A DNA stretch of 64,000 bases from Paraburkholderia sp. NMBU_R16. Lineage in GTDB: Bacteria > Pseudomonadota > Gammaproteobacteria > Burkholderiales > Burkholderiaceae. A model generated the notes under the pieces. The model saw only the letters and a program-made list of their open reading frames with translations, searched no databases and was not told the DNA's origin. The stretch lies in contig NZ_JAAAYE010000008.1 in assembly GCF_013282575.1 (NCBI RefSeq), forward strand, positions 1-64,000. The letters are read 5' to 3'. The translations under genes and the position numbers were made by a program. Of the stretch, positions 1-64,000 are shown in pieces; the first letter of the stretch is position 1; every line of letters starts with the position of its first letter.

Positions 1-93
1 ATGGAACCGCTCGGCTATATCCCACCCGCTGAAGCTGAGGCAAACTATTACCGGCAACTCAGCAACGGAGTTGCGATGCCGGCATCAACTTAA
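1..93 (+). CDS. IS3-family transposase (OrfB), C-terminal end only
   Basis: The first 30 codons of the window are open to a TAA and encode the typical tail of an IS3-family OrfB integrase-type transposase, with the motif LGYIPPAEAEANYYRQL near the end. The rest of the gene, including the DDE catalytic core, lies outside the window, so intactness cannot be judged. The family moves by DNA cleavage and joining at the element ends. It is followed directly by what reads as the right terminal inverted repeat, which supports the element identity. Confidence 0.8.
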   Translation: MEPLGYIPPAEAEANYYRQLSNGVAMPAST

Positions 94-127
94 ACCAACC
101 AGCCTCCACGATTCCCGGGGCGATTCA
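94..127 (+). repeat. Right terminal inverted repeat of the IS3-family element
   Basis: Immediately after the transposase stop the sequence ends in cccggggcgattca, the usual IS3-type outer end (its reverse complement begins TGAATCGCCCCGGG). The left copy is outside the window. From 128 to 318 I see no gene, only the sequence between the element edge and the end of the next gene. Confidence 0.65.
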
Positions 128-318
128 ACGCATGTCCAGCTTTTTCGTTTGGAAACCGCTTCAGGCGATCGTTGGCGACGTTGAAGCATCTGTTCGATAG
201 CGCCGGTCCGTGCCGGGGGACAGGCGCCCCAAGTCAACGTAATTCGATGGTCAACGGCTTCATTAGGAGTGAACGACAGGATCGGGGAGGCGCGAGGCTG
301 CGCGGTGCGACGCGGCGA

Positions 319-1728
319 TCATCTCGAGAGGCCATCCCGTGCGACGACAAAGAAGTTCTCATCGCCCATCTGGCCGCCTTTCAGGGCAAGCTGCAGGTTC
401 TGCAAATGCGGCTTATCGGAAAGCACATGGCACAGCGGCGCGCCCGCGGCGAGGCGGCCTTCAATCTCGAGCGCATCGGGACCGAGGACTTGTGTCACCT
501 GACTCGACGTATCGCCGCCCGAGAGAACCAAGCGGCGCACATGAGTGGCCTCGAGGACAGCATTCGCAACCGCGCCAAGCCGTTGGCCCAGCAATCGACC
601 GCCTCGATGCCGAGCGTCGTCCTGGGTCAGTCCTTCGGCGGTGAAGCACTCGAGCATTTCGGCGATGCGCGTATCGCGCGGGCCGCGGGCTGTATGCATG
701 ATGACACTGCGCCCTTCGCTGATCAGCGCAATCGTACGCCCGACGATATCTTCAGTTGCTTGCTGCCAAGAGTCTTCCCGTACAAGCGCTTTTGCGTCGA
801 TGGCAATCTCTGTGAAGCCTGCTGCGATCGCCGTGTCAATCTGAGCGGAAGAGAGCGGTGACGCACTCCCGGAGATGGCAAGAATTTGGCTGGTGGGCGC
901 AATACGCTCGTAAGATCGCTGCGTATCTGGAAGATTGCCGAGCTCCCGCCACCATTGGGTCAGCGCATATTCGACGCCGGACGAGCCAATGGCGAAGATC
1001 GGGCCGGCGGTTTTAGCGTAGCTGTCAAGAATGCGACCGACTTCGGTTAGCTGACGTGGAGTCACTGTATCGAGCAAGATTCCCGCGTCGCCCGTTGAAG
1101 TTGCTTCCGACCACGCCCGGTCTACTTCTTTGCGAGCGCCTTCCAGACTGGGCAGGAACATGCCAGAGAGAGGCAAGTCTGTCTGCAGCGCCAGATGACG
1201 CAGAAGATCGCCTTCCATCATCGGTGTAACCGGATGGACACTCATAATCGGATGGCGATCGATGCGATAAGTCTTGTGATCGGTCGCGGATCGGGCAAAC
1301 AAGTTGCCGAAGGCGCAGTAGCGTTTCAATGCTGGCGTACCGGCAACAATCGGAACGGGTGTGCGGGTGATTCGAGCGCGGGCTATCTCCAACGCTTTTC
1401 CGATGCTTCCTATCGCCGGCCCACTATCGAAGGTCGAACACACTTTGTAGTGAATGATGGGAGCGTTTAGGGCGCGTAGAGCCCCGAATACCGACGGAAG
1501 CGACTCGTCCATTTCGGACGGACTCATCCCTCGACTGTCACCTGCGACACCGATAGCGTCAAATCCGCCGAGTTGCGATAGCCGTTCGGACGAAGGCACT
1601 TTCAAGAAAAGGGCGCACCGCAGCCCCGCGAAAGCCAAAACTTCCAGAGCATCAGTCGAGCCGGTAAAGTCGTCGCCATAGAAAGCCAGACGCAATGCCA
1701 CGTCGGATCGTTCAGCTTTTGCACTCAT
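319..1728 (-). CDS. Four-carbon acid sugar kinase family (DUF1537), OiaK-like
   Basis: A 469-residue protein of normal length for the DUF1537 (OtnK/LtnK/OiaK) kinase family. It starts with the family signature YGDDFTGSTDALE (residues about 17-29), the N-terminal acid-sugar-binding domain. The C-terminal nucleotide-binding domain shows LVLSGGDTSSQV near residue 400. These enzymes phosphorylate sugar acids with ATP in the cytoplasm. It lies 6 bp downstream of the RuBisCO-like gene in one operon. In published apiose/apionate pathways a DUF1537 kinase makes 3-oxo-isoapionate-4-phosphate, the substrate of a RuBisCO-like protein, so that role is the best guess; threonate or tetronate kinase are alternatives. 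Family is sure, substrate is inferred. Confidence 0.85.
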   Translation of the reverse strand: MSAKAERSDVALRLAFYGDDFTGSTDALEVLAFAGLRCALFLKVPSSERLSQLGGFDAIGVAGDSRGMSPSEMDESLPSVFGALRALNAPIIHYKVCSTFDSGPAIGSIGKALEIARARITRTPVPIVAGTPALKRYCAFGNLFARSATDHKTYRIDRHPIMSVHPVTPMMEGDLLRHLALQTDLPLSGMFLPSLEGARKEVDRAWSEATSTGDAGILLDTVTPRQLTEVGRILDSYAKTAGPIFAIGSSGVEYALTQWWRELGNLPDTQRSYERIAPTSQILAISGSASPLSSAQIDTAIAAGFTEIAIDAKALVREDSWQQATEDIVGRTIALISEGRSVIMHTARGPRDTRIAEMLECFTAEGLTQDDARHRGGRLLGQRLGAVANAVLEATHVRRLVLSGGDTSSQVTQVLGPDALEIEGRLAAGAPLCHVLSDKPHLQNLQLALKGGQMGDENFFVVARDGLSR

Positions 1729-1734
1729 CTTGGA

Positions 1735-3012
1735 TTACGCCGATTGAAAGTGAGACAGAGCAGCGCGCAGCGCAGGTCGGGACTCCGCGAAGGTTTTCAG
1801 ATCGACTCCTTCAACTGCTGCTTCCCAACCTTCTCGCATACTGGCCACACCTGCGGCGATTCCGTGCGGATGTCCGATGATTCCGCCGCCGGCCAGATGC
1901 ATCAGGTCAACGGAGCCCAGCTGAGCGTACAGGTCAGGCGCTTGAGACGCCCATTGGCCCGATGAAAAAACCGGCATCAACGGTTGCACACCCGCGAACG
2001 GTGTCAGGCAGGCACGGGCCGAATCGATGACCGATGCATCGGGCTCCCAGAACTTGCTGCGAATGCCGTTGACGTGCAAATGGTCGACTCCAGCAAGTCG
2101 CCACAATTTCTGGTACGCGTCAAAGGAGAACCCGAGTTGCGGACAGCGCGTGAACGCACCCCACCCGTTGCGGTGGCCGTGGATAGGCAATTGGGCATGC
2201 CTGCGAAGATGCTCGACGCCAGCAAAACCAACCCAATTAATGCAAACCATCACGCACGTACCACCGGCCTTCAGAACCGCATCGTGTCGCTGGAGCATTT
2301 CATCGATTGTGCCCGAGATATTGATCGCGTACATCGGCATGCGGCCGATGCGGTCTGCGTGTCGGTGCAAGACGGGCATGACGGCTGCAAGGCGCTCGTC
2401 AAAGCGTGCGTATGAGGGGTCGGCGAGCAGCTCGTCATCCTTGATGAAGTCGATGTCTGCGGCGCACAGACTATCGACGATTTCAGCCGTCTGTTCGGGA
2501 AGCAAGCCGATACTTGGCTTGATGATCGTCCCGATCATTGGTCTGTCGTAGACCTTAGCGAACTTGCGCGTTCCGCCAATACCGTACTGAGGGCCGGGGA
2601 ATCGTGCCGCGTATGTTGCCGGTAGATCGATGTCAAGCAGGCGCAGCCCTGTCACTTCCCCTAATTCAAACAGGTTGCCTGCAACAGTGGATAAAAGGGT
2701 GGGCAGATTGGGGCCGACGTTGTCCCCCGGAAAGGCGATCTCGATCTCTCCTCGGTAATAGACACTCGGCGAACCCTTGCGTTCGACATGAGCACTGCGC
2801 AGCGACGGCTCGAGAACGGGAGGATGCGAATCCACCTTGACCACACGGGCCCGGGCACGGTTTTTTAGGGCATCGGTTTCCCCCGGGAGCGCCAGAAAGG
2901 TTCCGCTGGACTGTTCTCCTGCGATGACTTCTGCGGCTTTGGCAATCGGCACTGAGCTTTCGACGAAATAGCGCGCAGTGAATTCCGCTCTTTGATGGGA
3001 GATTTCGACCAT
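1735..3012 (-). CDS. RuBisCO-like protein (RuBisCO large-subunit superfamily, sugar-acid pathway)
   Basis: A 425-residue member of the RuBisCO large-chain superfamily. Visible active-site elements are GTIIKP (Lys165), the metal-site motif KDDE (carbamylatable Lys191, Asp193, Glu194), His278/His280 in PIHGH, the loop-6-like stretch ending in Lys320 and the phosphate-binding GGG at 375-377. The divergent loop 6 and the pairing with a DUF1537 kinase argue against CO2 fixation. Known RLPs paired this way decarboxylate or transcarboxylate 3-oxo-isoapionate-4-phosphate in D-apionate breakdown. No small subunit or phosphoribulokinase is present. Start ATG at 3012; the LysR gene diverges 200 bp upstream and is the likely regulator. 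Confidence 0.85.
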   Translation of the reverse strand: MVEISHQRAEFTARYFVESSVPIAKAAEVIAGEQSSGTFLALPGETDALKNRARARVVKVDSHPPVLEPSLRSAHVERKGSPSVYYRGEIEIAFPGDNVGPNLPTLLSTVAGNLFELGEVTGLRLLDIDLPATYAARFPGPQYGIGGTRKFAKVYDRPMIGTIIKPSIGLLPEQTAEIVDSLCAADIDFIKDDELLADPSYARFDERLAAVMPVLHRHADRIGRMPMYAINISGTIDEMLQRHDAVLKAGGTCVMVCINWVGFAGVEHLRRHAQLPIHGHRNGWGAFTRCPQLGFSFDAYQKLWRLAGVDHLHVNGIRSKFWEPDASVIDSARACLTPFAGVQPLMPVFSSGQWASQAPDLYAQLGSVDLMHLAGGGIIGHPHGIAAGVASMREGWEAAVEGVDLKTFAESRPALRAALSHFQSA

Positions 3013-3212
3013 GTTTGACTCTTCGTCCTAGGTATTCGAGCTGAACCGGGGCGCATGGACTTACCGTGGGAAGCATGCGCTTGAGCCGGGGATGAGGAGA
3101 ATATAGATTTGACGACTTTCGACATCAAACGATATGATTTCTCGACTCCGAGCGAAAAACTCACAATAGGCCACTTTCATAAGCAGTGGGCCGCGGGCCC
3201 ATAGGAGCCCAT

Positions 3213-4091
3213 GTGCCTCGCCTCTCATTGAATGCGCTGCGCGCCTTTGAAGCCACAGCTCGCCTGCGCAGCTTCGGTGCCGCCGCCGAAGAGCTCTGCG
3301 TGACTCATGGTGCGGTCAGCAGACATATCCGTGCACTCGAAGAGCAGCTGGGCGTTCTACTGTTGTCGCGCAATGCGCATTTGACGGAGCCGACGCCTGA
3401 AGGCGCGCGATTGGCCGAAGGCCTGAGCGTGGCGTTCAACCTTATACAAAAGACCGTCGATCAGCTAAAGCCGGGGCCGTTGACGCTCTCATGCTCGGCG
3501 TCGATCATGATGTACTGGCTGCTGCCGCGCCTCTCAAAGCTGAAAAATGCGATCCCATCGCTCGAGCTGAGTTTCAACACAGGTCATGGCGAAGTCGACT
3601 TCACCCGGGACAAGATAACGGTGGCGATACGGCTTTCGTCCATTCCGGTACCTAAAGGTGTCACGCCGGTTCCGTTGATTGAGGAATGGATCGGCGCAGT
3701 ATGCTCGCCGGAGTACATGCGCACAAACCGGATCGAAAAGCCGAGCGACCTCGAACGTGTGCGGCTTCTAGCAACGAATACGCGACCGTCCGCGTGGGCC
3801 GACTGGTACAGGGCGAGCTCGACCGTGCTCGAAAACCCGCCCGAAATCGCTGAATCGTTCGATCATTTCTATCTTCAGATTCAGGCCGCCAAGTGCGGAT
3901 TGGGCGTTGCCGCAGTGCCGAGAATGCTCGTGCGAGACGAACTGGACTCAGCCGGTCTTGTCGCGCCGTTCGGCTTTGTCCCAGGCCCTGCGAGCCTCGT
4001 GTTGTGGGTTGCTCCTCATGCCGAGAGTCAGCCGAAGACCGTCGCCTTGGTGGAATGGCTGAGGAACGAGTTGCGTGAAATGGAGACATGA
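3213..4091 (+). CDS. LysR-family transcriptional regulator (GcvA-like)
   Basis: LysR-type regulator of about 292 residues: an N-terminal winged helix-turn-helix (LNALRAFEATARLRSF ... THGAVSRHIRALEEQLG) and a C-terminal periplasmic-binding-fold effector domain. I prefer the GTG at 3213, preceded by AGGAG at 3203-3207, over an in-frame GTG at 3186 that has no ribosome binding site. It is transcribed away from the RuBisCO-like/kinase operon and toward a dehydrogenase, so it probably senses a metabolite of that pathway and acts on the shared 3013-3212 intergenic region. The effector is unknown. Confidence 0.85.
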   Translation: MPRLSLNALRAFEATARLRSFGAAAEELCVTHGAVSRHIRALEEQLGVLLLSRNAHLTEPTPEGARLAEGLSVAFNLIQKTVDQLKPGPLTLSCSASIMMYWLLPRLSKLKNAIPSLELSFNTGHGEVDFTRDKITVAIRLSSIPVPKGVTPVPLIEEWIGAVCSPEYMRTNRIEKPSDLERVRLLATNTRPSAWADWYRASSTVLENPPEIAESFDHFYLQIQAAKCGLGVAAVPRMLVRDELDSAGLVAPFGFVPGPASLVLWVAPHAESQPKTVALVEWLRNELREMET

Positions 4092-4300
4092 AGCATGCGT
4101 CTGCTTGCTTGCCCGAATGTGGGATCCATTTCTCCGGTGTGTGACTTTTTCTCACCGTCTTCAGCTTTATTATCCTTTGACCTTGCCAGCTAAGGCTCCA
4201 ATAATCTGCACACGAGATGGCGCGCACAGTGCCGTCATTTGATCCGCTTCCAGGCATCGCACGCGACGCCGCAGAGCGGTCTTGGATTGAAGGGGACAAC

Positions 4301-5080
4301 GTGGAGCAGACGAAGCAAAACGGCGCAGATCGCCTAGCCGTGGTGACGGGCGGCGCTATGGGCATCGGTGCGGATTCGGCGGAACAGCTTGCAAGACGTG
4401 GCTATCATGTCGTTCTCGCCGATATCAATGAGAGCGCGGCGGAAGAAACGGCGTCCGGTTTCCGGCGCGCGGGCCTGTCGGTTTCGGCTACCCAGATGGA
4501 CGTTTCTAACGCCGAATCGATTGCCGCTGCGTTCGATGCGATCGACAAGGCCTATGGGCGTTGCGACGTGTTGGTGAACGGCGCCGGCATTGCCAAGCTG
4601 GTGCCGTTCATAGACTATCCCCTCGACACGTTTCTCAAAACGATGCAGGTCAATGTAACTGGCGCGTTTTTATGCTCTCAACGTGCCGCGCGTCTGATGG
4701 TCAAGAACCGCTGGGGCCGCATAATCAACATAGCTTCGGTGGCAGGCATGCGAGCGGTCGGTAAAGGGCGCACGGCCTACGGCACGTCGAAAGGGGCCGT
4801 CATTGCGTTGACGCGCCAGATGGCGGTGGAACTCTGTGACTACGGCATCACCGCTAACGCAATCGCTCCGGGTCCAGTTGATACGCCGATGACCAAGGCG
4901 CTCCATAGCGAAGCGTTTCGCGCTGAATACTCGAATGCAATTCCAATGAAGCGCTACGGCACGACATCGGAAATCGCTGCAGCGGTTTGCTACTTGGCGT
5001 CGGAGGAGGCAGGATATACAAACGGGATCGTGCTTCCGGTGGACGGTGGCTTTCTCGCATGGGGAGCAGGCGCGGTTTGA
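4301..5080 (+). CDS. Short-chain dehydrogenase/reductase (SDR)
   Basis: Classical SDR of about 259 residues with the NAD(P)-binding TGGAMGIG, the structural NGAG, the catalytic Ser in NIASVAG and the YGTSK Tyr/Lys pair; the C-terminus ends in the usual PVDGGFLAWG. The GTG at 4301 is preceded by a GAAGGGG ribosome binding site, whereas upstream in-frame starts lack one. An acidic residue (ADIN) after the second beta strand suggests NAD preference. It follows the LysR gene and may oxidise a sugar or polyol feeding the RuBisCO-like/kinase pathway, but that is context only. Confidence 0.85.
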   Translation: MEQTKQNGADRLAVVTGGAMGIGADSAEQLARRGYHVVLADINESAAEETASGFRRAGLSVSATQMDVSNAESIAAAFDAIDKAYGRCDVLVNGAGIAKLVPFIDYPLDTFLKTMQVNVTGAFLCSQRAARLMVKNRWGRIINIASVAGMRAVGKGRTAYGTSKGAVIALTRQMAVELCDYGITANAIAPGPVDTPMTKALHSEAFRAEYSNAIPMKRYGTTSEIAAAVCYLASEEAGYTNGIVLPVDGGFLAWGAGAV

Positions 5081-5129
5081 CAGGGCTGCGACAATTCTTC
5101 CGCGACGCGCGAATAAGTCGTGAAAGCGC

Positions 5130-5540
5130 TTACTGTTCGGCGTGCACCCAGTCTTCCACTCTCAAACCGGGCACTCGTTCGAATTCCCGAACATTATTCG
5201 TCACTAGGATCATGCCGTGTGGTCGTGCATGTCCGGCAATCATCTGGTCGTAAGGGCCGATCGGTTTGCCGATCTTTTGCAACTCGGCTCTGAGTTGGCC
5301 GCTATGCATGGCAGCTTCGTGGTTATATGCCAAGACATCTAGCCGGGCGGCGAAGCCTTCGACGACAGCCAGGTTTTTTTCCGGAGCTGCGGACTTTTCC
5401 GCGCCATAAATCAGCTCCATCAATGTGACCGTGCTGATACAGAGTTGGCCCTGGTGGCGATTGAACGCGTCGCGAACTTCGGGGGGTTTCTTCTTGATGG
5501 TCAAGATACAAATCTTCGTATCGAGCATGTACTTGAGCAT
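5130..5540 (-). CDS. vapC: VapC-type PIN-domain ribonuclease toxin
   Basis: A 136-residue PIN-domain protein with the conserved acidic residues in MLDTKIC (first Asp), TLMELIYGAE (Glu) and PIGPYDQMIAGHA (Asp), followed by LVTNNVREFERV, the usual ending of VapC toxins of the tRNA(fMet)-cleaving group. The ATG at 5540 shares one base with the vapB stop (TGATG), so translation is coupled to the antitoxin. Toxin activity would be RNA cleavage in the cytoplasm when VapB is degraded. Confidence 0.9.
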   Translation of the reverse strand: MLKYMLDTKICILTIKKKPPEVRDAFNRHQGQLCISTVTLMELIYGAEKSAAPEKNLAVVEGFAARLDVLAYNHEAAMHSGQLRAELQKIGKPIGPYDQMIAGHARPHGMILVTNNVREFERVPGLRVEDWVHAEQ

Positions 5541-5770
5541 CAAAAGCCCTCGCGCTCCTGATCGCTTGGTTGGTCGCGCGCGGACATAAAGTCCGGGCTC
5601 ACCCCTTCGCCATCAAACCAGCTATCCCACGACTCGCCAGCCGGGGTGAGTAAGCGCGCGCGGCCGATGGCGACCACGTCGACTCGCTTCACATCGTCGG
5701 GAAGCGCCACGGATTTCGGCAAACGCACGGCTTGGCTGCGGTTGCTTTTAAAGACTGCACCTTGCTCCAC
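5540..5770 (-). CDS. vapB: VapB-type antitoxin (AbrB/SpoVT fold)
   Basis: A 76-residue protein with the swapped-hairpin AbrB DNA-binding motif FKSNRSQAVRLPKSVALP at its start and an acidic C-terminal tail (PSDQEREGF) that would bind VapC. I chose the GTG at 5770, which has GGGAG 7 bp upstream; a longer frame begins in the operator region and would lose that signal. It should neutralise VapC and repress its own promoter, whose inverted repeats lie just upstream. Confidence 0.88.
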   Translation of the reverse strand: MEQGAVFKSNRSQAVRLPKSVALPDDVKRVDVVAIGRARLLTPAGESWDSWFDGEGVSPDFMSARDQPSDQEREGF

Positions 5771-5796
5771 AAGCAACTCCCTTGTATATGGCCATC

Positions 5797-5859
5797 GTAT
5801 ATCCAATTATAGGCAGATCGCAGTGTATGTCAGTGGGATATACCCGCCAGGACATACAC
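5797..5859 (-). promoter_or_regulatory. vapBC promoter with overlapping inverted-repeat operators
   Basis: On the minus strand CTGACA (5833-5828) and TATAAT (5811-5806) are 16 bp apart, a near-consensus sigma-70 promoter for vapBC. It is flanked by the inverted repeat GTATATCC (5797-5804) / GGATATAC (5836-5843) and overlapped by a perfect 9-bp repeat GTGTATGTC (5823-5831) / GACATACAC (5851-5859). Such repeats over the -10 and -35 fit autorepression by a VapBC complex; binding is inferred. Confidence 0.6.
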
Positions 5860-5960
5860 GGCTGGCGAAAGCGGCCGGGCCCAGGGTAAAGTCTGCTTGC
5901 TGGCTTTTAGTCGCTCGCCCATCGAACGAAAAACGCCGATGGCTGGCGCAGCGCTGTGCA

Positions 5961-6905
5961 TCACCGCGAAAAGCCCCTGACAAGCTTCGGAAGCGACTGC
6001 TGTCGGCGTACGATATCGATCAATGTCATCAGCGCGGGGTGCTTGTAACGGCGGCTGCTGTAGTAAATGTGAAACGGGTCTTCGTCGAACGCGTGCTTCT
6101 TCAACACGGTTTGCAATTCGCCTCGCGCCAACTCCTCGGCGACACGGGCCTCGAGCACATACGCGATACCCAGCCCGGCCTTGCATGCGCTGATCGTCGT
6201 GGCCGTGTCGTTGATCGTCAGCAAGCCGGGGACTCGAAGGCGCCGCGCCTCGCCACCATCGTTGACCTCCCATCGATAGCTCGAGTTGTCCCCGAGCAGC
6301 AGTTGAAGGCAGGTGTGATCGGACAGATCCTTGAGACTGCGCGGCGAGCCGTGGCGCTCGAGATAGTCCGGCGAGGCCGCCATGACCCATCGCTGGGGCC
6401 CCGTCAGCGGGACCGCCACCATATCTTCCGGGACGTAGTGTCCGTAGCGAATGCCTGCGTCGTAACCCTCGGCCACGATGTCGATCGGCCTGTTTTCGAC
6501 GACGACCGTCAGCCGCACGTCGGGACACATGCGCGCGAACTCCGGCAACGCCGGTGCGACGAGTAAATGCGCGGCATCCGCGAACACGTTCAAGCGGATT
6601 TCTCCGAGCCGTGCCGTGCCGGGGGCCTCGAAGGTTTCGAGCGCCGAGCCAATCTGGTTGAAACCGTCCTCCAACCGCGCCGCAAGGTCGCGTCCGGCCG
6701 CGGTCGTCGAAACGGATCGGCTGCTGCGGTTGAGCAACTTCGCGCCGAGGCGATCTTCGAGCCGGCGCATGGCATGGCTGACGGCCGACGGCGTTTGCCC
6801 CAGTTCGATCGCGGCGAGCTTGAAGCTGCGGCACCTCACGATCGCTAAGAACGACTTCAAATCCGCGAAGTCGATTCGGTCTGATTTGCTCATGATGAAT
6901 GGCAT
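5961..6905 (-). CDS. LysR-family transcriptional regulator
   Basis: 314-residue LysR regulator. The N-terminal helix-turn-helix is seen in DLKSFLAIVRCRSF and QTPSAVSHAMRRLEDRLG; the C-terminal substrate-binding domain begins GEIRLNVF. It reads away from the SDR-aldo/keto reductase operon with about 120 bp between the start codons, the classical arrangement in which the regulator controls the divergent operon. An internal ATG at 6893 is a possible alternative start; neither has a clear Shine-Dalgarno sequence. Confidence 0.88.
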   Translation of the reverse strand: MPFIMSKSDRIDFADLKSFLAIVRCRSFKLAAIELGQTPSAVSHAMRRLEDRLGAKLLNRSSRSVSTTAAGRDLAARLEDGFNQIGSALETFEAPGTARLGEIRLNVFADAAHLLVAPALPEFARMCPDVRLTVVVENRPIDIVAEGYDAGIRYGHYVPEDMVAVPLTGPQRWVMAASPDYLERHGSPRSLKDLSDHTCLQLLLGDNSSYRWEVNDGGEARRLRVPGLLTINDTATTISACKAGLGIAYVLEARVAEELARGELQTVLKKHAFDEDPFHIYYSSRRYKHPALMTLIDIVRRQQSLPKLVRGFSR

Positions 6906-7026
6906 TCAATAGCGCAATGAACCCAGTTCATTCTACGCCGTGCAATCATTGCCTCCGAACCGATGCAACGGCAGAAACAGGCGACGCTTGCCAAGGCTGC
7001 GAACGAATCTTTTCGAGGGAAAACGT

Positions 7027-7800
7027 ATGCCGAATTTCGAACACATACGGATTGGCGATTTGGACGGCACGAAGGTTCTGGTCACCGGAGCGTCGACCGG
7101 GATCGGAGCCGCGGTGGCCCGCGCATTCGCGGCACAGGGCGCACACGTCGTCGCCCATTTCAACCGTAGCAAGGCGGCTGCTGAAGCACTGCGCGCCGAA
7201 TGGCCGGACCATATCGAGCTGATTCAAGGTGAGCTGGGCGAACCGGACGCTGCATCGCGGGTGGTGCAGGCCGCGGCGAACATGCTGGGTGGGCTCGACG
7301 GTCTCATCAACAACGCGGGCGGCATGTTGGGGCGCATTGCCTCGACGGACATGCCGCCCGGTCATTTCGATGAGGTCGTGAATCTGAACGCCCGCTCGGT
7401 CTGGGAGGCGACGGTGGCGGCCCATCCGTTTCTGAAGGCGGCCGGCGGCTACGTCATCAACACTTCGTCCGTGGCCGCGCGCACCGGCGGTGGTGCGGGC
7501 GCAGTGCTTTACGCCGCCACGAAAAGCTTTGTCAGCAGCTTGACGCGCGGCCATGCGAAGGAATTCGTCCGCGACGGCATACGCGTCAACGCGGTGGCGC
7601 CCGGTCTCATCCAGACGCCGTTTCACGACAAATACACGCCGCCGGAACTGCTTGCTCAGCAAACTGCGTCGGTGCCGATGGGGCGGGAAGGCACGCCCGA
7701 GGAATGCGTAGGCGCCTTTTTGTTTCTCGCTTCTCCCGCGCTGTCCGGATACATCACCGGCCAGATCATCGAAGTGAATGGCGGACAACTGATGCCTTGA
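7027..7800 (+). CDS. SDR-family oxidoreductase
   Basis: 257-residue classical short-chain dehydrogenase with TGASTGIG cofactor loop, NNAGG, catalytic Ser in NTSSVAA and Tyr/Lys in YAATK, and the terminal EVNGGQLMP. The ATG at 7027 follows a GAGGGA ribosome binding site. It is first in a plus-strand operon with an aldo/keto reductase 13 bp downstream, opposite a LysR regulator. Arg after the second strand (HFNRSK) suggests NADP(H). Substrate unknown. Confidence 0.87.
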   Translation: MPNFEHIRIGDLDGTKVLVTGASTGIGAAVARAFAAQGAHVVAHFNRSKAAAEALRAEWPDHIELIQGELGEPDAASRVVQAAANMLGGLDGLINNAGGMLGRIASTDMPPGHFDEVVNLNARSVWEATVAAHPFLKAAGGYVINTSSVAARTGGGAGAVLYAATKSFVSSLTRGHAKEFVRDGIRVNAVAPGLIQTPFHDKYTPPELLAQQTASVPMGREGTPEECVGAFLFLASPALSGYITGQIIEVNGGQLMP

Positions 7801-7813
7801 AAGAGGAAAGACA

Positions 7814-8800
7814 ATGAATCAACGGCCATTTGGCAATATCGGGCAAGTCGTTTCGGAAATCGGCTTCGGCGCGTGGGCGATCGGCGGCTCATGGGGCGAC
7901 GTGTCGGAAAGCGATGCGAAGGCGGCGCTGCACGCGGCGCTCGATAGCGGCACGACGTTTATCGACACGGCCGATGTCTACGGCGATGGCCGCTCCGAGC
8001 GCATCATCGCGGCCGTGCTGAGGGAGCGCGGCGGGCCGAGACCCTTCGTCGCGACAAAAGCGGGCCGCCGGCTCGACCCTCATGTGGCGCAGGGCTATAC
8101 GGCGGCCAATTTGAATGCGTTCGTCGAGCGGTCGCTCAAGAACCTCGAGACCGAATGTCTCGACCTCGTGCAGCTGCATTGTCCGCCGACCGAGGTCTAC
8201 TACCGGCCGGAGGTTTTCGATGCCATGGACGCCATGGTCGCAGCGGGAAAGATCCGCCACTACGGCGTCTCGGTGGAAAAAGTCGAGGAAGGTCTGAAGG
8301 CGATCGAATACCCCGGCGTCAAGTCGGTGCAGATCATCTTCAACGTGTTCAGGCAACGTCCCGCCGATTGGTTTCTGCAGGAAGCGCGCGAAAGAGGCAT
8401 TGCCGTGATTGTCCGTGTCCCGCTCGCGTCTGGTCTGCTGACCGGCAAGATGACGGCGGATACGGCGTTTGCGGCCGACGATCATCGCCACTTCAATCGG
8501 GAGGGGCAGGCGTTCGATAAAGGCGAAACATTCGCGGGGGTGCCGTTCGATGTGGCGCTCGAAGCCGTCGACGAAATCCGGCCGCTCGTTCCGCCTGGCG
8601 TCACCATGGCGCAATTCGCGCTGCGCTGGATCTTGATGAACGAGGGCGTGACGACCGTGATCCCCGGGGCCAAGAATGCCGAGCAAGCCAAGGCCAATAA
8701 CGTGGCAAGCGACTTGCCGCCGCTGACCGACGCGGCAATGGCCGCGCTGCGAAAGTTGTATTTGGACAAAATCGCGCCGTATGTCCATCAACGGTGGTGA
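7814..8800 (+). CDS. Aldo/keto reductase
   Basis: 328-residue TIM-barrel aldo/keto reductase. The catalytic tetrad is visible as Asp and Tyr in DTADVYG, Lys in FVATKAG and His in DLVQLHCPP; the C-terminal NADP-binding segment is TTVIPGAKNAEQAKAN. AAGAGGAAAG precedes the ATG. These enzymes reduce aldehydes and ketones or oxidise sugars using NADP(H). It is co-transcribed with the SDR upstream and translationally coupled (TGATG) to the small membrane protein downstream. The physiological substrate cannot be read from sequence. Confidence 0.88.
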   Translation: MNQRPFGNIGQVVSEIGFGAWAIGGSWGDVSESDAKAALHAALDSGTTFIDTADVYGDGRSERIIAAVLRERGGPRPFVATKAGRRLDPHVAQGYTAANLNAFVERSLKNLETECLDLVQLHCPPTEVYYRPEVFDAMDAMVAAGKIRHYGVSVEKVEEGLKAIEYPGVKSVQIIFNVFRQRPADWFLQEARERGIAVIVRVPLASGLLTGKMTADTAFAADDHRHFNREGQAFDKGETFAGVPFDVALEAVDEIRPLVPPGVTMAQFALRWILMNEGVTTVIPGAKNAEQAKANNVASDLPPLTDAAMAALRKLYLDKIAPYVHQRW

Positions 8801-9192
8801 TGATCTCCGTGAGGTGGGTGGTGACCAAAGCACTTATTGCCGTCGGCAGCGGCTGTCTGATCGCGGCGATTTTTACGCTCCATTCGACGCGCGGCTTTCT
8901 TCATTCATCGATCGTCGTTCCGGGCCGTGTAGTCGCGCTCAATGCGGGCGGCAGTCACCCGCAGATCGCATTTGTCACGCAATCGGGCGAAGCCATTGCC
9001 TATCCGCAAGGTGGCATGATTTTCGGAATGAAGGTCGGCGATGCCGTGCAAGTCCGCTATCTCCCCGAAACGCCCCGGCATAGTGCGACGCTCGATCGGT
9101 TCGGCGCGCTGTGGGATACGACGCTGTTCTTCGCGGTACTGGGCAGCGCTGCGATCCTCTGTGGCTTGTTGAACCTGCCGTCGCGCCAATGA
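8800..9192 (+). CDS. Small membrane protein, DUF3592-like
   Basis: A protein of about 130 residues with one hydrophobic segment near the N-terminus (about residues 8-25) and one near the C-terminus (about 105-125), separated by a beta-rich soluble region that contains VVPGRVVAL and VQVRYLPETPRHS, features of DUF3592 proteins. The ATG at 8800 shares a base with the stop of the aldo/keto reductase gene. Function unknown; its end faces the end of tssF on the other strand, only 8 bp away. Confidence 0.6.
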   Translation: MISVRWVVTKALIAVGSGCLIAAIFTLHSTRGFLHSSIVVPGRVVALNAGGSHPQIAFVTQSGEAIAYPQGGMIFGMKVGDAVQVRYLPETPRHSATLDRFGALWDTTLFFAVLGSAAILCGLLNLPSRQ

Positions 9193-9200
9193 AGCCAATC

Positions 9201-11069
9201 TCAAACCAACGGCCGCGCCCCTCGCCGAGCGGGACACCGGATCAGTACCACGCCAGTCCCCGCCGATCGCACAACCAACCGCACGAAATTATTTGTCGAC
9301 GCATACGATTCGAAAAAGCGCGCCAAGATAGCCGCGAAAACGCTGAGGCTGATATCGACCAACGCCGCTTCATCGAATCCGACTGTGATTTCCATACCCC
9401 GCACGAAAGAAGGAAACGAATCATCGAGCGACATCCATTCGATGGCCGGTTTCCAGCCGAGGCTAGCGAGCGCATCGGTGCAACGGCGCGCGGCGGGAGC
9501 GGAGCGGGCGGCATGTTGCTCGAACAGCGCCTTCAGTGAAGGCAGCCCCGCTTGCGTGAGCTCGATCGCATGCGGTGTCAGCGCTGACAACAACCGCCAT
9601 AACGCACCATCGCCGCGCGGCAATTCGGCGGGGCGGCTGGGAGGCGCCAATAGCCTGATCGGGCATGAAAGCGCCGTTTGCTCGTTCGAGAGATCGCCAT
9701 CGGGCGAACCGATCGGCAAGCCCGACGGCAGATCGCCGTTGGTCGCGGTCGTCTCCACGTCGAGTTGAGGTTGCGCGGCGCGAGCCGGCTTACCATCCAG
9801 CCCGACGAGCGATAGCAGCAAGTCGCCATTGCTGCCGACGAGCGCGGCGTCGCGGTCTCGCGCGGCGATCCAGTAGACCGCCGAACCCGTGGCGCTCGGG
9901 CGATGTCCGAACGCACGAAACGGTTGCACGTCGATGCGCGTGCCGCGCTCGGCCTGCGGTGCCGTTTTTTCGGTGCCCGCGAGCTCCCCGAGCCAAACAC
10001 CGTCGATCGAAAAGACTTCGGTCACGGACTCGGCGGCAAGCGGCACCGGCCGCACGGGATAGCGGGTGTCCGTCGGCGTGAGCACGATCGGCGCCGCTGG
10101 CCGTTTGAACAGGTTGATGACCGGCGTACAGCCGAGTTTCAGGGCGGAAGCGTTGAGCGTACCCAGCGCTCGGCCGGCCCCCGAATCCGCTTGTGCTCCG
10201 GATACCGCGACATGCAGCGTAATCCTCGCTGCCGGTCCTGCGGCACGGCGCACTCGCCCCATGTCGATATCGACGAAATCGAACAGCTCGGGAAACGCAA
10301 AGTATTCGAGCAGACATTGAAAAGGCGTTGAAGCGCCGGGCGCCTCGCGCGGCAATAGCCGATCGTTGTCGTCGAAGCCGACCTGCTCGAATGGCACCAC
10401 CGGCAACGCTTTCCAACGCCCACTATCGTCCGCTTCGACGAATGCGGCGCGCGCGTGCAGCAACACCGTGTCGAGGAGGGCGCAAACGAGCGCACGCGTG
10501 CCGGCAAGATGAACGCGCACACGCGACGATGGAACCGAATCGTCGAAGCGCTGCGTCGGTGTGGTGGCTGAAAACGCGATCGAGAGCAGTCCCGAAGCAT
10601 CGGGCGGGAACTGTACGCTCGATGGCGCATAAATCGCCGGGGAGAAGCGCGCCGCTTCGATGCGCAGCGTCGAAAGCGTCACGTCGTAGACGGTCGTGAA
10701 GCGGCAATGCGCGGCGAGCGCATCGAGTTCGGTACCGCGCTCCACGCGCTGGGGCTCGGTCAATAGATCGATAACGGGAGACGGATCGAACTGCGCGATC
10801 GCGCACGAGGGTACCGTGCGCAAGTAACCCGGATACAGCAGCTCGAGCAGTGGCTCGGTGAATTCCGGGTAATCGTCGCCAAGCTTCACGCCGATGCGCG
10901 CCGCCAGAAACGCGAACGCCTGGCTCAGGCGGTCGACATGCGGCTCGTCGGAATGCCCGTTCGACAAGCCGAGCCGTGCCGCGATCCGCGGATAGCGCTT
11001 GCCGAACTCGGCCAACGCGTCGGCAATGAGACCGAGTTCGTATTCGTAGTGCGCAAGCAAGTCTTCCAT
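9201..11069 (-). CDS. tssF: Type VI secretion baseplate subunit TssF
   Basis: 622-residue TssF (VasA/ImpG family, usual length about 600). The N-terminus MEDLLAHYEYELGLIADALAEF and the motif FAFLAARIGVKLGDDYPEFTEPLL are characteristic, as is the C-terminal LRLVVR-like stretch (NNFVRLVVRSAGTG). TssF joins TssK, TssG and TssE to form the cytoplasmic wedge on which the tail polymerises. Here it is alone: none of tssE, tssG, tssB, tssC or tssH is adjacent. It diverges from vgrG across about 160 bp. Confidence 0.9.
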   Translation of the reverse strand: MEDLLAHYEYELGLIADALAEFGKRYPRIAARLGLSNGHSDEPHVDRLSQAFAFLAARIGVKLGDDYPEFTEPLLELLYPGYLRTVPSCAIAQFDPSPVIDLLTEPQRVERGTELDALAAHCRFTTVYDVTLSTLRIEAARFSPAIYAPSSVQFPPDASGLLSIAFSATTPTQRFDDSVPSSRVRVHLAGTRALVCALLDTVLLHARAAFVEADDSGRWKALPVVPFEQVGFDDNDRLLPREAPGASTPFQCLLEYFAFPELFDFVDIDMGRVRRAAGPAARITLHVAVSGAQADSGAGRALGTLNASALKLGCTPVINLFKRPAAPIVLTPTDTRYPVRPVPLAAESVTEVFSIDGVWLGELAGTEKTAPQAERGTRIDVQPFRAFGHRPSATGSAVYWIAARDRDAALVGSNGDLLLSLVGLDGKPARAAQPQLDVETTATNGDLPSGLPIGSPDGDLSNEQTALSCPIRLLAPPSRPAELPRGDGALWRLLSALTPHAIELTQAGLPSLKALFEQHAARSAPAARRCTDALASLGWKPAIEWMSLDDSFPSFVRGMEITVGFDEAALVDISLSVFAAILARFFESYASTNNFVRLVVRSAGTGVVLIRCPARRGARPLV

Positions 11070-11226
11070 CTACGCTCCATCGAATGCGGCATTGAAAGCC
11101 GTCAGCCGCTGCCTCGTTCCTTGTACCTGTTCGACCGTCACGGTTTTTTCAACTAAAAAACGTTTCATTTGGCATTCGTCCGACGGTAATATCTCGATTC
11201 CCTCGTGCGACGTTTCGAGGTTTCCC

Positions 11227-13338
11227 ATGCAAATGTCCGAGATTGCGAGTTTCTTCCGGCTCCAGGGTAATCGCCTGCTCACGATAAAAACGCCGTTGGC
11301 AGGGCCCTCCGAATTGGTGGTGGTCGATTTCCAATGCACGGAAGGTTTGTCTCAGCTTTTCGAAATCCACGTGCGATTGGCCTCGCAGGATCGAAAGATC
11401 GAGTTGAAGCAAATGATCGGGCAGCCCGTGACGGTCACGTTGCAGGTGACGTCGGCGCTGGCCAGCTCTGAAGAGCGCTTCTTTCATGGCTATGTGGCCG
11501 CTTTCACGCACCTCGATACCGATGGCGGCTTCGCACTCTATAGTGCCGCCATTCGGCCCTGGGTATGGATGCTTTCGCGGCGGCAAGACATCCGGATATT
11601 CCAGGAGCAACCGGTTCAGGCGATTCTGGAGAAAGTGTTTCAGGAATATGGCGCATTGGCTTCCCATGCGTTCAGATTGACGAAACCTACTAAAAATCGT
11701 AGTTACTGCACGCAATACAAAGAGAGCGACCTCGACTTCGTTTTGCGATTGATGCAGGAAGAGGGCCTCTTTTTCTTTTTCGAACACACAAAAGACGGTC
11801 ACAAGCTGATCGTTACCGACAGCTCGGTGACGGCGAAGCCGATCGACGGCCGCAGTCCGTCGATTCCCTACCTGCAGGGCGAGGCGCTCGACGACCGCGA
11901 CGTCGTGACCTCGTTCCAAGCTTCGCGGCAACTCGAATCCGACAAAGTCGCCCTCAAGACGTTCGACTACAAGGCGCCCGGCGCGCGGCGTTCCGTGTCC
12001 AACGGCACGCAAGTCGACCAGGGCGATGTCGCCTCGTACGAGGTCTATGACTATCTGGGCGCTCACGGTTTTGCCGACAGCGATCGCGGCGAGGAACTCG
12101 CGCGGTTCAGGACCGAGGCGCTCGCCGCCCACAGCAAGGTCTTCACGGGTGCGACGACGAGCCGGCGGCTGATGCCGGCGCGATACTTCGAACTCGACGA
12201 ACACTACGATCATGCGGGCGCGCCGGCTGAAGATCGGCAGTTTCTGTTGACGACGGTCACGCACAGCGGCCAAAACAACTACCAGGCCGGCGACGGCGCG
12301 GCGTCCTATTCGTGCAGCTTTACTTGCATTCGCAAGAAGATCCCATACCGTCCCGCGCTCGCGGCTGAACGGCCCACGATCGCGGGGCCCCAAACCGCCA
12401 CCGTGGTCGGCCCTCAGGGAGAAGAAATCTACACGGATGAGCTGGGGCGCGTAAAGGTTCAGTTTCATTGGGACCGTCTCGGCAAGCGCAATCAAGCTAG
12501 TTCCTGCTGGGTGCGTGTCGCGCAGCCCTGGGCCGGGCGCGGTTTCGGGATGATCCAGATCCCCCGCATCGGCGATGAAGTGGTGGTCTCCTTTCTCGAT
12601 GGCGATCCCGACCGGCCGCTCATTACCTCGCGCGTCTACAACGCGCAAAACATGCCGCCGTGGGCGCTGCCGGCCAATGCTACACAAAGCGGCTTTCTGA
12701 CGCGATCGAGCAAAGGCGCTACGCGCGAAAACGCCAATGCGATCCGTTTCGAAGACAAGCTCGGTCAGGAGGAACTCTGGATTCATGCGGAGAAGGATCA
12801 GCGGATCGAAGTCGAGCATGACGAATCGCATTCGGTCGGCAACGATCGGGTGAAGACGGTCGTGCATGACGAAACCGTGAACGTCAATCATGACCGTACC
12901 GAGACAGTCGGTAACAACGAGACGATTACGGTTGGGGTGAACCGGTCCGAGCGAGTCGGCGGTAATGAGACGCTGACAGTGGTCGGAAACCGCAGCGAGA
13001 CGATCGACGGCGCACAGAATCTTTTGATCGCGTTGGCATCCGCGGAGACGGTGGGGCTGGCCAAGGCGCTGACGATCGGCGGCGCCTACACGGTAACGGT
13101 CGCGGGCGCGATGAATACGGCGGTCGGGTTGGCGAGTGCCGAGGAGGTCGGGCTCACGAAAACGACGATGGTCGGGAAAACGTACACCGTGACGGCAGGC
13201 GATCGGATCGAATTGAGGGCGGGGAAGTCCGTTCTGATTCTCGAAAGCAATGGAAACATCACGCTGCAAGGCGCACAGCTGCTGATCGAAGGATCGGGGC
13301 CCGTGCAGATCAACGGAAAAGACGTCGATATCAATTGA
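11227..13338 (+). CDS. vgrG: Type VI secretion spike protein VgrG
   Basis: About 703 residues from the ATG at 11227. The gp27-like N-terminal part contains EERFFHGYVAAF and YCTQYKESDLDFVLRLMQEEGLFFFFEH; the gp5-like OB fold has GRVKVQFHWDR and SSCWVRVAQPWAGRGFG; the C-terminal beta-helix shows repeated short units such as ETVGNNETITV. It caps the Hcp tube and carries effectors out of the cell. An in-frame extension back to 11092 lacks a ribosome binding site and family similarity. It heads an operon with adaptor and effector genes. Confidence 0.93.
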   Translation: MQMSEIASFFRLQGNRLLTIKTPLAGPSELVVVDFQCTEGLSQLFEIHVRLASQDRKIELKQMIGQPVTVTLQVTSALASSEERFFHGYVAAFTHLDTDGGFALYSAAIRPWVWMLSRRQDIRIFQEQPVQAILEKVFQEYGALASHAFRLTKPTKNRSYCTQYKESDLDFVLRLMQEEGLFFFFEHTKDGHKLIVTDSSVTAKPIDGRSPSIPYLQGEALDDRDVVTSFQASRQLESDKVALKTFDYKAPGARRSVSNGTQVDQGDVASYEVYDYLGAHGFADSDRGEELARFRTEALAAHSKVFTGATTSRRLMPARYFELDEHYDHAGAPAEDRQFLLTTVTHSGQNNYQAGDGAASYSCSFTCIRKKIPYRPALAAERPTIAGPQTATVVGPQGEEIYTDELGRVKVQFHWDRLGKRNQASSCWVRVAQPWAGRGFGMIQIPRIGDEVVVSFLDGDPDRPLITSRVYNAQNMPPWALPANATQSGFLTRSSKGATRENANAIRFEDKLGQEELWIHAEKDQRIEVEHDESHSVGNDRVKTVVHDETVNVNHDRTETVGNNETITVGVNRSERVGGNETLTVVGNRSETIDGAQNLLIALASAETVGLAKALTIGGAYTVTVAGAMNTAVGLASAEEVGLTKTTMVGKTYTVTAGDRIELRAGKSVLILESNGNITLQGAQLLIEGSGPVQINGKDVDIN

Positions 13339-13347
13339 GCGCGGGCC

Positions 13348-14766
13348 ATGGAGTTTCGCAACCATACGCCGTTTCCGGCGCTCGCGTTCGAGGGAATCGA
13401 TCAGCACGACCAGCCATTTCACGTCGTCGTGCTGCGGCAGACACTCGATCTCACCGACGATGGCCCTGTCTATGCCGACGAGCAGCGGCCGCTATGCGAG
13501 GAGGACGCCTATTTCGGTGAGGTGGGTCGCAGCGGCGTGCGCGAGGAGAGCGATCTTTGCCACTTCAAGCCCAAATGCGATGTCATCGTTTACGGCACCG
13601 CGCATGCGCCGGGTGGCCGGGCAACGCCGCGTTTCAGCGTGCGGCTGCACGTCCGCAAACCGGATGGCCCACCGCTTGCCTTGCCTGAGCCTCCCCAGGG
13701 ACTGAATCCGCTCATGTCCGCTGCACCCGAAGCCGTGAAACGATGGGAGCGCGAATGCGAGGTACTGCTGCGTCGCGGCGAGCGAGGGCAGACGCTTATC
13801 GACAAGTCACTTGTCGTCACGGGAAAGCGCTTTCTTCGAAAGTCATCGTTTGCAACATCCTGGATGGCTCGCGTTTGCCGCTGGCTGACGCTGGGCCTGG
13901 TGCATCCCGTTCCTTGGACGATGTCGGCACCGGACCCTGCATTGAGCGTTGCGCTTCGTCCGGAGTTGGCATTCGGCGGTGAATGTCTCGTGCTTGCCGA
14001 TTCACCCGCCGCGCGATGCGTGCCTGAGCGCTATCGGCTTCCCCGGGCGAACGGCGCTGTGGCGGCGGTGGCGCATACGGCGTTTGGCGCTAATCCCATT
14101 GGCGTCGGGTGGTCGGAGCACTGGTATCTGAAGGCGGCCGGTGTCACGCGTTTGCCGGCGCCCCAAATCGAGTTTTCCGATGCGCCGTTCGATCTTTCGG
14201 TGTTCGAGCGGGCGGCTTCGGGCGAGGCGTTGCCCAAACAACAGCAGGTGGCTGGCTTTGGCGTTCGCCATAAAGGGCATCCGGACCGGGCATCACTGGT
14301 CGGCACAATCGATGAAGCGTTCATTGCGCGCGATAGGTGCTTGCCTGAGGACTTCGATTTCGCGGTTTGGAATGCGGCATACCCCGATCAACAGATCGAG
14401 TACCCGAGCGGCGGAGAGATCGTCGAGCTGACGAACCTGTTTCCGTCCGATGCGCCGGGCGTGCATGTCGACTCTCGAGGCGATACCGTCATGAGATTCG
14501 CGTTGCCGAAGCATCTCGCGTTCGTCCGTGTTCGCCTCGAAAGCGGGGCTTACTTCAGATCGCCGATGCATCTGGACACGGTTTCGATCGATACCGATCG
14601 TCGGCAACTATCGATGGTTTGGCGGCGAATCATAGGTAAAACCGCTGAGGCGCCGGTTCGTGTGCTCGAAGCAGGCGTGCTCTCGGAGGATCAGCGGCGT
14701 GAGCGCGAACGGCTGTTCGCGGAGTTGGATCGGCAGGCGGCCGGCATGGAGGCGCGAGATGCCTAA
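13348..14766 (+). CDS. DUF2169 type VI effector adaptor/chaperone
   Basis: 472-residue DUF2169 protein, beginning MEFRNHTPFPALAFEGIDQHDQPFHVVVLRQT in the manner of this family, with the conserved DICHFKPKCDV-like stretch (LCHFKPKCDVIVYG, about residues 68-81). DUF2169 proteins are cytoplasmic adaptors that load PAAR-containing effectors onto VgrG. It sits between vgrG (9 bp) and the PAAR-toxin gene (8-bp overlap), exactly the order expected for that role. Confidence 0.85.
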   Translation: MEFRNHTPFPALAFEGIDQHDQPFHVVVLRQTLDLTDDGPVYADEQRPLCEEDAYFGEVGRSGVREESDLCHFKPKCDVIVYGTAHAPGGRATPRFSVRLHVRKPDGPPLALPEPPQGLNPLMSAAPEAVKRWERECEVLLRRGERGQTLIDKSLVVTGKRFLRKSSFATSWMARVCRWLTLGLVHPVPWTMSAPDPALSVALRPELAFGGECLVLADSPAARCVPERYRLPRANGAVAAVAHTAFGANPIGVGWSEHWYLKAAGVTRLPAPQIEFSDAPFDLSVFERAASGEALPKQQQVAGFGVRHKGHPDRASLVGTIDEAFIARDRCLPEDFDFAVWNAAYPDQQIEYPSGGEIVELTNLFPSDAPGVHVDSRGDTVMRFALPKHLAFVRVRLESGAYFRSPMHLDTVSIDTDRRQLSMVWRRIIGKTAEAPVRVLEAGVLSEDQRRERERLFAELDRQAAGMEARDA

Positions 14767-16324
14767 GCTCGGCACGCACAAGGCCAGCGAATTCAAGGCC
14801 GTATCCACCGCACCATCCATCAACAAGACCCAGGTGGGCAGCAGCGTCGTTCCTTTGCCGTATCCGACGACCCAGGATTTGGGGAGCAGCGTCGGCGTGG
14901 TGCCCACCGTGCGCTTTCGCGGGACACCCGTGTATGTGCTCGATCAGAGCACCCAACCGAGCTGTACCGGCGATAGTGCGGGCTCGCTCAAAGGCGTCAA
15001 GTCCGGGACGGTGAATGGGGAGGTGAAGCCCACCAGCGCTAGCGGCTCGGTGCGCGCGGGCGGGAAGTACGTGGTGCGCGTTGGCGACACCAACACGATG
15101 AACGGCGGCAATAATCCGGGGCTGTACGTTGCCGCCCCGGCACCCTCCGGAATGTCGGCCAAAGCGGCCTCGGCGGGGGCCGACCAGCCACCGGATCAGA
15201 ACGCTACGCCGGCCGAACAGACCTTCACGGACAAGGTCAAACGAGTCGCGAAAGACTTGGCGCAGGGCTACAAGGACAACGTGTCGCCCTCGTTGCATGA
15301 CGCCGCCGGCAAGGCGATGGATGTCGGGGGGAAGGTCGCGGGAGCGGGCGGCGTGACGATGCTGGCCGGAACAGGAGTCGCCGCCACGGGTGTGGGGCTT
15401 CCCGTCGCGGCGGGCATGGAAGCCGTCGGAGGCGCCGGTGTGACGGTGGGTGGCGCGGTCGGCGCAGTCGGCGGTGCGACCGATGCCGGGGCGAGCACGA
15501 TGGATGCCGCCGCGGACTGGATACTCACGGGCAAGGCGCCTGACTTCGTCAGCACCGCGGTCGGCATCGTCGAGAACGCGGTCATCAATCGCATTACTTC
15601 GATGATCCCGGGCAGCAAGGCTGTGGTTGCGGAAGCGAAGGCATTGAAGACGGAAGCAAAAGCCGAAGCGCACGCCGTCAAAAACGAGGTGAAGCAGGAA
15701 GAGAAGCAGATCGAGCAATCGACAAAACGCGCCGAAAGCTCGGGGAGCGGGAAGGACAACGTCAATGTGCCGGGTAGCGGTAACGACGCCGGACGTTGTA
15801 GATTGCGCCCATACCGCGAAGGCTGCCCTGGTGGTGCCACTCCGCACCATGTGATTCCGGATCATTGTTTCAAGCAGCCGGGCGAGAACGGTGCATATTA
15901 CCCGGGCGCCATTCAGCATGCCGACGGGCTTTCTGTTTGTGTGGACGGCAAGACGAAATCGAGTGCGCAAAACGGTGGCACGATCAGGCAAAGCGGCAGG
16001 CGGCTCGTTCAGTACTATCGCGAGCTTGCCCAGCACGGTCAGATTCATGCGCGCTTCGACATCATCGAAGCGGGACTGGGAAGAATCGGAACGCCGCGAG
16101 GTACCGCATCGCTCGGGCAACTGGAGGACGTCGGGGCCGGTGTGGTTTCCCAGGTGACAGGATGCAGCAAGGACGATCTAAAACGTCAGTTGCGTCAGTA
16201 TCACCAGTCCAAAGGGTTGCCTGCGACTACGAAGCTACGTGCCGATCCCTTTGGCAGAGTAAAGAGTCTCGATCCATCGAGCATGGGCGTGCCGAAGCAG
16301 AACGGTGGTGGATTCGGTTTTTAA
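14759..16324 (+). CDS. PAAR-like (DUF4150) effector with C-terminal HNH/GHH-type nuclease toxin
   Basis: 521-residue type VI effector. Residues 1-125 form the PAAR-like DUF4150 tip domain (ending in GDTNTMNGGNNPG). Residues about 190-260 are a Gly/Ala-rich hydrophobic region, then an EAKALKTEAKAEAH coiled-coil-like segment. From about residue 345 the toxin domain has GGATPHHVIPDHCF and later VTGCSKDDLKRQLRQYH, matching the HNH/EndoVII superfamily toxins with a GHH-type signature. Predicted activity is DNA or RNA cleavage in a competitor. It overlaps the DUF2169 adaptor gene and is followed directly by a beta-propeller gene, a position typical for immunity. Confidence 0.85.
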   Translation: MPKLGTHKASEFKAVSTAPSINKTQVGSSVVPLPYPTTQDLGSSVGVVPTVRFRGTPVYVLDQSTQPSCTGDSAGSLKGVKSGTVNGEVKPTSASGSVRAGGKYVVRVGDTNTMNGGNNPGLYVAAPAPSGMSAKAASAGADQPPDQNATPAEQTFTDKVKRVAKDLAQGYKDNVSPSLHDAAGKAMDVGGKVAGAGGVTMLAGTGVAATGVGLPVAAGMEAVGGAGVTVGGAVGAVGGATDAGASTMDAAADWILTGKAPDFVSTAVGIVENAVINRITSMIPGSKAVVAEAKALKTEAKAEAHAVKNEVKQEEKQIEQSTKRAESSGSGKDNVNVPGSGNDAGRCRLRPYREGCPGGATPHHVIPDHCFKQPGENGAYYPGAIQHADGLSVCVDGKTKSSAQNGGTIRQSGRRLVQYYRELAQHGQIHARFDIIEAGLGRIGTPRGTASLGQLEDVGAGVVSQVTGCSKDDLKRQLRQYHQSKGLPATTKLRADPFGRVKSLDPSSMGVPKQNGGGFGF

Positions 16325-17308
16325 ATGATTCGTATGGGAGCAGCAACAATGCTTGGTACAGAGGTCTATTTCATCTCGGGTTGTGCGGTCGAAAGCGACA
16401 TTGTCTATCTCGCCACTCAGCTTGAAGAGGTGGACTCGTCCGAATACGCGCATACGAGGATGAGCGCGTACGTTGGGCGCTTGGAGCCGGGCCGGCAATG
16501 GTTCTATCACGACGTCAATGCGAACGTCGTGTCTGTCTGTGAAAAGCGGCAAACGAGCACGGAACCCAGGCAACTGGTCGCGCTTTCGAAGGAAGGCGAG
16601 GTCGAATTATGGACGAGCAAGGACGGCTCTTCCGTCACCGAGAAGATTCCGGACGCTGGCGTGCGTCTCGGCAATCTTGGCTACCTGCGGTCGATTCGTG
16701 AGATCGGTAACACGCTGTTTGCATGTGGGTTCAACAGCCAGGTCTACGCGCGAAACAATGGTACGTGGAAATCGCTGGTCTCGGCACCTTTGGCGTTTCA
16801 TCATGCAGCATCGGACGAGTATGTCGTGTTCAACGGAATCGATGGGTTTTCGGAAGAAGACGTGTACGCCGCGGGCTCCAACGGCTCCCTTTACCACTGG
16901 AACGGCAGCGCATGGCGGCAAATCGAGCTCAAGACCGACGAGAATCTTGAGTGCGTTCGTTGCTATGGGCAGGATGATGTGTGGATCGGCGGAGCGAACG
17001 GCACATTATTGAACGGCAATGTCGTCAGGGGCTTCCGAGATGTCAGCGATATTGCGGACAACGATACATTCTGGTCGATCGCGAAGTTCAAGGAAAAAGT
17101 CTATCTCGGCACGACAAAAGGCCTGTTCGCTTATGACGGGCATGTAATCGCGCCGGTCGTAACCGGGCTGAACCCCGAAGTCGAAACCTATACTGTCGAT
17201 TCGACCGATGATGCGCTTTGGTCGATCGGAGCCAAGGATCTGGTCAGGTTCGACGGCAACTTATGGACTCGGATCGATCATCCCGACAATCCGCCGATCA
17301 AGCCATGA
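16325..17308 (+). CDS. Beta-propeller-like protein of the T6SS effector module (candidate immunity protein)
   Basis: About 327 residues; its ATG directly abuts the toxin stop, and a better ribosome site (GGGAG) precedes an ATG at 16349. It has repeated blade-like units with Trp/Gly-rich strands (SNGSLYHWNGSAWRQIEL, GANGTLLNGNVV, GTTKGLFAYDGH). No signal peptide is seen. It is paralogous to the protein at 17944-18978, sharing the endings DLVRFDGNLWTRIDHPDN / DIVRFDGSSWGRIDHPDN. I do not recognise a catalytic motif; the adjacency to the toxin suggests immunity, but a structural or sensing role is equally open. Confidence 0.7.
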   Translation: MIRMGAATMLGTEVYFISGCAVESDIVYLATQLEEVDSSEYAHTRMSAYVGRLEPGRQWFYHDVNANVVSVCEKRQTSTEPRQLVALSKEGEVELWTSKDGSSVTEKIPDAGVRLGNLGYLRSIREIGNTLFACGFNSQVYARNNGTWKSLVSAPLAFHHAASDEYVVFNGIDGFSEEDVYAAGSNGSLYHWNGSAWRQIELKTDENLECVRCYGQDDVWIGGANGTLLNGNVVRGFRDVSDIADNDTFWSIAKFKEKVYLGTTKGLFAYDGHVIAPVVTGLNPEVETYTVDSTDDALWSIGAKDLVRFDGNLWTRIDHPDNPPIKP

Positions 17309-17319
17309 GGACACGTCGG

Positions 17320-17862
17320 ATGGACATCGATGATATTGCGGATCAGCTTCTCGCCCGCATCGGCTGCTTCGATATCGCGCAATGGTTGGGTGAGCTGGCT
17401 CGGACGCTGGAGCTCGAGCTTATCGAATTGATGCCTGTCCCGGTCGTCGAATCCAAGGTCGTTACCGTTGCCGACCGAGGCCTCGCACTCACTCTTCATC
17501 ATCCGCATGCGGGATACGTCGAGCAGGGAGATCCGGCGCGCTGGGTGCTGACGGATGCGGAGTTTGCGTTGGCCGCAGGTAGTCAGCCGGGTTGGCCGGG
17601 TGCTTTGCCATTAGGTATGGATAAGCGCAACAGTACTCGGGAAAGCATCAAAGCGCTTTTGGGGGAAGCGACGACACCCATAACGCCGTCGGACATCGCG
17701 GCAGGTGAGCGGCGGGAGACATACGTCATGAATGACGGCCGTGCGCTCGAGGTTACGTGGAGCCGCACATTGACCGGTATCGACCGGTTGCACCTTGCGA
17801 GATTGGGGCGGCCCATGCGATTTGCTCCGACGCGCATTGAAGGAGGCAGCGACGAACTGTGA
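17320..17862 (+). CDS. Hypothetical protein of the T6SS effector module
   Basis: 180 residues from an ATG with GAGG 9 bp upstream; an alternative ATG at 17305 overlaps the previous stop (ATGA). The N-terminus is acidic and helical (DDIADQLLARIGCFDIAQWLGELARTLELELIELM). The middle resembles a small alpha/beta domain with WVLTDAEFALAAG. No signal peptide or membrane segment is evident. It lies between two paralogous propeller genes and is not a family I recognise. Confidence 0.6.
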   Translation: MDIDDIADQLLARIGCFDIAQWLGELARTLELELIELMPVPVVESKVVTVADRGLALTLHHPHAGYVEQGDPARWVLTDAEFALAAGSQPGWPGALPLGMDKRNSTRESIKALLGEATTPITPSDIAAGERRETYVMNDGRALEVTWSRTLTGIDRLHLARLGRPMRFAPTRIEGGSDEL

Positions 17863-17943
17863 CGTTTCGATTCACTTCCATGCGACCGCGGGCCTGGGCG
17901 AAAGCCACACAACGACGGCACTGCGGAGAGCACCGGGGCGCTA

Positions 17944-18978
17944 ATGGCGACAAACGTTACATTCACGGTCGCGAAAGTCATCGAAGACGATTGGCTGCTG
18001 ATCGCCGGGTCTCCCGACGGGGATGAGCCGTACACTCCATTTACTCGTTGGTTCCAATACATCGAGGGCGACGCTGAGCCCTGGACTAGTCACGAAACGA
18101 AGTGGTGGGCTCGCAGCGCTACGACTTACTTTTGGCCGGGCGTCGATACGCCGGGCGTCGATACGCCGGGCGTCGATACGCCGGGCGTCGATACGCCGGG
18201 CGACTGGGCGTTGGTCGGCATGTCGCACGAAGGCCACGTCGAGTTCAGCTTCGCAGAGACGATCGTCGAAGAGAAAATTCCGGGTGCCGGTGTATTCGTC
18301 CCGGACGCTGGCGGCTGGGGCTATGTCAGTTCAATCCGCCAGATCGGACGTTTTCTATTTGTGTGCGGAGCCGGCGGGCAGGTATACAAACGTCTAGCCT
18401 CCAACAGTTGGCAGCATATGGACGACGGTCTCTTGCAGGCCTTGCCGATCGATCAGCGATTATTACTGAGCGACATGGGTGGTCCTGACGAAGGCGATAT
18501 ATATGTTTGCGGGAGCTATCCCGGTCCCGCAGGCATCGAAGGACGATTGTTCCACTTCGACGGAAGGACGTGGAGCAGGTTGAGGATTCCGGAGATGGGA
18601 CATTTGAACTGCATCTTGATCGAATCTCCCGATAGCGTTTGGGTCTGTGGTCATAATGGGGCACTTCTGAACGGTAATGCGCGAGATGGCTTCAGAGACG
18701 TATCGAGCGTAGAGCACGATCCGTTGTTCTACTCAATGGCGCTTTTCGGCGGGAACTTGTACCTTGGCTCGCACTTGGGGCTTTACTCGTACAAGCTTAA
18801 CGATGCTCACGCGAAAATCGATGAGGTTGTCACCGGGTTGACTCCGCCTGTGAGCGACGCTGTCACGGTCGACTCGGTTGGCAAAGTGCTCTGGTCCGTG
18901 GGAGAAAAAGATATCGTGCGCTTCGATGGCTCGTCTTGGGGGCGCATCGATCACCCGGACAACGCCTCTACTCGCTAA
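17944..18978 (+). CDS. Second beta-propeller-like protein, with VDTPG tandem repeat
   Basis: 344 residues, paralogous to the protein at 16325-17308 over most of its length (for example HNGALLNGNARDGFRDVSS versus the first copy's ANGTLLNGNVVRGFRDVSD). It carries an unusual insertion of four VDTPG pentapeptides near residues 65-88, encoded by a perfect 15-bp tandem repeat, probably a surface loop. No signal peptide. It is probably a duplicate of the first propeller gene that has diverged, perhaps as immunity to a different toxin; function is not established. Confidence 0.7.
   Translation: MATNVTFTVAKVIEDDWLLIAGSPDGDEPYTPFTRWFQYIEGDAEPWTSHETKWWARSATTYFWPGVDTPGVDTPGVDTPGVDTPGDWALVGMSHEGHVEFSFAETIVEEKIPGAGVFVPDAGGWGYVSSIRQIGRFLFVCGAGGQVYKRLASNSWQHMDDGLLQALPIDQRLLLSDMGGPDEGDIYVCGSYPGPAGIEGRLFHFDGRTWSRLRIPEMGHLNCILIESPDSVWVCGHNGALLNGNARDGFRDVSSVEHDPLFYSMALFGGNLYLGSHLGLYSYKLNDAHAKIDEVVTGLTPPVSDAVTVDSVGKVLWSVGEKDIVRFDGSSWGRIDHPDNASTR
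18136..18202 (+). repeat. 15-bp tandem repeat, about 4.5 copies, inside the propeller gene
   Basis: Four identical copies of ccgggcgtcgatacg at 18136, 18151, 18166 and 18181, followed by a partial unit. Because the unit is a multiple of three, gain or loss of copies changes the number of VDTPG pentapeptides without shifting frame. Confidence 0.95.
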
Positions 18979-19022
18979 CGAATCGACGAGCGCCATGAAG
19001 GAAGCAGGGCAAGTGGCCTGCA

Positions 19023-19157
19023 ATGCTCAAGGAAATGCGCGACGTGCGTCGAATCGCCAATCAAATCGAAGACAAAGAAGCTACGATGAAGCGATGCATT
19101 GAGATGCCGGAGTACTTTAAATGCCTTCAGAAGAACGGCTCTTTGCCGATGGGTTGA
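19023..19157 (+). CDS. Possible small protein (44 aa), unknown
   Basis: A short frame from ATG 19023 to TGA 19157 encodes a charged helical start (MLKEMRDVRRIANQIEDKEA), then two Cys, and ends KNGSLPMG, 3 bp before the next gene. Its composition looks protein-like, but the ribosome binding site is weak. It may be a small gene, or the surviving end of a longer one. Confidence 0.3.
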   Translation: MLKEMRDVRRIANQIEDKEATMKRCIEMPEYFKCLQKNGSLPMG

Positions 19158-19160
19158 CCT

Positions 19161-19610
19161 ATGGATCGCAATAGAAACTACGCTGTATTCCCGCAAAGCG
19201 GCGTCGCCGAGATCGAGTTTGGCATGCGGGCGAGCGAAGTCGAATCGCTGTGGGGTCCTCCGACGCGCAGGTCGAAAAACATGCTCGGTGACGACACTGA
19301 GGTGCGCGACGCGAGCCTGATTACCTATGACCGTGCGGACGGCGGTGTCGCTGAGATCGCGTTTCCATCCACCTATCCGAATGTGACTGTCAAAGGGATA
19401 CGGGTCTTTCAGCAACCGCACGCTAAAACCATTGAGCAGTTGAAGCAGCTCGATGCGCAGTCATATGTGGGGCAAGGATTCATCGTCTTCAGGAATTTGG
19501 CAATCAGCCTGTCCGGCTTTGGAGCGGACGACTTCGAAGCGTTGACCTTTACCGCCTTCAAAGCGGGATGGTGGGATGACGACCTTGCCGATATGGCGAA
19601 GCTATCTTAG
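19161..19610 (+). CDS. Hypothetical protein (149 aa), possible immunity-type protein
   Basis: 149-residue soluble protein with AEIEFGMRASEVESLWGPPTRR, resembling small SMI1-independent immunity-type or SmpA-like folds, but no family is certain. It lies at the end of the type VI effector module and is followed by a convergent esterase gene. Size, position and lack of a signal peptide fit an accessory or immunity protein; this is inference only. No gene is seen between 19611 and 19753. Confidence 0.55.
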   Translation: MDRNRNYAVFPQSGVAEIEFGMRASEVESLWGPPTRRSKNMLGDDTEVRDASLITYDRADGGVAEIAFPSTYPNVTVKGIRVFQQPHAKTIEQLKQLDAQSYVGQGFIVFRNLAISLSGFGADDFEALTFTAFKAGWWDDDLADMAKLS

Positions 19611-19753
19611 GCGACGACCGCAGGCATGGGCTGTTCGTCACGTATCGATCATCCGGAAATTTTCCGCATTCGCGCATAAGAAGGGGCGTTCCGAATCATC
19701 ACCTTTTCAGCGCCAAGGCGCGGATACCTTTCGACACCCGCGCCCGACGCCAA

Positions 19754-21478
19754 TCAGGGTTTCATGCCCGCCACATTCGGAAACGCGGTCTTGTAAAGCA
19801 CATGCAAGAGGCGATACCGCTCCGAATCGGTGTCGAGAATCGAGCGCGTGTCACTGCCGATCGACTGGCGCACGAGTCCGCCTCGCTCTTCCCGCGCGGG
19901 CGGCCAGAGCGGCAGTCCGTCGCGTGCGAAGCTCGGGCGCTCCTTCGGCGAACCGATCTTCTCGAGCCCTTCGCTGTTCGGGTCGCCTGTTTTGACGAAC
20001 CGCGCAACGTAGTCGGAAAACACGCGCGCGATCTTGCGATCTTCATCCGTCCAGGCGTATTGAGGCTGCTGCCGGAAATTGTCGAAAATATATTCGACCT
20101 CCGCGCCATGTTCGGCGCCCATGACCGGCTCGGGCCGCGGGTCGGCTTTCTCGCCGGTCACCGGGCGCGCCAGCGGCGGACGCGGCTGCGTGAAGAAGTA
20201 GTAGTAGACGGGCGCTGCGCCCGTTTCCCGATGCAAGTCAGCCCAAAGGCGCGTGCTGATGCCGAACATCATGTCGCTTGCGAGCGCCGTGCCCGAGCGC
20301 ATGACTTCCTGCTCGTCGCCACCGGGGTACAGCGCCATGACTTCGGCGGGGTAGTTGTGCGGGAAAATCTCCTCGAGCGTTAGACGCCAGTTTTCGGGTG
20401 TGGGAGCACGACCTTCCAGCACGCGACTGAAGTGCGCCTCCTGAGAGTTGGATCCGACCAACAGCGGCACGCGCGCTTGCCCGCCGGCAGCGAAGACGGC
20501 CCCGGGCCGCTCGGTCAGAAAATAACCGTCGACGGTAGGCCAGAATCCGAACGGCGTTTCGTCCTCCGGGTCTTTTACATCGAGCAGAGCCTCGGCCGGG
20601 CGGGAGCGAAGCGCTTCGAGGGAGGACGCACCGAGCCGGTTCGAAAATGCTTTCGATACGTCTTCGGCGTGCTCCTTCGTCCAGAAGTTGATCGGTGTGA
20701 AAGCGCCGGCGCTTTGTCCAATGGCACGCGCAAAGAGTCCCCGCGAGAGCGGCGACGCCATGTGCGCGCTGACTGACACCGCACCCGCGCCCTGGCCCCC
20801 GATCGTGACCTGTTCGCGGTCCCCGCCGAACTGCGCGATGTTCTCGCGCACCCATTTGAGCGCAGCGAGCTGGTCGAGCAGACCGTAGTTTCCGGCCGCA
20901 CCATATCCGGACTCCTGCGCGGTATCGGGGTGCGCGAAAAAGCCGAACACATCGAGGCGATAGTTCACCGTGACGACGATCATGCCTTTGGCCGCGAGAT
21001 TCGCGCCGTCAATGCGTGCGTCGGATCCGTCGCCGCCTTCGAAATCCCCGGCGTGGAAATAAACGAGGACCGGCAGCTTGGCTGCATGCGGATCGGGCGG
21101 TGCCCAGATATTCAGGTAAAGACAGTCCTCGCTCATCTGCGTGGAGCGAGAGGTCTTTGCGAATCCGTCCGACTGCATGCAGCGCGGCCCGAATTCGGTT
21201 GCGCGCCGCACGCCGGCCCATCGCGCCACGGGTTGGGGAGCTCGCCAGCGAAATGGGCCGACCGGCGCGGCGGCATACGGTACACCGGTAAACGCGTGTA
21301 CCCGCGTCTGTCCCGTGCCGATACTGACGCCTTCGATCACGCCGTAAGACAATTGCGCGCGCGGTGCCGACAGGGCCGGCGCGGCATGGACCACGGCTGG
21401 ACAGAACAGTGCGGCGAACAACGCCGCGGCGGTGAGCGCCCGGTATCGGCCGGCACTGGCAATACGCATCGATTTCAT
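19754..21478 (-). CDS. Type-B carboxylesterase homologue, nucleophile serine missing
   Basis: 574 residues from the ATG at 21478, which gives a good signal peptide (MKSMRIASAGRYRALTAAAL ... VVHA, cleavage near 32), so it is exported. The alpha/beta-hydrolase family is clear: EDCLYLNIWAP, NYRLDVFGF, GNYGLLDQLAALKWV. At the nucleophile elbow the usual GESAG is GQGAG, placing Gly230 where Ser is expected, and the oxyanion-hole HGGGF is HAGDF. The acid (Glu347) and His457 of the triad remain. Normal ester hydrolysis is therefore unlikely; it may be a binding pseudoenzyme or a decaying gene. Confidence 0.85.
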   Translation of the reverse strand: MKSMRIASAGRYRALTAAALFAALFCPAVVHAAPALSAPRAQLSYGVIEGVSIGTGQTRVHAFTGVPYAAAPVGPFRWRAPQPVARWAGVRRATEFGPRCMQSDGFAKTSRSTQMSEDCLYLNIWAPPDPHAAKLPVLVYFHAGDFEGGDGSDARIDGANLAAKGMIVVTVNYRLDVFGFFAHPDTAQESGYGAAGNYGLLDQLAALKWVRENIAQFGGDREQVTIGGQGAGAVSVSAHMASPLSRGLFARAIGQSAGAFTPINFWTKEHAEDVSKAFSNRLGASSLEALRSRPAEALLDVKDPEDETPFGFWPTVDGYFLTERPGAVFAAGGQARVPLLVGSNSQEAHFSRVLEGRAPTPENWRLTLEEIFPHNYPAEVMALYPGGDEQEVMRSGTALASDMMFGISTRLWADLHRETGAAPVYYYFFTQPRPPLARPVTGEKADPRPEPVMGAEHGAEVEYIFDNFRQQPQYAWTDEDRKIARVFSDYVARFVKTGDPNSEGLEKIGSPKERPSFARDGLPLWPPAREERGGLVRQSIGSDTRSILDTDSERYRLLHVLYKTAFPNVAGMKP

Positions 21479-21631
21479 GAATGGCCTCTTCTGACCCGAA
21501 CCTGTTGAGCAGGACGGGCGGGGTGGAAGGGCCGTCGATGATGTTGCGGCAGCGAGCAATCGTTCCGCGTTCGTCGAGAAACCGGACCGAATGAGGGGCG
21601 CCAACGGCGAAAAGCGACGCTTCGTTGGCCG

Positions 21632-21676
21632 CTATGCTTTTGCGCCGTAGATCAGCTCCATCAAGGTCAACTGCAT
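21632..21676 (-). pseudogene. Short vapC remnant
   Basis: Fifteen codons read MQLTLMELIYGAKA-stop, matching the VTLMELIYGAEKS segment of the VapC toxin at 5130-5540 in this window. No PIN-domain sequence is recognisable on either side, so it looks like debris of a lost toxin gene near the peptide locus. Confidence 0.4.
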
Positions 21677-21702
21677 GACGCGCGCCTTGCGGCGCGCGTC
21701 AT
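21675..21702 (-). terminator. Hairpin downstream of the peptide precursor gene
   Basis: A perfect 12-bp stem (atgacgcgcgcc / ggcgcgcgtcat) with a TTGC loop begins 12 bp beyond the precursor stop. There is no U-tract, so it may be a 3'-end stabiliser or weak terminator of the exporter-sulfotransferase-precursor transcript. Confidence 0.55.
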
Positions 21703-21713
21703 CTCACCGCTAT

Positions 21714-21905
21714 TTAGCAGCCGTATCCCCAGCGGTTGCAGTTCGGGCCCGGGTCGCTATACCCACCGCGCACACCTTGGATTTCCTCGGCGGTCAGCGT
21801 CCGCAGCGACGACGAGCGACCTTCGCGGAGCGTCATCGGCGTGCGGATTTTTTCGCGCGTGAGCGATTCAGCTGCCTGGCGCTCGACCTGGTTCCTTTCA
21901 TTCAT
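21714..21905 (-). CDS. Double-glycine-leader peptide precursor (candidate tyrosine-sulfated peptide)
   Basis: 63 residues, ATG preceded by GAGGA. The leader ends TLTAEEIQGVRGG, with Leu at -12, Ile at -7, Val at -4 and GG at -2/-1, the exact pattern cut by C39-peptidase exporters. The predicted core is YSDPGPNCNRWGYGC (residues 49-63): Tyr first, two Cys (positions 8 and 15) that could form a disulfide ring. The start, Tyr-x-Asp-Pro-x-x-Asn, resembles the sulfated Tyr motifs of Xanthomonas RaxX and plant PSY1. It lies 69 bp downstream of a sulfotransferase gene and a C39 ABC exporter gene, which supply the predicted modification and export. An unmodified microcin-like peptide is the alternative. 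Confidence 0.8.
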   Translation of the reverse strand: MNERNQVERQAAESLTREKIRTPMTLREGRSSSLRTLTAEEIQGVRGGYSDPGPNCNRWGYGC

Positions 21906-21974
21906 GGTGAATATCCTCGTAAATCCCGCAATTAAAGGCTTCAGTGCCTTCGATCGTGCGGGTATCGATCGAAG

Positions 21975-22784
21975 TCATACAATCGCGATGCCGTGCGCCT
22001 CCACATCGGGACGTTCCCAGAAATTGAACGACTCCAGATGAGCAAACATATCGGGCGGCAAGACCGTGTCGCGCGGCTCGAACGACACGCCGCGCCGCAC
22101 CCGATGCAGCCCCGGCGTATTCACGGCGAGGTCGAACCGGTCTGCCTCGTATTGAACGTTTGCGGTGTCGTGTTCGAACGGGGCTTCGTCAAGATGCGCA
22201 TAAATGCGAGCGAGCACGCGGGCGGGGTCGCGGCACAATGTTTCATAGCGCACCACGAGCACGCGTCCGGCTTCGGCGCCATAGCAAGCCTGCTTCAGTG
22301 CATCTAGCGCGTAGCCCACCATGCCGTTGCTCGCGCAAAGCGCCTCGACACGCTCGTACACCGTCGCGTCCGCCCGGTTGCCGAACAATGCGGACAATCG
22401 ATGGGGATGCTTGCGGGCAAGCCGTTCGAGGCTGTCGATCACCCAGCCGACATTCCGGACGCAGCAAATCGCCCGTGTCGCCGGAAACAGATCGACCAAT
22501 CCCGGCAGCATGCAAGTCCATGAGCGATGCGTATCGATCACGATCGGCCGTACGTCCGCATCGCCGTAGTAGGCATCGAAAACCGCCCGCAACAGCCGTC
22601 GCCGCCGCGCCGTATCGAAATGATGGTGCATCTCGACCGATGCATTCATCGCCTGTAACTGCGCAATGTAGAGCTGGGCGACGGGGCTCGTCATATCCGC
22701 GTGGACAAGTGGATTCTGCCGAAGCAGCGCCGCCAGCAGCGTCGAGCCCGAGCGCGGCAATCCCGACAGAACGTGATAGGTCAT
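21975..22784 (-). CDS. Sulfotransferase, RaxST-like (candidate protein-tyrosine sulfotransferase)
   Basis: 269-residue PAPS-dependent sulfotransferase. The 5'-phosphosulfate loop is SGLPRSGSTLLAALLRQNP at the N-terminus, and the 3'-phosphate site is ICCVRNVGWVIDSLERL around residues 128-144. This is the family type of RaxST, which sulfates the Tyr of RaxX in Xanthomonas. The ATG shares a base with the exporter stop (TGATG), with AAGGAG just upstream, so the two are made together. The probable acceptor is Tyr1 (or Tyr13) of the adjacent precursor's core; small-molecule sulfation cannot be excluded. Confidence 0.82.
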   Translation of the reverse strand: MTYHVLSGLPRSGSTLLAALLRQNPLVHADMTSPVAQLYIAQLQAMNASVEMHHHFDTARRRRLLRAVFDAYYGDADVRPIVIDTHRSWTCMLPGLVDLFPATRAICCVRNVGWVIDSLERLARKHPHRLSALFGNRADATVYERVEALCASNGMVGYALDALKQACYGAEAGRVLVVRYETLCRDPARVLARIYAHLDEAPFEHDTANVQYEADRFDLAVNTPGLHRVRRGVSFEPRDTVLPPDMFAHLESFNFWERPDVEAHGIAIV

Positions 22785-24955
22785 CAGGCGGTCTCCTTAT
22801 GAGCGTGGTCGGTGCCGGCCGCGCCGGCATCCTGGCTTCGGTGTGCCTCGTCATCGTCGACGGGATCTACGCGGCCGTGCTCGAGCCGGAAGACGCGTTC
22901 GACCGACGCAATCGTCTGCGGCCGATGGGCAATGACGATGCGAGTCAGTTGCATCGCGCGCACGGCCGCATTGATGGTGGTTTCATTCGCGGTATCCAGA
23001 TGGCTCGTGGCTTCGTCGAGCAGCAGCAGGCGGGGTTGCTTGTAAAGCGCACGCGCCAGCAGGAGGCGCTGTTTCTGGCCTCCCGACAGCAGACATCCGC
23101 CGGCGCCCACGAGGCTGTCGTAACCCATCGGCATGCGATCGATTTCCGCGTGGAGCCCGGCGAGCGCGGCACAGGCGTGGATGCGCGCGACATCGATGTC
23201 CGCGGCAAAGAAGCTGATGTTCTCGGCAATCGTGCCGCCGAACACGGTGTCGTCCTGCATCACGGTCCCGACGAGACGACGAAAATGTGTCAATCCGATC
23301 TCGTCGATACGCCGGCCGCCAAACAGCACTTCTCCCTCCACGGGTTCGAGCAGCCCTAACAAGATTTTTGCCAACGTCGATTTACCGCCCCCGGACGGGC
23401 CGGTAATGGCGACGCTTTCGCCGGGCTCGATGCGTAGATCGACGCGCTTCAATACCCACGGCTCGGACGGCGCATATCGAAAACTGACGCCGCGCAGCTC
23501 GACGCTCGCCTCGAGACGATCGCGGTCAGTCGGCGACAAGCATCCCGCCACTGCTTCGTTGCGTTCGGGCGCCTGATCGGTAATATCGGCTACCCGTTCC
23601 ACGTGCACGGCAAGCATTCTCAAATCGATGACGCAATCGATCAGCCCGGCAACACGGGATGAGAATTGCTCCCGGTAGGCGATGAGGGCGAACAGCATTC
23701 CCACGGTCAAGCGGCTATCGATGACCGCGAGCGCGCCGATCCAGACGGCCGCAATGCGCTCCAGCCCGAACAGCAATGTGCTGATCGCGCGTTGAACGGC
23801 GACGATGCGTTCGCCACGCAGACCGGCGTTGAACTGGTTAATCAGCAGATTCAGCCAATGCATTGTCCGCAGCGGCACTTGGCCATACAAGCGCACGGTC
23901 TGAATGCCGCGTAGCGTTTCGAGAAAATGATTGTTCTGTTTGCTGCCGAACGCGATCTCTTCCGCCTTGACGTCGCGCATTGCACGAAACGACAGCCATC
24001 GGGACGCGAGGTACAGCGACGCGGCACCGACCGATACGACGCTGACGGCAGTGCTATACGACAGCATCATGGCCACCGTACCGACGACCATGACGCCATC
24101 GACGATCGTTTGGGCAAATCGCGTACTCAGCATGTGCTGGATTTGCTCGACCGATCCGAAGTTGGACTGAACGGCGCCCGGGTGACGCCGTTCGAACCAC
24201 GCGAGCGGCAGCCGCATCAAATGCGAAAAGACGTTCGATAGCCAGCGGAAATTCAGATGCGCGCTGATCGCGGCGACTAGCCATCCGCGAACCGCGGAGA
24301 TCGCCGACTGCACGACGACCAGCAGCGCGAATCCCATCGATAGCACCGCCAGCGTACGCGCGTGAGACGACGACACGAGCCCCCGGTCGATTGCCCATCG
24401 CAGGTGAAACGGCATGGCAATGGACAACGCCTCGAGCGCGAACGCCGATAGCAAAATCCAGCCAAGTTCGGATTTCGCATCGAGACAATATTTGGCGATC
24501 GGTGCGAAGCGCGACAGACCTCGCTTTTCGCTGTGGCACACGAATTCGCTCGATGGCCACAATTCAAGCGCCACGCCGGTGAAATGCCCATCGAATTCGC
24601 GCCACGAAATGTGCCGTAGGCCCGCGGCCGGGTCGTGTATCGTGACGCCGCTTTGGCGCAGCGATTTAAGCACGACAAAATGATTCATGTTCCAGTGCAG
24701 AATGCACGGCAGCCGTAGCTCGCTGAGATCCTCGATCTCGATGCGTAACGCTCGCGACGACAACGCCAAAGCGGAGGCAATATCGATGAGATCCGCGAGC
24801 GTTGCACCTTTGCTGGACAACACGATCTGCTGTCTGGCTTCGCGCATCGAAATCGGTTTTCCGTGGAAGGCGGCCATCATGGCCACGCACGCGAGACCGC
24901 ATTCGGTCAGCTCGGCCTGGAGCAAAACGGGGAGTTTCCCGCGTAGCCGAATCAT
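22784..24955 (-). CDS. Peptidase-containing ABC transporter (C39 peptidase, RaxB/bacteriocin-exporter type)
   Basis: 723 residues from the ATG at 24955. Residues 1-130 are a C39 cysteine peptidase with Gln13, catalytic Cys19 (TECGLAC), His92 and Asp108, all present, so leader cleavage should be active. Then a six-helix ABC membrane domain and an ATPase domain with GPSGGGKSTL, signature LLSGGQKQRLLLARAL and Walker B LLLLDEATSHLD. It would cut the double-glycine leader and pump the core peptide across the inner membrane. The start overlaps the upstream fusion-protein fragment by four bases (ATGA) and its end couples to the sulfotransferase. Confidence 0.92.
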   Translation of the reverse strand: MIRLRGKLPVLLQAELTECGLACVAMMAAFHGKPISMREARQQIVLSSKGATLADLIDIASALALSSRALRIEIEDLSELRLPCILHWNMNHFVVLKSLRQSGVTIHDPAAGLRHISWREFDGHFTGVALELWPSSEFVCHSEKRGLSRFAPIAKYCLDAKSELGWILLSAFALEALSIAMPFHLRWAIDRGLVSSSHARTLAVLSMGFALLVVVQSAISAVRGWLVAAISAHLNFRWLSNVFSHLMRLPLAWFERRHPGAVQSNFGSVEQIQHMLSTRFAQTIVDGVMVVGTVAMMLSYSTAVSVVSVGAASLYLASRWLSFRAMRDVKAEEIAFGSKQNNHFLETLRGIQTVRLYGQVPLRTMHWLNLLINQFNAGLRGERIVAVQRAISTLLFGLERIAAVWIGALAVIDSRLTVGMLFALIAYREQFSSRVAGLIDCVIDLRMLAVHVERVADITDQAPERNEAVAGCLSPTDRDRLEASVELRGVSFRYAPSEPWVLKRVDLRIEPGESVAITGPSGGGKSTLAKILLGLLEPVEGEVLFGGRRIDEIGLTHFRRLVGTVMQDDTVFGGTIAENISFFAADIDVARIHACAALAGLHAEIDRMPMGYDSLVGAGGCLLSGGQKQRLLLARALYKQPRLLLLDEATSHLDTANETTINAAVRAMQLTRIVIAHRPQTIASVERVFRLEHGRVDPVDDDEAHRSQDAGAAGTDHAHKETA

Positions 24956-25119
24956 CGCATCTGCGCCATGTACGCGAAGATCGTCGCGGCGGCCGCGAGC
25001 GAGCCTGCGAGTGCCCACGACGCCCACGCAGGCCATGCCCGGCGGATCAGAACCGTGCCGGCCATCGTGCGTTGCCGGTAATTCAGTGCCGCCGTCCGAA
25101 AGATCCGGTTTTGCGCCAT
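24952..25119 (-). CDS. Truncated HlyD/RaxA-type membrane fusion protein (N-terminus and membrane helix only)
   Basis: A 55-residue frame: a cytoplasmic start IFRTAALNYRQRTMAGTVLIRR, matching the N-termini of HlyD-type fusion proteins that partner C39 exporters, then one hydrophobic helix (about residues 30-51), then MAQMR-stop. The full family is about 400 residues, so the entire periplasmic part is absent. The stop overlaps the exporter's ATG (ATGA). It may be a deletion remnant kept for coupling or a miniature accessory subunit. The ribosome binding site is weak. Confidence 0.55.
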   Translation of the reverse strand: MAQNRIFRTAALNYRQRTMAGTVLIRRAWPAWASWALAGSLAAAATIFAYMAQMR

Positions 25120-25675
25120 AAGAGAATCATTTTCAGATGCGTCGTCTCAATGAGAAAGCTGCAGTGCACCGTATCGATTTACCTTGAAAGTGGATCGATC
25201 GGCGAGCACTTACAGTCTTCCATAGTTATCGATAGGCAAATGTAAGGGATTCGTTGAATTTAGCGTCAGATAATCCTTATTGATTCGCTAGTGCGCCCTT
25301 GAATTCGCACTGCTCCGGTGATACCGCGCCGACGCTGAAAATCAGCGAGCCATCGTCGAATAAGACTGAACGTGACGATTCAGCGGACCGGTCATTCATA
25401 CCGAGCCGCGTAATTGGGGCTCAACCGGTCGAGCAATTTCGTATGAGCCCGCTCTTCAGACTGGCGTCTGTCGAGCCGTTAGCAAGTCAGAAGGAAACGA
25501 AGCCGTGCCGCCGCGGCTATCGAATCGGTCATTGGCCCCATGCCGCTCGCTCGGCTCGGCGTCAGGCGCGGGCACGTGCATTCGCATTGCGCTAAGCGGA
25601 TGAAAGGCGCCCTCATTGACCTCATCGCGCGGCAAGGCACGCGAGTGAATGCACTCGCGGCTACAGGGAGAGAAC
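25120..25675. other. Intergenic region between the peptide exporter operon and motA
   Basis: About 556 bp without a convincing gene on either strand. The left third is richer in A/T than the surroundings and should hold the minus-strand promoter of the exporter operon; the right end holds the motA leader, with AGGGAGA before the ATG. I found no clear sigma-28 motif, second precursor or terminator here. Confidence 0.5.
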
Positions 25676-26551
25676 ATGTTTGTCGCAATTGGATGGATCG
25701 TCGTACTCGGTTCGGTGATCGGGAGTTTCGTCGGTGTAGGCGGGCATTTGCCGGCGCTCCTGCAGCCGTTCGAACTTCTTTGTATCTTCGGTGCCGCGTT
25801 CGGTGCGTTCGTTGTCAGCAATCCCATCACGACGCTCAAGAAGACGATCAGAAGCCTGCCTACCGTCTTTCATGGCCGCGGCTATGACAAGGCGAAGTAC
25901 CTCGAGCTCATCGCACTGCTCTACGAACTGCTGCAAAAGGCCCGCAAGGAAGGAATGATGGCGCTCGAGTCGGATGTCGATGCGCCCGAACAAAGCCCGC
26001 TCTTCCAGAAATATCCGCACATCGTCGCCGATCACCATCTGCTCGATTTCATCCTCGACTACCTGCGCATGATGTCGACGGGCAACATCAATGTGCTCGA
26101 AATGCAGGACCTGATGGACGAAGAGCTCGTCACGCATCACGCGGAAGAATCGATCGTCGCCAACGCGATTCAAAAAATGGCGGACGGTCTACCGGCGTTC
26201 GGCATCGTCGCGGCCGTCATGGGTGTGGTGCATACGATGGGCTCGGTCGGCGAAGCGCCGGCCGTGCTCGGCAAGATGATCGCGGGCGCGCTCGTGGGCA
26301 CGTTCCTCGGCATCCTGCTTTCCTACGGATTCGTCGGCCCGCTCGCCGATCTGCTCAACGCCAAGGGGCGCGCTGCGGCGAAGCCCTATCACTGCGTGAA
26401 GGCGGTGCTGCTCGCCTCGCTGAGCGGCTACGCACCCTCGATCGCGGCGGAGTTCGGTCGCAAGGTGCTCTTCACGTCCGACCGTCCGACGTTCCAGGAA
26501 CTCGACGACGCCGTGCGCGCCACGAAGGGCACCGCGAAGGCGCAGGCGTAA
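25676..26551 (+). CDS. motA: Flagellar motor stator protein MotA (first copy)
   Basis: 291-residue MotA with four predicted membrane helices (N-terminal pair in residues 1-55, second pair around 165-220) and the cytoplasmic loop ARKEGMMALESD. The conserved DGLPAFGIVAAVMGVVHTM precedes helix 3. MotA forms the proton-driven stator with MotB in the inner membrane. The ATG at 25676 has AGGGAGAG upstream. It is followed 10 bp later by motB. A second, diverged motA lies at 53037, so this strain carries two stator sets. Confidence 0.92.
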   Translation: MFVAIGWIVVLGSVIGSFVGVGGHLPALLQPFELLCIFGAAFGAFVVSNPITTLKKTIRSLPTVFHGRGYDKAKYLELIALLYELLQKARKEGMMALESDVDAPEQSPLFQKYPHIVADHHLLDFILDYLRMMSTGNINVLEMQDLMDEELVTHHAEESIVANAIQKMADGLPAFGIVAAVMGVVHTMGSVGEAPAVLGKMIAGALVGTFLGILLSYGFVGPLADLLNAKGRAAAKPYHCVKAVLLASLSGYAPSIAAEFGRKVLFTSDRPTFQELDDAVRATKGTAKAQA

Positions 26552-26561
26552 GGGGCGCGGC

Positions 26562-27545
26562 ATGGGTGACAGGCTTTCACGCGACGCCGCCGAAAAGCGG
26601 CCGATGAGCGTTGTCGTACGACGCAAGAAGAGCGAGGAACACGGTGGCCACCATGGCGGTGCCTGGAAGATCGCTTATGCCGACTTCGTGACGGCGATGA
26701 TGGCGTTCTTCCTGCTCATGTGGTTGCTCGGTTCGACGTCGAAGTACGACAAGCAAGGCATCGCGGACTATTTCAACACGCCGCTCTCGGCGATGCTCGA
26801 AGGCAAGGAAAGCGCCGACGCCGTGCGGCCCAGCATCGTGCAAGGCGGCGGGCAGAACATCATCGATACGCGGCCCGGCGTGGGCGCGCAGACCCAGACC
26901 GAGCCGGCGAGTGCCAGAATGGCGCCCTCGCCCGAGCAGGCCGACATGCAGCGTTTGCAGCAGCTCAAGGCCAAACTCACGGCGCTGATCGAACATACGC
27001 CGGCGCTCAACGCCTATCGCGATCAGATCCGCATCTCGATCACGGCGGAAGGCCTGCGCATCGAGATCGTCGATTCGCAAAAGCGGCCGATGTTCGCGCT
27101 GGGCAGCGTCAGGCTCGAAACCTACGCGGTCAATATCCTTCAGCAGATCGGCGCAACGCTCAACGATGTGGACAACCATATCTCGATCGCCGGTCACACG
27201 GACGACGTCCGCTACGCGGGCGGCCCCGTCGGGTACACGAACTGGGAGCTTTCCGCCGAACGGGCCAATGCGGCGCGCCGGGCGCTCGTTGCGGGCGGCC
27301 TGCACGACGAGAAGGTGCTGCAGGTGCGCGGTCTTGCCGATGTGCTGCCGCTCGCGGGCAACGGCGCGGCGGAGCCGACGAACCGCCGCATCAGCGTTCT
27401 CGTCATGAACAAGGCGGCCGAACAGGCGTTTTTCCGCGACGGCGGCCGTACCTCGATCGACGAATCGCAGCCGGCCGGCGATACGGTTCGACAAGCCATC
27501 CGGCCCCTGGCGGCGCGGCCACCCCAGAGCGCAGCGCGTTCCTGA
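26562..27545 (+). CDS. motB: Flagellar motor stator protein MotB (first copy)
   Basis: 327 residues: a basic N-terminus, the single membrane helix with the proton-accepting Asp41 in AYADFVTAMMAFFLLMWLLG, a linker/plug, and an OmpA-like peptidoglycan-binding domain (ISIAGHTDDVRYAGGPVGYTNWELSAERANAARRAL) that anchors the stator. Start at 26562 has AAGGGG upstream. Pairs with the motA just before it. Confidence 0.92.
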   Translation: MGDRLSRDAAEKRPMSVVVRRKKSEEHGGHHGGAWKIAYADFVTAMMAFFLLMWLLGSTSKYDKQGIADYFNTPLSAMLEGKESADAVRPSIVQGGGQNIIDTRPGVGAQTQTEPASARMAPSPEQADMQRLQQLKAKLTALIEHTPALNAYRDQIRISITAEGLRIEIVDSQKRPMFALGSVRLETYAVNILQQIGATLNDVDNHISIAGHTDDVRYAGGPVGYTNWELSAERANAARRALVAGGLHDEKVLQVRGLADVLPLAGNGAAEPTNRRISVLVMNKAAEQAFFRDGGRTSIDESQPAGDTVRQAIRPLAARPPQSAARS

Positions 27546-27893
27546 GCGCTCCAAACCGCTCGCTGGTTCGCCAAGACGGCGCGGGCTCGGGAACGCTCTT
27601 CGGGGCTCCGACGCGGGCCCGAGCGCCGCAAAGCATCCGTCCCGGGCGGCGGCTCAGGCGCCCGACACCGCCGTCTTGGCGCATCATCGTCCATCCGTAC
27701 AAGCCTCCGAGCCCCGCTCCCACGGGCTCAAGCGCCAATATAGCGGCCAAATCGGCGTCTGTTTGGCCGATTGAAGCACGATCGCCGCCGCTAATCTTCC
27801 AGCATCGCAAAAACCGCTTGGCGCCGCAGCTTCGTTACCGCTGACGCCGCGCCCCGGTCGCCGCGCCGGCTCAATCACCGAAGGACCGCTTCA
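27546..27893. other. Intergenic region upstream of the glycosylation operon
   Basis: 348 bp with no gene that I can support. It contains a sigma-28-like site at 27748-27773 and ends with a GAAGGA ribosome binding site for the glycosyltransferase. Confidence 0.5.
27748..27773 (+). promoter_or_regulatory. Possible sigma-28 (FliA) promoter of the glycosylation operon
   Basis: CAAA (27748-27751), 14 bp, then GCCGATTG (27766-27773), close to the flagellar consensus TAAA-N15-GCCGATAA. The same CAAA-N14-GCCG layout occurs before the second motA. It would tie flagellar glycosylation genes to class III flagellar expression. Confidence 0.4.
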
Positions 27894-29642
27894 ATGCCAA
27901 CAGTCAGCATTCTCATTCCCGCCTACAAGGCCGAGTTTCTGGGACGCGCGATCCTGAGCGCGCTCAACCAGACGTTCGAGGACACCGAAATCCTCGTCGG
28001 CGACGACACGCCCCAGGGCGTGCTGCGGGAAATCGTCGAGCGGTTCGACGATCCACGCGTGCGGTATTTCCATCACGGTTTCCAAAAAGGCACGCGCAAT
28101 TCGCGCGCATTGTGGGACAAGGCGAGCGGCCAGTACGTCAAGTGGCTCTTCGACGACGACATGCTCATGCCCGAGTCGGTCGAGACGCTCGTGAACGCGC
28201 TGCGCGTCAATCCCGGCGTCGCGCTTGCTTTTCATGCACGCGTCATCATCGACGAGAACGATGCGATCATCGCGACGCCGCCGTCGCTACTGCCGTCCGG
28301 GCAGGCCGCGCTCATCGACCGGGCGTCGCTCGTCGAGAACATGGTCGGCAGGATCAACAACTTCATCGGCGAGCCGAGCAACGTCATGCTCGTGCGAGAC
28401 CGCGTCGATATTTCGCGCGCTTTCGATTACCGGACCTGGGTGCTCGATTTCCTCGGTGACGTGGCGCTCTATCTGAACTGCGCCGCGGAGGCCCCGTTGC
28501 TCGCCGTAGGCGGCTATCTGAGCGCATTCCGTCAGCATTCGTCGCAAGCGTCGGCGGCCGCGGGCGCGAACTACAGCGCGGGCCTCTACGAGTGGGAACT
28601 GATGGTGCGTGGGGAAGCGGCTGCCGGGAACTTGCGAGGGGCCACGCTCGAAGGGGCGCAACGCGCGCTTCGCGGGCTCTATGGGCGCTGGGCGCCGGCT
28701 TTGCCCGAAATCGCGCGTCTGTTGGCCAATCTCGGCGAACTCACCGAGCTTGCGCCGCATCAGCTTTATACGTCGGAGCGCTTTGTGGCCGATCTCGCGC
28801 ATGCGCGCGCGGCGGTGGCCGAGCGTGTGGGCGCTCGCAACAAGCGCGCGCAGGCCGCGGGGGCGGTAGCGGCCGCACCGTCCGCAACCGCCGAGGCGGC
28901 CCCGCAGCAACCGTTTTGCGTGGTCTGCGAGCAGGCTGTGTCCGGCTGGTTGCCTCATCCCGAAGCGGGCAAACTCGATCGCAGCTTCATGCAGCAGGTG
29001 GAATCGGTGGGTTCGACGCTCGAACACTATCAGTGCCCCAACTGCGGCTGCAACGATCGCGACCGGCATCTGTGGCTTTACCTCGCTTTTTCGCGCTTGC
29101 TCGAAGACGCTCCGCAAAAGCGGATCCTTCACATCGCGCCGGAGGCGCGTATCGAGCCGCGGATTCGCGCACTCGCGCCGCTCGAATATGTCGTCGGCGA
29201 TCTGCACCCGCGTGGGCAGGATCACCGTCACCTCAACGTGGAACAGCTCGACTTCCCGGATGGCTATTTCGATGTGGTCATCTGTAATCACGTGCTCGAG
29301 CACGTCGCCAATCCGGACCGCGCAATGGCCGAGCTGACCCGCTGCCTCGCGTCGAACGGCCATCTGATCGCTCAGACGCCGTATTCCCCGGTGCTGCGCA
29401 ATACGTTCGAGCTCAACAAGCCGGTGAGCGGCCCATTCGCGACGCACTACTTCGGACAGAGCGATCACGTGCGGCTGTTCGGGGCCGATATCGTCGACCG
29501 GTTCCGCGCGGCCGGTCTCTCGGGCGAGCTCTACTCGCATACGACGGTGCTCGCCGAGGTCGATCCGCAGACGTTCGGCTGCAACGGACGCGAACCGTTT
29601 TTCCTGTTCTCGAAGGGGCGCACGCCGGAATTCGCGCGTTGA
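27894..29642 (+). CDS. Bifunctional GT2 glycosyltransferase / SAM methyltransferase
   Basis: 582 residues. The N-terminal 250 are a GT-A family 2 glycosyltransferase (TVSILIPAYKAEFLGRAILSALNQT; metal-binding FDDDML). After an Ala-rich linker the C-terminal part begins with a Cys-rich segment (CVVCEQ ... YQCPNCGCNDRDRH), likely zinc-binding, followed by a type-11 methyltransferase (DGYFDVVICNHVLEHVANPDRAMAEL). It probably adds a sugar and methylates glycan in the cytoplasm. First gene of the operon running to 41628 and facing fliC, so flagellin glycan synthesis is the likely role. Confidence 0.82.
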   Translation: MPTVSILIPAYKAEFLGRAILSALNQTFEDTEILVGDDTPQGVLREIVERFDDPRVRYFHHGFQKGTRNSRALWDKASGQYVKWLFDDDMLMPESVETLVNALRVNPGVALAFHARVIIDENDAIIATPPSLLPSGQAALIDRASLVENMVGRINNFIGEPSNVMLVRDRVDISRAFDYRTWVLDFLGDVALYLNCAAEAPLLAVGGYLSAFRQHSSQASAAAGANYSAGLYEWELMVRGEAAAGNLRGATLEGAQRALRGLYGRWAPALPEIARLLANLGELTELAPHQLYTSERFVADLAHARAAVAERVGARNKRAQAAGAVAAAPSATAEAAPQQPFCVVCEQAVSGWLPHPEAGKLDRSFMQQVESVGSTLEHYQCPNCGCNDRDRHLWLYLAFSRLLEDAPQKRILHIAPEARIEPRIRALAPLEYVVGDLHPRGQDHRHLNVEQLDFPDGYFDVVICNHVLEHVANPDRAMAELTRCLASNGHLIAQTPYSPVLRNTFELNKPVSGPFATHYFGQSDHVRLFGADIVDRFRAAGLSGELYSHTTVLAEVDPQTFGCNGREPFFLFSKGRTPEFAR

Positions 29643-29690
29643 TGCACGCGCATCCGGTTCGCCTGACGATTGATAAGGACTGCTTTCCCG

Positions 29691-30932
29691 ATGAAGCCTA
29701 ACGAATTGCCGAGCGCCGTTCCCCTCGACGATCGGTTTGCGATGCAAGAATCGGCGGGCGCGCTGCACCCGATCAACACGCGTGTATCGACGCTCGCGGA
29801 TCCGAAACAGGGCTTCGTGCCGGTGACGCAGCCCTATCTGCCGCCGCTCGCCGAGTTCACGCCCTATCTCGAGGAAATCTGGCAGCGCAAGTGGGTCACC
29901 AACAATGGCGTGTTTCACCAGCGGCTCGAAGCGGCCCTGTGCGACTACCTCGGCGTCGAGCACTTATCGCTTTTCGCCAACGGCACGCTCGCGCTGATCA
30001 CGGCGCTGCAGGCGCTGAAGATCGCGGGCGAAGTCATCACGACGCCGTTCAGTTTCGTCGCGACCACGCACGCGCTGCATTGGAACGGCATTCGGCCCGT
30101 GTTCGCCGATATCGATCCGGTCAGCATGAATCTCGATCCGGCCAGAATCGAAGCGGCCATTACGCCGCTTACCACCGCGATCATGCCTGTGCATGTCTAC
30201 GGTCATCCCTGCGACGTGGAGCGCATCGACGCGCTCGCCGACACGTACGGACTGCGCGTGATCTATGACGCAGCCCATGCGTTCGGTGTACGCGTGCGCG
30301 AACGCTCGGTGCTCGAGTATGGCGATCTTTCCGTCTTGAGCTTTCATGGCACGAAGGTGTTCAACACGTTCGAAGGCGGCGCGATCGTCTGCCGCGACGC
30401 CAAGATGAAACGCCGCATCGACAACCTCAAGAACTTCGGATTCATCGACGAGACGACCGTCGTCGCGCCCGGCATCAACGGGAAGATGAACGAAGTCCAG
30501 GCGGCGTTCGGCCTGCTGCAGCTCGAACATATGGATCACGTGATCGCAGCGCGCGCGCAAATCGACCGGCGCTATCGCGAAGCGTTCGCGGGCGTGCCGG
30601 GCATCGTGCTGCACGAGACGGCCGCCCATTGCACGCGCAACTACGCCTACTTCCCGGTACGGATCACGCGCGAATTCGGGCTGAGCCGAGACGGCCTGTA
30701 TCAGACGCTGCGCGAGCATCAGATCGCGGCGCGTCGCTACTTCTTTCCGCTCATCAGCGAGTTCCCGACCTATCGCGGATTGCCGTCGTCCGATTCGCGC
30801 AACTTGCCGGTCGCGAACGAAGTGTCGCGCGAAGTACTGTGCCTGCCGCTTTACCCGGATCTCGATCGCGACGATCAGCAGCGCATCGTCGACGTCGTCC
30901 TTTCCTGCGCGGCGCGCGGCCGTTCGAATTGA
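29691..30932 (+). CDS. DegT/DnrJ/EryC1-family sugar-nucleotide aminotransferase
   Basis: About 413 residues with the complete PLP aminotransferase signature: TTPFSFVATTHAL, DAAHAFGV (Asp that pairs with the pyridine nitrogen) and the Schiff-base Lys in SFHGTKVFNTFEGG. These enzymes install an amino group on NDP-4-keto or 3-keto-6-deoxy sugars. Resembles FdtB/RfbH-like enzymes, but the position aminated cannot be read. ATG 29691 has AAGGA upstream. Second gene of the glycosylation operon. Confidence 0.88.
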   Translation: MKPNELPSAVPLDDRFAMQESAGALHPINTRVSTLADPKQGFVPVTQPYLPPLAEFTPYLEEIWQRKWVTNNGVFHQRLEAALCDYLGVEHLSLFANGTLALITALQALKIAGEVITTPFSFVATTHALHWNGIRPVFADIDPVSMNLDPARIEAAITPLTTAIMPVHVYGHPCDVERIDALADTYGLRVIYDAAHAFGVRVRERSVLEYGDLSVLSFHGTKVFNTFEGGAIVCRDAKMKRRIDNLKNFGFIDETTVVAPGINGKMNEVQAAFGLLQLEHMDHVIAARAQIDRRYREAFAGVPGIVLHETAAHCTRNYAYFPVRITREFGLSRDGLYQTLREHQIAARRYFFPLISEFPTYRGLPSSDSRNLPVANEVSREVLCLPLYPDLDRDDQQRIVDVVLSCAARGRSN

Positions 30933-30967
30933 AACGGCGAGCGAACCCTTTATACGCCACATCGATC

Positions 30968-31720
30968 ATGTCAAACGCCAACGCCACCGAGCGAGACTAT
31001 CCCACCGTCGATTACGATGCGCATGCGCGCACCTGCCCGCCCGATGCTTTCTGGGCGCAGGTCAAACGAACGGTGCACGGCAAGCCCGTACCGGACGAGC
31101 AGATCGATCTGATCGTCGAGGAGATCAAGCAGCAACTGTCGCTGACGCCGGCCGACGTCGTGCTCGATCTCGCGTGCGGCAACGGTGCGCTGTCGCATCG
31201 GCTCGTCGATGGTTGCGCCGCGCTCGTAGGCGTCGATCTTTCGCCGTATCTGATCGAAATTGCCAATCAGCACTTCGCGCAAGCGCCGCGCGTGAGCTTT
31301 TTCGCCGATGGCGCCGCGCAATATCTGCGCGCCGAACCGGCGCCGGAACGCTTCACGAAGGTGCTCTGCTACGGCAGCTTCGCCTACTTTTCCGACGAGG
31401 ATGCGCGTGCGACGCTCGCGCTGCTGAACACGCGCTTCGTCAACGTCGAATCGGTCTTCATCGGCAATCTGCCCGATCGCGCCCGCGCCGCCGCCTTTTA
31501 TGCACCGCGCGAGCCGCTGCCGGGCGAACTCGACGATCATCAGGCGCAAATCGGACTCTGGCGCACCCGCGAAGCGTTCGCCGACATGGCGGCCGCCGCG
31601 GGTTGGGAAGCCAGCTTCTCGACGATGCCGGGCGGATTCTTCTCGGTTCACTATCGCTACGACGTGATGCTGCGTCGCCGTGGTGCGACGGCAAACGGTG
31701 TGGCAGGGAAGGCGAGATGA
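30968..31720 (+). CDS. Class I SAM-dependent methyltransferase
   Basis: 250 residues with SAM-binding motif I VVLDLACGNGALSHRLVDG and a motif II acid (VGVDLSPY). The start at 30968 avoids overlap with the upstream aminotransferase. Its end overlaps the next gene (ATGA). In the glycosylation operon it likely N- or O-methylates an amino-sugar intermediate or the transferred sugar. Confidence 0.85.
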   Translation: MSNANATERDYPTVDYDAHARTCPPDAFWAQVKRTVHGKPVPDEQIDLIVEEIKQQLSLTPADVVLDLACGNGALSHRLVDGCAALVGVDLSPYLIEIANQHFAQAPRVSFFADGAAQYLRAEPAPERFTKVLCYGSFAYFSDEDARATLALLNTRFVNVESVFIGNLPDRARAAAFYAPREPLPGELDDHQAQIGLWRTREAFADMAAAAGWEASFSTMPGGFFSVHYRYDVMLRRRGATANGVAGKAR

Positions 31721-32943
31721 ACGCACGCCACGAGCAATCCGGGCTCGTCGATCTCGCGCTCTTCGGTGGGCGCAAACGCTTCACCGTGCCGAAGTCTACG
31801 TCGAATCTCGTTCAGCCGTCGATCGAGCGTTTTCTCGACTATGCGCGGCCGATGTTCGACCCGCCCGGCAATGCGTCCGGCGGTACGAGCGTCGTCGCCG
31901 CCCGTCTCGAAACGCGCCTCGCCCAGTTTCATGAAGTCGCGCGCTGCGTCACGTTCTGCAGCGGTTTTTGGGCATTGGCTACGTCGATCGTCGAACTCGC
32001 GCGCCCCGGGCGGCGCGAAGTCGTGATGCCTTCGCTGACCTATCGGCGCATGGCCGATGTCGTGGCCTGGACGCGGCTCGTGCCGCGCTTTTGCGAGGTC
32101 GATCCGGCCACGCTCGCGATCAGTGCCGAGACGGCGGCCGCATGCGTCGGTCCAGATACGGCACTGCTGCTAGCCGTTCATCCGATCGTCAACTGCTGCG
32201 ATGCGAGCGGACTCGTCGAGCTCGCGGCGGACAGCGGCCTGCCGTTGCTGTTCGACGGCGTGGAGTCGGTCTACGAGCGCTGCCCCGACGGGCGAGGCGT
32301 CTCGCGCAAGGTCGGCGCATTCGGCGACGCGGAATGTTTTTCGCTTCACGCGAGCAAGCTCGTCAACGGCTTCGAAGGCGGATACGTCACGACCGATAAC
32401 GAGGCGCTCGCCGATCGGCTCGTGGCGCTGCGCGACGGCGGCAGCAACGCGCCTGGCGCGCTCGATGCGCGCTTGAGCGACGTCCATGCCGCCATGGCGC
32501 TGGCGAACCTCGACGAGCTCGACGCGCAGGTCGAGCGCAATCGCAGCCGCTACGCGCGGTATCGGCGCGCGCTGTCGGATCTGGCCGGCATCCGACTCGT
32601 CGCCTTCGACGAATCGCAGCCGACGAGCTACAAGAACATCGTCGTCGAGCTGCTCGATGACTGGCCGCTCCCGCGCGCGCTGACGATCGAGATCCTCAAT
32701 GCGGAGAACGTGCTTGCGCGCGCTTACTATGCGCCGCCGCTGCACAGCAAGCCGATGTCCTATCCGCATGTGTCGGCCGTGCTGCCGGTGACGGATCGGC
32801 TCGCAAAGCGGTTCATGCTCCTGCCGTGCGGCGAGTTCGTCACGCTCGACGACATCGATGCCGTAGTCGATTTGCTCGCTTTCACGCGGGCGCACGCGCA
32901 TTCCATTCTCGACGCGGATGCCGCGCGAAGGGCGATGCGATGA
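31717..32943 (+). CDS. DegT/DnrJ/EryC1-family aminotransferase (second)
   Basis: 408 residues; fold type I PLP enzyme with FCSGFWALATSIVELARPGRREVVMPSLTY, an atypical PLP-Asp context (LLFDGVES) and Lys in SLHASKLVNGFEGG. The substrate-binding parts differ from the first DegT protein, suggesting a different step in amino-sugar or acyl-amino-sugar synthesis. ATG overlaps the methyltransferase stop and its own stop overlaps the next start, so the three genes are translationally coupled. Confidence 0.82.
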   Translation: MNARHEQSGLVDLALFGGRKRFTVPKSTSNLVQPSIERFLDYARPMFDPPGNASGGTSVVAARLETRLAQFHEVARCVTFCSGFWALATSIVELARPGRREVVMPSLTYRRMADVVAWTRLVPRFCEVDPATLAISAETAAACVGPDTALLLAVHPIVNCCDASGLVELAADSGLPLLFDGVESVYERCPDGRGVSRKVGAFGDAECFSLHASKLVNGFEGGYVTTDNEALADRLVALRDGGSNAPGALDARLSDVHAAMALANLDELDAQVERNRSRYARYRRALSDLAGIRLVAFDESQPTSYKNIVVELLDDWPLPRALTIEILNAENVLARAYYAPPLHSKPMSYPHVSAVLPVTDRLAKRFMLLPCGEFVTLDDIDAVVDLLAFTRAHAHSILDADAARRAMR

Positions 32944-34049
32944 GCAGCTCGTTGGACAACAAAGGCACCGTGACGCCCGCGTTCGCGGCACCGCTGCGGC
33001 TCGGCCAGCACAACATGCCCTCTTGGGACCGCTTCGAAGCGGCCATGCGCGACATCTTCGAGCGGCGCTATTACACGAACCAGGGACCGCTCGCACGCGC
33101 TCTCGAAGAGCGCTTGCAGGCGCGGCTCGACGCGCGTCATGTCGTCTGCGTGACCAATGTCACGATCGGGCTCATGATGGCCAGCGAGGCGCTCGGCATG
33201 GCTTCGCCTGTACTGGTGCCGCGCATTTGCACGAGCGCGTTGACGCATGCGCTGAACTGGTGCGGCGTATCGACGCTCAGTGTCGAGCCCGACGCCGCGA
33301 GCGGCCAGCTCGATATGAGCGCCTGTGCCAAGCGGGTTGGCCGTGTCGGAGGCGTCGGCGCGATCGTGGGCGCGAACTTGTGGGGCGGCGCGTGCGATGC
33401 GGTCGCGCTCGCATCGCTTGCGCGTGCGCACGATGTCCCGCTGATGTTCGATTCGTCGGAAGGGTTCGGCATCACTGTGGCGGGCCGCCGGGTCGGTCAC
33501 GGCGGTGCCCTCGAGGTGTTTTCGTTCGATGCCGCCGATATCGTGAATGCCGGCGGCGGCGCCTGCGTGGCCACGGATGACGACGAACTCGCCGCACGCC
33601 TGCGCAACATTCGCAGCAGCTACGGCGCGGGCCGCCCCGTGTCCGTCGTCAAGACATCGAACGGGCGCATGTCCGAAGCGCAGGCCGCGCTCGGCCTGAT
33701 GTCGCTCGACGATTTCGACGCCAATCGCGAGCGCAACCGCGCCTGTTTCGAGGCCTACCGCGCCGGGCTCAGCGGCTTGGCCGGCCTGCGCCTCGTCGTA
33801 CCGTCCGGCATCGACGCATCGAATCATCAAACGGTGGTCTGCGCGTTCGACGAGGACGCAGCGGGCCTCCCGTGCGACGCGTTGATCGCGGCACTCGCAA
33901 GCCACAATATCGAGGCGCGCGGCATCGCCTCGTCGTGGTTACGGCTGCCGATCGGCGCGCATGTCGATGTCGCTGCCGTGGGCCGCGTATGCGAGGCAAT
34001 CGGCGCGGCGCTCGCTGCCGGTGCGACGCATGAAGGAGCGCTCGCGTGA
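32940..34049 (+). CDS. DegT/DnrJ/EryC1-family protein lacking the catalytic lysine
   Basis: 369 residues and homologous to sugar aminotransferases (NQGPLARALEERLQARL, LMFDSSEGFG, later RMSEAQAALGLMSLDD). At the place of the Schiff-base Lys it reads SFDAADIVNAGGG: Asp200 replaces Lys. Without Lys, ordinary transamination is not expected; related lysine-less members such as ColD use His for a dehydration. It may be a non-catalytic partner of the neighbouring DegT proteins or have another chemistry. Confidence 0.8.
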   Translation: MSSSLDNKGTVTPAFAAPLRLGQHNMPSWDRFEAAMRDIFERRYYTNQGPLARALEERLQARLDARHVVCVTNVTIGLMMASEALGMASPVLVPRICTSALTHALNWCGVSTLSVEPDAASGQLDMSACAKRVGRVGGVGAIVGANLWGGACDAVALASLARAHDVPLMFDSSEGFGITVAGRRVGHGGALEVFSFDAADIVNAGGGACVATDDDELAARLRNIRSSYGAGRPVSVVKTSNGRMSEAQAALGLMSLDDFDANRERNRACFEAYRAGLSGLAGLRLVVPSGIDASNHQTVVCAFDEDAAGLPCDALIAALASHNIEARGIASSWLRLPIGAHVDVAAVGRVCEAIGAALAAGATHEGALA

Positions 34050-34765
34050 AGCTCGGCATCATGCAACCGTACTTCTTTCCATACTTCGGTCATTTCGCGT
34101 TGATCGCGGCCGTCGACGAATGGATTGTCTTCGACGTGACGCAGTACACGCCGAAGACGTGGATGAACCGCAATCGCATCTTGCACCCGAAGCAGGGGTG
34201 GCAATACCTGAACGTGCCGCTCACGAACAGCTCGATCTCGATTCGCACGCATGAGGCGCGCGTGCTCGATCCGACCGGCGCGCAGGCGAGCATCCTCGGC
34301 AAACTCACCGCGTTTCGCCGGCACGCGCCGTTCCATGCGCGCGTGAGCGAACTCGTGCGCGCGGCGTTTGCGGGCGCGGCCGACGATTCGCTTTGTGCGC
34401 TCAACGTGAGTAGCTTGCGTACCGTTTGCGACTATCTCGGCGTGCCGTTTTCGTATCGAATCTGCTCGCAGCTCGGCCTCGAGTTCCCCGAGCAGATGGA
34501 GGCGGGCGATTGGGCGCCGTTCGTTTGCAACGCGCTCGGTGCGACCGGCTATGTCAATCCGGCCGGCGGCCGCACGCTATTCGATCCCGACGCGTTTGCG
34601 CGCATCGGCGTCGCGCTCGAATTCGCCGATGTAGCCGAATTCGCCTACGATCCCGCGCCGTTTCGCTATGAACCCCATCTGTCGATCGTCGACGTCCTGC
34701 TCTGGAACGCGCCCGAGCGCGTCGCCGCTGCGCTACGCAGCAATCTGACGCTCGAAGCGGCGTAA
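34046..34765 (+). CDS. WbqC-like family protein
   Basis: 239 residues starting with a GTG that overlaps the previous stop. It shows the WbqC signatures MKLGIMQPYFFPYFGHFALI, FDVTQYTPKTWMNRNRI and the later DYLGVPFSYRICSQL. WbqC proteins occur in O-antigen and glycan clusters and are thought to act in amino-sugar or acyl-amino-sugar biosynthesis; the reaction is not securely established. Here it closes the sugar-modifying part of the operon. Confidence 0.82.
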   Translation: MKLGIMQPYFFPYFGHFALIAAVDEWIVFDVTQYTPKTWMNRNRILHPKQGWQYLNVPLTNSSISIRTHEARVLDPTGAQASILGKLTAFRRHAPFHARVSELVRAAFAGAADDSLCALNVSSLRTVCDYLGVPFSYRICSQLGLEFPEQMEAGDWAPFVCNALGATGYVNPAGGRTLFDPDAFARIGVALEFADVAEFAYDPAPFRYEPHLSIVDVLLWNAPERVAAALRSNLTLEAA

Positions 34766-34774
34766 GCGCGCCCA

Positions 34775-35488
34775 ATGGCCTTAACCGACACTCTCCCGAT
34801 TCCGATGAAGCCGATCCGCCTCGTATGTGGCACCCGATACTCCGAAGCGCAGTTCGTCGAAAACACGGCGCTCGCCCGGTCGCTCAAACTCTACGATCAT
34901 CCTCCCGTGCAGCAGTTGCTGCTGTTCGACAACAACACGACGGGTCTTTCGACGATCTACAACCGCGCGATCGAGCACGCGAAAGAGCATCCGGCCGTGC
35001 TCGTGTTCATTCACGATGACGTTTCGCTGTGCGACTTCTTTTGGGCCGAACGCATACGGGAAGCACTCGAACGCTTCGATATCGTCGGTCTGGCGGGCAA
35101 CACGCGGCGCATGCCGCGACAGCCGTCGTGGGCATTCTCGCCCGATCTCAAGTGGGACGAGCCGGAGTATCTGAGCGGCACGGTGGGGCACGGCAAAGGT
35201 TTCCCCTGCGATATCGTTTCGCAGTTCGGCCCCTCGGGCCAGGCGTGCAAGCTGCTCGACGGGCTCCTGCTCGCCGCGGACAGCGAGCGGCTCGTCGCGA
35301 GCGGGCTGCGTTTCGACGAGCAGTTCGATTTCCATTTCTACGACCTCGATTTTTGCCGTCAAGCCGAGCTCCAGGGCATGACGATGGGCACGTGGCCGAT
35401 CAGCGTGGTGCATGAAAGCGGCGGCGCCTATGGCAAGCCCGCCTGGCGCGCAGCTTACGAGCGCTATTTGCGCAAATACGGCGAGTGA
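34775..35488 (+). CDS. GT-A type glycosyltransferase
   Basis: 237 residues; a compact glycosyltransferase with YNRAIEHAKEHPAVLVFIHDDVSLCDFFW, where the HDD is the likely metal-nucleotide motif, and DEQFDFHFYDLDFCRQAELQG, the acceptor-side acidic segment typical of glycosyltransferases beside TPR-OGT genes. Acts in the cytoplasm on the growing glycan or protein. Just 4 bp before the first TPR-OGT gene. Confidence 0.75.
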   Translation: MALTDTLPIPMKPIRLVCGTRYSEAQFVENTALARSLKLYDHPPVQQLLLFDNNTTGLSTIYNRAIEHAKEHPAVLVFIHDDVSLCDFFWAERIREALERFDIVGLAGNTRRMPRQPSWAFSPDLKWDEPEYLSGTVGHGKGFPCDIVSQFGPSGQACKLLDGLLLAADSERLVASGLRFDEQFDFHFYDLDFCRQAELQGMTMGTWPISVVHESGGAYGKPAWRAAYERYLRKYGE

Positions 35489-35492
35489 GACG

Positions 35493-37289
35493 ATGGCGAC
35501 CGAAGCTTTGTCCGCGCCGCCGATCGAAACAGGACTTGCACTGCAGCAAGCCGGGCGGCTAGCCGAGGCGGCAGCCGTGTACCGCCAGATACTCGCGATC
35601 GAGCCCCGGCATGCCGACGCACTGCATCTGCTGGGTCTCGTTGCCTATCATCAGGGCGATTACACCGCATCGACCGAACTCATCATGGCTGCGCTCAGCC
35701 ATCGCGAGAGCGAGATCTACTACGGCAACCTCGGCAATGCGTTGACGGCGCGCGGCATGCACGCAGCCGCCATCGAAAGCTTTCGCCATGCCATCGCGCT
35801 GCGCCCGGACTATGTGCCGGCGCACAACAATCTCGGCAATCTGCTGCGCGACCAGGGCAAGCTGGCCGAATCCGCGCAGTGCTTCGAGACGCTCATTGCG
35901 CTGAAGCCCGATTACGCCGAAGCCCATAACAACCTCGCGAACGTGCTCGTCGATATGGGCGAGCTCGAAGTGGCGATCGAACACTACCGAAACGCGATTC
36001 GCCTGCGGCCCGAGTTGCTCGAGGCACGCAGCAATCTGTTGTTCATCCTCAGTTATCGCGAGCGTTTCGATGCGGCCGAGTACATGCGCGAGGCGCGCGA
36101 ATTCGGGCGCGTGGCGGCCGAGCGGGCCCAACCGTGGCACGACTGGCCTGTCTCGCTCAGTCCCGGGCGCAGTGGACCATTGCGCGTCGGCTTTGTCTCG
36201 GGCGATCTCAAGGTGCATCCGACGGGGCACTTTCTCGAGAGCCTGCTCGCGCATCTCGATCCGCGGCGCATCGAACTCGTCGCCTACCCGACGCGCCGCT
36301 TCGAAGACGCGCTCAGCGCGCGCATCAAACCTCGTTTCGCGCAGTGGACGCCGATTGCGGGAATGACCGACGAAGCCGCCGCCGAGCGTATTCGAAACGA
36401 CCGCATCGACATCCTCGTCGATATGTCGGGGCATATGAATTTCAACCGCCTCGCGCTGTTCGCCTGGCGGCCGGCGCCCTGCCAGGTCAGCTGGCTCGGC
36501 TATTTCGCGAGTACGGGCGTGGCGGCCGTCGATTATCTGCTCGGCGACCCGCACGTGCTTCCGGCCGGCGCCGAGGATCAGTATGTCGAACGCCTCTGGC
36601 GGCTGCCCGACAGTTATTTGTGCTTCACGCCGCCGTCCGAAGACGTGGGAGTCGGCGCATTGCCGATGCTCACGCGCCGGCACGTCACCTTCGGCTGCTT
36701 CAACCATCTGATGAAGATGAACGATGGTGTGGTCGACGTATGGGCGCGCATCCTTCACGCAGTCCCGGGCTCGCGGCTTTTCCTGAAAGCCAAGCAGCTC
36801 GACGTGCGCGAAATGCGCGAGGCGACGTTTGCACGCTTCGCTGCGCGCGGCATCGATGCACGCCGCCTCATCCTCGAGGGCCGTTCACCGCGCACCGAGT
36901 ACTTCGCCGCGTACCGCAACGTCGACATCGCGTTGAGTCCGTTCCCGTATCCCGGCGGAACGACGAGCGTCGAGGGCTTATGGATGGGCGTGCCGGTGTT
37001 GTGTCGCCGAGGCGATCGGTTCCTCTCGAGCATTTGCGCGAGCATGCTGCACTCGGCCGGCCTCGAAGACTGGATTGCCGATGACGACGATGACTACGTC
37101 GAAAAAGCCGTGGCGTTCGCGAACGAGCCGCTGCGCCTTGCGATGCTGCGCGACGGTTTGCGCGATGCCCTCATTGCGTCGCCGCTCGTCGACGCTTCGC
37201 GTTTCGCCCGTCATCTCGAAGCGGCGTTCGAGGGCATGTGGCGCGAGCGCGTTGCCGGCATCGAGAAGCATTCCGGGTCAATGCGATGA
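35493..37289 (+). CDS. TPR-containing O-GlcNAc transferase-like protein (SPINDLY family), first of three
   Basis: 598 residues. About five TPR units fill residues 10-190 (for example PDYVPAHNNLGNLLRDQGKLAESAQCF), followed by the GT41 catalytic region: LRVGFVSGDLKVHPTGHF, QVSWLGYFASTG, FGCFNHLMKMNDGVV and the nucleotide-binding FPYPGGTTSVEGLWMGVPVL. Such proteins attach a sugar to Ser/Thr. In flagellar clusters the usual target is flagellin before export. The stop overlaps the next OGT start (ATGA). Confidence 0.88.
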   Translation: MATEALSAPPIETGLALQQAGRLAEAAAVYRQILAIEPRHADALHLLGLVAYHQGDYTASTELIMAALSHRESEIYYGNLGNALTARGMHAAAIESFRHAIALRPDYVPAHNNLGNLLRDQGKLAESAQCFETLIALKPDYAEAHNNLANVLVDMGELEVAIEHYRNAIRLRPELLEARSNLLFILSYRERFDAAEYMREAREFGRVAAERAQPWHDWPVSLSPGRSGPLRVGFVSGDLKVHPTGHFLESLLAHLDPRRIELVAYPTRRFEDALSARIKPRFAQWTPIAGMTDEAAAERIRNDRIDILVDMSGHMNFNRLALFAWRPAPCQVSWLGYFASTGVAAVDYLLGDPHVLPAGAEDQYVERLWRLPDSYLCFTPPSEDVGVGALPMLTRRHVTFGCFNHLMKMNDGVVDVWARILHAVPGSRLFLKAKQLDVREMREATFARFAARGIDARRLILEGRSPRTEYFAAYRNVDIALSPFPYPGGTTSVEGLWMGVPVLCRRGDRFLSSICASMLHSAGLEDWIADDDDDYVEKAVAFANEPLRLAMLRDGLRDALIASPLVDASRFARHLEAAFEGMWRERVAGIEKHSGSMR

Positions 37290-39619
37290 AGACACGCCAG
37301 GGAACGTTGCCGCACCGCGCGGGTGAGCCGCCGAGGCTCGGCGCCTGGTTGAACGAGGCGCTCGCCCATCATCAGGCGGGCAGGCTCGGCGAAGCCAAGA
37401 CGCTCTATTCGCGCATTCTCGAGGTTGATCCGCGGCATGCCGATGCATTGCATTTCATGGGCCTGCTTGCGTGTCAGATCAAGCAGCATGCGCCCGGGCT
37501 CGCATTGATTCGCGAATCGATCGCCCTTCATCCGAATGCGATCTACTACAACAACCTCGGCAACATGCTGCGGGAATCGGGTGCTCGCGACGAGGCCGTT
37601 CACGCTTACCGCAGCGCGATCGCGCTCAAGGCGGATTATGCGGAGGCGTACAGCAACCTCGGGAATGCGTTGCGCGAAAGCGGCGACACGAAGGGCGCGC
37701 TGGAGCACTGCGCCCGTGCGCTCGAACTGCACCCGGGCCATGCGCAGGCCTATAACAATCTCGCCAATGCACTGAAAGATTTGGGCGAGTTCGAGGCGGC
37801 GGCGCTCAGCTACGGCAAGGCGATCGCCGCCAACCCGGGCTTCGTCGAAGCCCATCTGAATCTGGGGCACGTGCGCAAGGCGCAAGGCGATCTCGATGCC
37901 GCGGCGGCGAGCTACCGCAGCGCGGTCGCGCTGGCCCCGCAGTTGGCTGCCGCGCACGACGGCCTCGGCGGGTTGGCCCTTTTTCGCGGCGAGGTGGACA
38001 CGGCAATCGAGCACTATCGGCGCGTGGTCGCGCTCGAGCCGCAATCGGCGCACGCGTGCAATACGCTGGGCAACGCGCTCAATGCGGCAGGCCGCGTCGG
38101 TGAAGCCATCCCCGTCTACGAGCAGGCCATCGCGCTCGACCCCGACTTCCCGGATGCCTGGCACAACCTTGCCAATGCGTTGCGGCGTCAGGGCATGCCG
38201 ACGCGCGCGGTCGTCTGCGCCCGGCGTGCGATCGAGCTGCGCGGCGACACACCCTCGTTCCACAACAATCTCGGCGCGATCCTGGCCGATCTGAGCCAGT
38301 TCGACGCGGCGCTCGAGTGCTATCGCGCGGCGCGCGCACTCGATCCCGATTTCGGCGAATCGCACACCTGCGTACTGTTCGGGCAATCGTACGTCACCGA
38401 ATGGTCGGCCGACACCCACCTGGCCGATGCGCGATACTTCGGCGAGCGGATGGCGGCGCGGGCCAAACCCTACCGGCATTGGCCCGTGCTCGACGCGGTA
38501 CGCGGCAGCGCGCGTGCGCTGAGAGTCGGATTCGTGTCGGCCGATTTCAGAAAACATCCGGTCGGCTACTTTTTCGAGTGCGTGCTGAGCCATCTCGATC
38601 GCTCGCGTATCGAGCCGATCGCCTATTCGAACGGTCTGCAAAACGACGAACTCACGGCACGCATCAAGCCGCGTTTCGACGCGTGGCACCACGTCGCCGA
38701 TACGAGCGACGCGGCGCTCGCGCGGGCGATTCATGAGGATGGCATCGATATCCTCGTCGATCTGTCGGGCCATACCGGCCGTAACCGGCTGCCGATGTTC
38801 GCATGGCGGCCGGCACCCGTGCAGGTGAGCTGGCTCGGTTACTTCGCGACGACGGGCCTCGCTGAAATCGACTATGTGCTGGCCGATCCACATGTGGTTC
38901 CGCCCGACGAGGCCTCGCAATACGTCGAGCAAATCTGGCGGTTGCCCGATTGCTATCTCTGCTTCACGTTGCCTGACCTACGTATGCCGGTCGCGCCGCT
39001 GCCGGCGCTGACCAACGGCTACATCACGTTCGGTTGCTTCAACAACCACAAGAAGCTGAACGACGGCGTCGTTGCACTGTGGTCGCGACTGCTGCGCGCG
39101 ATACCCGACGCGCGCCTGATGCTGAAGAATCACCAACTGAGCGAGGCCGTCATCCGCAGCGAGACGATCTCGCGCTTTGCGGCCCACGGTGTCCCGGCCG
39201 ATCGGCTCGTGCTCGAAGGGCCGTCATCGCGCGAGGCGTATTTCGACGCCTATCGTCATGTCGATATCGCGCTCGATCCGTTTCCTTATCCGGGCGGCAC
39301 GACGAGCGTCGAAGGACTCTGGATGGGCGTGCCGGTGCTGGCCCGGCGCGGCGACCGCTTTCTCGCGCACCTCGGTGAAATGGTGGTGCGCACGGTAGGA
39401 CTCGACGAATGGATTGCGGCCGACGATGAAGACTACCTGGCGCGCGCGATCGCCTTCGCCCGGGACTTGCCGGCGCTCGATCGATTGCGCGCGAGCTTGC
39501 GCGAGCGTGTCGAACGTTCGCCGCTTGCGGACGCCGAGCGTTTCGCGGGCCACCTCGCGACGGCCTTCGAGCAGATGTGGCAGGCGCGCGTGAGTCGCCC
39601 CCTGGAGCTGACGCAATGA
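37286..39619 (+). CDS. TPR-containing O-GlcNAc transferase-like protein, second of three
   Basis: 777 residues, the longest of the trio because of an expanded TPR array of about nine or ten units over residues 15-380. The GT41 catalytic part repeats the same motifs: LRVGFVSADFRKHPVGYFF, WLGYFATTGLAEIDYVLADPH, FGCFNNHKKLNDGVV and FPYPGGTTSVEGLWMGVPVLA. A longer superhelix suggests a different or larger protein acceptor. Coupled by 4-base overlaps on both sides. Confidence 0.88.
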   Translation: MKTRQGTLPHRAGEPPRLGAWLNEALAHHQAGRLGEAKTLYSRILEVDPRHADALHFMGLLACQIKQHAPGLALIRESIALHPNAIYYNNLGNMLRESGARDEAVHAYRSAIALKADYAEAYSNLGNALRESGDTKGALEHCARALELHPGHAQAYNNLANALKDLGEFEAAALSYGKAIAANPGFVEAHLNLGHVRKAQGDLDAAAASYRSAVALAPQLAAAHDGLGGLALFRGEVDTAIEHYRRVVALEPQSAHACNTLGNALNAAGRVGEAIPVYEQAIALDPDFPDAWHNLANALRRQGMPTRAVVCARRAIELRGDTPSFHNNLGAILADLSQFDAALECYRAARALDPDFGESHTCVLFGQSYVTEWSADTHLADARYFGERMAARAKPYRHWPVLDAVRGSARALRVGFVSADFRKHPVGYFFECVLSHLDRSRIEPIAYSNGLQNDELTARIKPRFDAWHHVADTSDAALARAIHEDGIDILVDLSGHTGRNRLPMFAWRPAPVQVSWLGYFATTGLAEIDYVLADPHVVPPDEASQYVEQIWRLPDCYLCFTLPDLRMPVAPLPALTNGYITFGCFNNHKKLNDGVVALWSRLLRAIPDARLMLKNHQLSEAVIRSETISRFAAHGVPADRLVLEGPSSREAYFDAYRHVDIALDPFPYPGGTTSVEGLWMGVPVLARRGDRFLAHLGEMVVRTVGLDEWIAADDEDYLARAIAFARDLPALDRLRASLRERVERSPLADAERFAGHLATAFEQMWQARVSRPLELTQ

Positions 39620-41628
39620 CGACCGCAACGGTGGCGCAGCCGGCGCTGGCGGTGGCCCAGTTGATCGACGAAGGGCTGGCCCTGCATCGCGCGGGCCGTC
39701 TCGATGCCGCGCGTGCCGCCTATGAACGCGCGCTGGCGCTCGTGCCGCGTCACGCGGATGCGCTGCATCTGTCGGGCGTCGTCGCCATGCAGCAGCAGCG
39801 GTTTGCCGATGCCTTCGATCTGATCGGACGCGCCATCGAGATCAGCCCGCAAGCCTCGTTCTTCGATAATCTCGGTTGTGCGCTATTCGGATGGGGCAAG
39901 CTCGCCGCGGCGGCCGAATGCCATCGGCAGGCAATCGCGCTCGATGCGTCGAGCTTTCGCGCGCACAACAATCTGGGCAACGTATTGCACCGGATGCGGG
40001 TACCGGCTGCCGCCGCGGCCAGTTTTCGCGCCGCCGTTGCGCTGAACCCCTCGTTTGCCGAGGCCCATTGCAATCTCGGTAACGTGCTGCGCGAACTCGG
40101 TGAGGCGGCGCTCGCGGTCGAACATTGCCGACACGCGATTGCGCTGAATCCGTCGTTCGGCGAGGCGCACAACAATCTCGGCAACGCGCTGAAGACGCAG
40201 GGCAGGCTCGATGAAGCCGCGCAATCCTATCGCGCTGCGGCACGGTTGATGCCGCACGAAGCGCAGGTACCGCTCAATCTCGGCATCGTGTGCCGGGAGA
40301 CGGGCCAGCACGAAGACGCCATCGTCTGTTTCCGGCAGGCGTTGACGTTGCGGCCCACGTGGCACGAAGCCTGGAGCAATCTGCTTTTCACGCTGAGCTT
40401 TGCGCAAGGAGTCAGCGTGGCGGCCTATCTCGACGAGGCGCGCCGCTATGGCGAGCTCATTCGCGCGCACGTGTCGCCGTATACCGATTGGCGCGCCGAT
40501 ACGACGGACGACGCGCCGTTGCGTATTGGCTTCGTTTCGGCCGATTTGCGCGTCCATCCGGTCGGATTCTTCATCGAGAACGTCGTAGCGCACCTGGACC
40601 CGCAGCGTGTGCAGCTCTATGCGTATGTCACGCGGCCCCATGAAGATGCACTGAGCGCGCGGATCAAGCCGCGTTTCGCGGCATGGCGCAGCATCGTCGA
40701 TCTCGATGACGAATCGGCTGCGCGAACGATTCGCGATGACGGCATTCATGTGCTCGTCGATTTGTCGGGTCATACCGACTGCAACCGGCTGCCGGTTTTC
40801 GCGTGGAAACCGGCGCCGGTGCAAACGAGCTGGATCGCGTACTTCGCGTCGACCGGGCTGGATGCGATCGATTATGTCCTCGGCGATCGATGGGTGCTGC
40901 CACCTGACGAGGCCGATCACTTCGTCGAACGCGCATGGCGGTTGCCGCACGGATATCTATGCTTTACGCCGCCCGATACGACGGCCGAAGCCGACGCGGC
41001 CTTGCATGCCGAGCGACAAGCGAACGCGCTGACCACCGAACGCGCGCCGACCTTCGGTTATTTTGGCGACCTAGTCAAATTGAACGATCAAGTGCTCTCG
41101 GTGTGGGCGCGGATTCTTCGCTCGGTACCCGAGGCCAAGCTCTTCGTGAAGGCGCAGCAGCTTGGCGACGAAGTGCAGCGCGAACGCTTGTCCGCGCGCT
41201 TTTCGTCGCTCGGCATCGAACGCTCGCGACTGATCATGGAAGGCGCTTCGCCGCGCGTGGAATATCTCGCGGCCTATGGCCGCGTCGACATCACGCTGAG
41301 TCCGTTTCCCTATCCGGGCGGCACGACGAGCGCCGAAAGCCTCTGGATGGGCGTCCCGGTGCTATGCCGCCGCGCCGATCGCTTCCTCGGTCACCTCTGC
41401 GAAAGCGTGCTGCAGAGCATCGAACTCGGCGATTGGATCGCGGCGGACGACGCGCAATACGTCGAGAAGGCCGTGGCGTTCATGCGCGATCGCGCATCGT
41501 TGAGCGCGCTTGCCGCGGGATTGCGCGAGCGCATGCTGGGCTCGTCGCTTTGCGATGCAAAACGTTTTGCTCGTTCGCTGGAAAGCGCGTTTGCTGCGAT
41601 GTGGCAGGCGCACCTGCAAGCGCGGTGA
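39616..41628 (+). CDS. TPR-containing O-GlcNAc transferase-like protein, third of three
   Basis: 670 residues with about six TPR units, then the GT41 domain (LRIGFVSADLRVHPVGFF, FPYPGGTTSAESLWMGVPVLC). The region corresponding to FGCFN in the other two is FGYFGDLVKLND, and WLGYF is WIAYF, so its donor or acceptor pocket has changed. It closes the operon; the convergent gene at 41688-42548 begins 60 bp away, with a small GC hairpin between (ccgctcaggagcgg). Confidence 0.86.
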   Translation: MTTATVAQPALAVAQLIDEGLALHRAGRLDAARAAYERALALVPRHADALHLSGVVAMQQQRFADAFDLIGRAIEISPQASFFDNLGCALFGWGKLAAAAECHRQAIALDASSFRAHNNLGNVLHRMRVPAAAAASFRAAVALNPSFAEAHCNLGNVLRELGEAALAVEHCRHAIALNPSFGEAHNNLGNALKTQGRLDEAAQSYRAAARLMPHEAQVPLNLGIVCRETGQHEDAIVCFRQALTLRPTWHEAWSNLLFTLSFAQGVSVAAYLDEARRYGELIRAHVSPYTDWRADTTDDAPLRIGFVSADLRVHPVGFFIENVVAHLDPQRVQLYAYVTRPHEDALSARIKPRFAAWRSIVDLDDESAARTIRDDGIHVLVDLSGHTDCNRLPVFAWKPAPVQTSWIAYFASTGLDAIDYVLGDRWVLPPDEADHFVERAWRLPHGYLCFTPPDTTAEADAALHAERQANALTTERAPTFGYFGDLVKLNDQVLSVWARILRSVPEAKLFVKAQQLGDEVQRERLSARFSSLGIERSRLIMEGASPRVEYLAAYGRVDITLSPFPYPGGTTSAESLWMGVPVLCRRADRFLGHLCESVLQSIELGDWIAADDAQYVEKAVAFMRDRASLSALAAGLRERMLGSSLCDAKRFARSLESAFAAMWQAHLQAR

Positions 41629-41687
41629 CGCAGCTACCGTAGTGAACCGCTCAGGAGCGGCAGAGCGGGCAACCGGCCGAGCTCTGC

Positions 41688-42548
41688 TTATGCCTGCATG
41701 CCCGCCGCTTTGCGCGCGTTTTGCATGAGCGTCACACGAATCTGATGGAACACGTCGAGGTAATGTGCGCGGCGCGTTTCGATGGCCGCGGTCTTGAGGG
41801 CATCGAGCACGAGCAGATCGGCGGGATAGCCTCGCACGATCGAAGGAGACATCGGCAGACGCAGCGGATCGAAGTGGTGGACCCGCCAGCGCGGATCGGC
41901 GGCGAGCACGAGTGCGACGATGCGCTCGATGATGAACACCTTCGACGGCGCGTCGCCCGGACCGTAGGCGATCGGTGCATTCAACAGTTGCGCGAGCTCG
42001 CTCGTGCCCGCTTCGGCGATGGCGAACAAGCGCTCGGTGACACCGAGCCACGTGCGCCAGAACGCCGGCTTCGCGACGAAATAATTGCAGAAGATGCTGT
42101 GGCGCGAGTCCATCGGAATGGTGTGCGGATCGATTCCGGGCGCCACGACTTCGATCACGGCCTCGAAGATCGGCCAGATGCCCGGGTGGTTCGTCGCGGC
42201 CTGCTCGAAGACGTTCAGATGAGCGGCACCTTGGTCGAAGAACGGTGAAAAGCCTGTGACGTCGGCGTCGGCAGGCGCGGCTGCGATGAATGCGTTGACG
42301 GTCGCCGAGTCGAGCGTCGTCTTGTGCCGGAACTTCGGCGAGAAAAAGCCGTAAAGCGTGCCCTCGTCGAGCGAATGCCCGAGCAGGTAGGTCCGCATGG
42401 GCCAATACTCGCGCCAGTCGGGGCGCTGCCCGCAGTTGTCGAGGGCAATGAAGCCCGGGTCGAGCTGCAGCCGCGTTTGCTCGGAATAGTAGATCTGTCG
42501 GATTTCGACAGACCGGGCGCCGCGCGCAGTAGACGGCGATTCGATCAT
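41688..42548 (-). CDS. Uncharacterised protein of the flagellar glycosylation region
   Basis: 286 residues from an ATG with GAGG upstream (an in-frame ATG at 42599 is a poorer start). It is soluble, with conserved-looking RQIYYSEQTRLQLDPGFIALDN near the start and DWREYWPMRTYLL, FFSPKFRHKT and DSRHSIFCNYFVAKPAFWRTWL. I recall similar proteins in Burkholderiaceae glycan clusters but cannot name a reaction. Located between the OGT operon and the fliC-fliD-fliT genes, so a link with flagellin modification is plausible. Confidence 0.7.
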   Translation of the reverse strand: MIESPSTARGARSVEIRQIYYSEQTRLQLDPGFIALDNCGQRPDWREYWPMRTYLLGHSLDEGTLYGFFSPKFRHKTTLDSATVNAFIAAAPADADVTGFSPFFDQGAAHLNVFEQAATNHPGIWPIFEAVIEVVAPGIDPHTIPMDSRHSIFCNYFVAKPAFWRTWLGVTERLFAIAEAGTSELAQLLNAPIAYGPGDAPSKVFIIERIVALVLAADPRWRVHHFDPLRLPMSPSIVRGYPADLLVLDALKTAAIETRRAHYLDVFHQIRVTLMQNARKAAGMQA

Positions 42549-42704
42549 GGCCTCGGTTCCGGTTCTGGGTTTGCGGCTAACGAGCCGCGCGGGCTTCACG
42601 CTCGCGGGACCCAGACGATATTTTAAGCGGCACGTCGTTTCGCTCGATTGGCGGAAATGAGCGGAGATTCGGCCTCAGTTCGTCCTGACGAAGCGGCCGT
42701 GCCA

Positions 42705-42730
42705 ATAAAAAAGCCGCGTTGCCGCGGCTT
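42705..42730 (-). terminator. Rho-independent terminator downstream of fliT
   Basis: Perfect 8-bp stem aagccgcg / cgcggctt with a 4-base loop, followed on the minus strand by TTTTATT. About 80 bp beyond the fliT stop, it ends the fliC-fliD-fliT transcription unit. Confidence 0.8.
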
Positions 42731-42811
42731 CGAGAGTGACACACCGCGCCAGTTTCACGCGGTTGTTCTTCTTGGTTCGATACTGCCTGCGCTGCAGGCG
42801 GCCGACGAGCA

Positions 42812-43111
42812 TCAGCGCAGCTGTTCCGTAGCGAGGTATTGACCCGCGGCCGCGACGCGCCGCTGGGCATCGTTGTACCGCGACGAGATCGCGTTGCGGG
42901 CTGCGGCCGCTTTGTCCATGATGGCCGCGTTCATCGCCATGATCTCGCGGATCATGGCGAGCCCCGTATCGGACTGTTCGCGTCCCAGCGACATCAGAAG
43001 CGGCGAACGCTCGTCGGCAAGCTCCGCGGCGACGCAATAGTCGCCGGCATCGAGCGCGGCGACGAGCGTGCGCGTCAACTCATAGGCGCGCGTCAAGGTT
43101 TCATTCGGCAT
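42812..43111 (-). CDS. fliT: FliT-like flagellar export chaperone
   Basis: 99 residues, entirely helical in appearance (ETLTRAYELTRTLVAALDAGDY ... NAISSRYNDAQRRVAAAGQYL). Size and position right after fliD fit FliT, the cytoplasmic chaperone that holds FliD and in enterics also restrains FlhDC. Primary sequence conservation in this family is low, so the name rests mainly on context. Confidence 0.75.
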   Translation of the reverse strand: MPNETLTRAYELTRTLVAALDAGDYCVAAELADERSPLLMSLGREQSDTGLAMIREIMAMNAAIMDKAAAARNAISSRYNDAQRRVAAAGQYLATEQLR

Positions 43112-43142
43112 GCTTGCTCACTCCTGCTCGGATGGGACTGCG

Positions 43143-44561
43143 TCAGGCCGACTTGTTCAGCGTGCCGGCACTGCCGTTGCCGCCGAACAGCTGGTTCAGG
43201 TACGACGTGTTGTTCGCCATCTGCGTCATGAGCGTGTTGAGCGCGGTGAACTGCGCGTTGTACTGCGCGGCCAACGTGTTTTGATAGTCGGTCAGCGCCG
43301 TCTGCTGATCGGTCAGGCTGGTCAGATCGGAATTGATCGTAGCGGTGCGCTGATCGATCTGGCCGGTGGTCGACTCGGTGTACGCGTTGATGAACGAATT
43401 GAGTTGCTGCCCGATGCCGTTCGTTCCGTTGAAGAGCGCCTGAACGGAAGTGGGGCTGGAGGCGAGCGCCGACGACAACGTGTCGCTGTTGACGACGATC
43501 GTCCCGTTGTCCTGCAGATCGAGGCCGATCTGCGCAAGGCTGTAGGTCGTACCGTTCGACGTCACACCGTTACTGACGATCGAGGCCAGGCCGTTGACGA
43601 CCGAATTGAGCATGGCGTCGCCAAGCAGCGGCCCTGCCGTCGACGTGCTCGTGTTGAACGAAGACAGCGACTGTTCGTTCGTGACCCACGAGTTATACGC
43701 CGCCGCGAAGTTCGTGATGGTCTGCTGGATCGTATTGTTGTTCGTCGCCACGCTGAGCGTCTGCGTGGTACCGACCGCGGCGGACGTGAGCTGCAGCGTG
43801 ACGCCTGAGAGCGCACCGGTCACGGTATTGGTCGCGCTCGTGACGGTGTTGCCGCTGATGGTCAGCTTCGCGTCCTGCGCGGCCGTGACCTGCGTGAAGC
43901 TTGCGGTTTGAAGGCCGGCGTCCACGCCGGCGCCGCCGCTGATCGTTACCGTATTGGCCGCGCCCGTGCTCGTCGACGTCAGTATCAGGTGTTGGCCGTC
44001 GGCCGCCGTGACGACCGAAGCGGTCACGCCGGGATTGGTGGAGGCGCTGTTGATCGCCGAAGCCAGACCGGACAGCGTATTGTTCGTCGAATCGAGCGTG
44101 ATCGACATCGACTTCGCGCCCACGCCGACCGTTACCGTACCGGTGCCGAGGGTCGCATTACTCGCATAGGCCGCCGACGAAATCTGATTGGCCTGTGCAA
44201 GCTGCTGCACGTTGATCGAATAGCCGCCCGCAACGGCGCCCGTCGTCGTGCTCGCTGTGATACCCGTGCCGCTCATCGTCGCGGTGAGGGCAGTGAAAGC
44301 GGTGCCGTCGGACAGGCCGGCGAGCGCCGATTGCAGTGCGGAAAGCGAGGACTTCATCGTGCCCAGCGCCGACAATGTCGTGTTGTCGGTGCTTTGCGCA
44401 GTGCTGATCGCAGCGGCTTGGCCCGCTGTCTTGGCGGTGACGAGCGCGGAGACCAGCGAGTTGACGTCGAGTGTCGATTTCGTCGCGCCGCTCAGAATGG
44501 ACTGTGCGGCCTGCTGTAGCAGACTGTTGGTCGAAGAGGTCGTCGAAGATGCTGTCGTCAT
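43143..44561 (-). CDS. fliD: Flagellar hook-associated protein 2 (filament cap) FliD
   Basis: 472 residues with the FliD plan: N-terminal region rich in Ser/Thr/Ala (STLDVNSLVSALVTAKTAGQAA), central beta domains, and a C-terminal helical region starting GPLLGDAMLNSVVNGL and containing DQRTATINSDLTSLTDQQTAL. FliD caps the filament and folds flagellin subunits. Located downstream of fliC on the same strand, with a structured 225-bp spacer. Confidence 0.93.
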   Translation of the reverse strand: MTTASSTTSSTNSLLQQAAQSILSGATKSTLDVNSLVSALVTAKTAGQAAAISTAQSTDNTTLSALGTMKSSLSALQSALAGLSDGTAFTALTATMSGTGITASTTTGAVAGGYSINVQQLAQANQISSAAYASNATLGTGTVTVGVGAKSMSITLDSTNNTLSGLASAINSASTNPGVTASVVTAADGQHLILTSTSTGAANTVTISGGAGVDAGLQTASFTQVTAAQDAKLTISGNTVTSATNTVTGALSGVTLQLTSAAVGTTQTLSVATNNNTIQQTITNFAAAYNSWVTNEQSLSSFNTSTSTAGPLLGDAMLNSVVNGLASIVSNGVTSNGTTYSLAQIGLDLQDNGTIVVNSDTLSSALASSPTSVQALFNGTNGIGQQLNSFINAYTESTTGQIDQRTATINSDLTSLTDQQTALTDYQNTLAAQYNAQFTALNTLMTQMANNTSYLNQLFGGNGSAGTLNKSA

Positions 44562-44647
44562 TCCAGGCTCCGTGCGGCGCTGCCGTGACAGTCCGCGTCG
44601 CTGTGCCGCTCGTGCGGTCGTTATTCCGGTCGATCAGCAATGCGCAA

Positions 44648-44775
44648 CGGGAGGCATGCCTCCCGCGTACGCTTCGCTTGTACTGCGATGTTGCCGGCCA
44701 GGCTGCGATGCGCAATATACCTTTCGCGTACCGCAGCCTGGCGGCATGACAGGCGACGTGCCGTCCGTCATGCCG
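44648..44775 (-). repeat. Cluster of three inverted repeats between fliC and fliD
   Basis: In order from fliC: cggcatgac / gtcatgccg (44742-44750 with 44767-44775), ccaggctgcg / cgcagcctgg (44698-44707 with 44732-44741), and an 18-bp perfect palindrome cgggaggcatgcctcccg (44648-44665). None has a U-tract. They may stabilise the fliC 3' end or partly stop transcription before fliD. Confidence 0.75.
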
Positions 44776-44785
44776 GATGTGAGTC

Positions 44786-45604
44786 TTACTGCAGGAGCTT
44801 GAGCACTTGCTGCGGCAGCGAGTTCGCTTGTGCGAGCACCGAGATACCGGCTTGCTGCAGCACTTGCGCCTTCGACAGGTTGGCCGTTTCTTGCGCGAAG
44901 TCGGCGTCTTCGATTTGCGAACGGGCGGCCGACATGTTCGTCGACGTCGTTTGCGAGTTCGAGACTGCAGCCTGGAACGTGTTCTGCGTTGCACCGAGCG
45001 TTGCTTGGAAGTTGTTCACTTGCGCCAGAGCAGCGTCGATTGCCGTGATCGCGTTTTGCGCGCCCGAGGTCGTCGAGATGTCGACAGCCGACACGCCGAG
45101 ACCCGTCGTGTTCCACGTCGTCGTGCCGAAGTTCGCCGTGATCGTCTGGTTGGCGCTCGCGCCGACCTGGAAGTTCACGCTGCCCAGGCCGCCCAGCACG
45201 CTTTGGCCGTTGAACGTCGTTTGCGTTTCGACGCGGTTGATTTCAGTCAAGCGCGTGGAGACTTCGGTCTGCAGGTTCGCTTGTGCGGCCGTGCCGAGCG
45301 AGCCGTCGCCCGATTCGACTGCGAGCTGGCGGATACGCTGCAGGTTGGCAACGGTCGACGAGATGGCGCCCGAAGCGGTTTGCACCATCGAGATACCGTT
45401 GTTCGCGTTCATCACGCCTTGGTTCAGCGCGTTGATCGTTGCGGTTTGCGTCGTGGCGATGGCAAGACCCGCGGCGTCATCGGCAGCGGTGTTGATCCGC
45501 TTGCCCGAGGACAGGCGGTTGATAGCCTGCGACAGCGCGCTTTGCGAACCCGACAGGTTCGATTGCGTCGAGAGCGACAGGATGTTGGTGTTGATGTTGA
45601 GCAT
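44786..45604 (-). CDS. fliC: Flagellin FliC
   Basis: 272 residues, a short flagellin. The conserved D0/D1 ends are clear: MLNINTNILSLSTQ, INRLSSGKRINTAADDAAGLAIA, and the C-terminal SQIEDADFAQETANLSKAQVLQQAG. The variable centre is small and Ser/Thr/Asn-rich, offering O-glycosylation sites for the OGT enzymes encoded nearby. It follows a strong sigma-28 promoter. Exported by the flagellar type III apparatus and assembled under the FliD cap. Confidence 0.97.
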   Translation of the reverse strand: MLNINTNILSLSTQSNLSGSQSALSQAINRLSSGKRINTAADDAAGLAIATTQTATINALNQGVMNANNGISMVQTASGAISSTVANLQRIRQLAVESGDGSLGTAAQANLQTEVSTRLTEINRVETQTTFNGQSVLGGLGSVNFQVGASANQTITANFGTTTWNTTGLGVSAVDISTTSGAQNAITAIDAALAQVNNFQATLGATQNTFQAAVSNSQTTSTNMSAARSQIEDADFAQETANLSKAQVLQQAGISVLAQANSLPQQVLKLLQ

Positions 45605-45693
45605 TTCTTTCCTCGTGTGGAAAACGTCCAGGAACTAGGCCGTACGGGGTTCGGCGTCGCGCTTTCGCGAATGGCGCTGCCCGCCTGTCCTGG

Positions 45694-45721
45694 TTGTCGG
45701 CGAGGCGCGAGCGAAACTTTA
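45694..45721 (-). promoter_or_regulatory. Sigma-28 (FliA) promoter of fliC
   Basis: On the minus strand TAAAGTTT (45721-45714), 12 bp, then GCCGACAA (45701-45694), almost the consensus TAAAGTTT-N11-GCCGATAA, about 90 bp before the fliC start. Confidence 0.85.
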
Positions 45722-46050
45722 GGGAGCGATTGGCAAATTCACCGACGAATGCGGTGCGTTTCGTCTCGGAGCCCCGTGTGGCGGGGCTCGGCGGCTCGTG
45801 CAACGTTTGCGCGGGCAGCCGGCGAACGGGTGGTTTTGCGACTCCGTGCCGCGGTTTTTTGGCGGGTTCAGCGCCGATTCGGGCACCCGACGGAGCGAAA
45901 GAGCGAGCGCGGCCGTCGCAAAAACTAGGCAGCGGGAGGTTTACCTGTTATCATCGCCGGTCCAACTAACATCGCCGCTGGCCTCCAATGAGGGGCGAGC
46001 CGCGCGTGAGCCCCTGCCGCCACGCATTTGACCGTAACCTTGGAAGTGAC

Positions 46051-46263
46051 ATGACCACCATTGTTCTGAAGGAAAACGAGCCGTTCGAAGTAGCGATCCG
46101 CCGCTTCCGTCGCGCGATCGAAAAGAATGGCCTGATTGCCGAGCTGCGCGAGCGCCAGTGCTACGAAAAGCCGACGGCAGTTCGCAAGCGCAAGAAGGCT
46201 GCCGCAGTGAAGCGCTTGCACAAGCGCCTGCGCAGCCAGATGTTGCCGAAGAAGCTCCACTGA
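46051..46263 (+). CDS. rpsU: 30S ribosomal protein S21
   Basis: 70 residues with the invariant S21 pattern: [25 protein letters not shown] and the basic C-terminal [19 protein letters not shown]. It sits at the 30S platform near the 16S 3' end. ATG 46051 follows GGAAG. Transcribed alone, ending at a strong hairpin. The 446 bp between fliC and this gene hold the fliC promoter and presumably the rpsU promoter. Confidence 0.97.
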
Positions 46264-46362
46264 GTACCGGGGTCAGACCGGGCCTCGCTGCCGCCAGGGC
46301 GTGCAGCGAGTTGGAGTGGGCAGGAGCTTGACGCGTAGGGCACGGCCGGACAGGTCGCGCCG

Positions 46363-46397
46363 AACGGCGGCGGTGCTTTCAAAGCACGCCGCCGTTT
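46363..46397. terminator. Strong hairpin downstream of rpsU (possibly bidirectional)
   Basis: aacggcggcggtgctttc pairs with aaagcacgccgccgttt almost completely around a single loop base, followed by gcgtttgg on the plus strand. It lies 100 bp after rpsU and 59 bp beyond the stop of the convergent gene, so it can serve both. Confidence 0.75.
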
Positions 46398-46455
46398 GCG
46401 TTTGGTGTTCAGGAGCCGCCTTCGCGGCGTTGCTGTGGGCGCCGCGCCGCCTTTC

Positions 46456-46884
46456 TCAAGCGGCGTACTTTTCGAGTCGCGCGGTCGATAACCCGTATTC
46501 GCGGGCAATCGATTCGAGCCGTTCGCGCCATTCCCATGTGCCGAACGCATCGTGAACGTTTTGCAGACAGCTCAGCAGGTTGACGGTGCCGGGATCGAAG
46601 ACGTTGATGCGTGAGCGCAGCAGCGCGCGCTTGAGTGCCGCGACGCCGGCGTCCATATAGGCCGGCACCCGGTTCGGCGCAAAGCCGATATACCGGACGG
46701 GCACCCCCTCCATCGCCGTCAGGTAATCGCGCGGCGCGATCAGACTGCCGACGGGGCAGCCGCCGCGATAGCCGCGGTAAGCGCCGCCGCCACGCGGTAA
46801 CAATGCGGCATGGCCTTGATCGAAAAGATGATCGACGGCGCGATCGAAAAGGTCCTGATGCGTCAGGAAATGCAGGTTTTTCAT
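46456..46884 (-). CDS. Conserved hypothetical protein
   Basis: About 142 residues from an ATG at 46884 (a frame from 46947 is also possible). Motifs include TMKNLHFLTHQDLFDRAVDHLFDQG, a Gly/Arg-rich turn RGGGAYRGYRGGCPVGSLI, and DAFGTWEWRERLESIAREYGL. Soluble, no signal peptide. I do not recognise the family; such proteins occur in Burkholderiaceae genomes as single genes. Confidence 0.65.
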   Translation of the reverse strand: MKNLHFLTHQDLFDRAVDHLFDQGHAALLPRGGGAYRGYRGGCPVGSLIAPRDYLTAMEGVPVRYIGFAPNRVPAYMDAGVAALKRALLRSRINVFDPGTVNLLSCLQNVHDAFGTWEWRERLESIAREYGLSTARLEKYAA

Positions 46885-47049
46885 CGTTCGAGGGCCCGCT
46901 TGGTCCAGGCAGTGCGTGAGTCTGTTCAATACGGATAACGGCCGCATCGGCTTGAACTGGAGCCAATTCGGGATATTCCCAGGGTCAGCGCAAGCTTGTA
47001 ATCGGCCTGAACAGGCCGAGGGTTCGGACCTGCGGACGTGCGAACCGCG

Positions 47050-47652
47050 TCATGCTTGCCGTGCCTTTGCGCGCTTGGGCTTGGCAAGCGCGGCGCATCG
47101 CTCGCGCCACGCGCAGTTCGATTGATGATCGTTGACCATGCCGACCGCCTGCATGAACGCGTAGCAGATGGTCGAACCGACGAATTTGCATCCGTAGCCC
47201 TTCAAGGCACGGCTCAGCGCATCGGACGCGGGAGTCGAGGCCGGCGCGTGTTCTTTATAGGTGGCCCAGTCGTTCTGCACGGGTTCGCCGTTCACGAACG
47301 ACCAGACGAACTCCGCGAGCGAGCCATGCTCTTCGCGGATCTTCAGCACGGCTTGCGCATTCATCACGGCGGCTTCGATCTTGGCGCGATTGCGCACGAT
47401 GCCGGTATCCGTCAGCAACGCTTCGATCTGTTGAGGCGTGAAGCGCGCGACGGCTTGCACATCGAAATCGGCGAACGCGCGACGATATCCCTCACGCTTG
47501 TTGAGAATCGTCGACCACGAGAGTCCGGCTTGCGCGCCCTCCAGCACGAGCATTTCGAAGAGATGGCGATCGTCGCGTGACGGCACGCCCCATTCGGTGT
47601 CGTGATAGTGCTCGTCTGCCGGCGTTCTGACCCAATTGCAGCGCTGATCCAT
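47050..47652 (-). CDS. tag: DNA-3-methyladenine glycosylase I
   Basis: 200 residues from the ATG at 47652. The zinc-binding residues of Tag are visible: Cys in DQRCNWV, His in EHYHDTEWG, and His/Cys in the C-terminal NDHQSNCAWRERC. Catalytic/recognition residues lie in LFEMLVLEGAQAGLSWSTIL and FVWSFVNGEP. It removes 3-methyladenine from alkylated DNA in base excision repair. The reading frame extends far upstream, but that part is non-homologous and lacks a start signal. Confidence 0.92.
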   Translation of the reverse strand: MDQRCNWVRTPADEHYHDTEWGVPSRDDRHLFEMLVLEGAQAGLSWSTILNKREGYRRAFADFDVQAVARFTPQQIEALLTDTGIVRNRAKIEAAVMNAQAVLKIREEHGSLAEFVWSFVNGEPVQNDWATYKEHAPASTPASDALSRALKGYGCKFVGSTICYAFMQAVGMVNDHQSNCAWRERCAALAKPKRAKARQA

Positions 47653-47842
47653 TGATTTCTTGCCCCCGAAGATGACGCACGACGCCCACGCTTTCGTTCG
47701 CGTACGAAGCATAGCGGAACGACGACAATCGTGAACGGCTCCCCGACCATTGAACACTCGACCATCCGGCCAATTGGCGTAGCGCTCGGTTGCGGATACC
47801 CTTTCGAACGAATCGTTACGCGCGACTGAGCAAAAGGCAAAT

Positions 47843-48739
47843 ATGACGGATCGATCGAAAACAGCACGGTATTGCATCGGCATCGATGGCGGCGGTACGG
47901 GCACGCGCGTCGTGGTGACCGATGCGCAGGGCGTCGAGCTCGCACAGAGCGCGGGCGCGGCGTCGGGTCTCGGGCGGGGCATCGAAGCGGCTTGGCAGGC
48001 CATCGAGGCCGCCGTGGCGCAAGCCTTCGCTAGTGTCGCGCTCACGCTCGACTGGCGCGAGTGCGCGCTCGGTTGCGGGCTCGCCGGGGCCAACAACACC
48101 GAATGGCTCGCCGCGTTCGTGGCGAAGGCGCCGGAGTTGGCGGCGCTGGCGGTGCAAAGCGACGCCTACACGACACTGCTGGGCGCGCATGGCGGCTCGC
48201 CGGGCGTCATCGTGGCGCTGGGCACGGGCAGCATCGCGGCTGCGCTCGACGAGTACGGCCATTGCCGGACTGCGGGAGGTTACGGTTTCCCGTCGGGCGA
48301 TGAAGCGAGCGGCGCCTGGCTTGGCTTGCGCGCGATTGCCCATGCTCAGCGGGCACTCGACGGCCGCGTCGTGCCCGATGCGTTTTCCGAGGAATTGCTC
48401 GCACGAACGGGAGCCACGGACCGGGCGAGCCTCGTCGTCTGGTGTTGCGAGGCGACGCAACCCGCTTATGCGGCGCTCGCGCCCACGGTCCTTGCACATC
48501 GATCGCATCCCGTTGCAGCGGCATTGCTGCGGCAGGGCGGTGCCGACATCGCGCAGCTCATTGACGCACTCGATGCCGGCGGGCGTTTGCCCGTCGCGCT
48601 CTGCGGCGGCCTCGGCGCTTCGCTGGCCGACTATGTACCGGCAGCGCACCGCACACGGCTCGCACCGCCGGCCGCCGATTCCGCGCATGGCGCGGTGCAG
48701 CTTGCGCAGCGCGCCGCACGACAGGCCGAGCAGCGCTAG
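47843..48739 (+). CDS. BadF/BadG-type sugar kinase (N-acetylglucosamine/glucosamine kinase-like)
   Basis: 298 residues of the ASKHA ATPase fold: phosphate-1 loop CIGIDGGGTGTRVVVTD, phosphate-2 VIVALGTGSIAAAL, GYGFPSGDEASGAWLG and the C-terminal adenosine motif ALCGGLGASLADY. This matches bacterial GlcNAc/glucosamine kinases of the BadF/BadG/BcrA family, which salvage amino sugars. It diverges from tag with 190 bp between starts and is followed 36 bp later by a phosphatase gene. Confidence 0.82.
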   Translation: MTDRSKTARYCIGIDGGGTGTRVVVTDAQGVELAQSAGAASGLGRGIEAAWQAIEAAVAQAFASVALTLDWRECALGCGLAGANNTEWLAAFVAKAPELAALAVQSDAYTTLLGAHGGSPGVIVALGTGSIAAALDEYGHCRTAGGYGFPSGDEASGAWLGLRAIAHAQRALDGRVVPDAFSEELLARTGATDRASLVVWCCEATQPAYAALAPTVLAHRSHPVAAALLRQGGADIAQLIDALDAGGRLPVALCGGLGASLADYVPAAHRTRLAPPAADSAHGAVQLAQRAARQAEQR

Positions 48740-48775
48740 AATGACGGCCGTTGGCTCTGCCGCTCTCATCCCATC

Positions 48776-49597
48776 ATGTACCAAGTCATCGCCACCGATC
48801 TCGACGGCACATTGCTCAATAGCGAGCATCAGCTCGATCCGTTTACGATCGCCACGGTGCGTCGGTTATCCGAGAGCGGCGTGCATTTCGTCATTGCCAC
48901 GGGGCGGCATTATTGCGACGTCGCGGGTATTCGCGAGGTGCTCGGCATCAAACCGTTTCTCGTGACGTCGAACGGCGCGCGCGTACATGCACCGGACGAT
49001 ACTGTCATTCATGCCGAGAATCTTCCCGGCGATATCGTGCGCAGGCTCGTGCGGCCCGATATCGCGGGTACGCACGGCCGCGTCATCGTCAATCTGTTCG
49101 CCGACGAGGCATGGCTGATCGACCGCGATGCCCCCCATTTGCTCGCTTTACATCAGGATTCCGGCTTCCGGTATGAAATCATCGATGTCGGTCAACATGA
49201 CGGCAGCGATATCGCCAAAGTGCTCTATATCGGCGAGCCCCGCGATCTCGCAGCGGTGGCGGCCACCCTCGAGCATGAATTCGGTGCGTCGCTATATGTG
49301 ACGTATTCCCTGCCGGATTGCCTCGAAGTCATGGCGCCTTCCGTTTCGAAAGGTCGCGGGCTGCTGCATGCGCTCGAGCGTCTCGGCGCACAGGCGTCAG
49401 CGTGCGTCGCATTCGGCGATAACATGAATGACATCGATTTGCTGGAGACAGCCGGTTACCCGTTCATGATGAATAATGCAAACCCCGCTCTCATGGCCCG
49501 CCTTCCGCACGTGCCGCGTATCGGCAACAACTTCGAAGCAGGCGTCGCACGCCAATTGTGCAAACTTTTTCCGATTGGTGGTGAATTGACTGTTTGA
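48776..49597 (+). CDS. Cof-type HAD-IIB family phosphatase
   Basis: 273 residues with all HAD motifs: IATDLDGTLLNS (nucleophile Asp), VIATGR, SKGRGLLHAL (Lys) and FGDNMNDIDLLETAG (motif IV acids). Cof/YidA-type enzymes dephosphorylate sugar phosphates and cofactor precursors in the cytoplasm. Probably in an operon with the preceding sugar kinase; the substrate is unknown. Confidence 0.9.
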   Translation: MYQVIATDLDGTLLNSEHQLDPFTIATVRRLSESGVHFVIATGRHYCDVAGIREVLGIKPFLVTSNGARVHAPDDTVIHAENLPGDIVRRLVRPDIAGTHGRVIVNLFADEAWLIDRDAPHLLALHQDSGFRYEIIDVGQHDGSDIAKVLYIGEPRDLAAVAATLEHEFGASLYVTYSLPDCLEVMAPSVSKGRGLLHALERLGAQASACVAFGDNMNDIDLLETAGYPFMMNNANPALMARLPHVPRIGNNFEAGVARQLCKLFPIGGELTV

Positions 49598-49763
49598 CGT
49601 GCGCTATGCGCGACTATTTGATCTCCAATGTGGGTTTCCCGACGGTGTAACCGGATTTAACAAATATCATACGATTGCATGGTATACCCAGGTGAATGGA
49701 GCATTGCCAGCTCAGTGACTTCCGTCTAACCTCGGAACAAATGAATTTTTAAGGGAGACCACG

Positions 49764-50063
49764 ATGTCCCAATACGCGGAACTGAAGGCGCAGATTGCGA
49801 AGCTGCAGGCACAGGCGGACGAGGCGAGGCGCGCTGAACTCGCCACTGTAGTCGCAGACATTCGGCAAAAGATTGCGGAGTTCGGGTTATCGGCGACCGA
49901 CCTCGGCTTCCCGCAAGGTGCGCGCCGCGGCCGTCCGCCGAAGAAGACGCCTTTGCCGCCGAAGTACCGCGACCCGAAGTCGGGCGCGACCTGGAGCGGC
50001 CGTGGCAAACCGCCAAAATGGATCGCCGGCAAAAATCGCGACCGCTTCGTTATCGATCAATAA
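49764..50063 (+). CDS. H-NS family nucleoid-associated protein
   Basis: 99 residues: an N-terminal coiled-coil oligomerisation helix (AELKAQIAKLQAQADEARRAEL) and a C-terminal H-NS DNA-binding domain (PPKYRDPKSGATWSGRGKPPKWI) with a Bph-type basic linker (GARRGRPPKKT). It silences AT-rich and foreign DNA. ATG follows AAGGGAG. An AT-rich 166-bp leader precedes it, consistent with autoregulation. Confidence 0.92.
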   Translation: MSQYAELKAQIAKLQAQADEARRAELATVVADIRQKIAEFGLSATDLGFPQGARRGRPPKKTPLPPKYRDPKSGATWSGRGKPPKWIAGKNRDRFVIDQ

Positions 50064-50170
50064 CCCGTTCGAAACGCCGTCGTTATGGCGGGCGCACTGC
50101 AACGCCATTCGGCGTTTATGCGGTGTGCGTCCGATTCACGCGACATGCGTTGAATGCGCTGTTCCAGACG

Positions 50171-50206
50171 ATAAAAATACCCGGTGCGCCGAAATCCCAC
50201 CGGGTA
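50171..50206 (-). terminator. Rho-independent terminator downstream of the GT4 gene
   Basis: Perfect 9-bp stem tacccggtg / caccgggta with an 11-base loop; on the minus strand it is followed by TTTTTAT. It lies about 130 bp past the stop of the glycosyltransferase gene at 50339-51406. Confidence 0.75.
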
Positions 50207-50338
50207 GCCGCAATGCTCGGTCAGAACCTCCATTACAGGTTCTTACAAGAGCGCATCGATGGCAGACCCCGGGGATTTCGAATTCGCTGTGCAGCTGCGC
50301 GCATTCGCCCGATGCCTGCCTTTACCATCGTCCGCCGT

Positions 50339-51406
50339 TTATCCCGCCACTACGCTGCGTAGTACCGGACGACGCGAGCGCTGCTCGATCAATGTCGTAT
50401 AGCGCTCGACATATTCCCGCGCCATTGCCTGAGCGGTGAAGCGTCTTTCGAACTGAGCGCGGATTTCCTCGCGCGACAGCTCGTCGAGTCGCTGCAGCGC
50501 CGCGACTGCGCCTTGCACGTCTTCGACGATATAGCCCGTGACTGCATGGTCGATGACTTCGGGCACCGAGCCGCGATTGAATGCGATGACGGGCGTGCCG
50601 CACGCCATCGCTTCGATCATCACGAGGCCGAACGGCTCGCACCAATCGATCGGGAACAGCAGCGCCTTCGCGCGCGACAGGAACTCGGGCTTGCGCGCTT
50701 CATCGATCTCGCCGATGAATTCCACGTTCGCGTGGCTCAGCAGCGGTTCGATCTCGCTCTTGAAATAGTCCTGGTCGGCCTTGTCGACTTTGGCCGCGAT
50801 CTTCAGCGGCAGGCCGCTCATGGCGGCAATCCGGATAGCGGTATCGACGCGCTTTTCCGGGCAGATCCGTCCGAGGAAGGCCAGATACTCGGGTTCGCAA
50901 TGGGGCTGGGGCATCAACAGCTTTTCGGGCAGGCCGTGATAGACGTTGCCGAGCCACCGCGCCTGCGGCAGTGGAATGCGCTGCGACTCCGAAATCGAAA
51001 TGACGGGCGAATCGGTGAACGTATTGAAGACCGGTTGCAACTCGGGCAGGTCGAGTCGCCCGTGCAACGTCGTGACGGACGGCGTTTCGGCATCCGCGAA
51101 GAGCGAGAACGGCAGATAGTCGAGGTGAAAATGCAGCACGTCGAAATCGGCCGCCGCGCGGCGCACCTGCTCGAGCAGCAACACATGCGGCGCAAACGGA
51201 TCGCGGATCGACGGGTCGAGCCGCAGCGCCCGTGGCCAAGCCGCTTCGAGCGTGGCGGACGTGACCGAGTCACCGCTTGCGAACAACGTCACATCATGGC
51301 CGAGTTCGACGAGGGCTTCCGTCAGATACGACACGACGCGCTCGGTACCACCATAGAACTTCGGCGGGACGGCCTCGTAAAGCGGCGCGATTTGGGCGAT
51401 ACGCAT
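50339..51406 (-). CDS. Glycosyltransferase family 4 protein
   Basis: 355-residue GT-B glycosyltransferase. N-terminal acceptor domain IAQIAPLYEAVPPKFYGGTERVVSYLTEAL; C-terminal donor domain with FLGRICPEKRVDTAIRIA and the GT4 EX7E-type motif WCEPFGLVMIEAMACGTPVIAF. Such enzymes make cell-surface or storage polysaccharide, or glycosylate small acceptors. It stands alone between H-NS and the flagellar master operon, and donor and acceptor are unknown. Confidence 0.88.
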   Translation of the reverse strand: MRIAQIAPLYEAVPPKFYGGTERVVSYLTEALVELGHDVTLFASGDSVTSATLEAAWPRALRLDPSIRDPFAPHVLLLEQVRRAAADFDVLHFHLDYLPFSLFADAETPSVTTLHGRLDLPELQPVFNTFTDSPVISISESQRIPLPQARWLGNVYHGLPEKLLMPQPHCEPEYLAFLGRICPEKRVDTAIRIAAMSGLPLKIAAKVDKADQDYFKSEIEPLLSHANVEFIGEIDEARKPEFLSRAKALLFPIDWCEPFGLVMIEAMACGTPVIAFNRGSVPEVIDHAVTGYIVEDVQGAVAALQRLDELSREEIRAQFERRFTAQAMAREYVERYTTLIEQRSRRPVLRSVVAG

Positions 51407-51567
51407 GCGTCAACCTCCTTCGTCAAAAAGTCGGCGCGACAGTGTTGCCGCGCCGCATGAGTGCCTTGGTTGCCATTATCGGGAGACGGCGCGCCCCTTA
51501 TTAGCGTATTTTCAAACCTTTAAGCCTTGTTACAGCCCGATACAGCAAGGCGCTCGGTCAAAATGCG

Positions 51568-51589
51568 GATTCGGTAAAGATTCGGTAAA
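51568..51589 (+). repeat. Tandem 11-bp direct repeat upstream of the flhDC promoter
   Basis: Two perfect, adjacent copies of gattcggtaaa, one helical turn each, ending 33 bp before the -35 hexamer of the predicted flhDC promoter. The spacing is that of an activator or repressor binding site read twice on one face of the helix. Confidence 0.75.
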
Positions 51590-51622
51590 GTCAGCGCATT
51601 TTCGTTTCGATACCGGCATTTG

Positions 51623-51652
51623 TTGCGGCTCGATAGCTATTCTTCCTATAAT
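51623..51652 (+). promoter_or_regulatory. Predicted sigma-70 promoter of flhDC
   Basis: TTGCGG (51623-51628), 18 bp, perfect TATAAT (51647-51652), pointing at flhD. The -10 is ideal and the -35 is partial, which fits a regulated promoter. Confidence 0.55.
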
Positions 51653-51957
51653 CCCTGCGCCATAGGCGATAAACGCATCCGCCCATTTCCGCCGCGGTTT
51701 TCGGCCAGGCATCTTTCCTCCGACCTTCGCAGCAAGCCCCCACAACGCCGTCGCTGCGTGCTGCTGTAGGAAGAATTCCGACACGCTTAATAGACATTTC
51801 CGACAGCAGTAGCCGCGCTTCTTCCGATTTCCACTGCTTTTACATTTCGACACAATTCGCCCAAAGACCAGAACGACCTGTGCATGCCGGGCGGATTGCG
51901 CGTCGCCGGGCAAACGTTTCCGCACGAAATGACCATTTGAACGACTCGGGGGAAATG

Positions 51958-52278
51958 ATGAGCGCCACTAGCGAAATGCTCAGCGAGATCAAGGAAATCA
52001 ACCTGTCGTATCTGTTGCTTGCCCAACGTCTGCTTCGCGAGGATCGGGCGACGGGAATGTTCCGCATGGGCATCACGGCCCAGCTTGCCGATGTCCTCGC
52101 GAATCTTTCATTCGCCCAAACCATCAAGCTTGCAGCGTCGAACCAACTGCTCTGCCGCTTTCGCTTCGACGACCATGCACTGCTTTCGACACTGGCGGAC
52201 AAAGGCCGCGCGGGAGAACTCGGCCATACCCATGCGGCGATCCTGATGGCGGGCCAGCCGGCCGAGACGATCGGCTAG
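51958..52278 (+). CDS. flhD: Flagellar transcriptional activator FlhD
   Basis: 106 residues with the FlhD hallmark MLSEIKEINLSYLLLAQRLLREDRATGMFRMGI and helix-rich core. FlhD with FlhC forms the FlhD4C2 complex that activates class II flagellar operons. I prefer the second ATG of the ATGATG pair, 5-6 bp after GGGGGA. It ends 5 bp before flhC. Confidence 0.93.
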   Translation: MSATSEMLSEIKEINLSYLLLAQRLLREDRATGMFRMGITAQLADVLANLSFAQTIKLAASNQLLCRFRFDDHALLSTLADKGRAGELGHTHAAILMAGQPAETIG

Positions 52279-52283
52279 CCGAT

Positions 52284-53897
52284 ATGGCGATCAAGAGCGT
52301 CGTGCTCGAAGTCAAGGAAATCACGCTGGCCATCGAGCTGATCGAACTGGGCGCGCGGTTGCAGTTGCTGGAAGCGGAGACGAGCTTGTCGCGCGACCGG
52401 CTGATCAAGCTCTATAAGGAGCTGAAAGGCGTTTCGCCGCCCAAGGGGATGTTGCCGTTCTCGACGGACTGGTTCATGACCTGGCAGCCGAACGTCCATT
52501 CGTCGCTGTTCTTCAACACTTACCGTTTCATAACCGCGCACGGCAACTGCGAGACGATCCAATCGCTCGTCAAAAGCTACCGGCTGTACCTCGAACATGT
52601 GTCGCTGCACGGAGACGAGCCGCTTCTGAGCCTCACCCGGGCCTGGACGCTCGTGCGGTTTTTCGACTCGGGCATGCTTCAGATGACGGCCTGCGTACGT
52701 TGCAGCGGACATTTCGTCGCCCACGCGCACGACCCGCACCAAGGTTTCGTCTGTGGGCTGTGCCAGCCGCCCTCGCGCGCCGGCAAAACCCGAAAGGCGG
52801 CCGAGCGGGCCAGTGACGGGGCTTTGCAGAGCTCGCTGCTTGAAAGCCTGAAACGCCTGCCGAACGCCTCTCAAACGCCTGTTCGTGCCCTGCCACCGGC
52901 GCAAACGGGGCGGCAACCCTCCCTCTGCGGGTTTGCACGACACGTAACCGTTTGCTCTCGTCCTCAAAGTTTCGATTTGGCTGCCGTAAACCTGACTAAC
53001 GGCGGTCTGTCCGCCGACCACTATGAGGACCCGGCAGTGCTGATTTTCGTTGGAACACTCGTGACCGTGCTGTCCGTTTTCGGCGGCTACGCGTTGGCGG
53101 GCGGCCATCTGGGCGCGCTCGTGCAGCCTGTCGAGATCCTGATGATCGCCGGCGCGGGCTTGGGCGCGTTCATCCTGGGCAACGGACTGAAGACGATCAA
53201 GGCGACTTTCCGGCTTTTGCCGACGCTCTTCAAAGGCTCGAAGTATACGAAAGAGGTCTACATGGAGCTGATGGCCCTGCTTTACGTTTTGCTTGCAAAG
53301 GCACGTAAGGAAGGGACGCTGACGCTCGAGGCCGATATCGACGATCCGGAAAAAAGCCCGATCTTTACCCAATACCCGCGGATTCTCGCCGACAAGCACA
53401 TCGTCGAATTCCTGACGGACTATCTGCGGCTCATGGTCGGCGGCAACATGAACGCCTTCGAGATCGAAAGCCTCATGGACGAGGAGATCGAGACGCACCA
53501 TGCCGAGGGCGAAGGTCCCGCGCACGCGCTCATGCGTGTCGGCGATGCGATGCCGGCTTTCGGCATCGTCGCGGCCGTGATGGGCGTCGTTCATACGATG
53601 GCCTCGGCCGACCAGCCGCCCGCGGTGCTCGGCGCGATGATCGCGAAGGCCCTCGTGGGCACGTTCCTCGGTATTTTGCTTTCGTACGGACTGATCGGTC
53701 CGCTTTCGAGCCTCGCCGAACAGCGCGTGGCCGAGTCCACCAAGATGTTCCAGTGCATCAAGGTCACGATTCTCGCGAGCCTGAACGGCTACGCACCGGC
53801 GATTGCCGTCGAATTCGGCCGCAAGGTGTTGTTCTCGACCGAGCGTCCGTCGTTCACGGAACTCGAGGAACACGTGCGCCGCGTGAAGGCGAAGTGA
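52284..53897 (+). CDS. flhC: FlhC open reading frame continuing in frame into MotA (537 codons)
   Basis: Residues 1-175 are normal FlhC: KEITLAIELIELGARLQLLEAET, then the zinc ligands Cys137, Cys140, Cys157, Cys160 (ACVRC, FVCGLC). FlhC is normally 180-190 residues, but no stop occurs here: the frame continues through about 75 codons of atypical sequence and enters MotA at codon 252. The 75-codon stretch contains a sigma-28-like promoter and a ribosome binding site, so it looks like intergenic DNA. In the +2 frame a TGA occurs at 52814-52816, so a single indel could restore a normal FlhC end. Either a genuine fusion or a frameshift/sequence error; FlhC itself should still fold. Confidence 0.85.
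   Translation: MAIKSVVLEVKEITLAIELIELGARLQLLEAETSLSRDRLIKLYKELKGVSPPKGMLPFSTDWFMTWQPNVHSSLFFNTYRFITAHGNCETIQSLVKSYRLYLEHVSLHGDEPLLSLTRAWTLVRFFDSGMLQMTACVRCSGHFVAHAHDPHQGFVCGLCQPPSRAGKTRKAAERASDGALQSSLLESLKRLPNASQTPVRALPPAQTGRQPSLCGFARHVTVCSRPQSFDLAAVNLTNGGLSADHYEDPAVLIFVGTLVTVLSVFGGYALAGGHLGALVQPVEILMIAGAGLGAFILGNGLKTIKATFRLLPTLFKGSKYTKEVYMELMALLYVLLAKARKEGTLTLEADIDDPEKSPIFTQYPRILADKHIVEFLTDYLRLMVGGNMNAFEIESLMDEEIETHHAEGEGPAHALMRVGDAMPAFGIVAAVMGVVHTMASADQPPAVLGAMIAKALVGTFLGILLSYGLIGPLSSLAEQRVAESTKMFQCIKVTILASLNGYAPAIAVEFGRKVLFSTERPSFTELEEHVRRVKAK
52965..52990 (+). promoter_or_regulatory. Sigma-28-like promoter upstream of the second motA
   Basis: CAAAGTTT (52965-52972), 10 bp, GCCGTAAA (52983-52990), close to TAAAGTTT-N11-GCCGATAA. 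It lies 47 bp before the motA GTG, inside the frame that joins flhC and motA. Confidence 0.6.
53037..53897 (+). CDS. motA: Flagellar motor stator protein MotA (second copy)
   Basis: 286 residues from a GTG at 53037 with GAGGA 7 bp upstream, giving the usual start VLIFVGTLVTVLSVFGGYALAGGHL. It has four membrane helices and the conserved ARKEGTLTLEAD loop and DAMPAFGIVAAVMGVVHTM. About half identical by eye to the first MotA. The same stop codon also terminates the flhC frame. It begins the chain motA-motB-cheY-cheA and is the stator of the main flagellar operon. Confidence 0.9.
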   Translation: MLIFVGTLVTVLSVFGGYALAGGHLGALVQPVEILMIAGAGLGAFILGNGLKTIKATFRLLPTLFKGSKYTKEVYMELMALLYVLLAKARKEGTLTLEADIDDPEKSPIFTQYPRILADKHIVEFLTDYLRLMVGGNMNAFEIESLMDEEIETHHAEGEGPAHALMRVGDAMPAFGIVAAVMGVVHTMASADQPPAVLGAMIAKALVGTFLGILLSYGLIGPLSSLAEQRVAESTKMFQCIKVTILASLNGYAPAIAVEFGRKVLFSTERPSFTELEEHVRRVKAK

Positions 53898-53925
53898 ACG
53901 GGCCGGATGAAGCGAGGATGACGCA

Positions 53926-54924
53926 ATGAGCAAGCCGAAGGACAAGGCAATCGTCGTCAAGCGCGTGGCGCCCGCAAAGAAGGGGCACCACGGCGGCGCG
54001 TGGAAGCTCGCCTATGCGGACTTCATGACCGCGATGATGGCTTTCTTCCTGCTGATGTGGCTGCTGAGCGCGGTGACGCCCGTCCAATTGAAGGGCATTG
54101 CCGAGTATTTCAGCCAGCCGCTGAAGGCGGCGCTGTTCGGCGGCGATCGCAGTGCCGACGCTTCGAGCATCCTGAAGGGCGGCGGCCGCGATATTTCGAC
54201 GGATATGGCGGGCGTCACGCGGCAGACCGACGGCGCCAGCCAGAAGGGCGCGCACACGGCCAAGGCCGCCGAGGACGCGCTCGATGCGCTATCCGGCGCG
54301 CTGGAGCGACGCGAGCAGGCCCGCTTGCACGACCTGCAGGTCAAGCTGATGGCGGCCATCGAGGCGAACCCGGTGCTGCGGCAGTTCCGACAGCAGATCC
54401 GTATCGATTCGACGCTGCAGGGCTTGCGCATCGAGATCGTCGATACGCAAAAGCGGCCGATGTTCGCGACGGCGAGCGATGACGTCGAGCCGTACATGCG
54501 CGACATCCTGCGTGCGATCGGCAAGACGCTGAACGACGTGCCCAATCGGATCGTCGTGCAGGGACATACCGACGCGGTGCCGTACGCGGGCAACGGCACG
54601 GGCTATAGCAACTGGGAGTTGTCGGCGGACCGCGCGAACGCATCGCGCCGCGAGCTGATCGCGGGCGGCATGGACGAGGGCAAGGTGTTGCGCGTGCTCG
54701 GCCTTGCTTCGACGCAAAACCTCGACAAGGCCGATCCGTTGAATCCGGAGAATCGCCGCATCAGCATCATCGTGCTCAACCGGAAATCGGAGGAGGCGAT
54801 GACGCGTGACGATTCGACATCGACGACGTTGTCGAACGACGCCGCGGGCGCGAACCCGCTCGCGGACAAAATTGCGCCGGGGCCGGCCATTGCGCCGGCG
54901 GCCGGCTCGGGCAGCAAGCAATGA
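53926..54924 (+). CDS. motB: Flagellar motor stator protein MotB (second copy)
   Basis: 332 residues: basic start, membrane helix with proton-binding Asp32 in AYADFMTAMMAFFLLMWLL, then the periplasmic OmpA-like domain (IVVQGHTDAVPYAGNGTGYSNWELSADRANASRREL). Ribosome site GAGG. Tail is longer and Ala/Gly-rich than in the first copy. Partner of the motA directly upstream. Confidence 0.93.
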   Translation: MSKPKDKAIVVKRVAPAKKGHHGGAWKLAYADFMTAMMAFFLLMWLLSAVTPVQLKGIAEYFSQPLKAALFGGDRSADASSILKGGGRDISTDMAGVTRQTDGASQKGAHTAKAAEDALDALSGALERREQARLHDLQVKLMAAIEANPVLRQFRQQIRIDSTLQGLRIEIVDTQKRPMFATASDDVEPYMRDILRAIGKTLNDVPNRIVVQGHTDAVPYAGNGTGYSNWELSADRANASRRELIAGGMDEGKVLRVLGLASTQNLDKADPLNPENRRISIIVLNRKSEEAMTRDDSTSTTLSNDAAGANPLADKIAPGPAIAPAAGSGSKQ

Positions 54925-54987
54925 ACGCGGCAGGCGCACGATTCGCCGATGCGGTTCGGCGCGGTGACGAAGGGCAATGAGGCATTC

Positions 54988-55353
54988 ATGATCAAGGACA
55001 TTCTGGCGATCGACGATTCGGCCGCGATGCGCGAAATTCTCGCCGCGACGCTGCGGGCGGCGGGCTATCGCGTCACGGTCGCGTCCGATGGCGACGAAGG
55101 ACTCGCGAGCGCGCTCGCGCAGCCGTTCGATCTCGTCTTGACGGATCAGTACATGCCCAAGCGCAGCGGTCTCGACGTCATCGCGGCGCTGCGTCTGGAA
55201 CCGAGCTACGAGGCGACGCCGATCTTCGTGTTGACGACGGAGGATGGCGATGCGTTCAAGGATGCGGCGCGGGCGGCGGGTGCGACGGGTTGGATTGCCA
55301 AGCCGCTCGATCTCGACACGCTGACCGACTTGATCGCGGCGCTGCACGCGTGA
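54988..55353 (+). CDS. cheY: CheY-like response regulator (cheA-proximal)
   Basis: 121 residues, a single receiver domain: acidic pair DD (residues 9-10), phospho-acceptor Asp53 in LVLTDQYMP, Thr in FVLTTEDGD, Lys in WIAKPLD. It lacks the VTAES switch sequence of canonical CheY, so it may be an auxiliary or phosphate-sink regulator rather than the motor-binding one, which is at 63140. Lies between motB and cheA. The start is the ATG at 54988, preceded by GAGG. Confidence 0.88.
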   Translation: MIKDILAIDDSAAMREILAATLRAAGYRVTVASDGDEGLASALAQPFDLVLTDQYMPKRSGLDVIAALRLEPSYEATPIFVLTTEDGDAFKDAARAAGATGWIAKPLDLDTLTDLIAALHA

Positions 55354-55433
55354 CGCGAGCGGCGGATAGGGCACGAACGGATATAGGCGTAGCTCGCGGG
55401 CAAGCAGGCACAGATTCTTTGCGGTGACTCAGC

Positions 55434-57662
55434 ATGACACTCGACATCACACAGTTTTATCAGACGTTCTTCGACGAGGCCGACGAGCTGCTCGCACAGA
55501 TGGAGCAGCTGCTTTTGAACCTCGACGTCGGCACGCCGGACCCAGAGGATCTGGCGGCTATCTTCCGCGCGGCCCATTCGATCAAAGGCGGCGCGGCGAC
55601 GTTCGGGTTCACCGCGCTCACCGAAACGACGCACATTCTCGAATCGCTGCTCGATCGCGCACGCAACAATGAATTGACGTTGCGCAAGGACATGATCGAT
55701 ACGTTCCTCGAGACGAAGGACGTGCTAGCCGATCAGCTTGCGGCCTACCGCGCCAGCGAGGAGCCCGACGCGGCGGCCGCGGCAACGATCTGCGCGAAGC
55801 TCGAGCGCTTGAAAGGCGGCGATGCGCCAGCACCGTCCGAGGCGGCGCCTGCTGCTGCCGCCGAGCCGGCGGCAACCCCGGTCGTCGAAGCGAGCGCCAA
55901 CGTGAACGCGAATGCGGACGGTGCCCCCGAGCATGTCGTCTCGCAAGCCGTCGAAGCGACGCATGGCGGCGCGGCCGGTACCGCGGACGCCGCAACCGAT
56001 GCAGGACCTCACCTGAAAATTACGCTACGGGGGGTGGGGGAGAAGGACCAGGGGCTGCTGACCGAAGAGTTGGGTAACCTGGGCAACATCGTCGGGCGGG
56101 TGAAGACGGACAACGATCTCGTTGTCTATCTTCAAACGGATGTGCCGTCCGATGACATCACGGCCGTGTGCTGCTTCGTCATCGACGAAAGCCAGATCAC
56201 GATCGCGCGTGGGACGGCGCCGGACGAGGGTACGCAAGCCAGTACTCCCGCGCCGGCGGACGTCGCAGTGCAGGTTCCGCGGGCGAGCGCGCCCGCGGTG
56301 TCTGCGCCCGCCGCTGCGGCGCAGCCCGCGGGCGAGCCGAAAGCGGAACCGAAGGACGAATCGCCGACTCCGACCGCGAATGTGCCGGCACCGGCCGCCG
56401 CCGCGTCGAATGCCGCGGCATCGAACGCCGCGGAAGAAAAGAAAGCGCGTCCGGCCGCCGCCGCGGCAGCGGGCGAGGGCAGTTCGATCCGCGTCGGCGT
56501 GGAGAAGGTCGATCAGTTGATCAATCTCGTCGGCGAGTTGGTCATCACGCAGGCGATGTTGGCGGAGACGACGAGCACGTTCGATCCGGCGCTGCACGAC
56601 CGGCTCTTCAACGGCATGGCGCAGCTCGAGCGCAACGCGCGCGATCTGCAAGAGGCCGTGATGTCGATCCGCATGATGCCGATGGACTACGTTTTCTCGC
56701 GCTTCCCGCGTCTCGTGCGCGACCTGGCGGCGAAGCTCGGCAAGGAAGTCGAGCTCGTCACGTTCGGCCAAGCCACCGAGCTCGACAAGAGCCTCATCGA
56801 ACGCATCATCGATCCGCTGACGCACCTCGTGCGCAACAGCCTCGATCACGGCATCGAAACCGTCGAAGCGCGGCGCGCGGCGGGCAAGGACGGCACGGGC
56901 CAACTGATTCTCTCGGCGGCGCACCACGGCGGCAACATCGTCATCGAGGTGAGCGACGACGGCGCGGGATTGCGTCGCGACAAGATTCTCGCCAAGGCGA
57001 TGAAGCAGGGCATGCAGGTCAGCGAATCGATGACCGACGAAGAGGTCTGGAACCTGATCTTCATGCCGGGCTTTTCGACGGCGGAACAGGTGACCGACGT
57101 ATCGGGCCGCGGCGTCGGCATGGACGTCGTCAAACGCAACATTCAGGCGATGGGCGGCCATGTCGAGATCACCTCGCATGCGGGCAAGGGCACGACCACG
57201 CGCATCGTCCTGCCGCTGACGCTGGCGATTCTCGACGGGATGTCCGTGAAGGTCGGCAGCGAAATCTTCATCCTGCCGCTGAACTTCGTCATGGAGTCGC
57301 TGCAACCGAGAGCCGAGGACATTTACACGGTCGCCAACGGCGAGCGTGTCGTGCGCGTGCGCGGCGAATATTTGCCGCTCGTCGCGCTGCACGAAGTGTT
57401 CTCCGTGGAAGGCGCGCGTACCGAACCGACGCAGGGCATCGTCACGATCATGCAGACAGAAGGCCGCCGCTTTGCGATGTTGATCGACGAGCTCGTCGGC
57501 CAGCAGCAGGTGGTCGTGAAGAATCTCGAGACCAATTACCGCAAAGTGCGCGGGATCTCGGCGGCAACGATTCTCGGCGACGGCAGCGTCGCACTGATCG
57601 TCGACGTGGCAGCACTGAACCGTGAGTCCCGTGCCTCGCACGGTGCTCTGAACTTTTCGTAA
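55434..57662 (+). CDS. cheA: Chemotaxis histidine kinase CheA
   Basis: 742 residues. P1 Hpt domain with phosphorylatable His48 ([14 protein letters not shown]), a P2-like middle segment, long Ala/Pro linkers, P3 dimerisation, P4 ATPase with N box [12 protein letters not shown]1 [11 protein letters not shown] and G2 GRGVGMDVV, and P5 CheW-like C-terminus. It autophosphorylates under MCP control and passes phosphate to CheY and CheB. Confidence 0.96.
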
Positions 57663-57685
57663 TACCCAACCGTTTGGGGGCTAAC

Positions 57686-58219
57686 GTGGCAGAAGGCCAA
57701 ACCACTCATTCGAACACTGCGCTCGTCGCAGGCGGGCGCCGCGATGCGCAGCAAGCCGATGCGGCCGGCCAGGAGTTCCTGGTCTTCACGCTCGGCGCGG
57801 AAGAGTACGGCATCGACATCCTCAAGGTGCAGGAAATCCGCGGCTACGACAGCGTGACGCGCATCGCGAATGCGCCCGAGTTCATCAAGGGCGTGGTCAA
57901 TCTGCGCGGCATCATCGTGCCGATCGTCGACATGCGCATCAAGTTTCATCTCGGCCGCGTGGAGTACGACCACCAGACCGTCGTCATCATCCTGAACGTC
58001 GCGCATCGCGTCGTCGGCATGGTGGTGGACGGCGTGTCCGACGTGTTGACGCTCACGCCCGATCAGATCATGCCCGCGCCCGAATTCGGCGCGACGCTGA
58101 CGGCCGAGTATCTGACGGGCCTCGGCACCGTCGACGGCCGGATGCTGATCTTGATGGACATCGAGAAGTTGATGGTCAGCAAGGAAATGGCGCTGATCGA
58201 GTCTTTCTCGGGGCAGTAA
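57686..58219 (+). CDS. cheW: Chemotaxis coupling protein CheW
   Basis: About 177 residues from a GTG with GGGGG upstream. The CheW fold is clear: [25 protein letters not shown] and [13 protein letters not shown], then [26 protein letters not shown]. It bridges CheA to the receptors at the membrane. 24 bp after cheA. Confidence 0.95.
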
Positions 58220-58302
58220 TTCGGACGAGCGGTGCGATGCGGACGCCGGCGTGCGATGCCGGCGCGTCGTGCTGCGCGCGGTCCAGAACGGAGATTTGAA
58301 AG

Positions 58303-60243
58303 ATGCTGCAGAACTGGTCGATTCGCACCACGCTCACGGCCATGGGGGCCGTGTTCGTCGCGCTGACGCTGGCGGTCGGCGCGCTGGGGCTCACGGCGCT
58401 GTCGAGCGCCGGCCGGGTCGTGGATACGCTCGCGGGCGATGATTTACCGGCGATTCACGCGCTCGACGACACGGGCTCGTACTTGCTACGCACGCGCATT
58501 TCGCTCGATCGCTATCGCGCGCTGACCGAGTCGAACAATCTCGACGAGGCGAAGAAGGTGCTCGATCGTTCGCAGGTCCTGCTCAACAAGGCGAACGAAG
58601 CCTGGCAGGCCTTCCAGAGCGAGCCGAAGCAAGGCGTCGATGCCGCACTCGTCACCGAGATCGCCGCACGCTACGCGACGCTGTTGCATGACGGTGTCGA
58701 GCCCGAATTCGCGGCCGTTCGCGCGGGCGACATGGCGGGCTACCACGCGCTCGCCGACACGAAGATCAGCCCGATGTTCGTCGCGTTCGGCGATGCGGCC
58801 GATCGCATGCTGAAAGCGTTGCGGGATCGCGCCGAAGAGCAGCGCGTGCAGTCGGCGTCGAATATTTCGATGATGAACGCGCTGATCGTCGGGGCGCTCG
58901 TGCTCTCCGTCGTGCTGATGGTGGTCATCCGCTTCGTGCTGCGCGGTCTGATCGTCCAGCCGATCGACGATGCCATCTCGCACTTCGGCCGTATTGCCGA
59001 CGGCGACCTCACGTGCACGATCGAAGCGAAGGGGAGAAACGAAATCGGCCGGCTCTTCGATGGCGTGCGGCAGATGCAGGACAGCATGGTGACGATGGTC
59101 AAGGCGATTCACGGCGGCACCGAATCGATCGATGTCGGTGCGCGCGAAATCGCGATGGGCAATACCGATCTGTCGCAGCGCACGGAAGAGCAGGCGTCGT
59201 CGCTGCAGCAAACGGCGTCCAGCATGGAGCAGTTGACGGGCACCGTGCGCCAGAACACCGAGAACGCGCGCCAGGCGAGCCAGCTCGCGGTCAATGCGTC
59301 GGATATCGCGATGCGCGGCGGCGAAGTCGTGAGCGAGGTCGTGACGACGATGCAAGACATCGCGACGAGCTCGAACAAGGTCGTCGACATCATCGGTGTC
59401 ATCGAAGGCATCGCATTCCAGACCAACATCCTCGCGCTGAACGCTGCGGTGGAAGCAGCCCGTGCCGGCGAGCAGGGACGCGGCTTCGCCGTGGTGGCGG
59501 GCGAAGTGCGCAGCCTCGCGCAGCGCAGCGCGGCCGCAGCCAAGGAAATCAAGGCGTTGATCGGCGATTCGGCCGACAAGGTGGCGAGCGGCTCTGAACT
59601 GGTGGGCCGTGCCGGCACGACGATGGACGAGATCGTGCAGGCGGTGCGCCGCGTGACCGACATCATGGGTGAAATCAGTGCCGCGTCGGAAGAGCAATCG
59701 ACCGGTATCGAAGGCGTCAACCGCGCGCTGGCTCAGATGGACGATGTGACGCAGCAAAACGCGGCGCTCGTCGAAGAGGCCGCGGCCGCGGCCGCATCGC
59801 TCGAAGAGCAGACGCGGCAACTGAAGACGGTGGTTGGGCGTTGGCAGGTCCAGGGCTCTCATGTGTCGGTTGCCGCGGCGAAGCCGGCGGCCGTTGCGGC
59901 GAGCAAACCGGCCAGCAAACCGGCCAGCAAACCGGCCAGCGCGCCGGTGGCCCGGTCGATGGATCGATCGATCACGAAGCCGGTCGCCAAGGCCCCCGCC
60001 GCGTCGACTCCGAAGGCCGTTCGCGCTGCTGCGCCGGTGGCACATGAAGCTGCCGCGCCGAGCCGGACCGCCGCAACGGGCGAGAAGCGCGCCGCCGCAC
60101 CGGCCGTTGCCGCGGCGACGAAGGCAAACGTTGCACCGAAGGCAAGCGCGGCGCCGGCCATCAAACCTGCGCCGCTCGTCAAGCCGGCGCCGGCCGTGAC
60201 GGCTGCGTCGGGCAAGTCGGACGACGACTGGGAAACGTTCTAA
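58303..60243 (+). CDS. Methyl-accepting chemotaxis protein with DWETF tail
   Basis: 646 residues: membrane helix 1 (about 9-32), periplasmic four-helix-type sensor (33-190), membrane helix 2 (about 191-213), HAMP, then the signalling helical hairpin with the highly conserved tip [33 protein letters not shown]. After the methylation helix comes a long Ala/Pro/Lys linker with a 12-bp coding tandem repeat (59901-59940, ASKP units) and the final DWETF pentapeptide, the tether that recruits CheR and CheB. Ligand unknown; a Tar/Tsr-type receptor. Confidence 0.95.
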
Positions 60244-60294
60244 CACCGTCGCGCGGCAACGCGCGACGGGTAGTGCAGGTAACCGAGCAACATC

Positions 60295-61257
60295 ATGACA
60301 GCGCGCGCACCCCAACGGCCCGAGCGGGCCGAGCCAGCCGGCACAGGTCCGGCCGAGCGTACCGCGTTCGCCGATCGCGATTTCGAATTCACGTCGGCGG
60401 ATTTCGCACGCATTCGCGAGCTGATCCACCGGCGCGCGGGCATTTCGTTGTCCGATCACAAGCGCGACATGGCGTACAGCCGGCTCGCGCGGCGCTTGCG
60501 AGCCCGCAACATCGAGACGTTTCGTCAATATCTCGAGTTGCTCGAGTCGGAAAACGATCCGGCCGAGTGGGAAGCGTTCACGAATGCGTTGACGACGAAT
60601 CTGACGGCATTTTTTCGTGAATCGCATCACTTCCCGATCCTGGCCGAGTTCGTGAAGCGCCGCCAGCAACCGGTGTCGATCTGGTGTTCTGCCGCCTCGA
60701 CGGGCGAGGAGCCGTACTCGATCGCCATGACGCTCGTGGAGGCGCTCGGCGATTCGGCCGCGCGCCAGGCGACGATTCTCGCCACCGATCTCGATACGCA
60801 AGTCCTCGCGAAGGGCGAGGCCGGCATCTATTCGCTCGAGCAGGTCAAGCCGCTCTCGCAGGAGCGCCTGAAGCGCTTTTTTCTGAAGGGTACCGGGCCG
60901 CACGCGGGGCTCGTCAAGGTGCGCCCGGAGTTGCGCGCGATGATCCGCTTTCAGCAGCTCAATCTCACGGATGCGGATTACGGCTTGCGTACGCAGTTCG
61001 ACGCGATCTTTTGCCGCAACGTGATGATCTACTTCGACAAGCCGACGCAATCGCAGGTGCTTTCGCGTTTCGATCCGCTCATGAAGCCGGGCGGATTGCT
61101 GTTCGCGGGGCATTCGGAGAACTTCACCTACGTGACGCAGTCGTTCCGGCTGCGCGGCCAGACGGTCTATGAGCTCACGCGCGACGTGGCATCCGGCACC
61201 CGTCCCCGCGCGCCTGCTCGCACCACCGCGCGCACAGGCGAGGAGGCTGAAGCATGA
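60295..61257 (+). CDS. cheR: Chemotaxis receptor methyltransferase CheR
   Basis: 320 residues with the helical N-terminal domain ([28 protein letters not shown]), [16 protein letters not shown], and the SAM-binding [16 protein letters not shown]. The beta-subdomain binds the DWETF tail of the receptor encoded just upstream. It methylates receptor Glu residues for adaptation. Stop overlaps cheD (ATGA). Confidence 0.95.
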
Positions 61258-62006
61258 GCGGACTGCCCATCGCAACCAATCTGTATTTCGACAACCACTT
61301 CGGGCGGCGCGGTGTGAAGCTGCTGCCGAACGAGTTCTATACGACCGGCGAAGACATGGTGCTCGTCACTGTGCTCGGCTCGTGCGTGGCGGCCTGCATT
61401 CACGACCGCACGCTCGGCATCGGCGGCATGAATCACTTCATGTTGCCCGACGATGGCGATAACCCGGCCGCCGCGGCGTCGGACTCCATGCGCTACGGCG
61501 CGTTCGCGATGGAAGTTCTTATCAACGAATTGATCAAGATGGGCGGACGGCGCGAGCGCTTCGAGGCCAAGGTGTTCGGAGGCGCGGCCGTGCTGGCCGG
61601 GATGACGACGATCAACATCGGAGATCGCAACGCCGAGTTCGTGCGCCGCTATCTGGGGCTCGAGAACATCCGGATCGTGGCCGAGGACCTGCAGGGGCAG
61701 CATCCGCGCAAGGTCGCGTTCATGCCGGCCACGGGTCAGGCGATGGTCAAGAAATTGCGCCTGCAGCAAGAGCCGAATGTCGCCGAGCAAGAGCAGGCGT
61801 TGGCCAGGCAGGTCGCGGAAGCGCGTGCGGCGCGTCATGCGCGTGCGCGAGCGAAGGAACATGCCGAATTGTTCACATCGCCTGCCGCGGCGGGCGCAGG
61901 CAAGCCTCGCATCGAGCTTTTCGGTGCGAGGCCTGCCGCGCGCACAGAGCTTTTTGGTGCAGGCATCAGCATGAACGACAGCGCCAAGACCGTGAAGGAG
62001 GCATGA
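61254..62006 (+). CDS. cheD: Receptor glutamine deamidase CheD
   Basis: 250 residues with the catalytic Cys in [11 protein letters not shown] and His in GGMNHFMLP, and the [23 protein letters not shown] core. It deamidates receptor Gln residues. The C-terminal 75 residues form a charged, repeat-like extension ([19 protein letters not shown]), longer than in typical CheD. Overlaps cheR and cheB by four bases each. Confidence 0.94.
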
Positions 62007-63088
62007 TCGCTGTGCAGAAAATCAAAGTATTGTGTGTCGACGATTCGGCGCTGATCCGCAGTCTGATGACGGAGATCATCAACAGCCAGCCCGATATGGC
62101 GGTCTGTGCGACGGCACCCGATCCGCTCGTCGCGCGCGAGCTCATCAAGCAACACAATCCGGACGTCTTGACGCTCGATGTGGAAATGCCTCGCATGGAC
62201 GGGCTCGATTTCCTCGAAAAGCTCATGCGGTTGCGGCCGATGCCGGTCGTCATGGTGTCGTCGCTGACGGAGCGCGGCTCGGAGATCACGCTGCGCGCCC
62301 TCGAACTCGGGGCCGTGGATTTCGTCACGAAGCCGAAGGTCGGCATTCGCGACGGCATGCTCGAATATGCGGAGAAACTCGCCGACAAAATCCGCGCGGC
62401 TTCGCGCGCCCGCGTGCGCGCAACGCAGGCCCAGCCCGCGCATGTTGTCGCCGCGGCGCCGGCGGCGAGCCATGCGCCGATGCTCAACAACCCGCTCATC
62501 AGTAGCGAGAAACTGATCATCGTCGGCGCCTCCACGGGCGGCACCGAGGCGATTCGCGAGCTGCTCGTGCCGCTGCCGCCCGATTCGCCGGCCGTGATGA
62601 TCGCGCAGCATATGCCGCCCGGTTTCACAAAATCGTTCGCGCAACGCCTAAATGGTTTGTGCCGAATTACCGTTAAAGAGGCTGAGCACGGCGAGCGTGT
62701 GCTTCCGGGCCATGCCTATATCGCGCCCGGGCATGCACATCTGTTGCTGGCGCGCAGTGGGGCCAACTACATCGCGCACCTGTCGGACGATCCGCCCGTC
62801 AATCGGCATCGGCCGTCGGTCGATGTGCTGTTCCGCTCGGCGGCCCAGCACGCGGGCAAGAACGCCGTGGGCGTGATCTTGACTGGCATGGGGCGTGACG
62901 GTGCGGCGGGTTTGTTAGACATGAGAAATGCGGGCGCATACACTCTCGCACAGGATGAGGCGAGCTGTATCGTCTTCGGGATGCCGCGCGAGGCGATTGC
63001 GCTGGGTGCGGCCGATGAAGTCGCGCCCTTGTCGGAGATGAGCCGACGCGTGATGGCGCGCCTGGGCGATCGTGTCGGGCGCGTGTAG
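62003..63088 (+). CDS. cheB: Receptor methylesterase CheB
   Basis: 361 residues: receiver domain with Asp phospho-acceptor in [13 protein letters not shown], linker, and methylesterase domain with the catalytic Ser in [13 protein letters not shown], His in [10 protein letters not shown] and Asp in [11 protein letters not shown]. It removes methyl groups from receptors when phosphorylated by CheA. ATG overlaps the cheD stop. Confidence 0.96.
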
Positions 63089-63139
63089 CCGGGGCTTAGC
63101 GCAGCGTCTTCGCCGCGAAATTGGGATAAAGGGATCGAG

Positions 63140-63532
63140 ATGGATAAAAGCATGAAAATTCTGGTGGTGGACGACTTTCCGACGATGCGCCGGATCGTCC
63201 GCAACCTGTTGAAAGAGCTCGGCTATGCGAATGTCGACGAAGCCGAAGACGGTGCCGCCGGGCTCTCGCGTTTGCGCGGCGGCGGCTACGACTTCGTGAT
63301 TTCCGACTGGAACATGCCGAACCTCGACGGCCTGGCCATGCTCCAGGAAATCCGTAAGGATCCCGCGCTTTCGCACCTGCCGGTGCTGATGGTGACGGCG
63401 GAGTCGAAAAAGGAAAACATCATCGCGGCGGCGCAAGCCGGCGCGAGCGGCTACGTGGTGAAGCCGTTTACCGCTGCAACGCTCGACGAAAAGCTCACGA
63501 AGATCCTCGAGAAGATGCAAAAGACGGGGTGA
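63140..63532 (+). CDS. cheY: Chemotaxis response regulator CheY (motor-binding)
   Basis: 130 residues, close to the canonical Che[24 protein letters not shown], phospho-acceptor Asp56 in [22 protein letters not shown] and [11 protein letters not shown]. This is the form that binds FliM and switches rotation. It is directly followed by cheZ, its phosphatase. Confidence 0.96.
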
Positions 63533-63536
63533 TCGA

Positions 63537-64000
63537 GTGGACCAGTCGACCAATATGGGCGCTGCCGCGAGCGCGGGTGCCGAAGCCGGCACCGAAATCA
63601 ATGCGGACCGCATCCTGGCCCGGATCGGACAGCTCACGCGCACGTTGCGCGATTCGATGCGCGAGCTCGGTCTCGACAAGCACGTCGAGGAGGCGGCCGA
63701 GGCGGTGCCCGACGCGCGCGACCGGCTCAAGTATGTCGCGGCGATGACGGAGCAGGCGGCCGAGCGGGTGCTGACGGCGATCGATATCGCCAAGCCGATG
63801 CAGGAACAACTGCAGGCCGATGCAGCGACGCTCGATGCACGCTGGGCGCAGTGGTTCGCAGCTCCAATCGAGCGTGACGAGGTGCGTGCGCTGATGACGG
63901 ATACGCGTACGTTTCTCTCGCGTGTGCCGGACTCGACGAGCGCGACCAACGCGCAATTGCTCGAGATCATGATGGCGCAGGATTTCCAGGATCTGACGGG
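63537..64000 (+). CDS. cheZ: CheY phosphatase CheZ, cut by the window end
   Basis: From a GTG 4 bp after the cheY stop, 154 codons are present, with VGD-like start, [23 protein letters not shown] and the beginning of the catalytic helix [11 protein letters not shown], where Gln of the QDLTG segment acts on CheY-P. The C-terminal CheY-binding part lies outside the window. Confidence 0.92.

Follow-up and report, generated by a model that had tools for sequence, protein, structure and literature searches.

RaxX is described as the first RiPP with a sulfated tyrosine to be identified in a prokaryote, and the available portions of two reports on it (PMC8872720, PMC6637879) place the complete cluster only in Xanthomonas. 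According to an excerpt of PMC7913133, RaxX has the DY, N, H and P of the PSY motif, DYXXXX[AP]NXXHXP. An Arabidopsis tpst-1 root assay has been applied to RaxX (PMC6637879). Methanobactin operons, which encode another bacterial RiPP, in some cases include a sulfotransferase, MbnS (excerpt of PMC3621798). Among the matches listed in the open-licence PMC literature, represented by titles and abstract openings, none describes a sulfotransferase paired with a C39 exporter outside Xanthomonas; this silence is weak evidence of absence because its scope is limited to the matches listed and to open-licence PMC.

In the window, i.e., the whole 64,000-nucleotide stretch of DNA analysed here, a candidate sulfopeptide operon runs on the minus strand from 25119 to 21714, and its sequence gives the gene order adaptor stub, exporter, sulfotransferase, precursor (Table 1). 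At the first junction, the stop of the stub and the start of the exporter overlap. An earlier note on this DNA had described an exporter with a complete C39 active site, a PAPS sulfotransferase coupled to it by TGATG and, 69 nt further on, a 63-residue precursor with a double-glycine (GG) leader, and all three descriptions proved accurate, including the overlap of the sulfotransferase start with the exporter stop and the 69-nt spacing. The hairpin beyond the precursor has no U run and is absent from the list returned by a terminator scan; it is possibly the 3′ end of the operon or mRNA. A promoter scan of the operon found no sigma-70-like site. The placement beside motility genes, to which the note had also drawn attention, looks incidental because the flank left of motA is different in 9 of 9 same-genus loci compared, and a conserved motility-linked locus was rejected on this ground. 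Searched against plasmids with blastn, the locus gave partial matches only, with 28 records at 90–95% identity. We consider it somewhat probable that the operon makes a sulfated RiPP that is exported via the C39-ABC system.

Table 1 Features of the candidate operon, with positions in the window.
Feature	Position	Strand	Basis
Precursor peptide, 63 aa	21714..21905	-	ORF reading, residue check, leader-pattern scan
TPST/RaxST-like PAPS sulfotransferase, 269 aa	21975..22784	-	Pfam, family profile vs PDB, conserved residues, tree
C39 peptidase-ABC exporter, 723 aa	22784..24955	-	Pfam, catalytic residues, motifs
Probable truncated adaptor (HlyD/RaxA-type), 55 aa	24952..25119	-	Profile of adaptor N-termini and position
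Hairpin, 12-bp stem, four-base GCAA loop	21675..21702	-	z -4.8, 3′ of precursor stop

The exporter matches the Pfam families Peptidase_C39 (3e-32), ABC_membrane and ABC_tran. Its catalytic C39 residues (Gln13, Cys19, His92 and Asp108) are all in place, as are the Walker A, LSGGQ, Walker B and H-loop strings of the ABC part; the frame is open upstream to 25036, and the start was picked by likeness to relatives. Those relatives are 40–49% identical and occur in 59 of 398 family genomes (source included), and the exporter falls in a common Burkholderiaceae group. The 40 loci fetched around exporter relatives, some of which end at contig edges, showed no sulfotransferase.

The sulfotransferase matches Pfam Sulfotransfer_3 (1.3e-17). 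When a profile built from 23 members of the family is searched against the PDB, protein-tyrosine sulfotransferases 1 and 2 come out on top (4e-10 to 2e-8), with polyketide and small-molecule sulfotransferases ranking below them; the single sequence reaches tyrosine sulfotransferases at an E value of 0.07 only. Seven residues are invariant in all 36 aligned members (R11, D84, R87, W89, R110, S118 and H227), and E51 is kept in 35 of the 36. The TPST glutamate pair, which we take to be catalytic, aligns to Met31 and Thr32 here. Likeness to RaxST was judged by published residue numbers: Arg-11 and Ser-118, given as essential PAPS-motif residues of RaxST in the available part of PMC6637879, have equal numbers in this enzyme, Arg-129 is matched at a position that varies within the family, and His-50 is replaced by Val. 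An APS-kinase-like ORF, recognized by eye, adjoins the genome's second sulfotransferase and speaks for a supply of PAPS.

By sequence the enzyme is a deep branch of the RaxST/TPST-like family in our tree, which leaves its specificity open. It could thus act on a glycan, a lipid or a surface protein and merely share an operon with a peptide exporter, a reading to which a match to NoeE (far below the cut-off) and the large proteins beside relatives elsewhere lend something; Pfam Sulfotransfer families, moreover, take in non-peptide enzymes. We regard this as quite improbable, given that the family profile is nearest to protein-tyrosine sulfotransferases and that the gene overlaps that of the exporter and adjoins the precursor. 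In 14 of the 31 other loci read, the family sulfotransferase has a large secreted-type ORF at most two genes away, as suits an enzyme acting on exported polypeptides. A C39 domain was found in none of 35 other sulfotransferase loci, searched with one query and including several that end at contig edges; a divergent domain could have escaped this single query. The two genes are paired as they are here in 0 of the 35 sulfotransferase loci and 0 of the 40 exporter loci. Scanning genome contigs with the sulfotransferase, which detects close relatives only, gave two loci, neither with an ABC match, and viral contigs held no relatives.

The precursor consists of a double-glycine leader of 48 residues, LTAEEIQGVRGG, followed by a 15-residue core, YSDPGPNCNRWGYGC. 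Its only tyrosines (49 and 61) and only cysteines (56 and 63) all lie in the core, with Tyr49 the first residue past the predicted cleavage site. GAGGA stands 5′ of the start codon, and codon-position G+C agrees with that of the neighbouring genes. The strict GG-leader pattern is met by one of the 511 small ORFs of the window, the precursor itself, compared with 3 of 16,869 after shuffling (20 windows, 60-base blocks), which argues that the leader is genuine rather than a product of chance. The same pattern occurs in 1 of 5,082 small ORFs of background loci, in a peptide adjoining a C39 exporter, and in 18 of 3,597 in the 40 loci around exporter relatives. Conservation gives the precursor no backing, since no relatives were found in 11 genus and 300 order genomes (source included both times), in viral contigs or in plasmids. 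An acidic neighbour, which TPSTs favour, is present in the core only as Asp at +2. The position of the tyrosine was rejected as proof of sulfation because 7 of 33 control peptides beside related exporters likewise have a Tyr within the first three core residues.

The length of the core bears on the bacteriocin-type alternative that the earlier note had left standing, in which the core would act as a microcin-like toxin against competitors, with sulfation as a secondary modification. Related exporters do often adjoin glycine-rich, bacteriocin-like peptides, but 24 of the 33 control cores are 45–103 residues long. Only two (loci L161 and L165) are of 20 residues or fewer, both W/N-rich and one (L161) near a radical-SAM-like ORF recognized by eye, so that a core of 15 residues points to a tailored peptide more than to a bacteriocin. 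Loci of C39-exported bacteriocins comprise an adaptor, an exporter, TolC, a GG peptide and an immunity gene. Of these, only the exporter and the GG peptide are recognized here; no TolC was noticed adjoining the operon and no immunity-like ORF among its ORFs. The short core and the lack of an immunity-like ORF weaken this alternative, to which we assign little likelihood.

In the sulfated-RiPP reading, the ribosome would make the 63-residue precursor, the sulfotransferase would use PAPS to sulfate Tyr49 or Tyr61 of the core, and the C39 domain would cleave past the Gly-Gly. The ABC part would then carry the core over the inner membrane, after which its two cysteines would probably form a disulfide. 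The calculated mass of the core with the disulfide is 1685.64 Da, rising to 1765.59 Da with one sulfate and 1845.55 Da with two. To pass the outer membrane, the core would have to borrow an adaptor from another system or take a different route, and once exported it would be likelier to signal than to kill.

Where Xanthomonas has raxA, this operon has a 55-residue ORF comprising an N-terminal segment and a membrane helix only. It scores 13.5 bits with a model built on the N-termini of 28 adaptors, a value reached by 0 of 2000 shuffles, and this first ORF of the operon, on which the earlier note was silent, is probably a truncated adaptor. Plain tblastn for the stub gives an E value of 0.57 or worse, and full-length adaptors as tblastn queries did not detect it in the window; its identity thus rests on profile and place. 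Because the adaptor seems to be a stub, crossing of the outer membrane is doubtful. The rest of the genome yielded no close adaptor: the best match there of a related adaptor is 25% identical, and the best full-length type I adaptor belongs to a different secretion locus. The full set of raxST, raxA, raxB and raxX, to which the earlier note had likened these genes, is accordingly not supported, and a complete rax set was rejected.

The stub also suggests a decaying locus, i.e., a once complete exporter of a sulfopeptide or bacteriocin that has lost most of its adaptor through a deletion and is on its way out. Several observations speak for this: (i) 28 of the 40 related exporter loci have an adaptor ORF of 417–460 residues (recognized by one motif) in place of the 55-residue ORF. 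(ii) The start site of the stub is weak, with no clear ribosome site. (iii) Among 11 genus genomes, only the source itself carries the locus. However, the reading frames of exporter, sulfotransferase and precursor are open, with the catalytic residues checked still in place, the stub and the exporter meet in a neat stop–start overlap, and the precursor resembles its neighbours in codon-position G+C. Decay seems unlikely to us, though it is the most serious of the alternatives.

The first seven residues of the core, YSDPGPN, recall plant PSY hormones, a likeness that is suggestive at best. The Tyr and [AP]N of the motif fit; the Asp before Tyr, the His and the final Pro are absent, and the residue before the core tyrosine is Gly (Gly-Tyr at the cleavage site). 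Membership in the PSY family was rejected on this account. Of 6304 Tyr 13-mers, 2 score at least as high against the PSY profile as the core does, as do 0.3% of shuffles; the best PSY identity of the core (5/13) is reached by 1.7% and 7.0%, respectively; the corresponding figures for the best identity against all 28 plant peptides are 4.7% and 16%. A more ambitious proposal, which we hold to be improbable, is that sulfotransferase and C39 exporter were joined independently outside Xanthomonas to make either a convergent, disulfide-ringed, Tyr-sulfated PSY mimic or a new class of sulfated signal.

If the sulfated-RiPP reading is true, this would be a second, separately assembled case, and sulfopeptides would not be a Xanthomonas oddity. 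It would also supply a rule for genome mining (a TPST-like enzyme adjoining a C39 exporter) and one defined mass to seek. Across the wider enzyme family there are hints that bacteria may sulfate their surface proteins more commonly than is assumed.

Among known systems, the adaptor–C39 exporter loci of Burkholderiaceae share the leader type and an exporter 40–49% identical, and differ in having a full adaptor (by motif) in 28 of 40, often a TolC-like ORF, and a sulfotransferase in 0 of 40; their peptides are bacteriocin-like, apart from a few with short, W/N-rich cores. The RaxST/TPST-like sulfotransferases that adjoin large secreted-type proteins belong to the same enzyme family (34–49% identity), but the large neighbours in 14 of 31 loci include autotransporters, DUF4347/cadherin and matrixin-like ORFs, with C39 in 0 of 35. 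Methanobactin operons with MbnS involve Thr rather than Tyr and MATE exporters, and the available portion of PMC3621798 mentions no C39 exporter. In our reading, the present operon is a RaxX-like locus, assembled separately, for a sulfated peptide whose export across the outer membrane is uncertain; the RaxX-type system earlier proposed for this Burkholderiaceae member stands in its enzyme, C39 exporter and GG precursor, but not in adaptor, peptide relatives or PSY/RaxX motif. Compared with raxX-raxSTAB of Xanthomonas, the adaptor is a stub, the gene order is the one given above, and the core has two Cys and lacks the Asp-Tyr and the His and Pro of the PSY motif. The tyrosine opening the core is at position 1 here, and in RaxX it is Tyr-41, following leader residues 1–39 (excerpt of PMC6637879). 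Each of the two loci combines a sulfotransferase with a C39 exporter and with a precursor that has a GG leader and is about 60 residues long.

The three genes described in the earlier note, with every residue that it named in them, are present in the sequence. Based on these parts and their order, a sulfated RiPP is the best single reading of the operon, and one that we favor on balance. The probable adaptor stub and the exporter share a four-base overlap, the exporter and sulfotransferase genes also overlap, and 69 nt separate the sulfotransferase from the precursor. The hairpin that follows has a z of -4.8, and its stability was equalled in 0 of 200 shuffles.

Features of the candidate operon in operon order
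Feature	Position	Strand	Place
Probable adaptor stub	25119-24952	minus	first
C39 peptidase-ABC exporter	24955-22784	minus	second
Sulfotransferase	22784-21975	minus	third
Precursor	21905-21714	minus	fourth
Hairpin, 12-bp stem, GCAA loop	21702-21675	minus	after precursor

The double-glycine (GG) leader proposed previously was borne out by a strict pattern (hydrophobic residues at -12, -7 and -4, Glu at -8, and Gly-Gly). The precursor is the only match among 511 small ORFs in the window, compared with 3 of 16,869 in twenty windows shuffled in 60-base blocks. The pattern also occurs in 1 of 5,082 from background loci, a peptide adjoining a C39 exporter, and in 18 of 3,597 from 40 loci around exporter relatives. 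GAGGA precedes the precursor start codon, and the codon-position G+C is similar to that of the neighbors. Speaking against a real precursor, no relatives of it were found in 11 genus genomes (best other match E 0.23) or 300 order genomes (E 0.011), both sets including its own genome and both matches having an internal stop, nor in viral contigs; in plasmids only 3 records matched, none better than E 7.

The core may resemble the PSY plant peptide hormones, a likeness that we treat as a lead, the comparison having been chosen post hoc with the core already seen. At every one of core positions 1 to 7, the residue is one that at least one Arabidopsis PSY peptide has at the same position, in the available portion of PMC11534595. 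Only Tyr and [AP]N fit the search motif DYXXXX[AP]NXXHXP, as it appears in the available portion of PMC7913133. The PSY profile score of the core is equalled by 2 of 6304 Tyr-started 13-mers, taken from 743 predicted ORFs of the fetched loci, and by 0.29% of core shuffles. The best identity, 5/13, is to PSY3, PSY5, PSY7 and also RGF1; it is equalled by 1.7% of 13-mers and 7.0% of shuffles when only the PSYs are compared, figures that rise to 4.7% and 16% with all 28 plant peptides.

Top NCBIfam matches of the exporter are far under the cut-offs (best 25 of 193). Exporters 40-49% identical to it are present in 59 of 398 family genomes, its own included (E <= 1e-110), and 1051 plasmid records match (E <= 1e-80). 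The 40 family loci with exporter relatives that were fetched contain adaptor and exporter ORFs, GG peptides and, by eye, often a TolC-like ORF; the window sulfotransferase was found in 0 of these 40 by tblastn. Among 33 distinct leader/core pairs beside related exporters, 24 have cores of 45-103 aa and two, both W/N-rich, have cores of at most 20 aa (loci L161 and L165; L161 has a radical-SAM-like ORF close by). GG peptides with short W/F/N-rich ends adjoin exporter relatives in L137, L140, L142, L161 and L165, and we take these to be possible cyclophane-type RiPPs.

The 55-residue ORF ahead of the exporter is a probable adaptor stub, a reading that its location there backs more strongly than the modest profile signal does. 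The profile was built on 28 adaptor N-termini, taken from those 28 loci (out of 40) in which the motif detected an adaptor; the ORF scores 13.5 bits against it (E 0.0075), equalled by 0 of 2000 shuffles (best 9.6), and the ORF terminates directly past the membrane helix. As a tblastn query against adaptor starts it reached E 0.57 at best. In the reverse direction, 11 full adaptor queries missed it in the window, and what they matched lay elsewhere, at E 0.3 or worse. In its own genome (562 contigs), the sole match to a related adaptor is 25% identical (E 4e-9). A type I adaptor model identified 18 stretches there, the best in a separate secretion locus on contig C9, and none of these, nor any of sixteen TolC-like stretches, is above cut-off. 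With only a probable stub for an adaptor and no adaptor or TolC stretch over the cut-off, sequence supports a case for the inner-membrane step but none for the outer-membrane one. The main rival to a sulfated RiPP, that the locus is decaying, seems to us unlikely. The C9 locus (4593-13459) is a separate export locus with TolC-like, adaptor and SurA-like ORFs, and its 1045-aa ORF resembles, by eye, a cyclic-nucleotide-binding ABC exporter.

Relatives of the sulfotransferase occur in 17 of 398 family genomes (E <= 1e-30), 12 of 398 phylum genomes (1e-40) and 3 of 369 class genomes (1e-35), in overlapping samples (some genomes were drawn in more than one search) that each include its own genome, and in 15 plasmid records (1e-30). 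As a single sequence it matches protein-tyrosine sulfotransferases (TPSTs) at only E 0.07; a 23-member profile has TPSTs 1 and 2 as its first PDB matches (4e-10 to 2e-8), 3AP1 being human TPST2 (PMC6637879). In a 36-row tree it forms a long single branch without a supported partner. R11, D84, R87, W89, R110, S118 and H227 are conserved in 36 of 36 aligned sulfotransferases and E51 in 35. Met31 and Thr32 occupy the positions of what we take to be the catalytic Glu pair of TPST; given the same chemistry, Glu51 may therefore serve as the base. RaxST Arg-11, Ser-118 and Arg-129, as numbered in the accessible text of PMC6637879, are matched by number, and His-50 is replaced by Val; position 129 is variable across the family. 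A second sulfotransferase of this family in the same genome (contig C68, 6228-7019; 46% identical) adjoins an APS-kinase-like ORF.

When 31 other sulfotransferase loci were scored by ORF, with L042 left out, a large secreted-type ORF was located within two genes of the sulfotransferase in 14 (L035, L036, L041, L043, L044, L045, L046, L048, L049, L051, L118, L122, L124 and L195), which hints at bacterial surface-protein sulfation by RaxST/TPST-like enzymes. Pfam named domains in all nine of these 14 large proteins that were searched: ESPR/PATR autotransporters (L035, L036, L043), DUF4347 together with cadherin or Ig domains (L041, L118, L124), Ig-like/FG-GAP (L051) and matrixin (L044, L048). 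The window C39 domain was found by tblastn in 0 of 35 related sulfotransferase loci, and an ABC transporter is present in 6. The accessible text of PMC6637879 likewise describes raxST homologues elsewhere as lacking linkage to raxX and mostly to raxA or raxB. A sulfotransferase, an APS kinase (by Pfam in L045, by eye in L048 and L049), an HlyB-like ABC transporter and a TolC-like ORF occur together in L045, L048 and L049 (also L044 and L047), with an adaptor-like ORF additionally in L044 and L048; the arrangement in these loci suggests that a large sulfated protein is exported by type I secretion. On a Nostoc plasmid, an annotated cysC follows the sulfotransferase.

The host genome belongs to the Burkholderiaceae, and the locus is present in one of 11 genus genomes, its own. 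The operon is in a variable stretch: none of the 9 relatives fetched there (one only 5 kb deep) has the window genes left of motA, and a tenth lacks a close motA. The adjacency to motility genes pointed out in the earlier note thus stands, as neighborhood only. The two motA copies in the window (25649-26551 and 53043-53891) are 56% identical; one adjoins the operon and the other is in what, by eye, is a flagellar/chemotaxis cluster. ORF 17944-18978 has a short in-frame tandem repeat of GVDTP units, and nearby ORF 16325-17308 is similar by eye. Still further left, visual inspection likens ORF 9201-11069 to a type VI secretion gene.

A RaxX-type system had also been suggested. Membership in it is unsupported, since tests of the window operon found neither the adaptor nor the core motif of that system; the likeness to it in how the operon would work extends up to the inner membrane.
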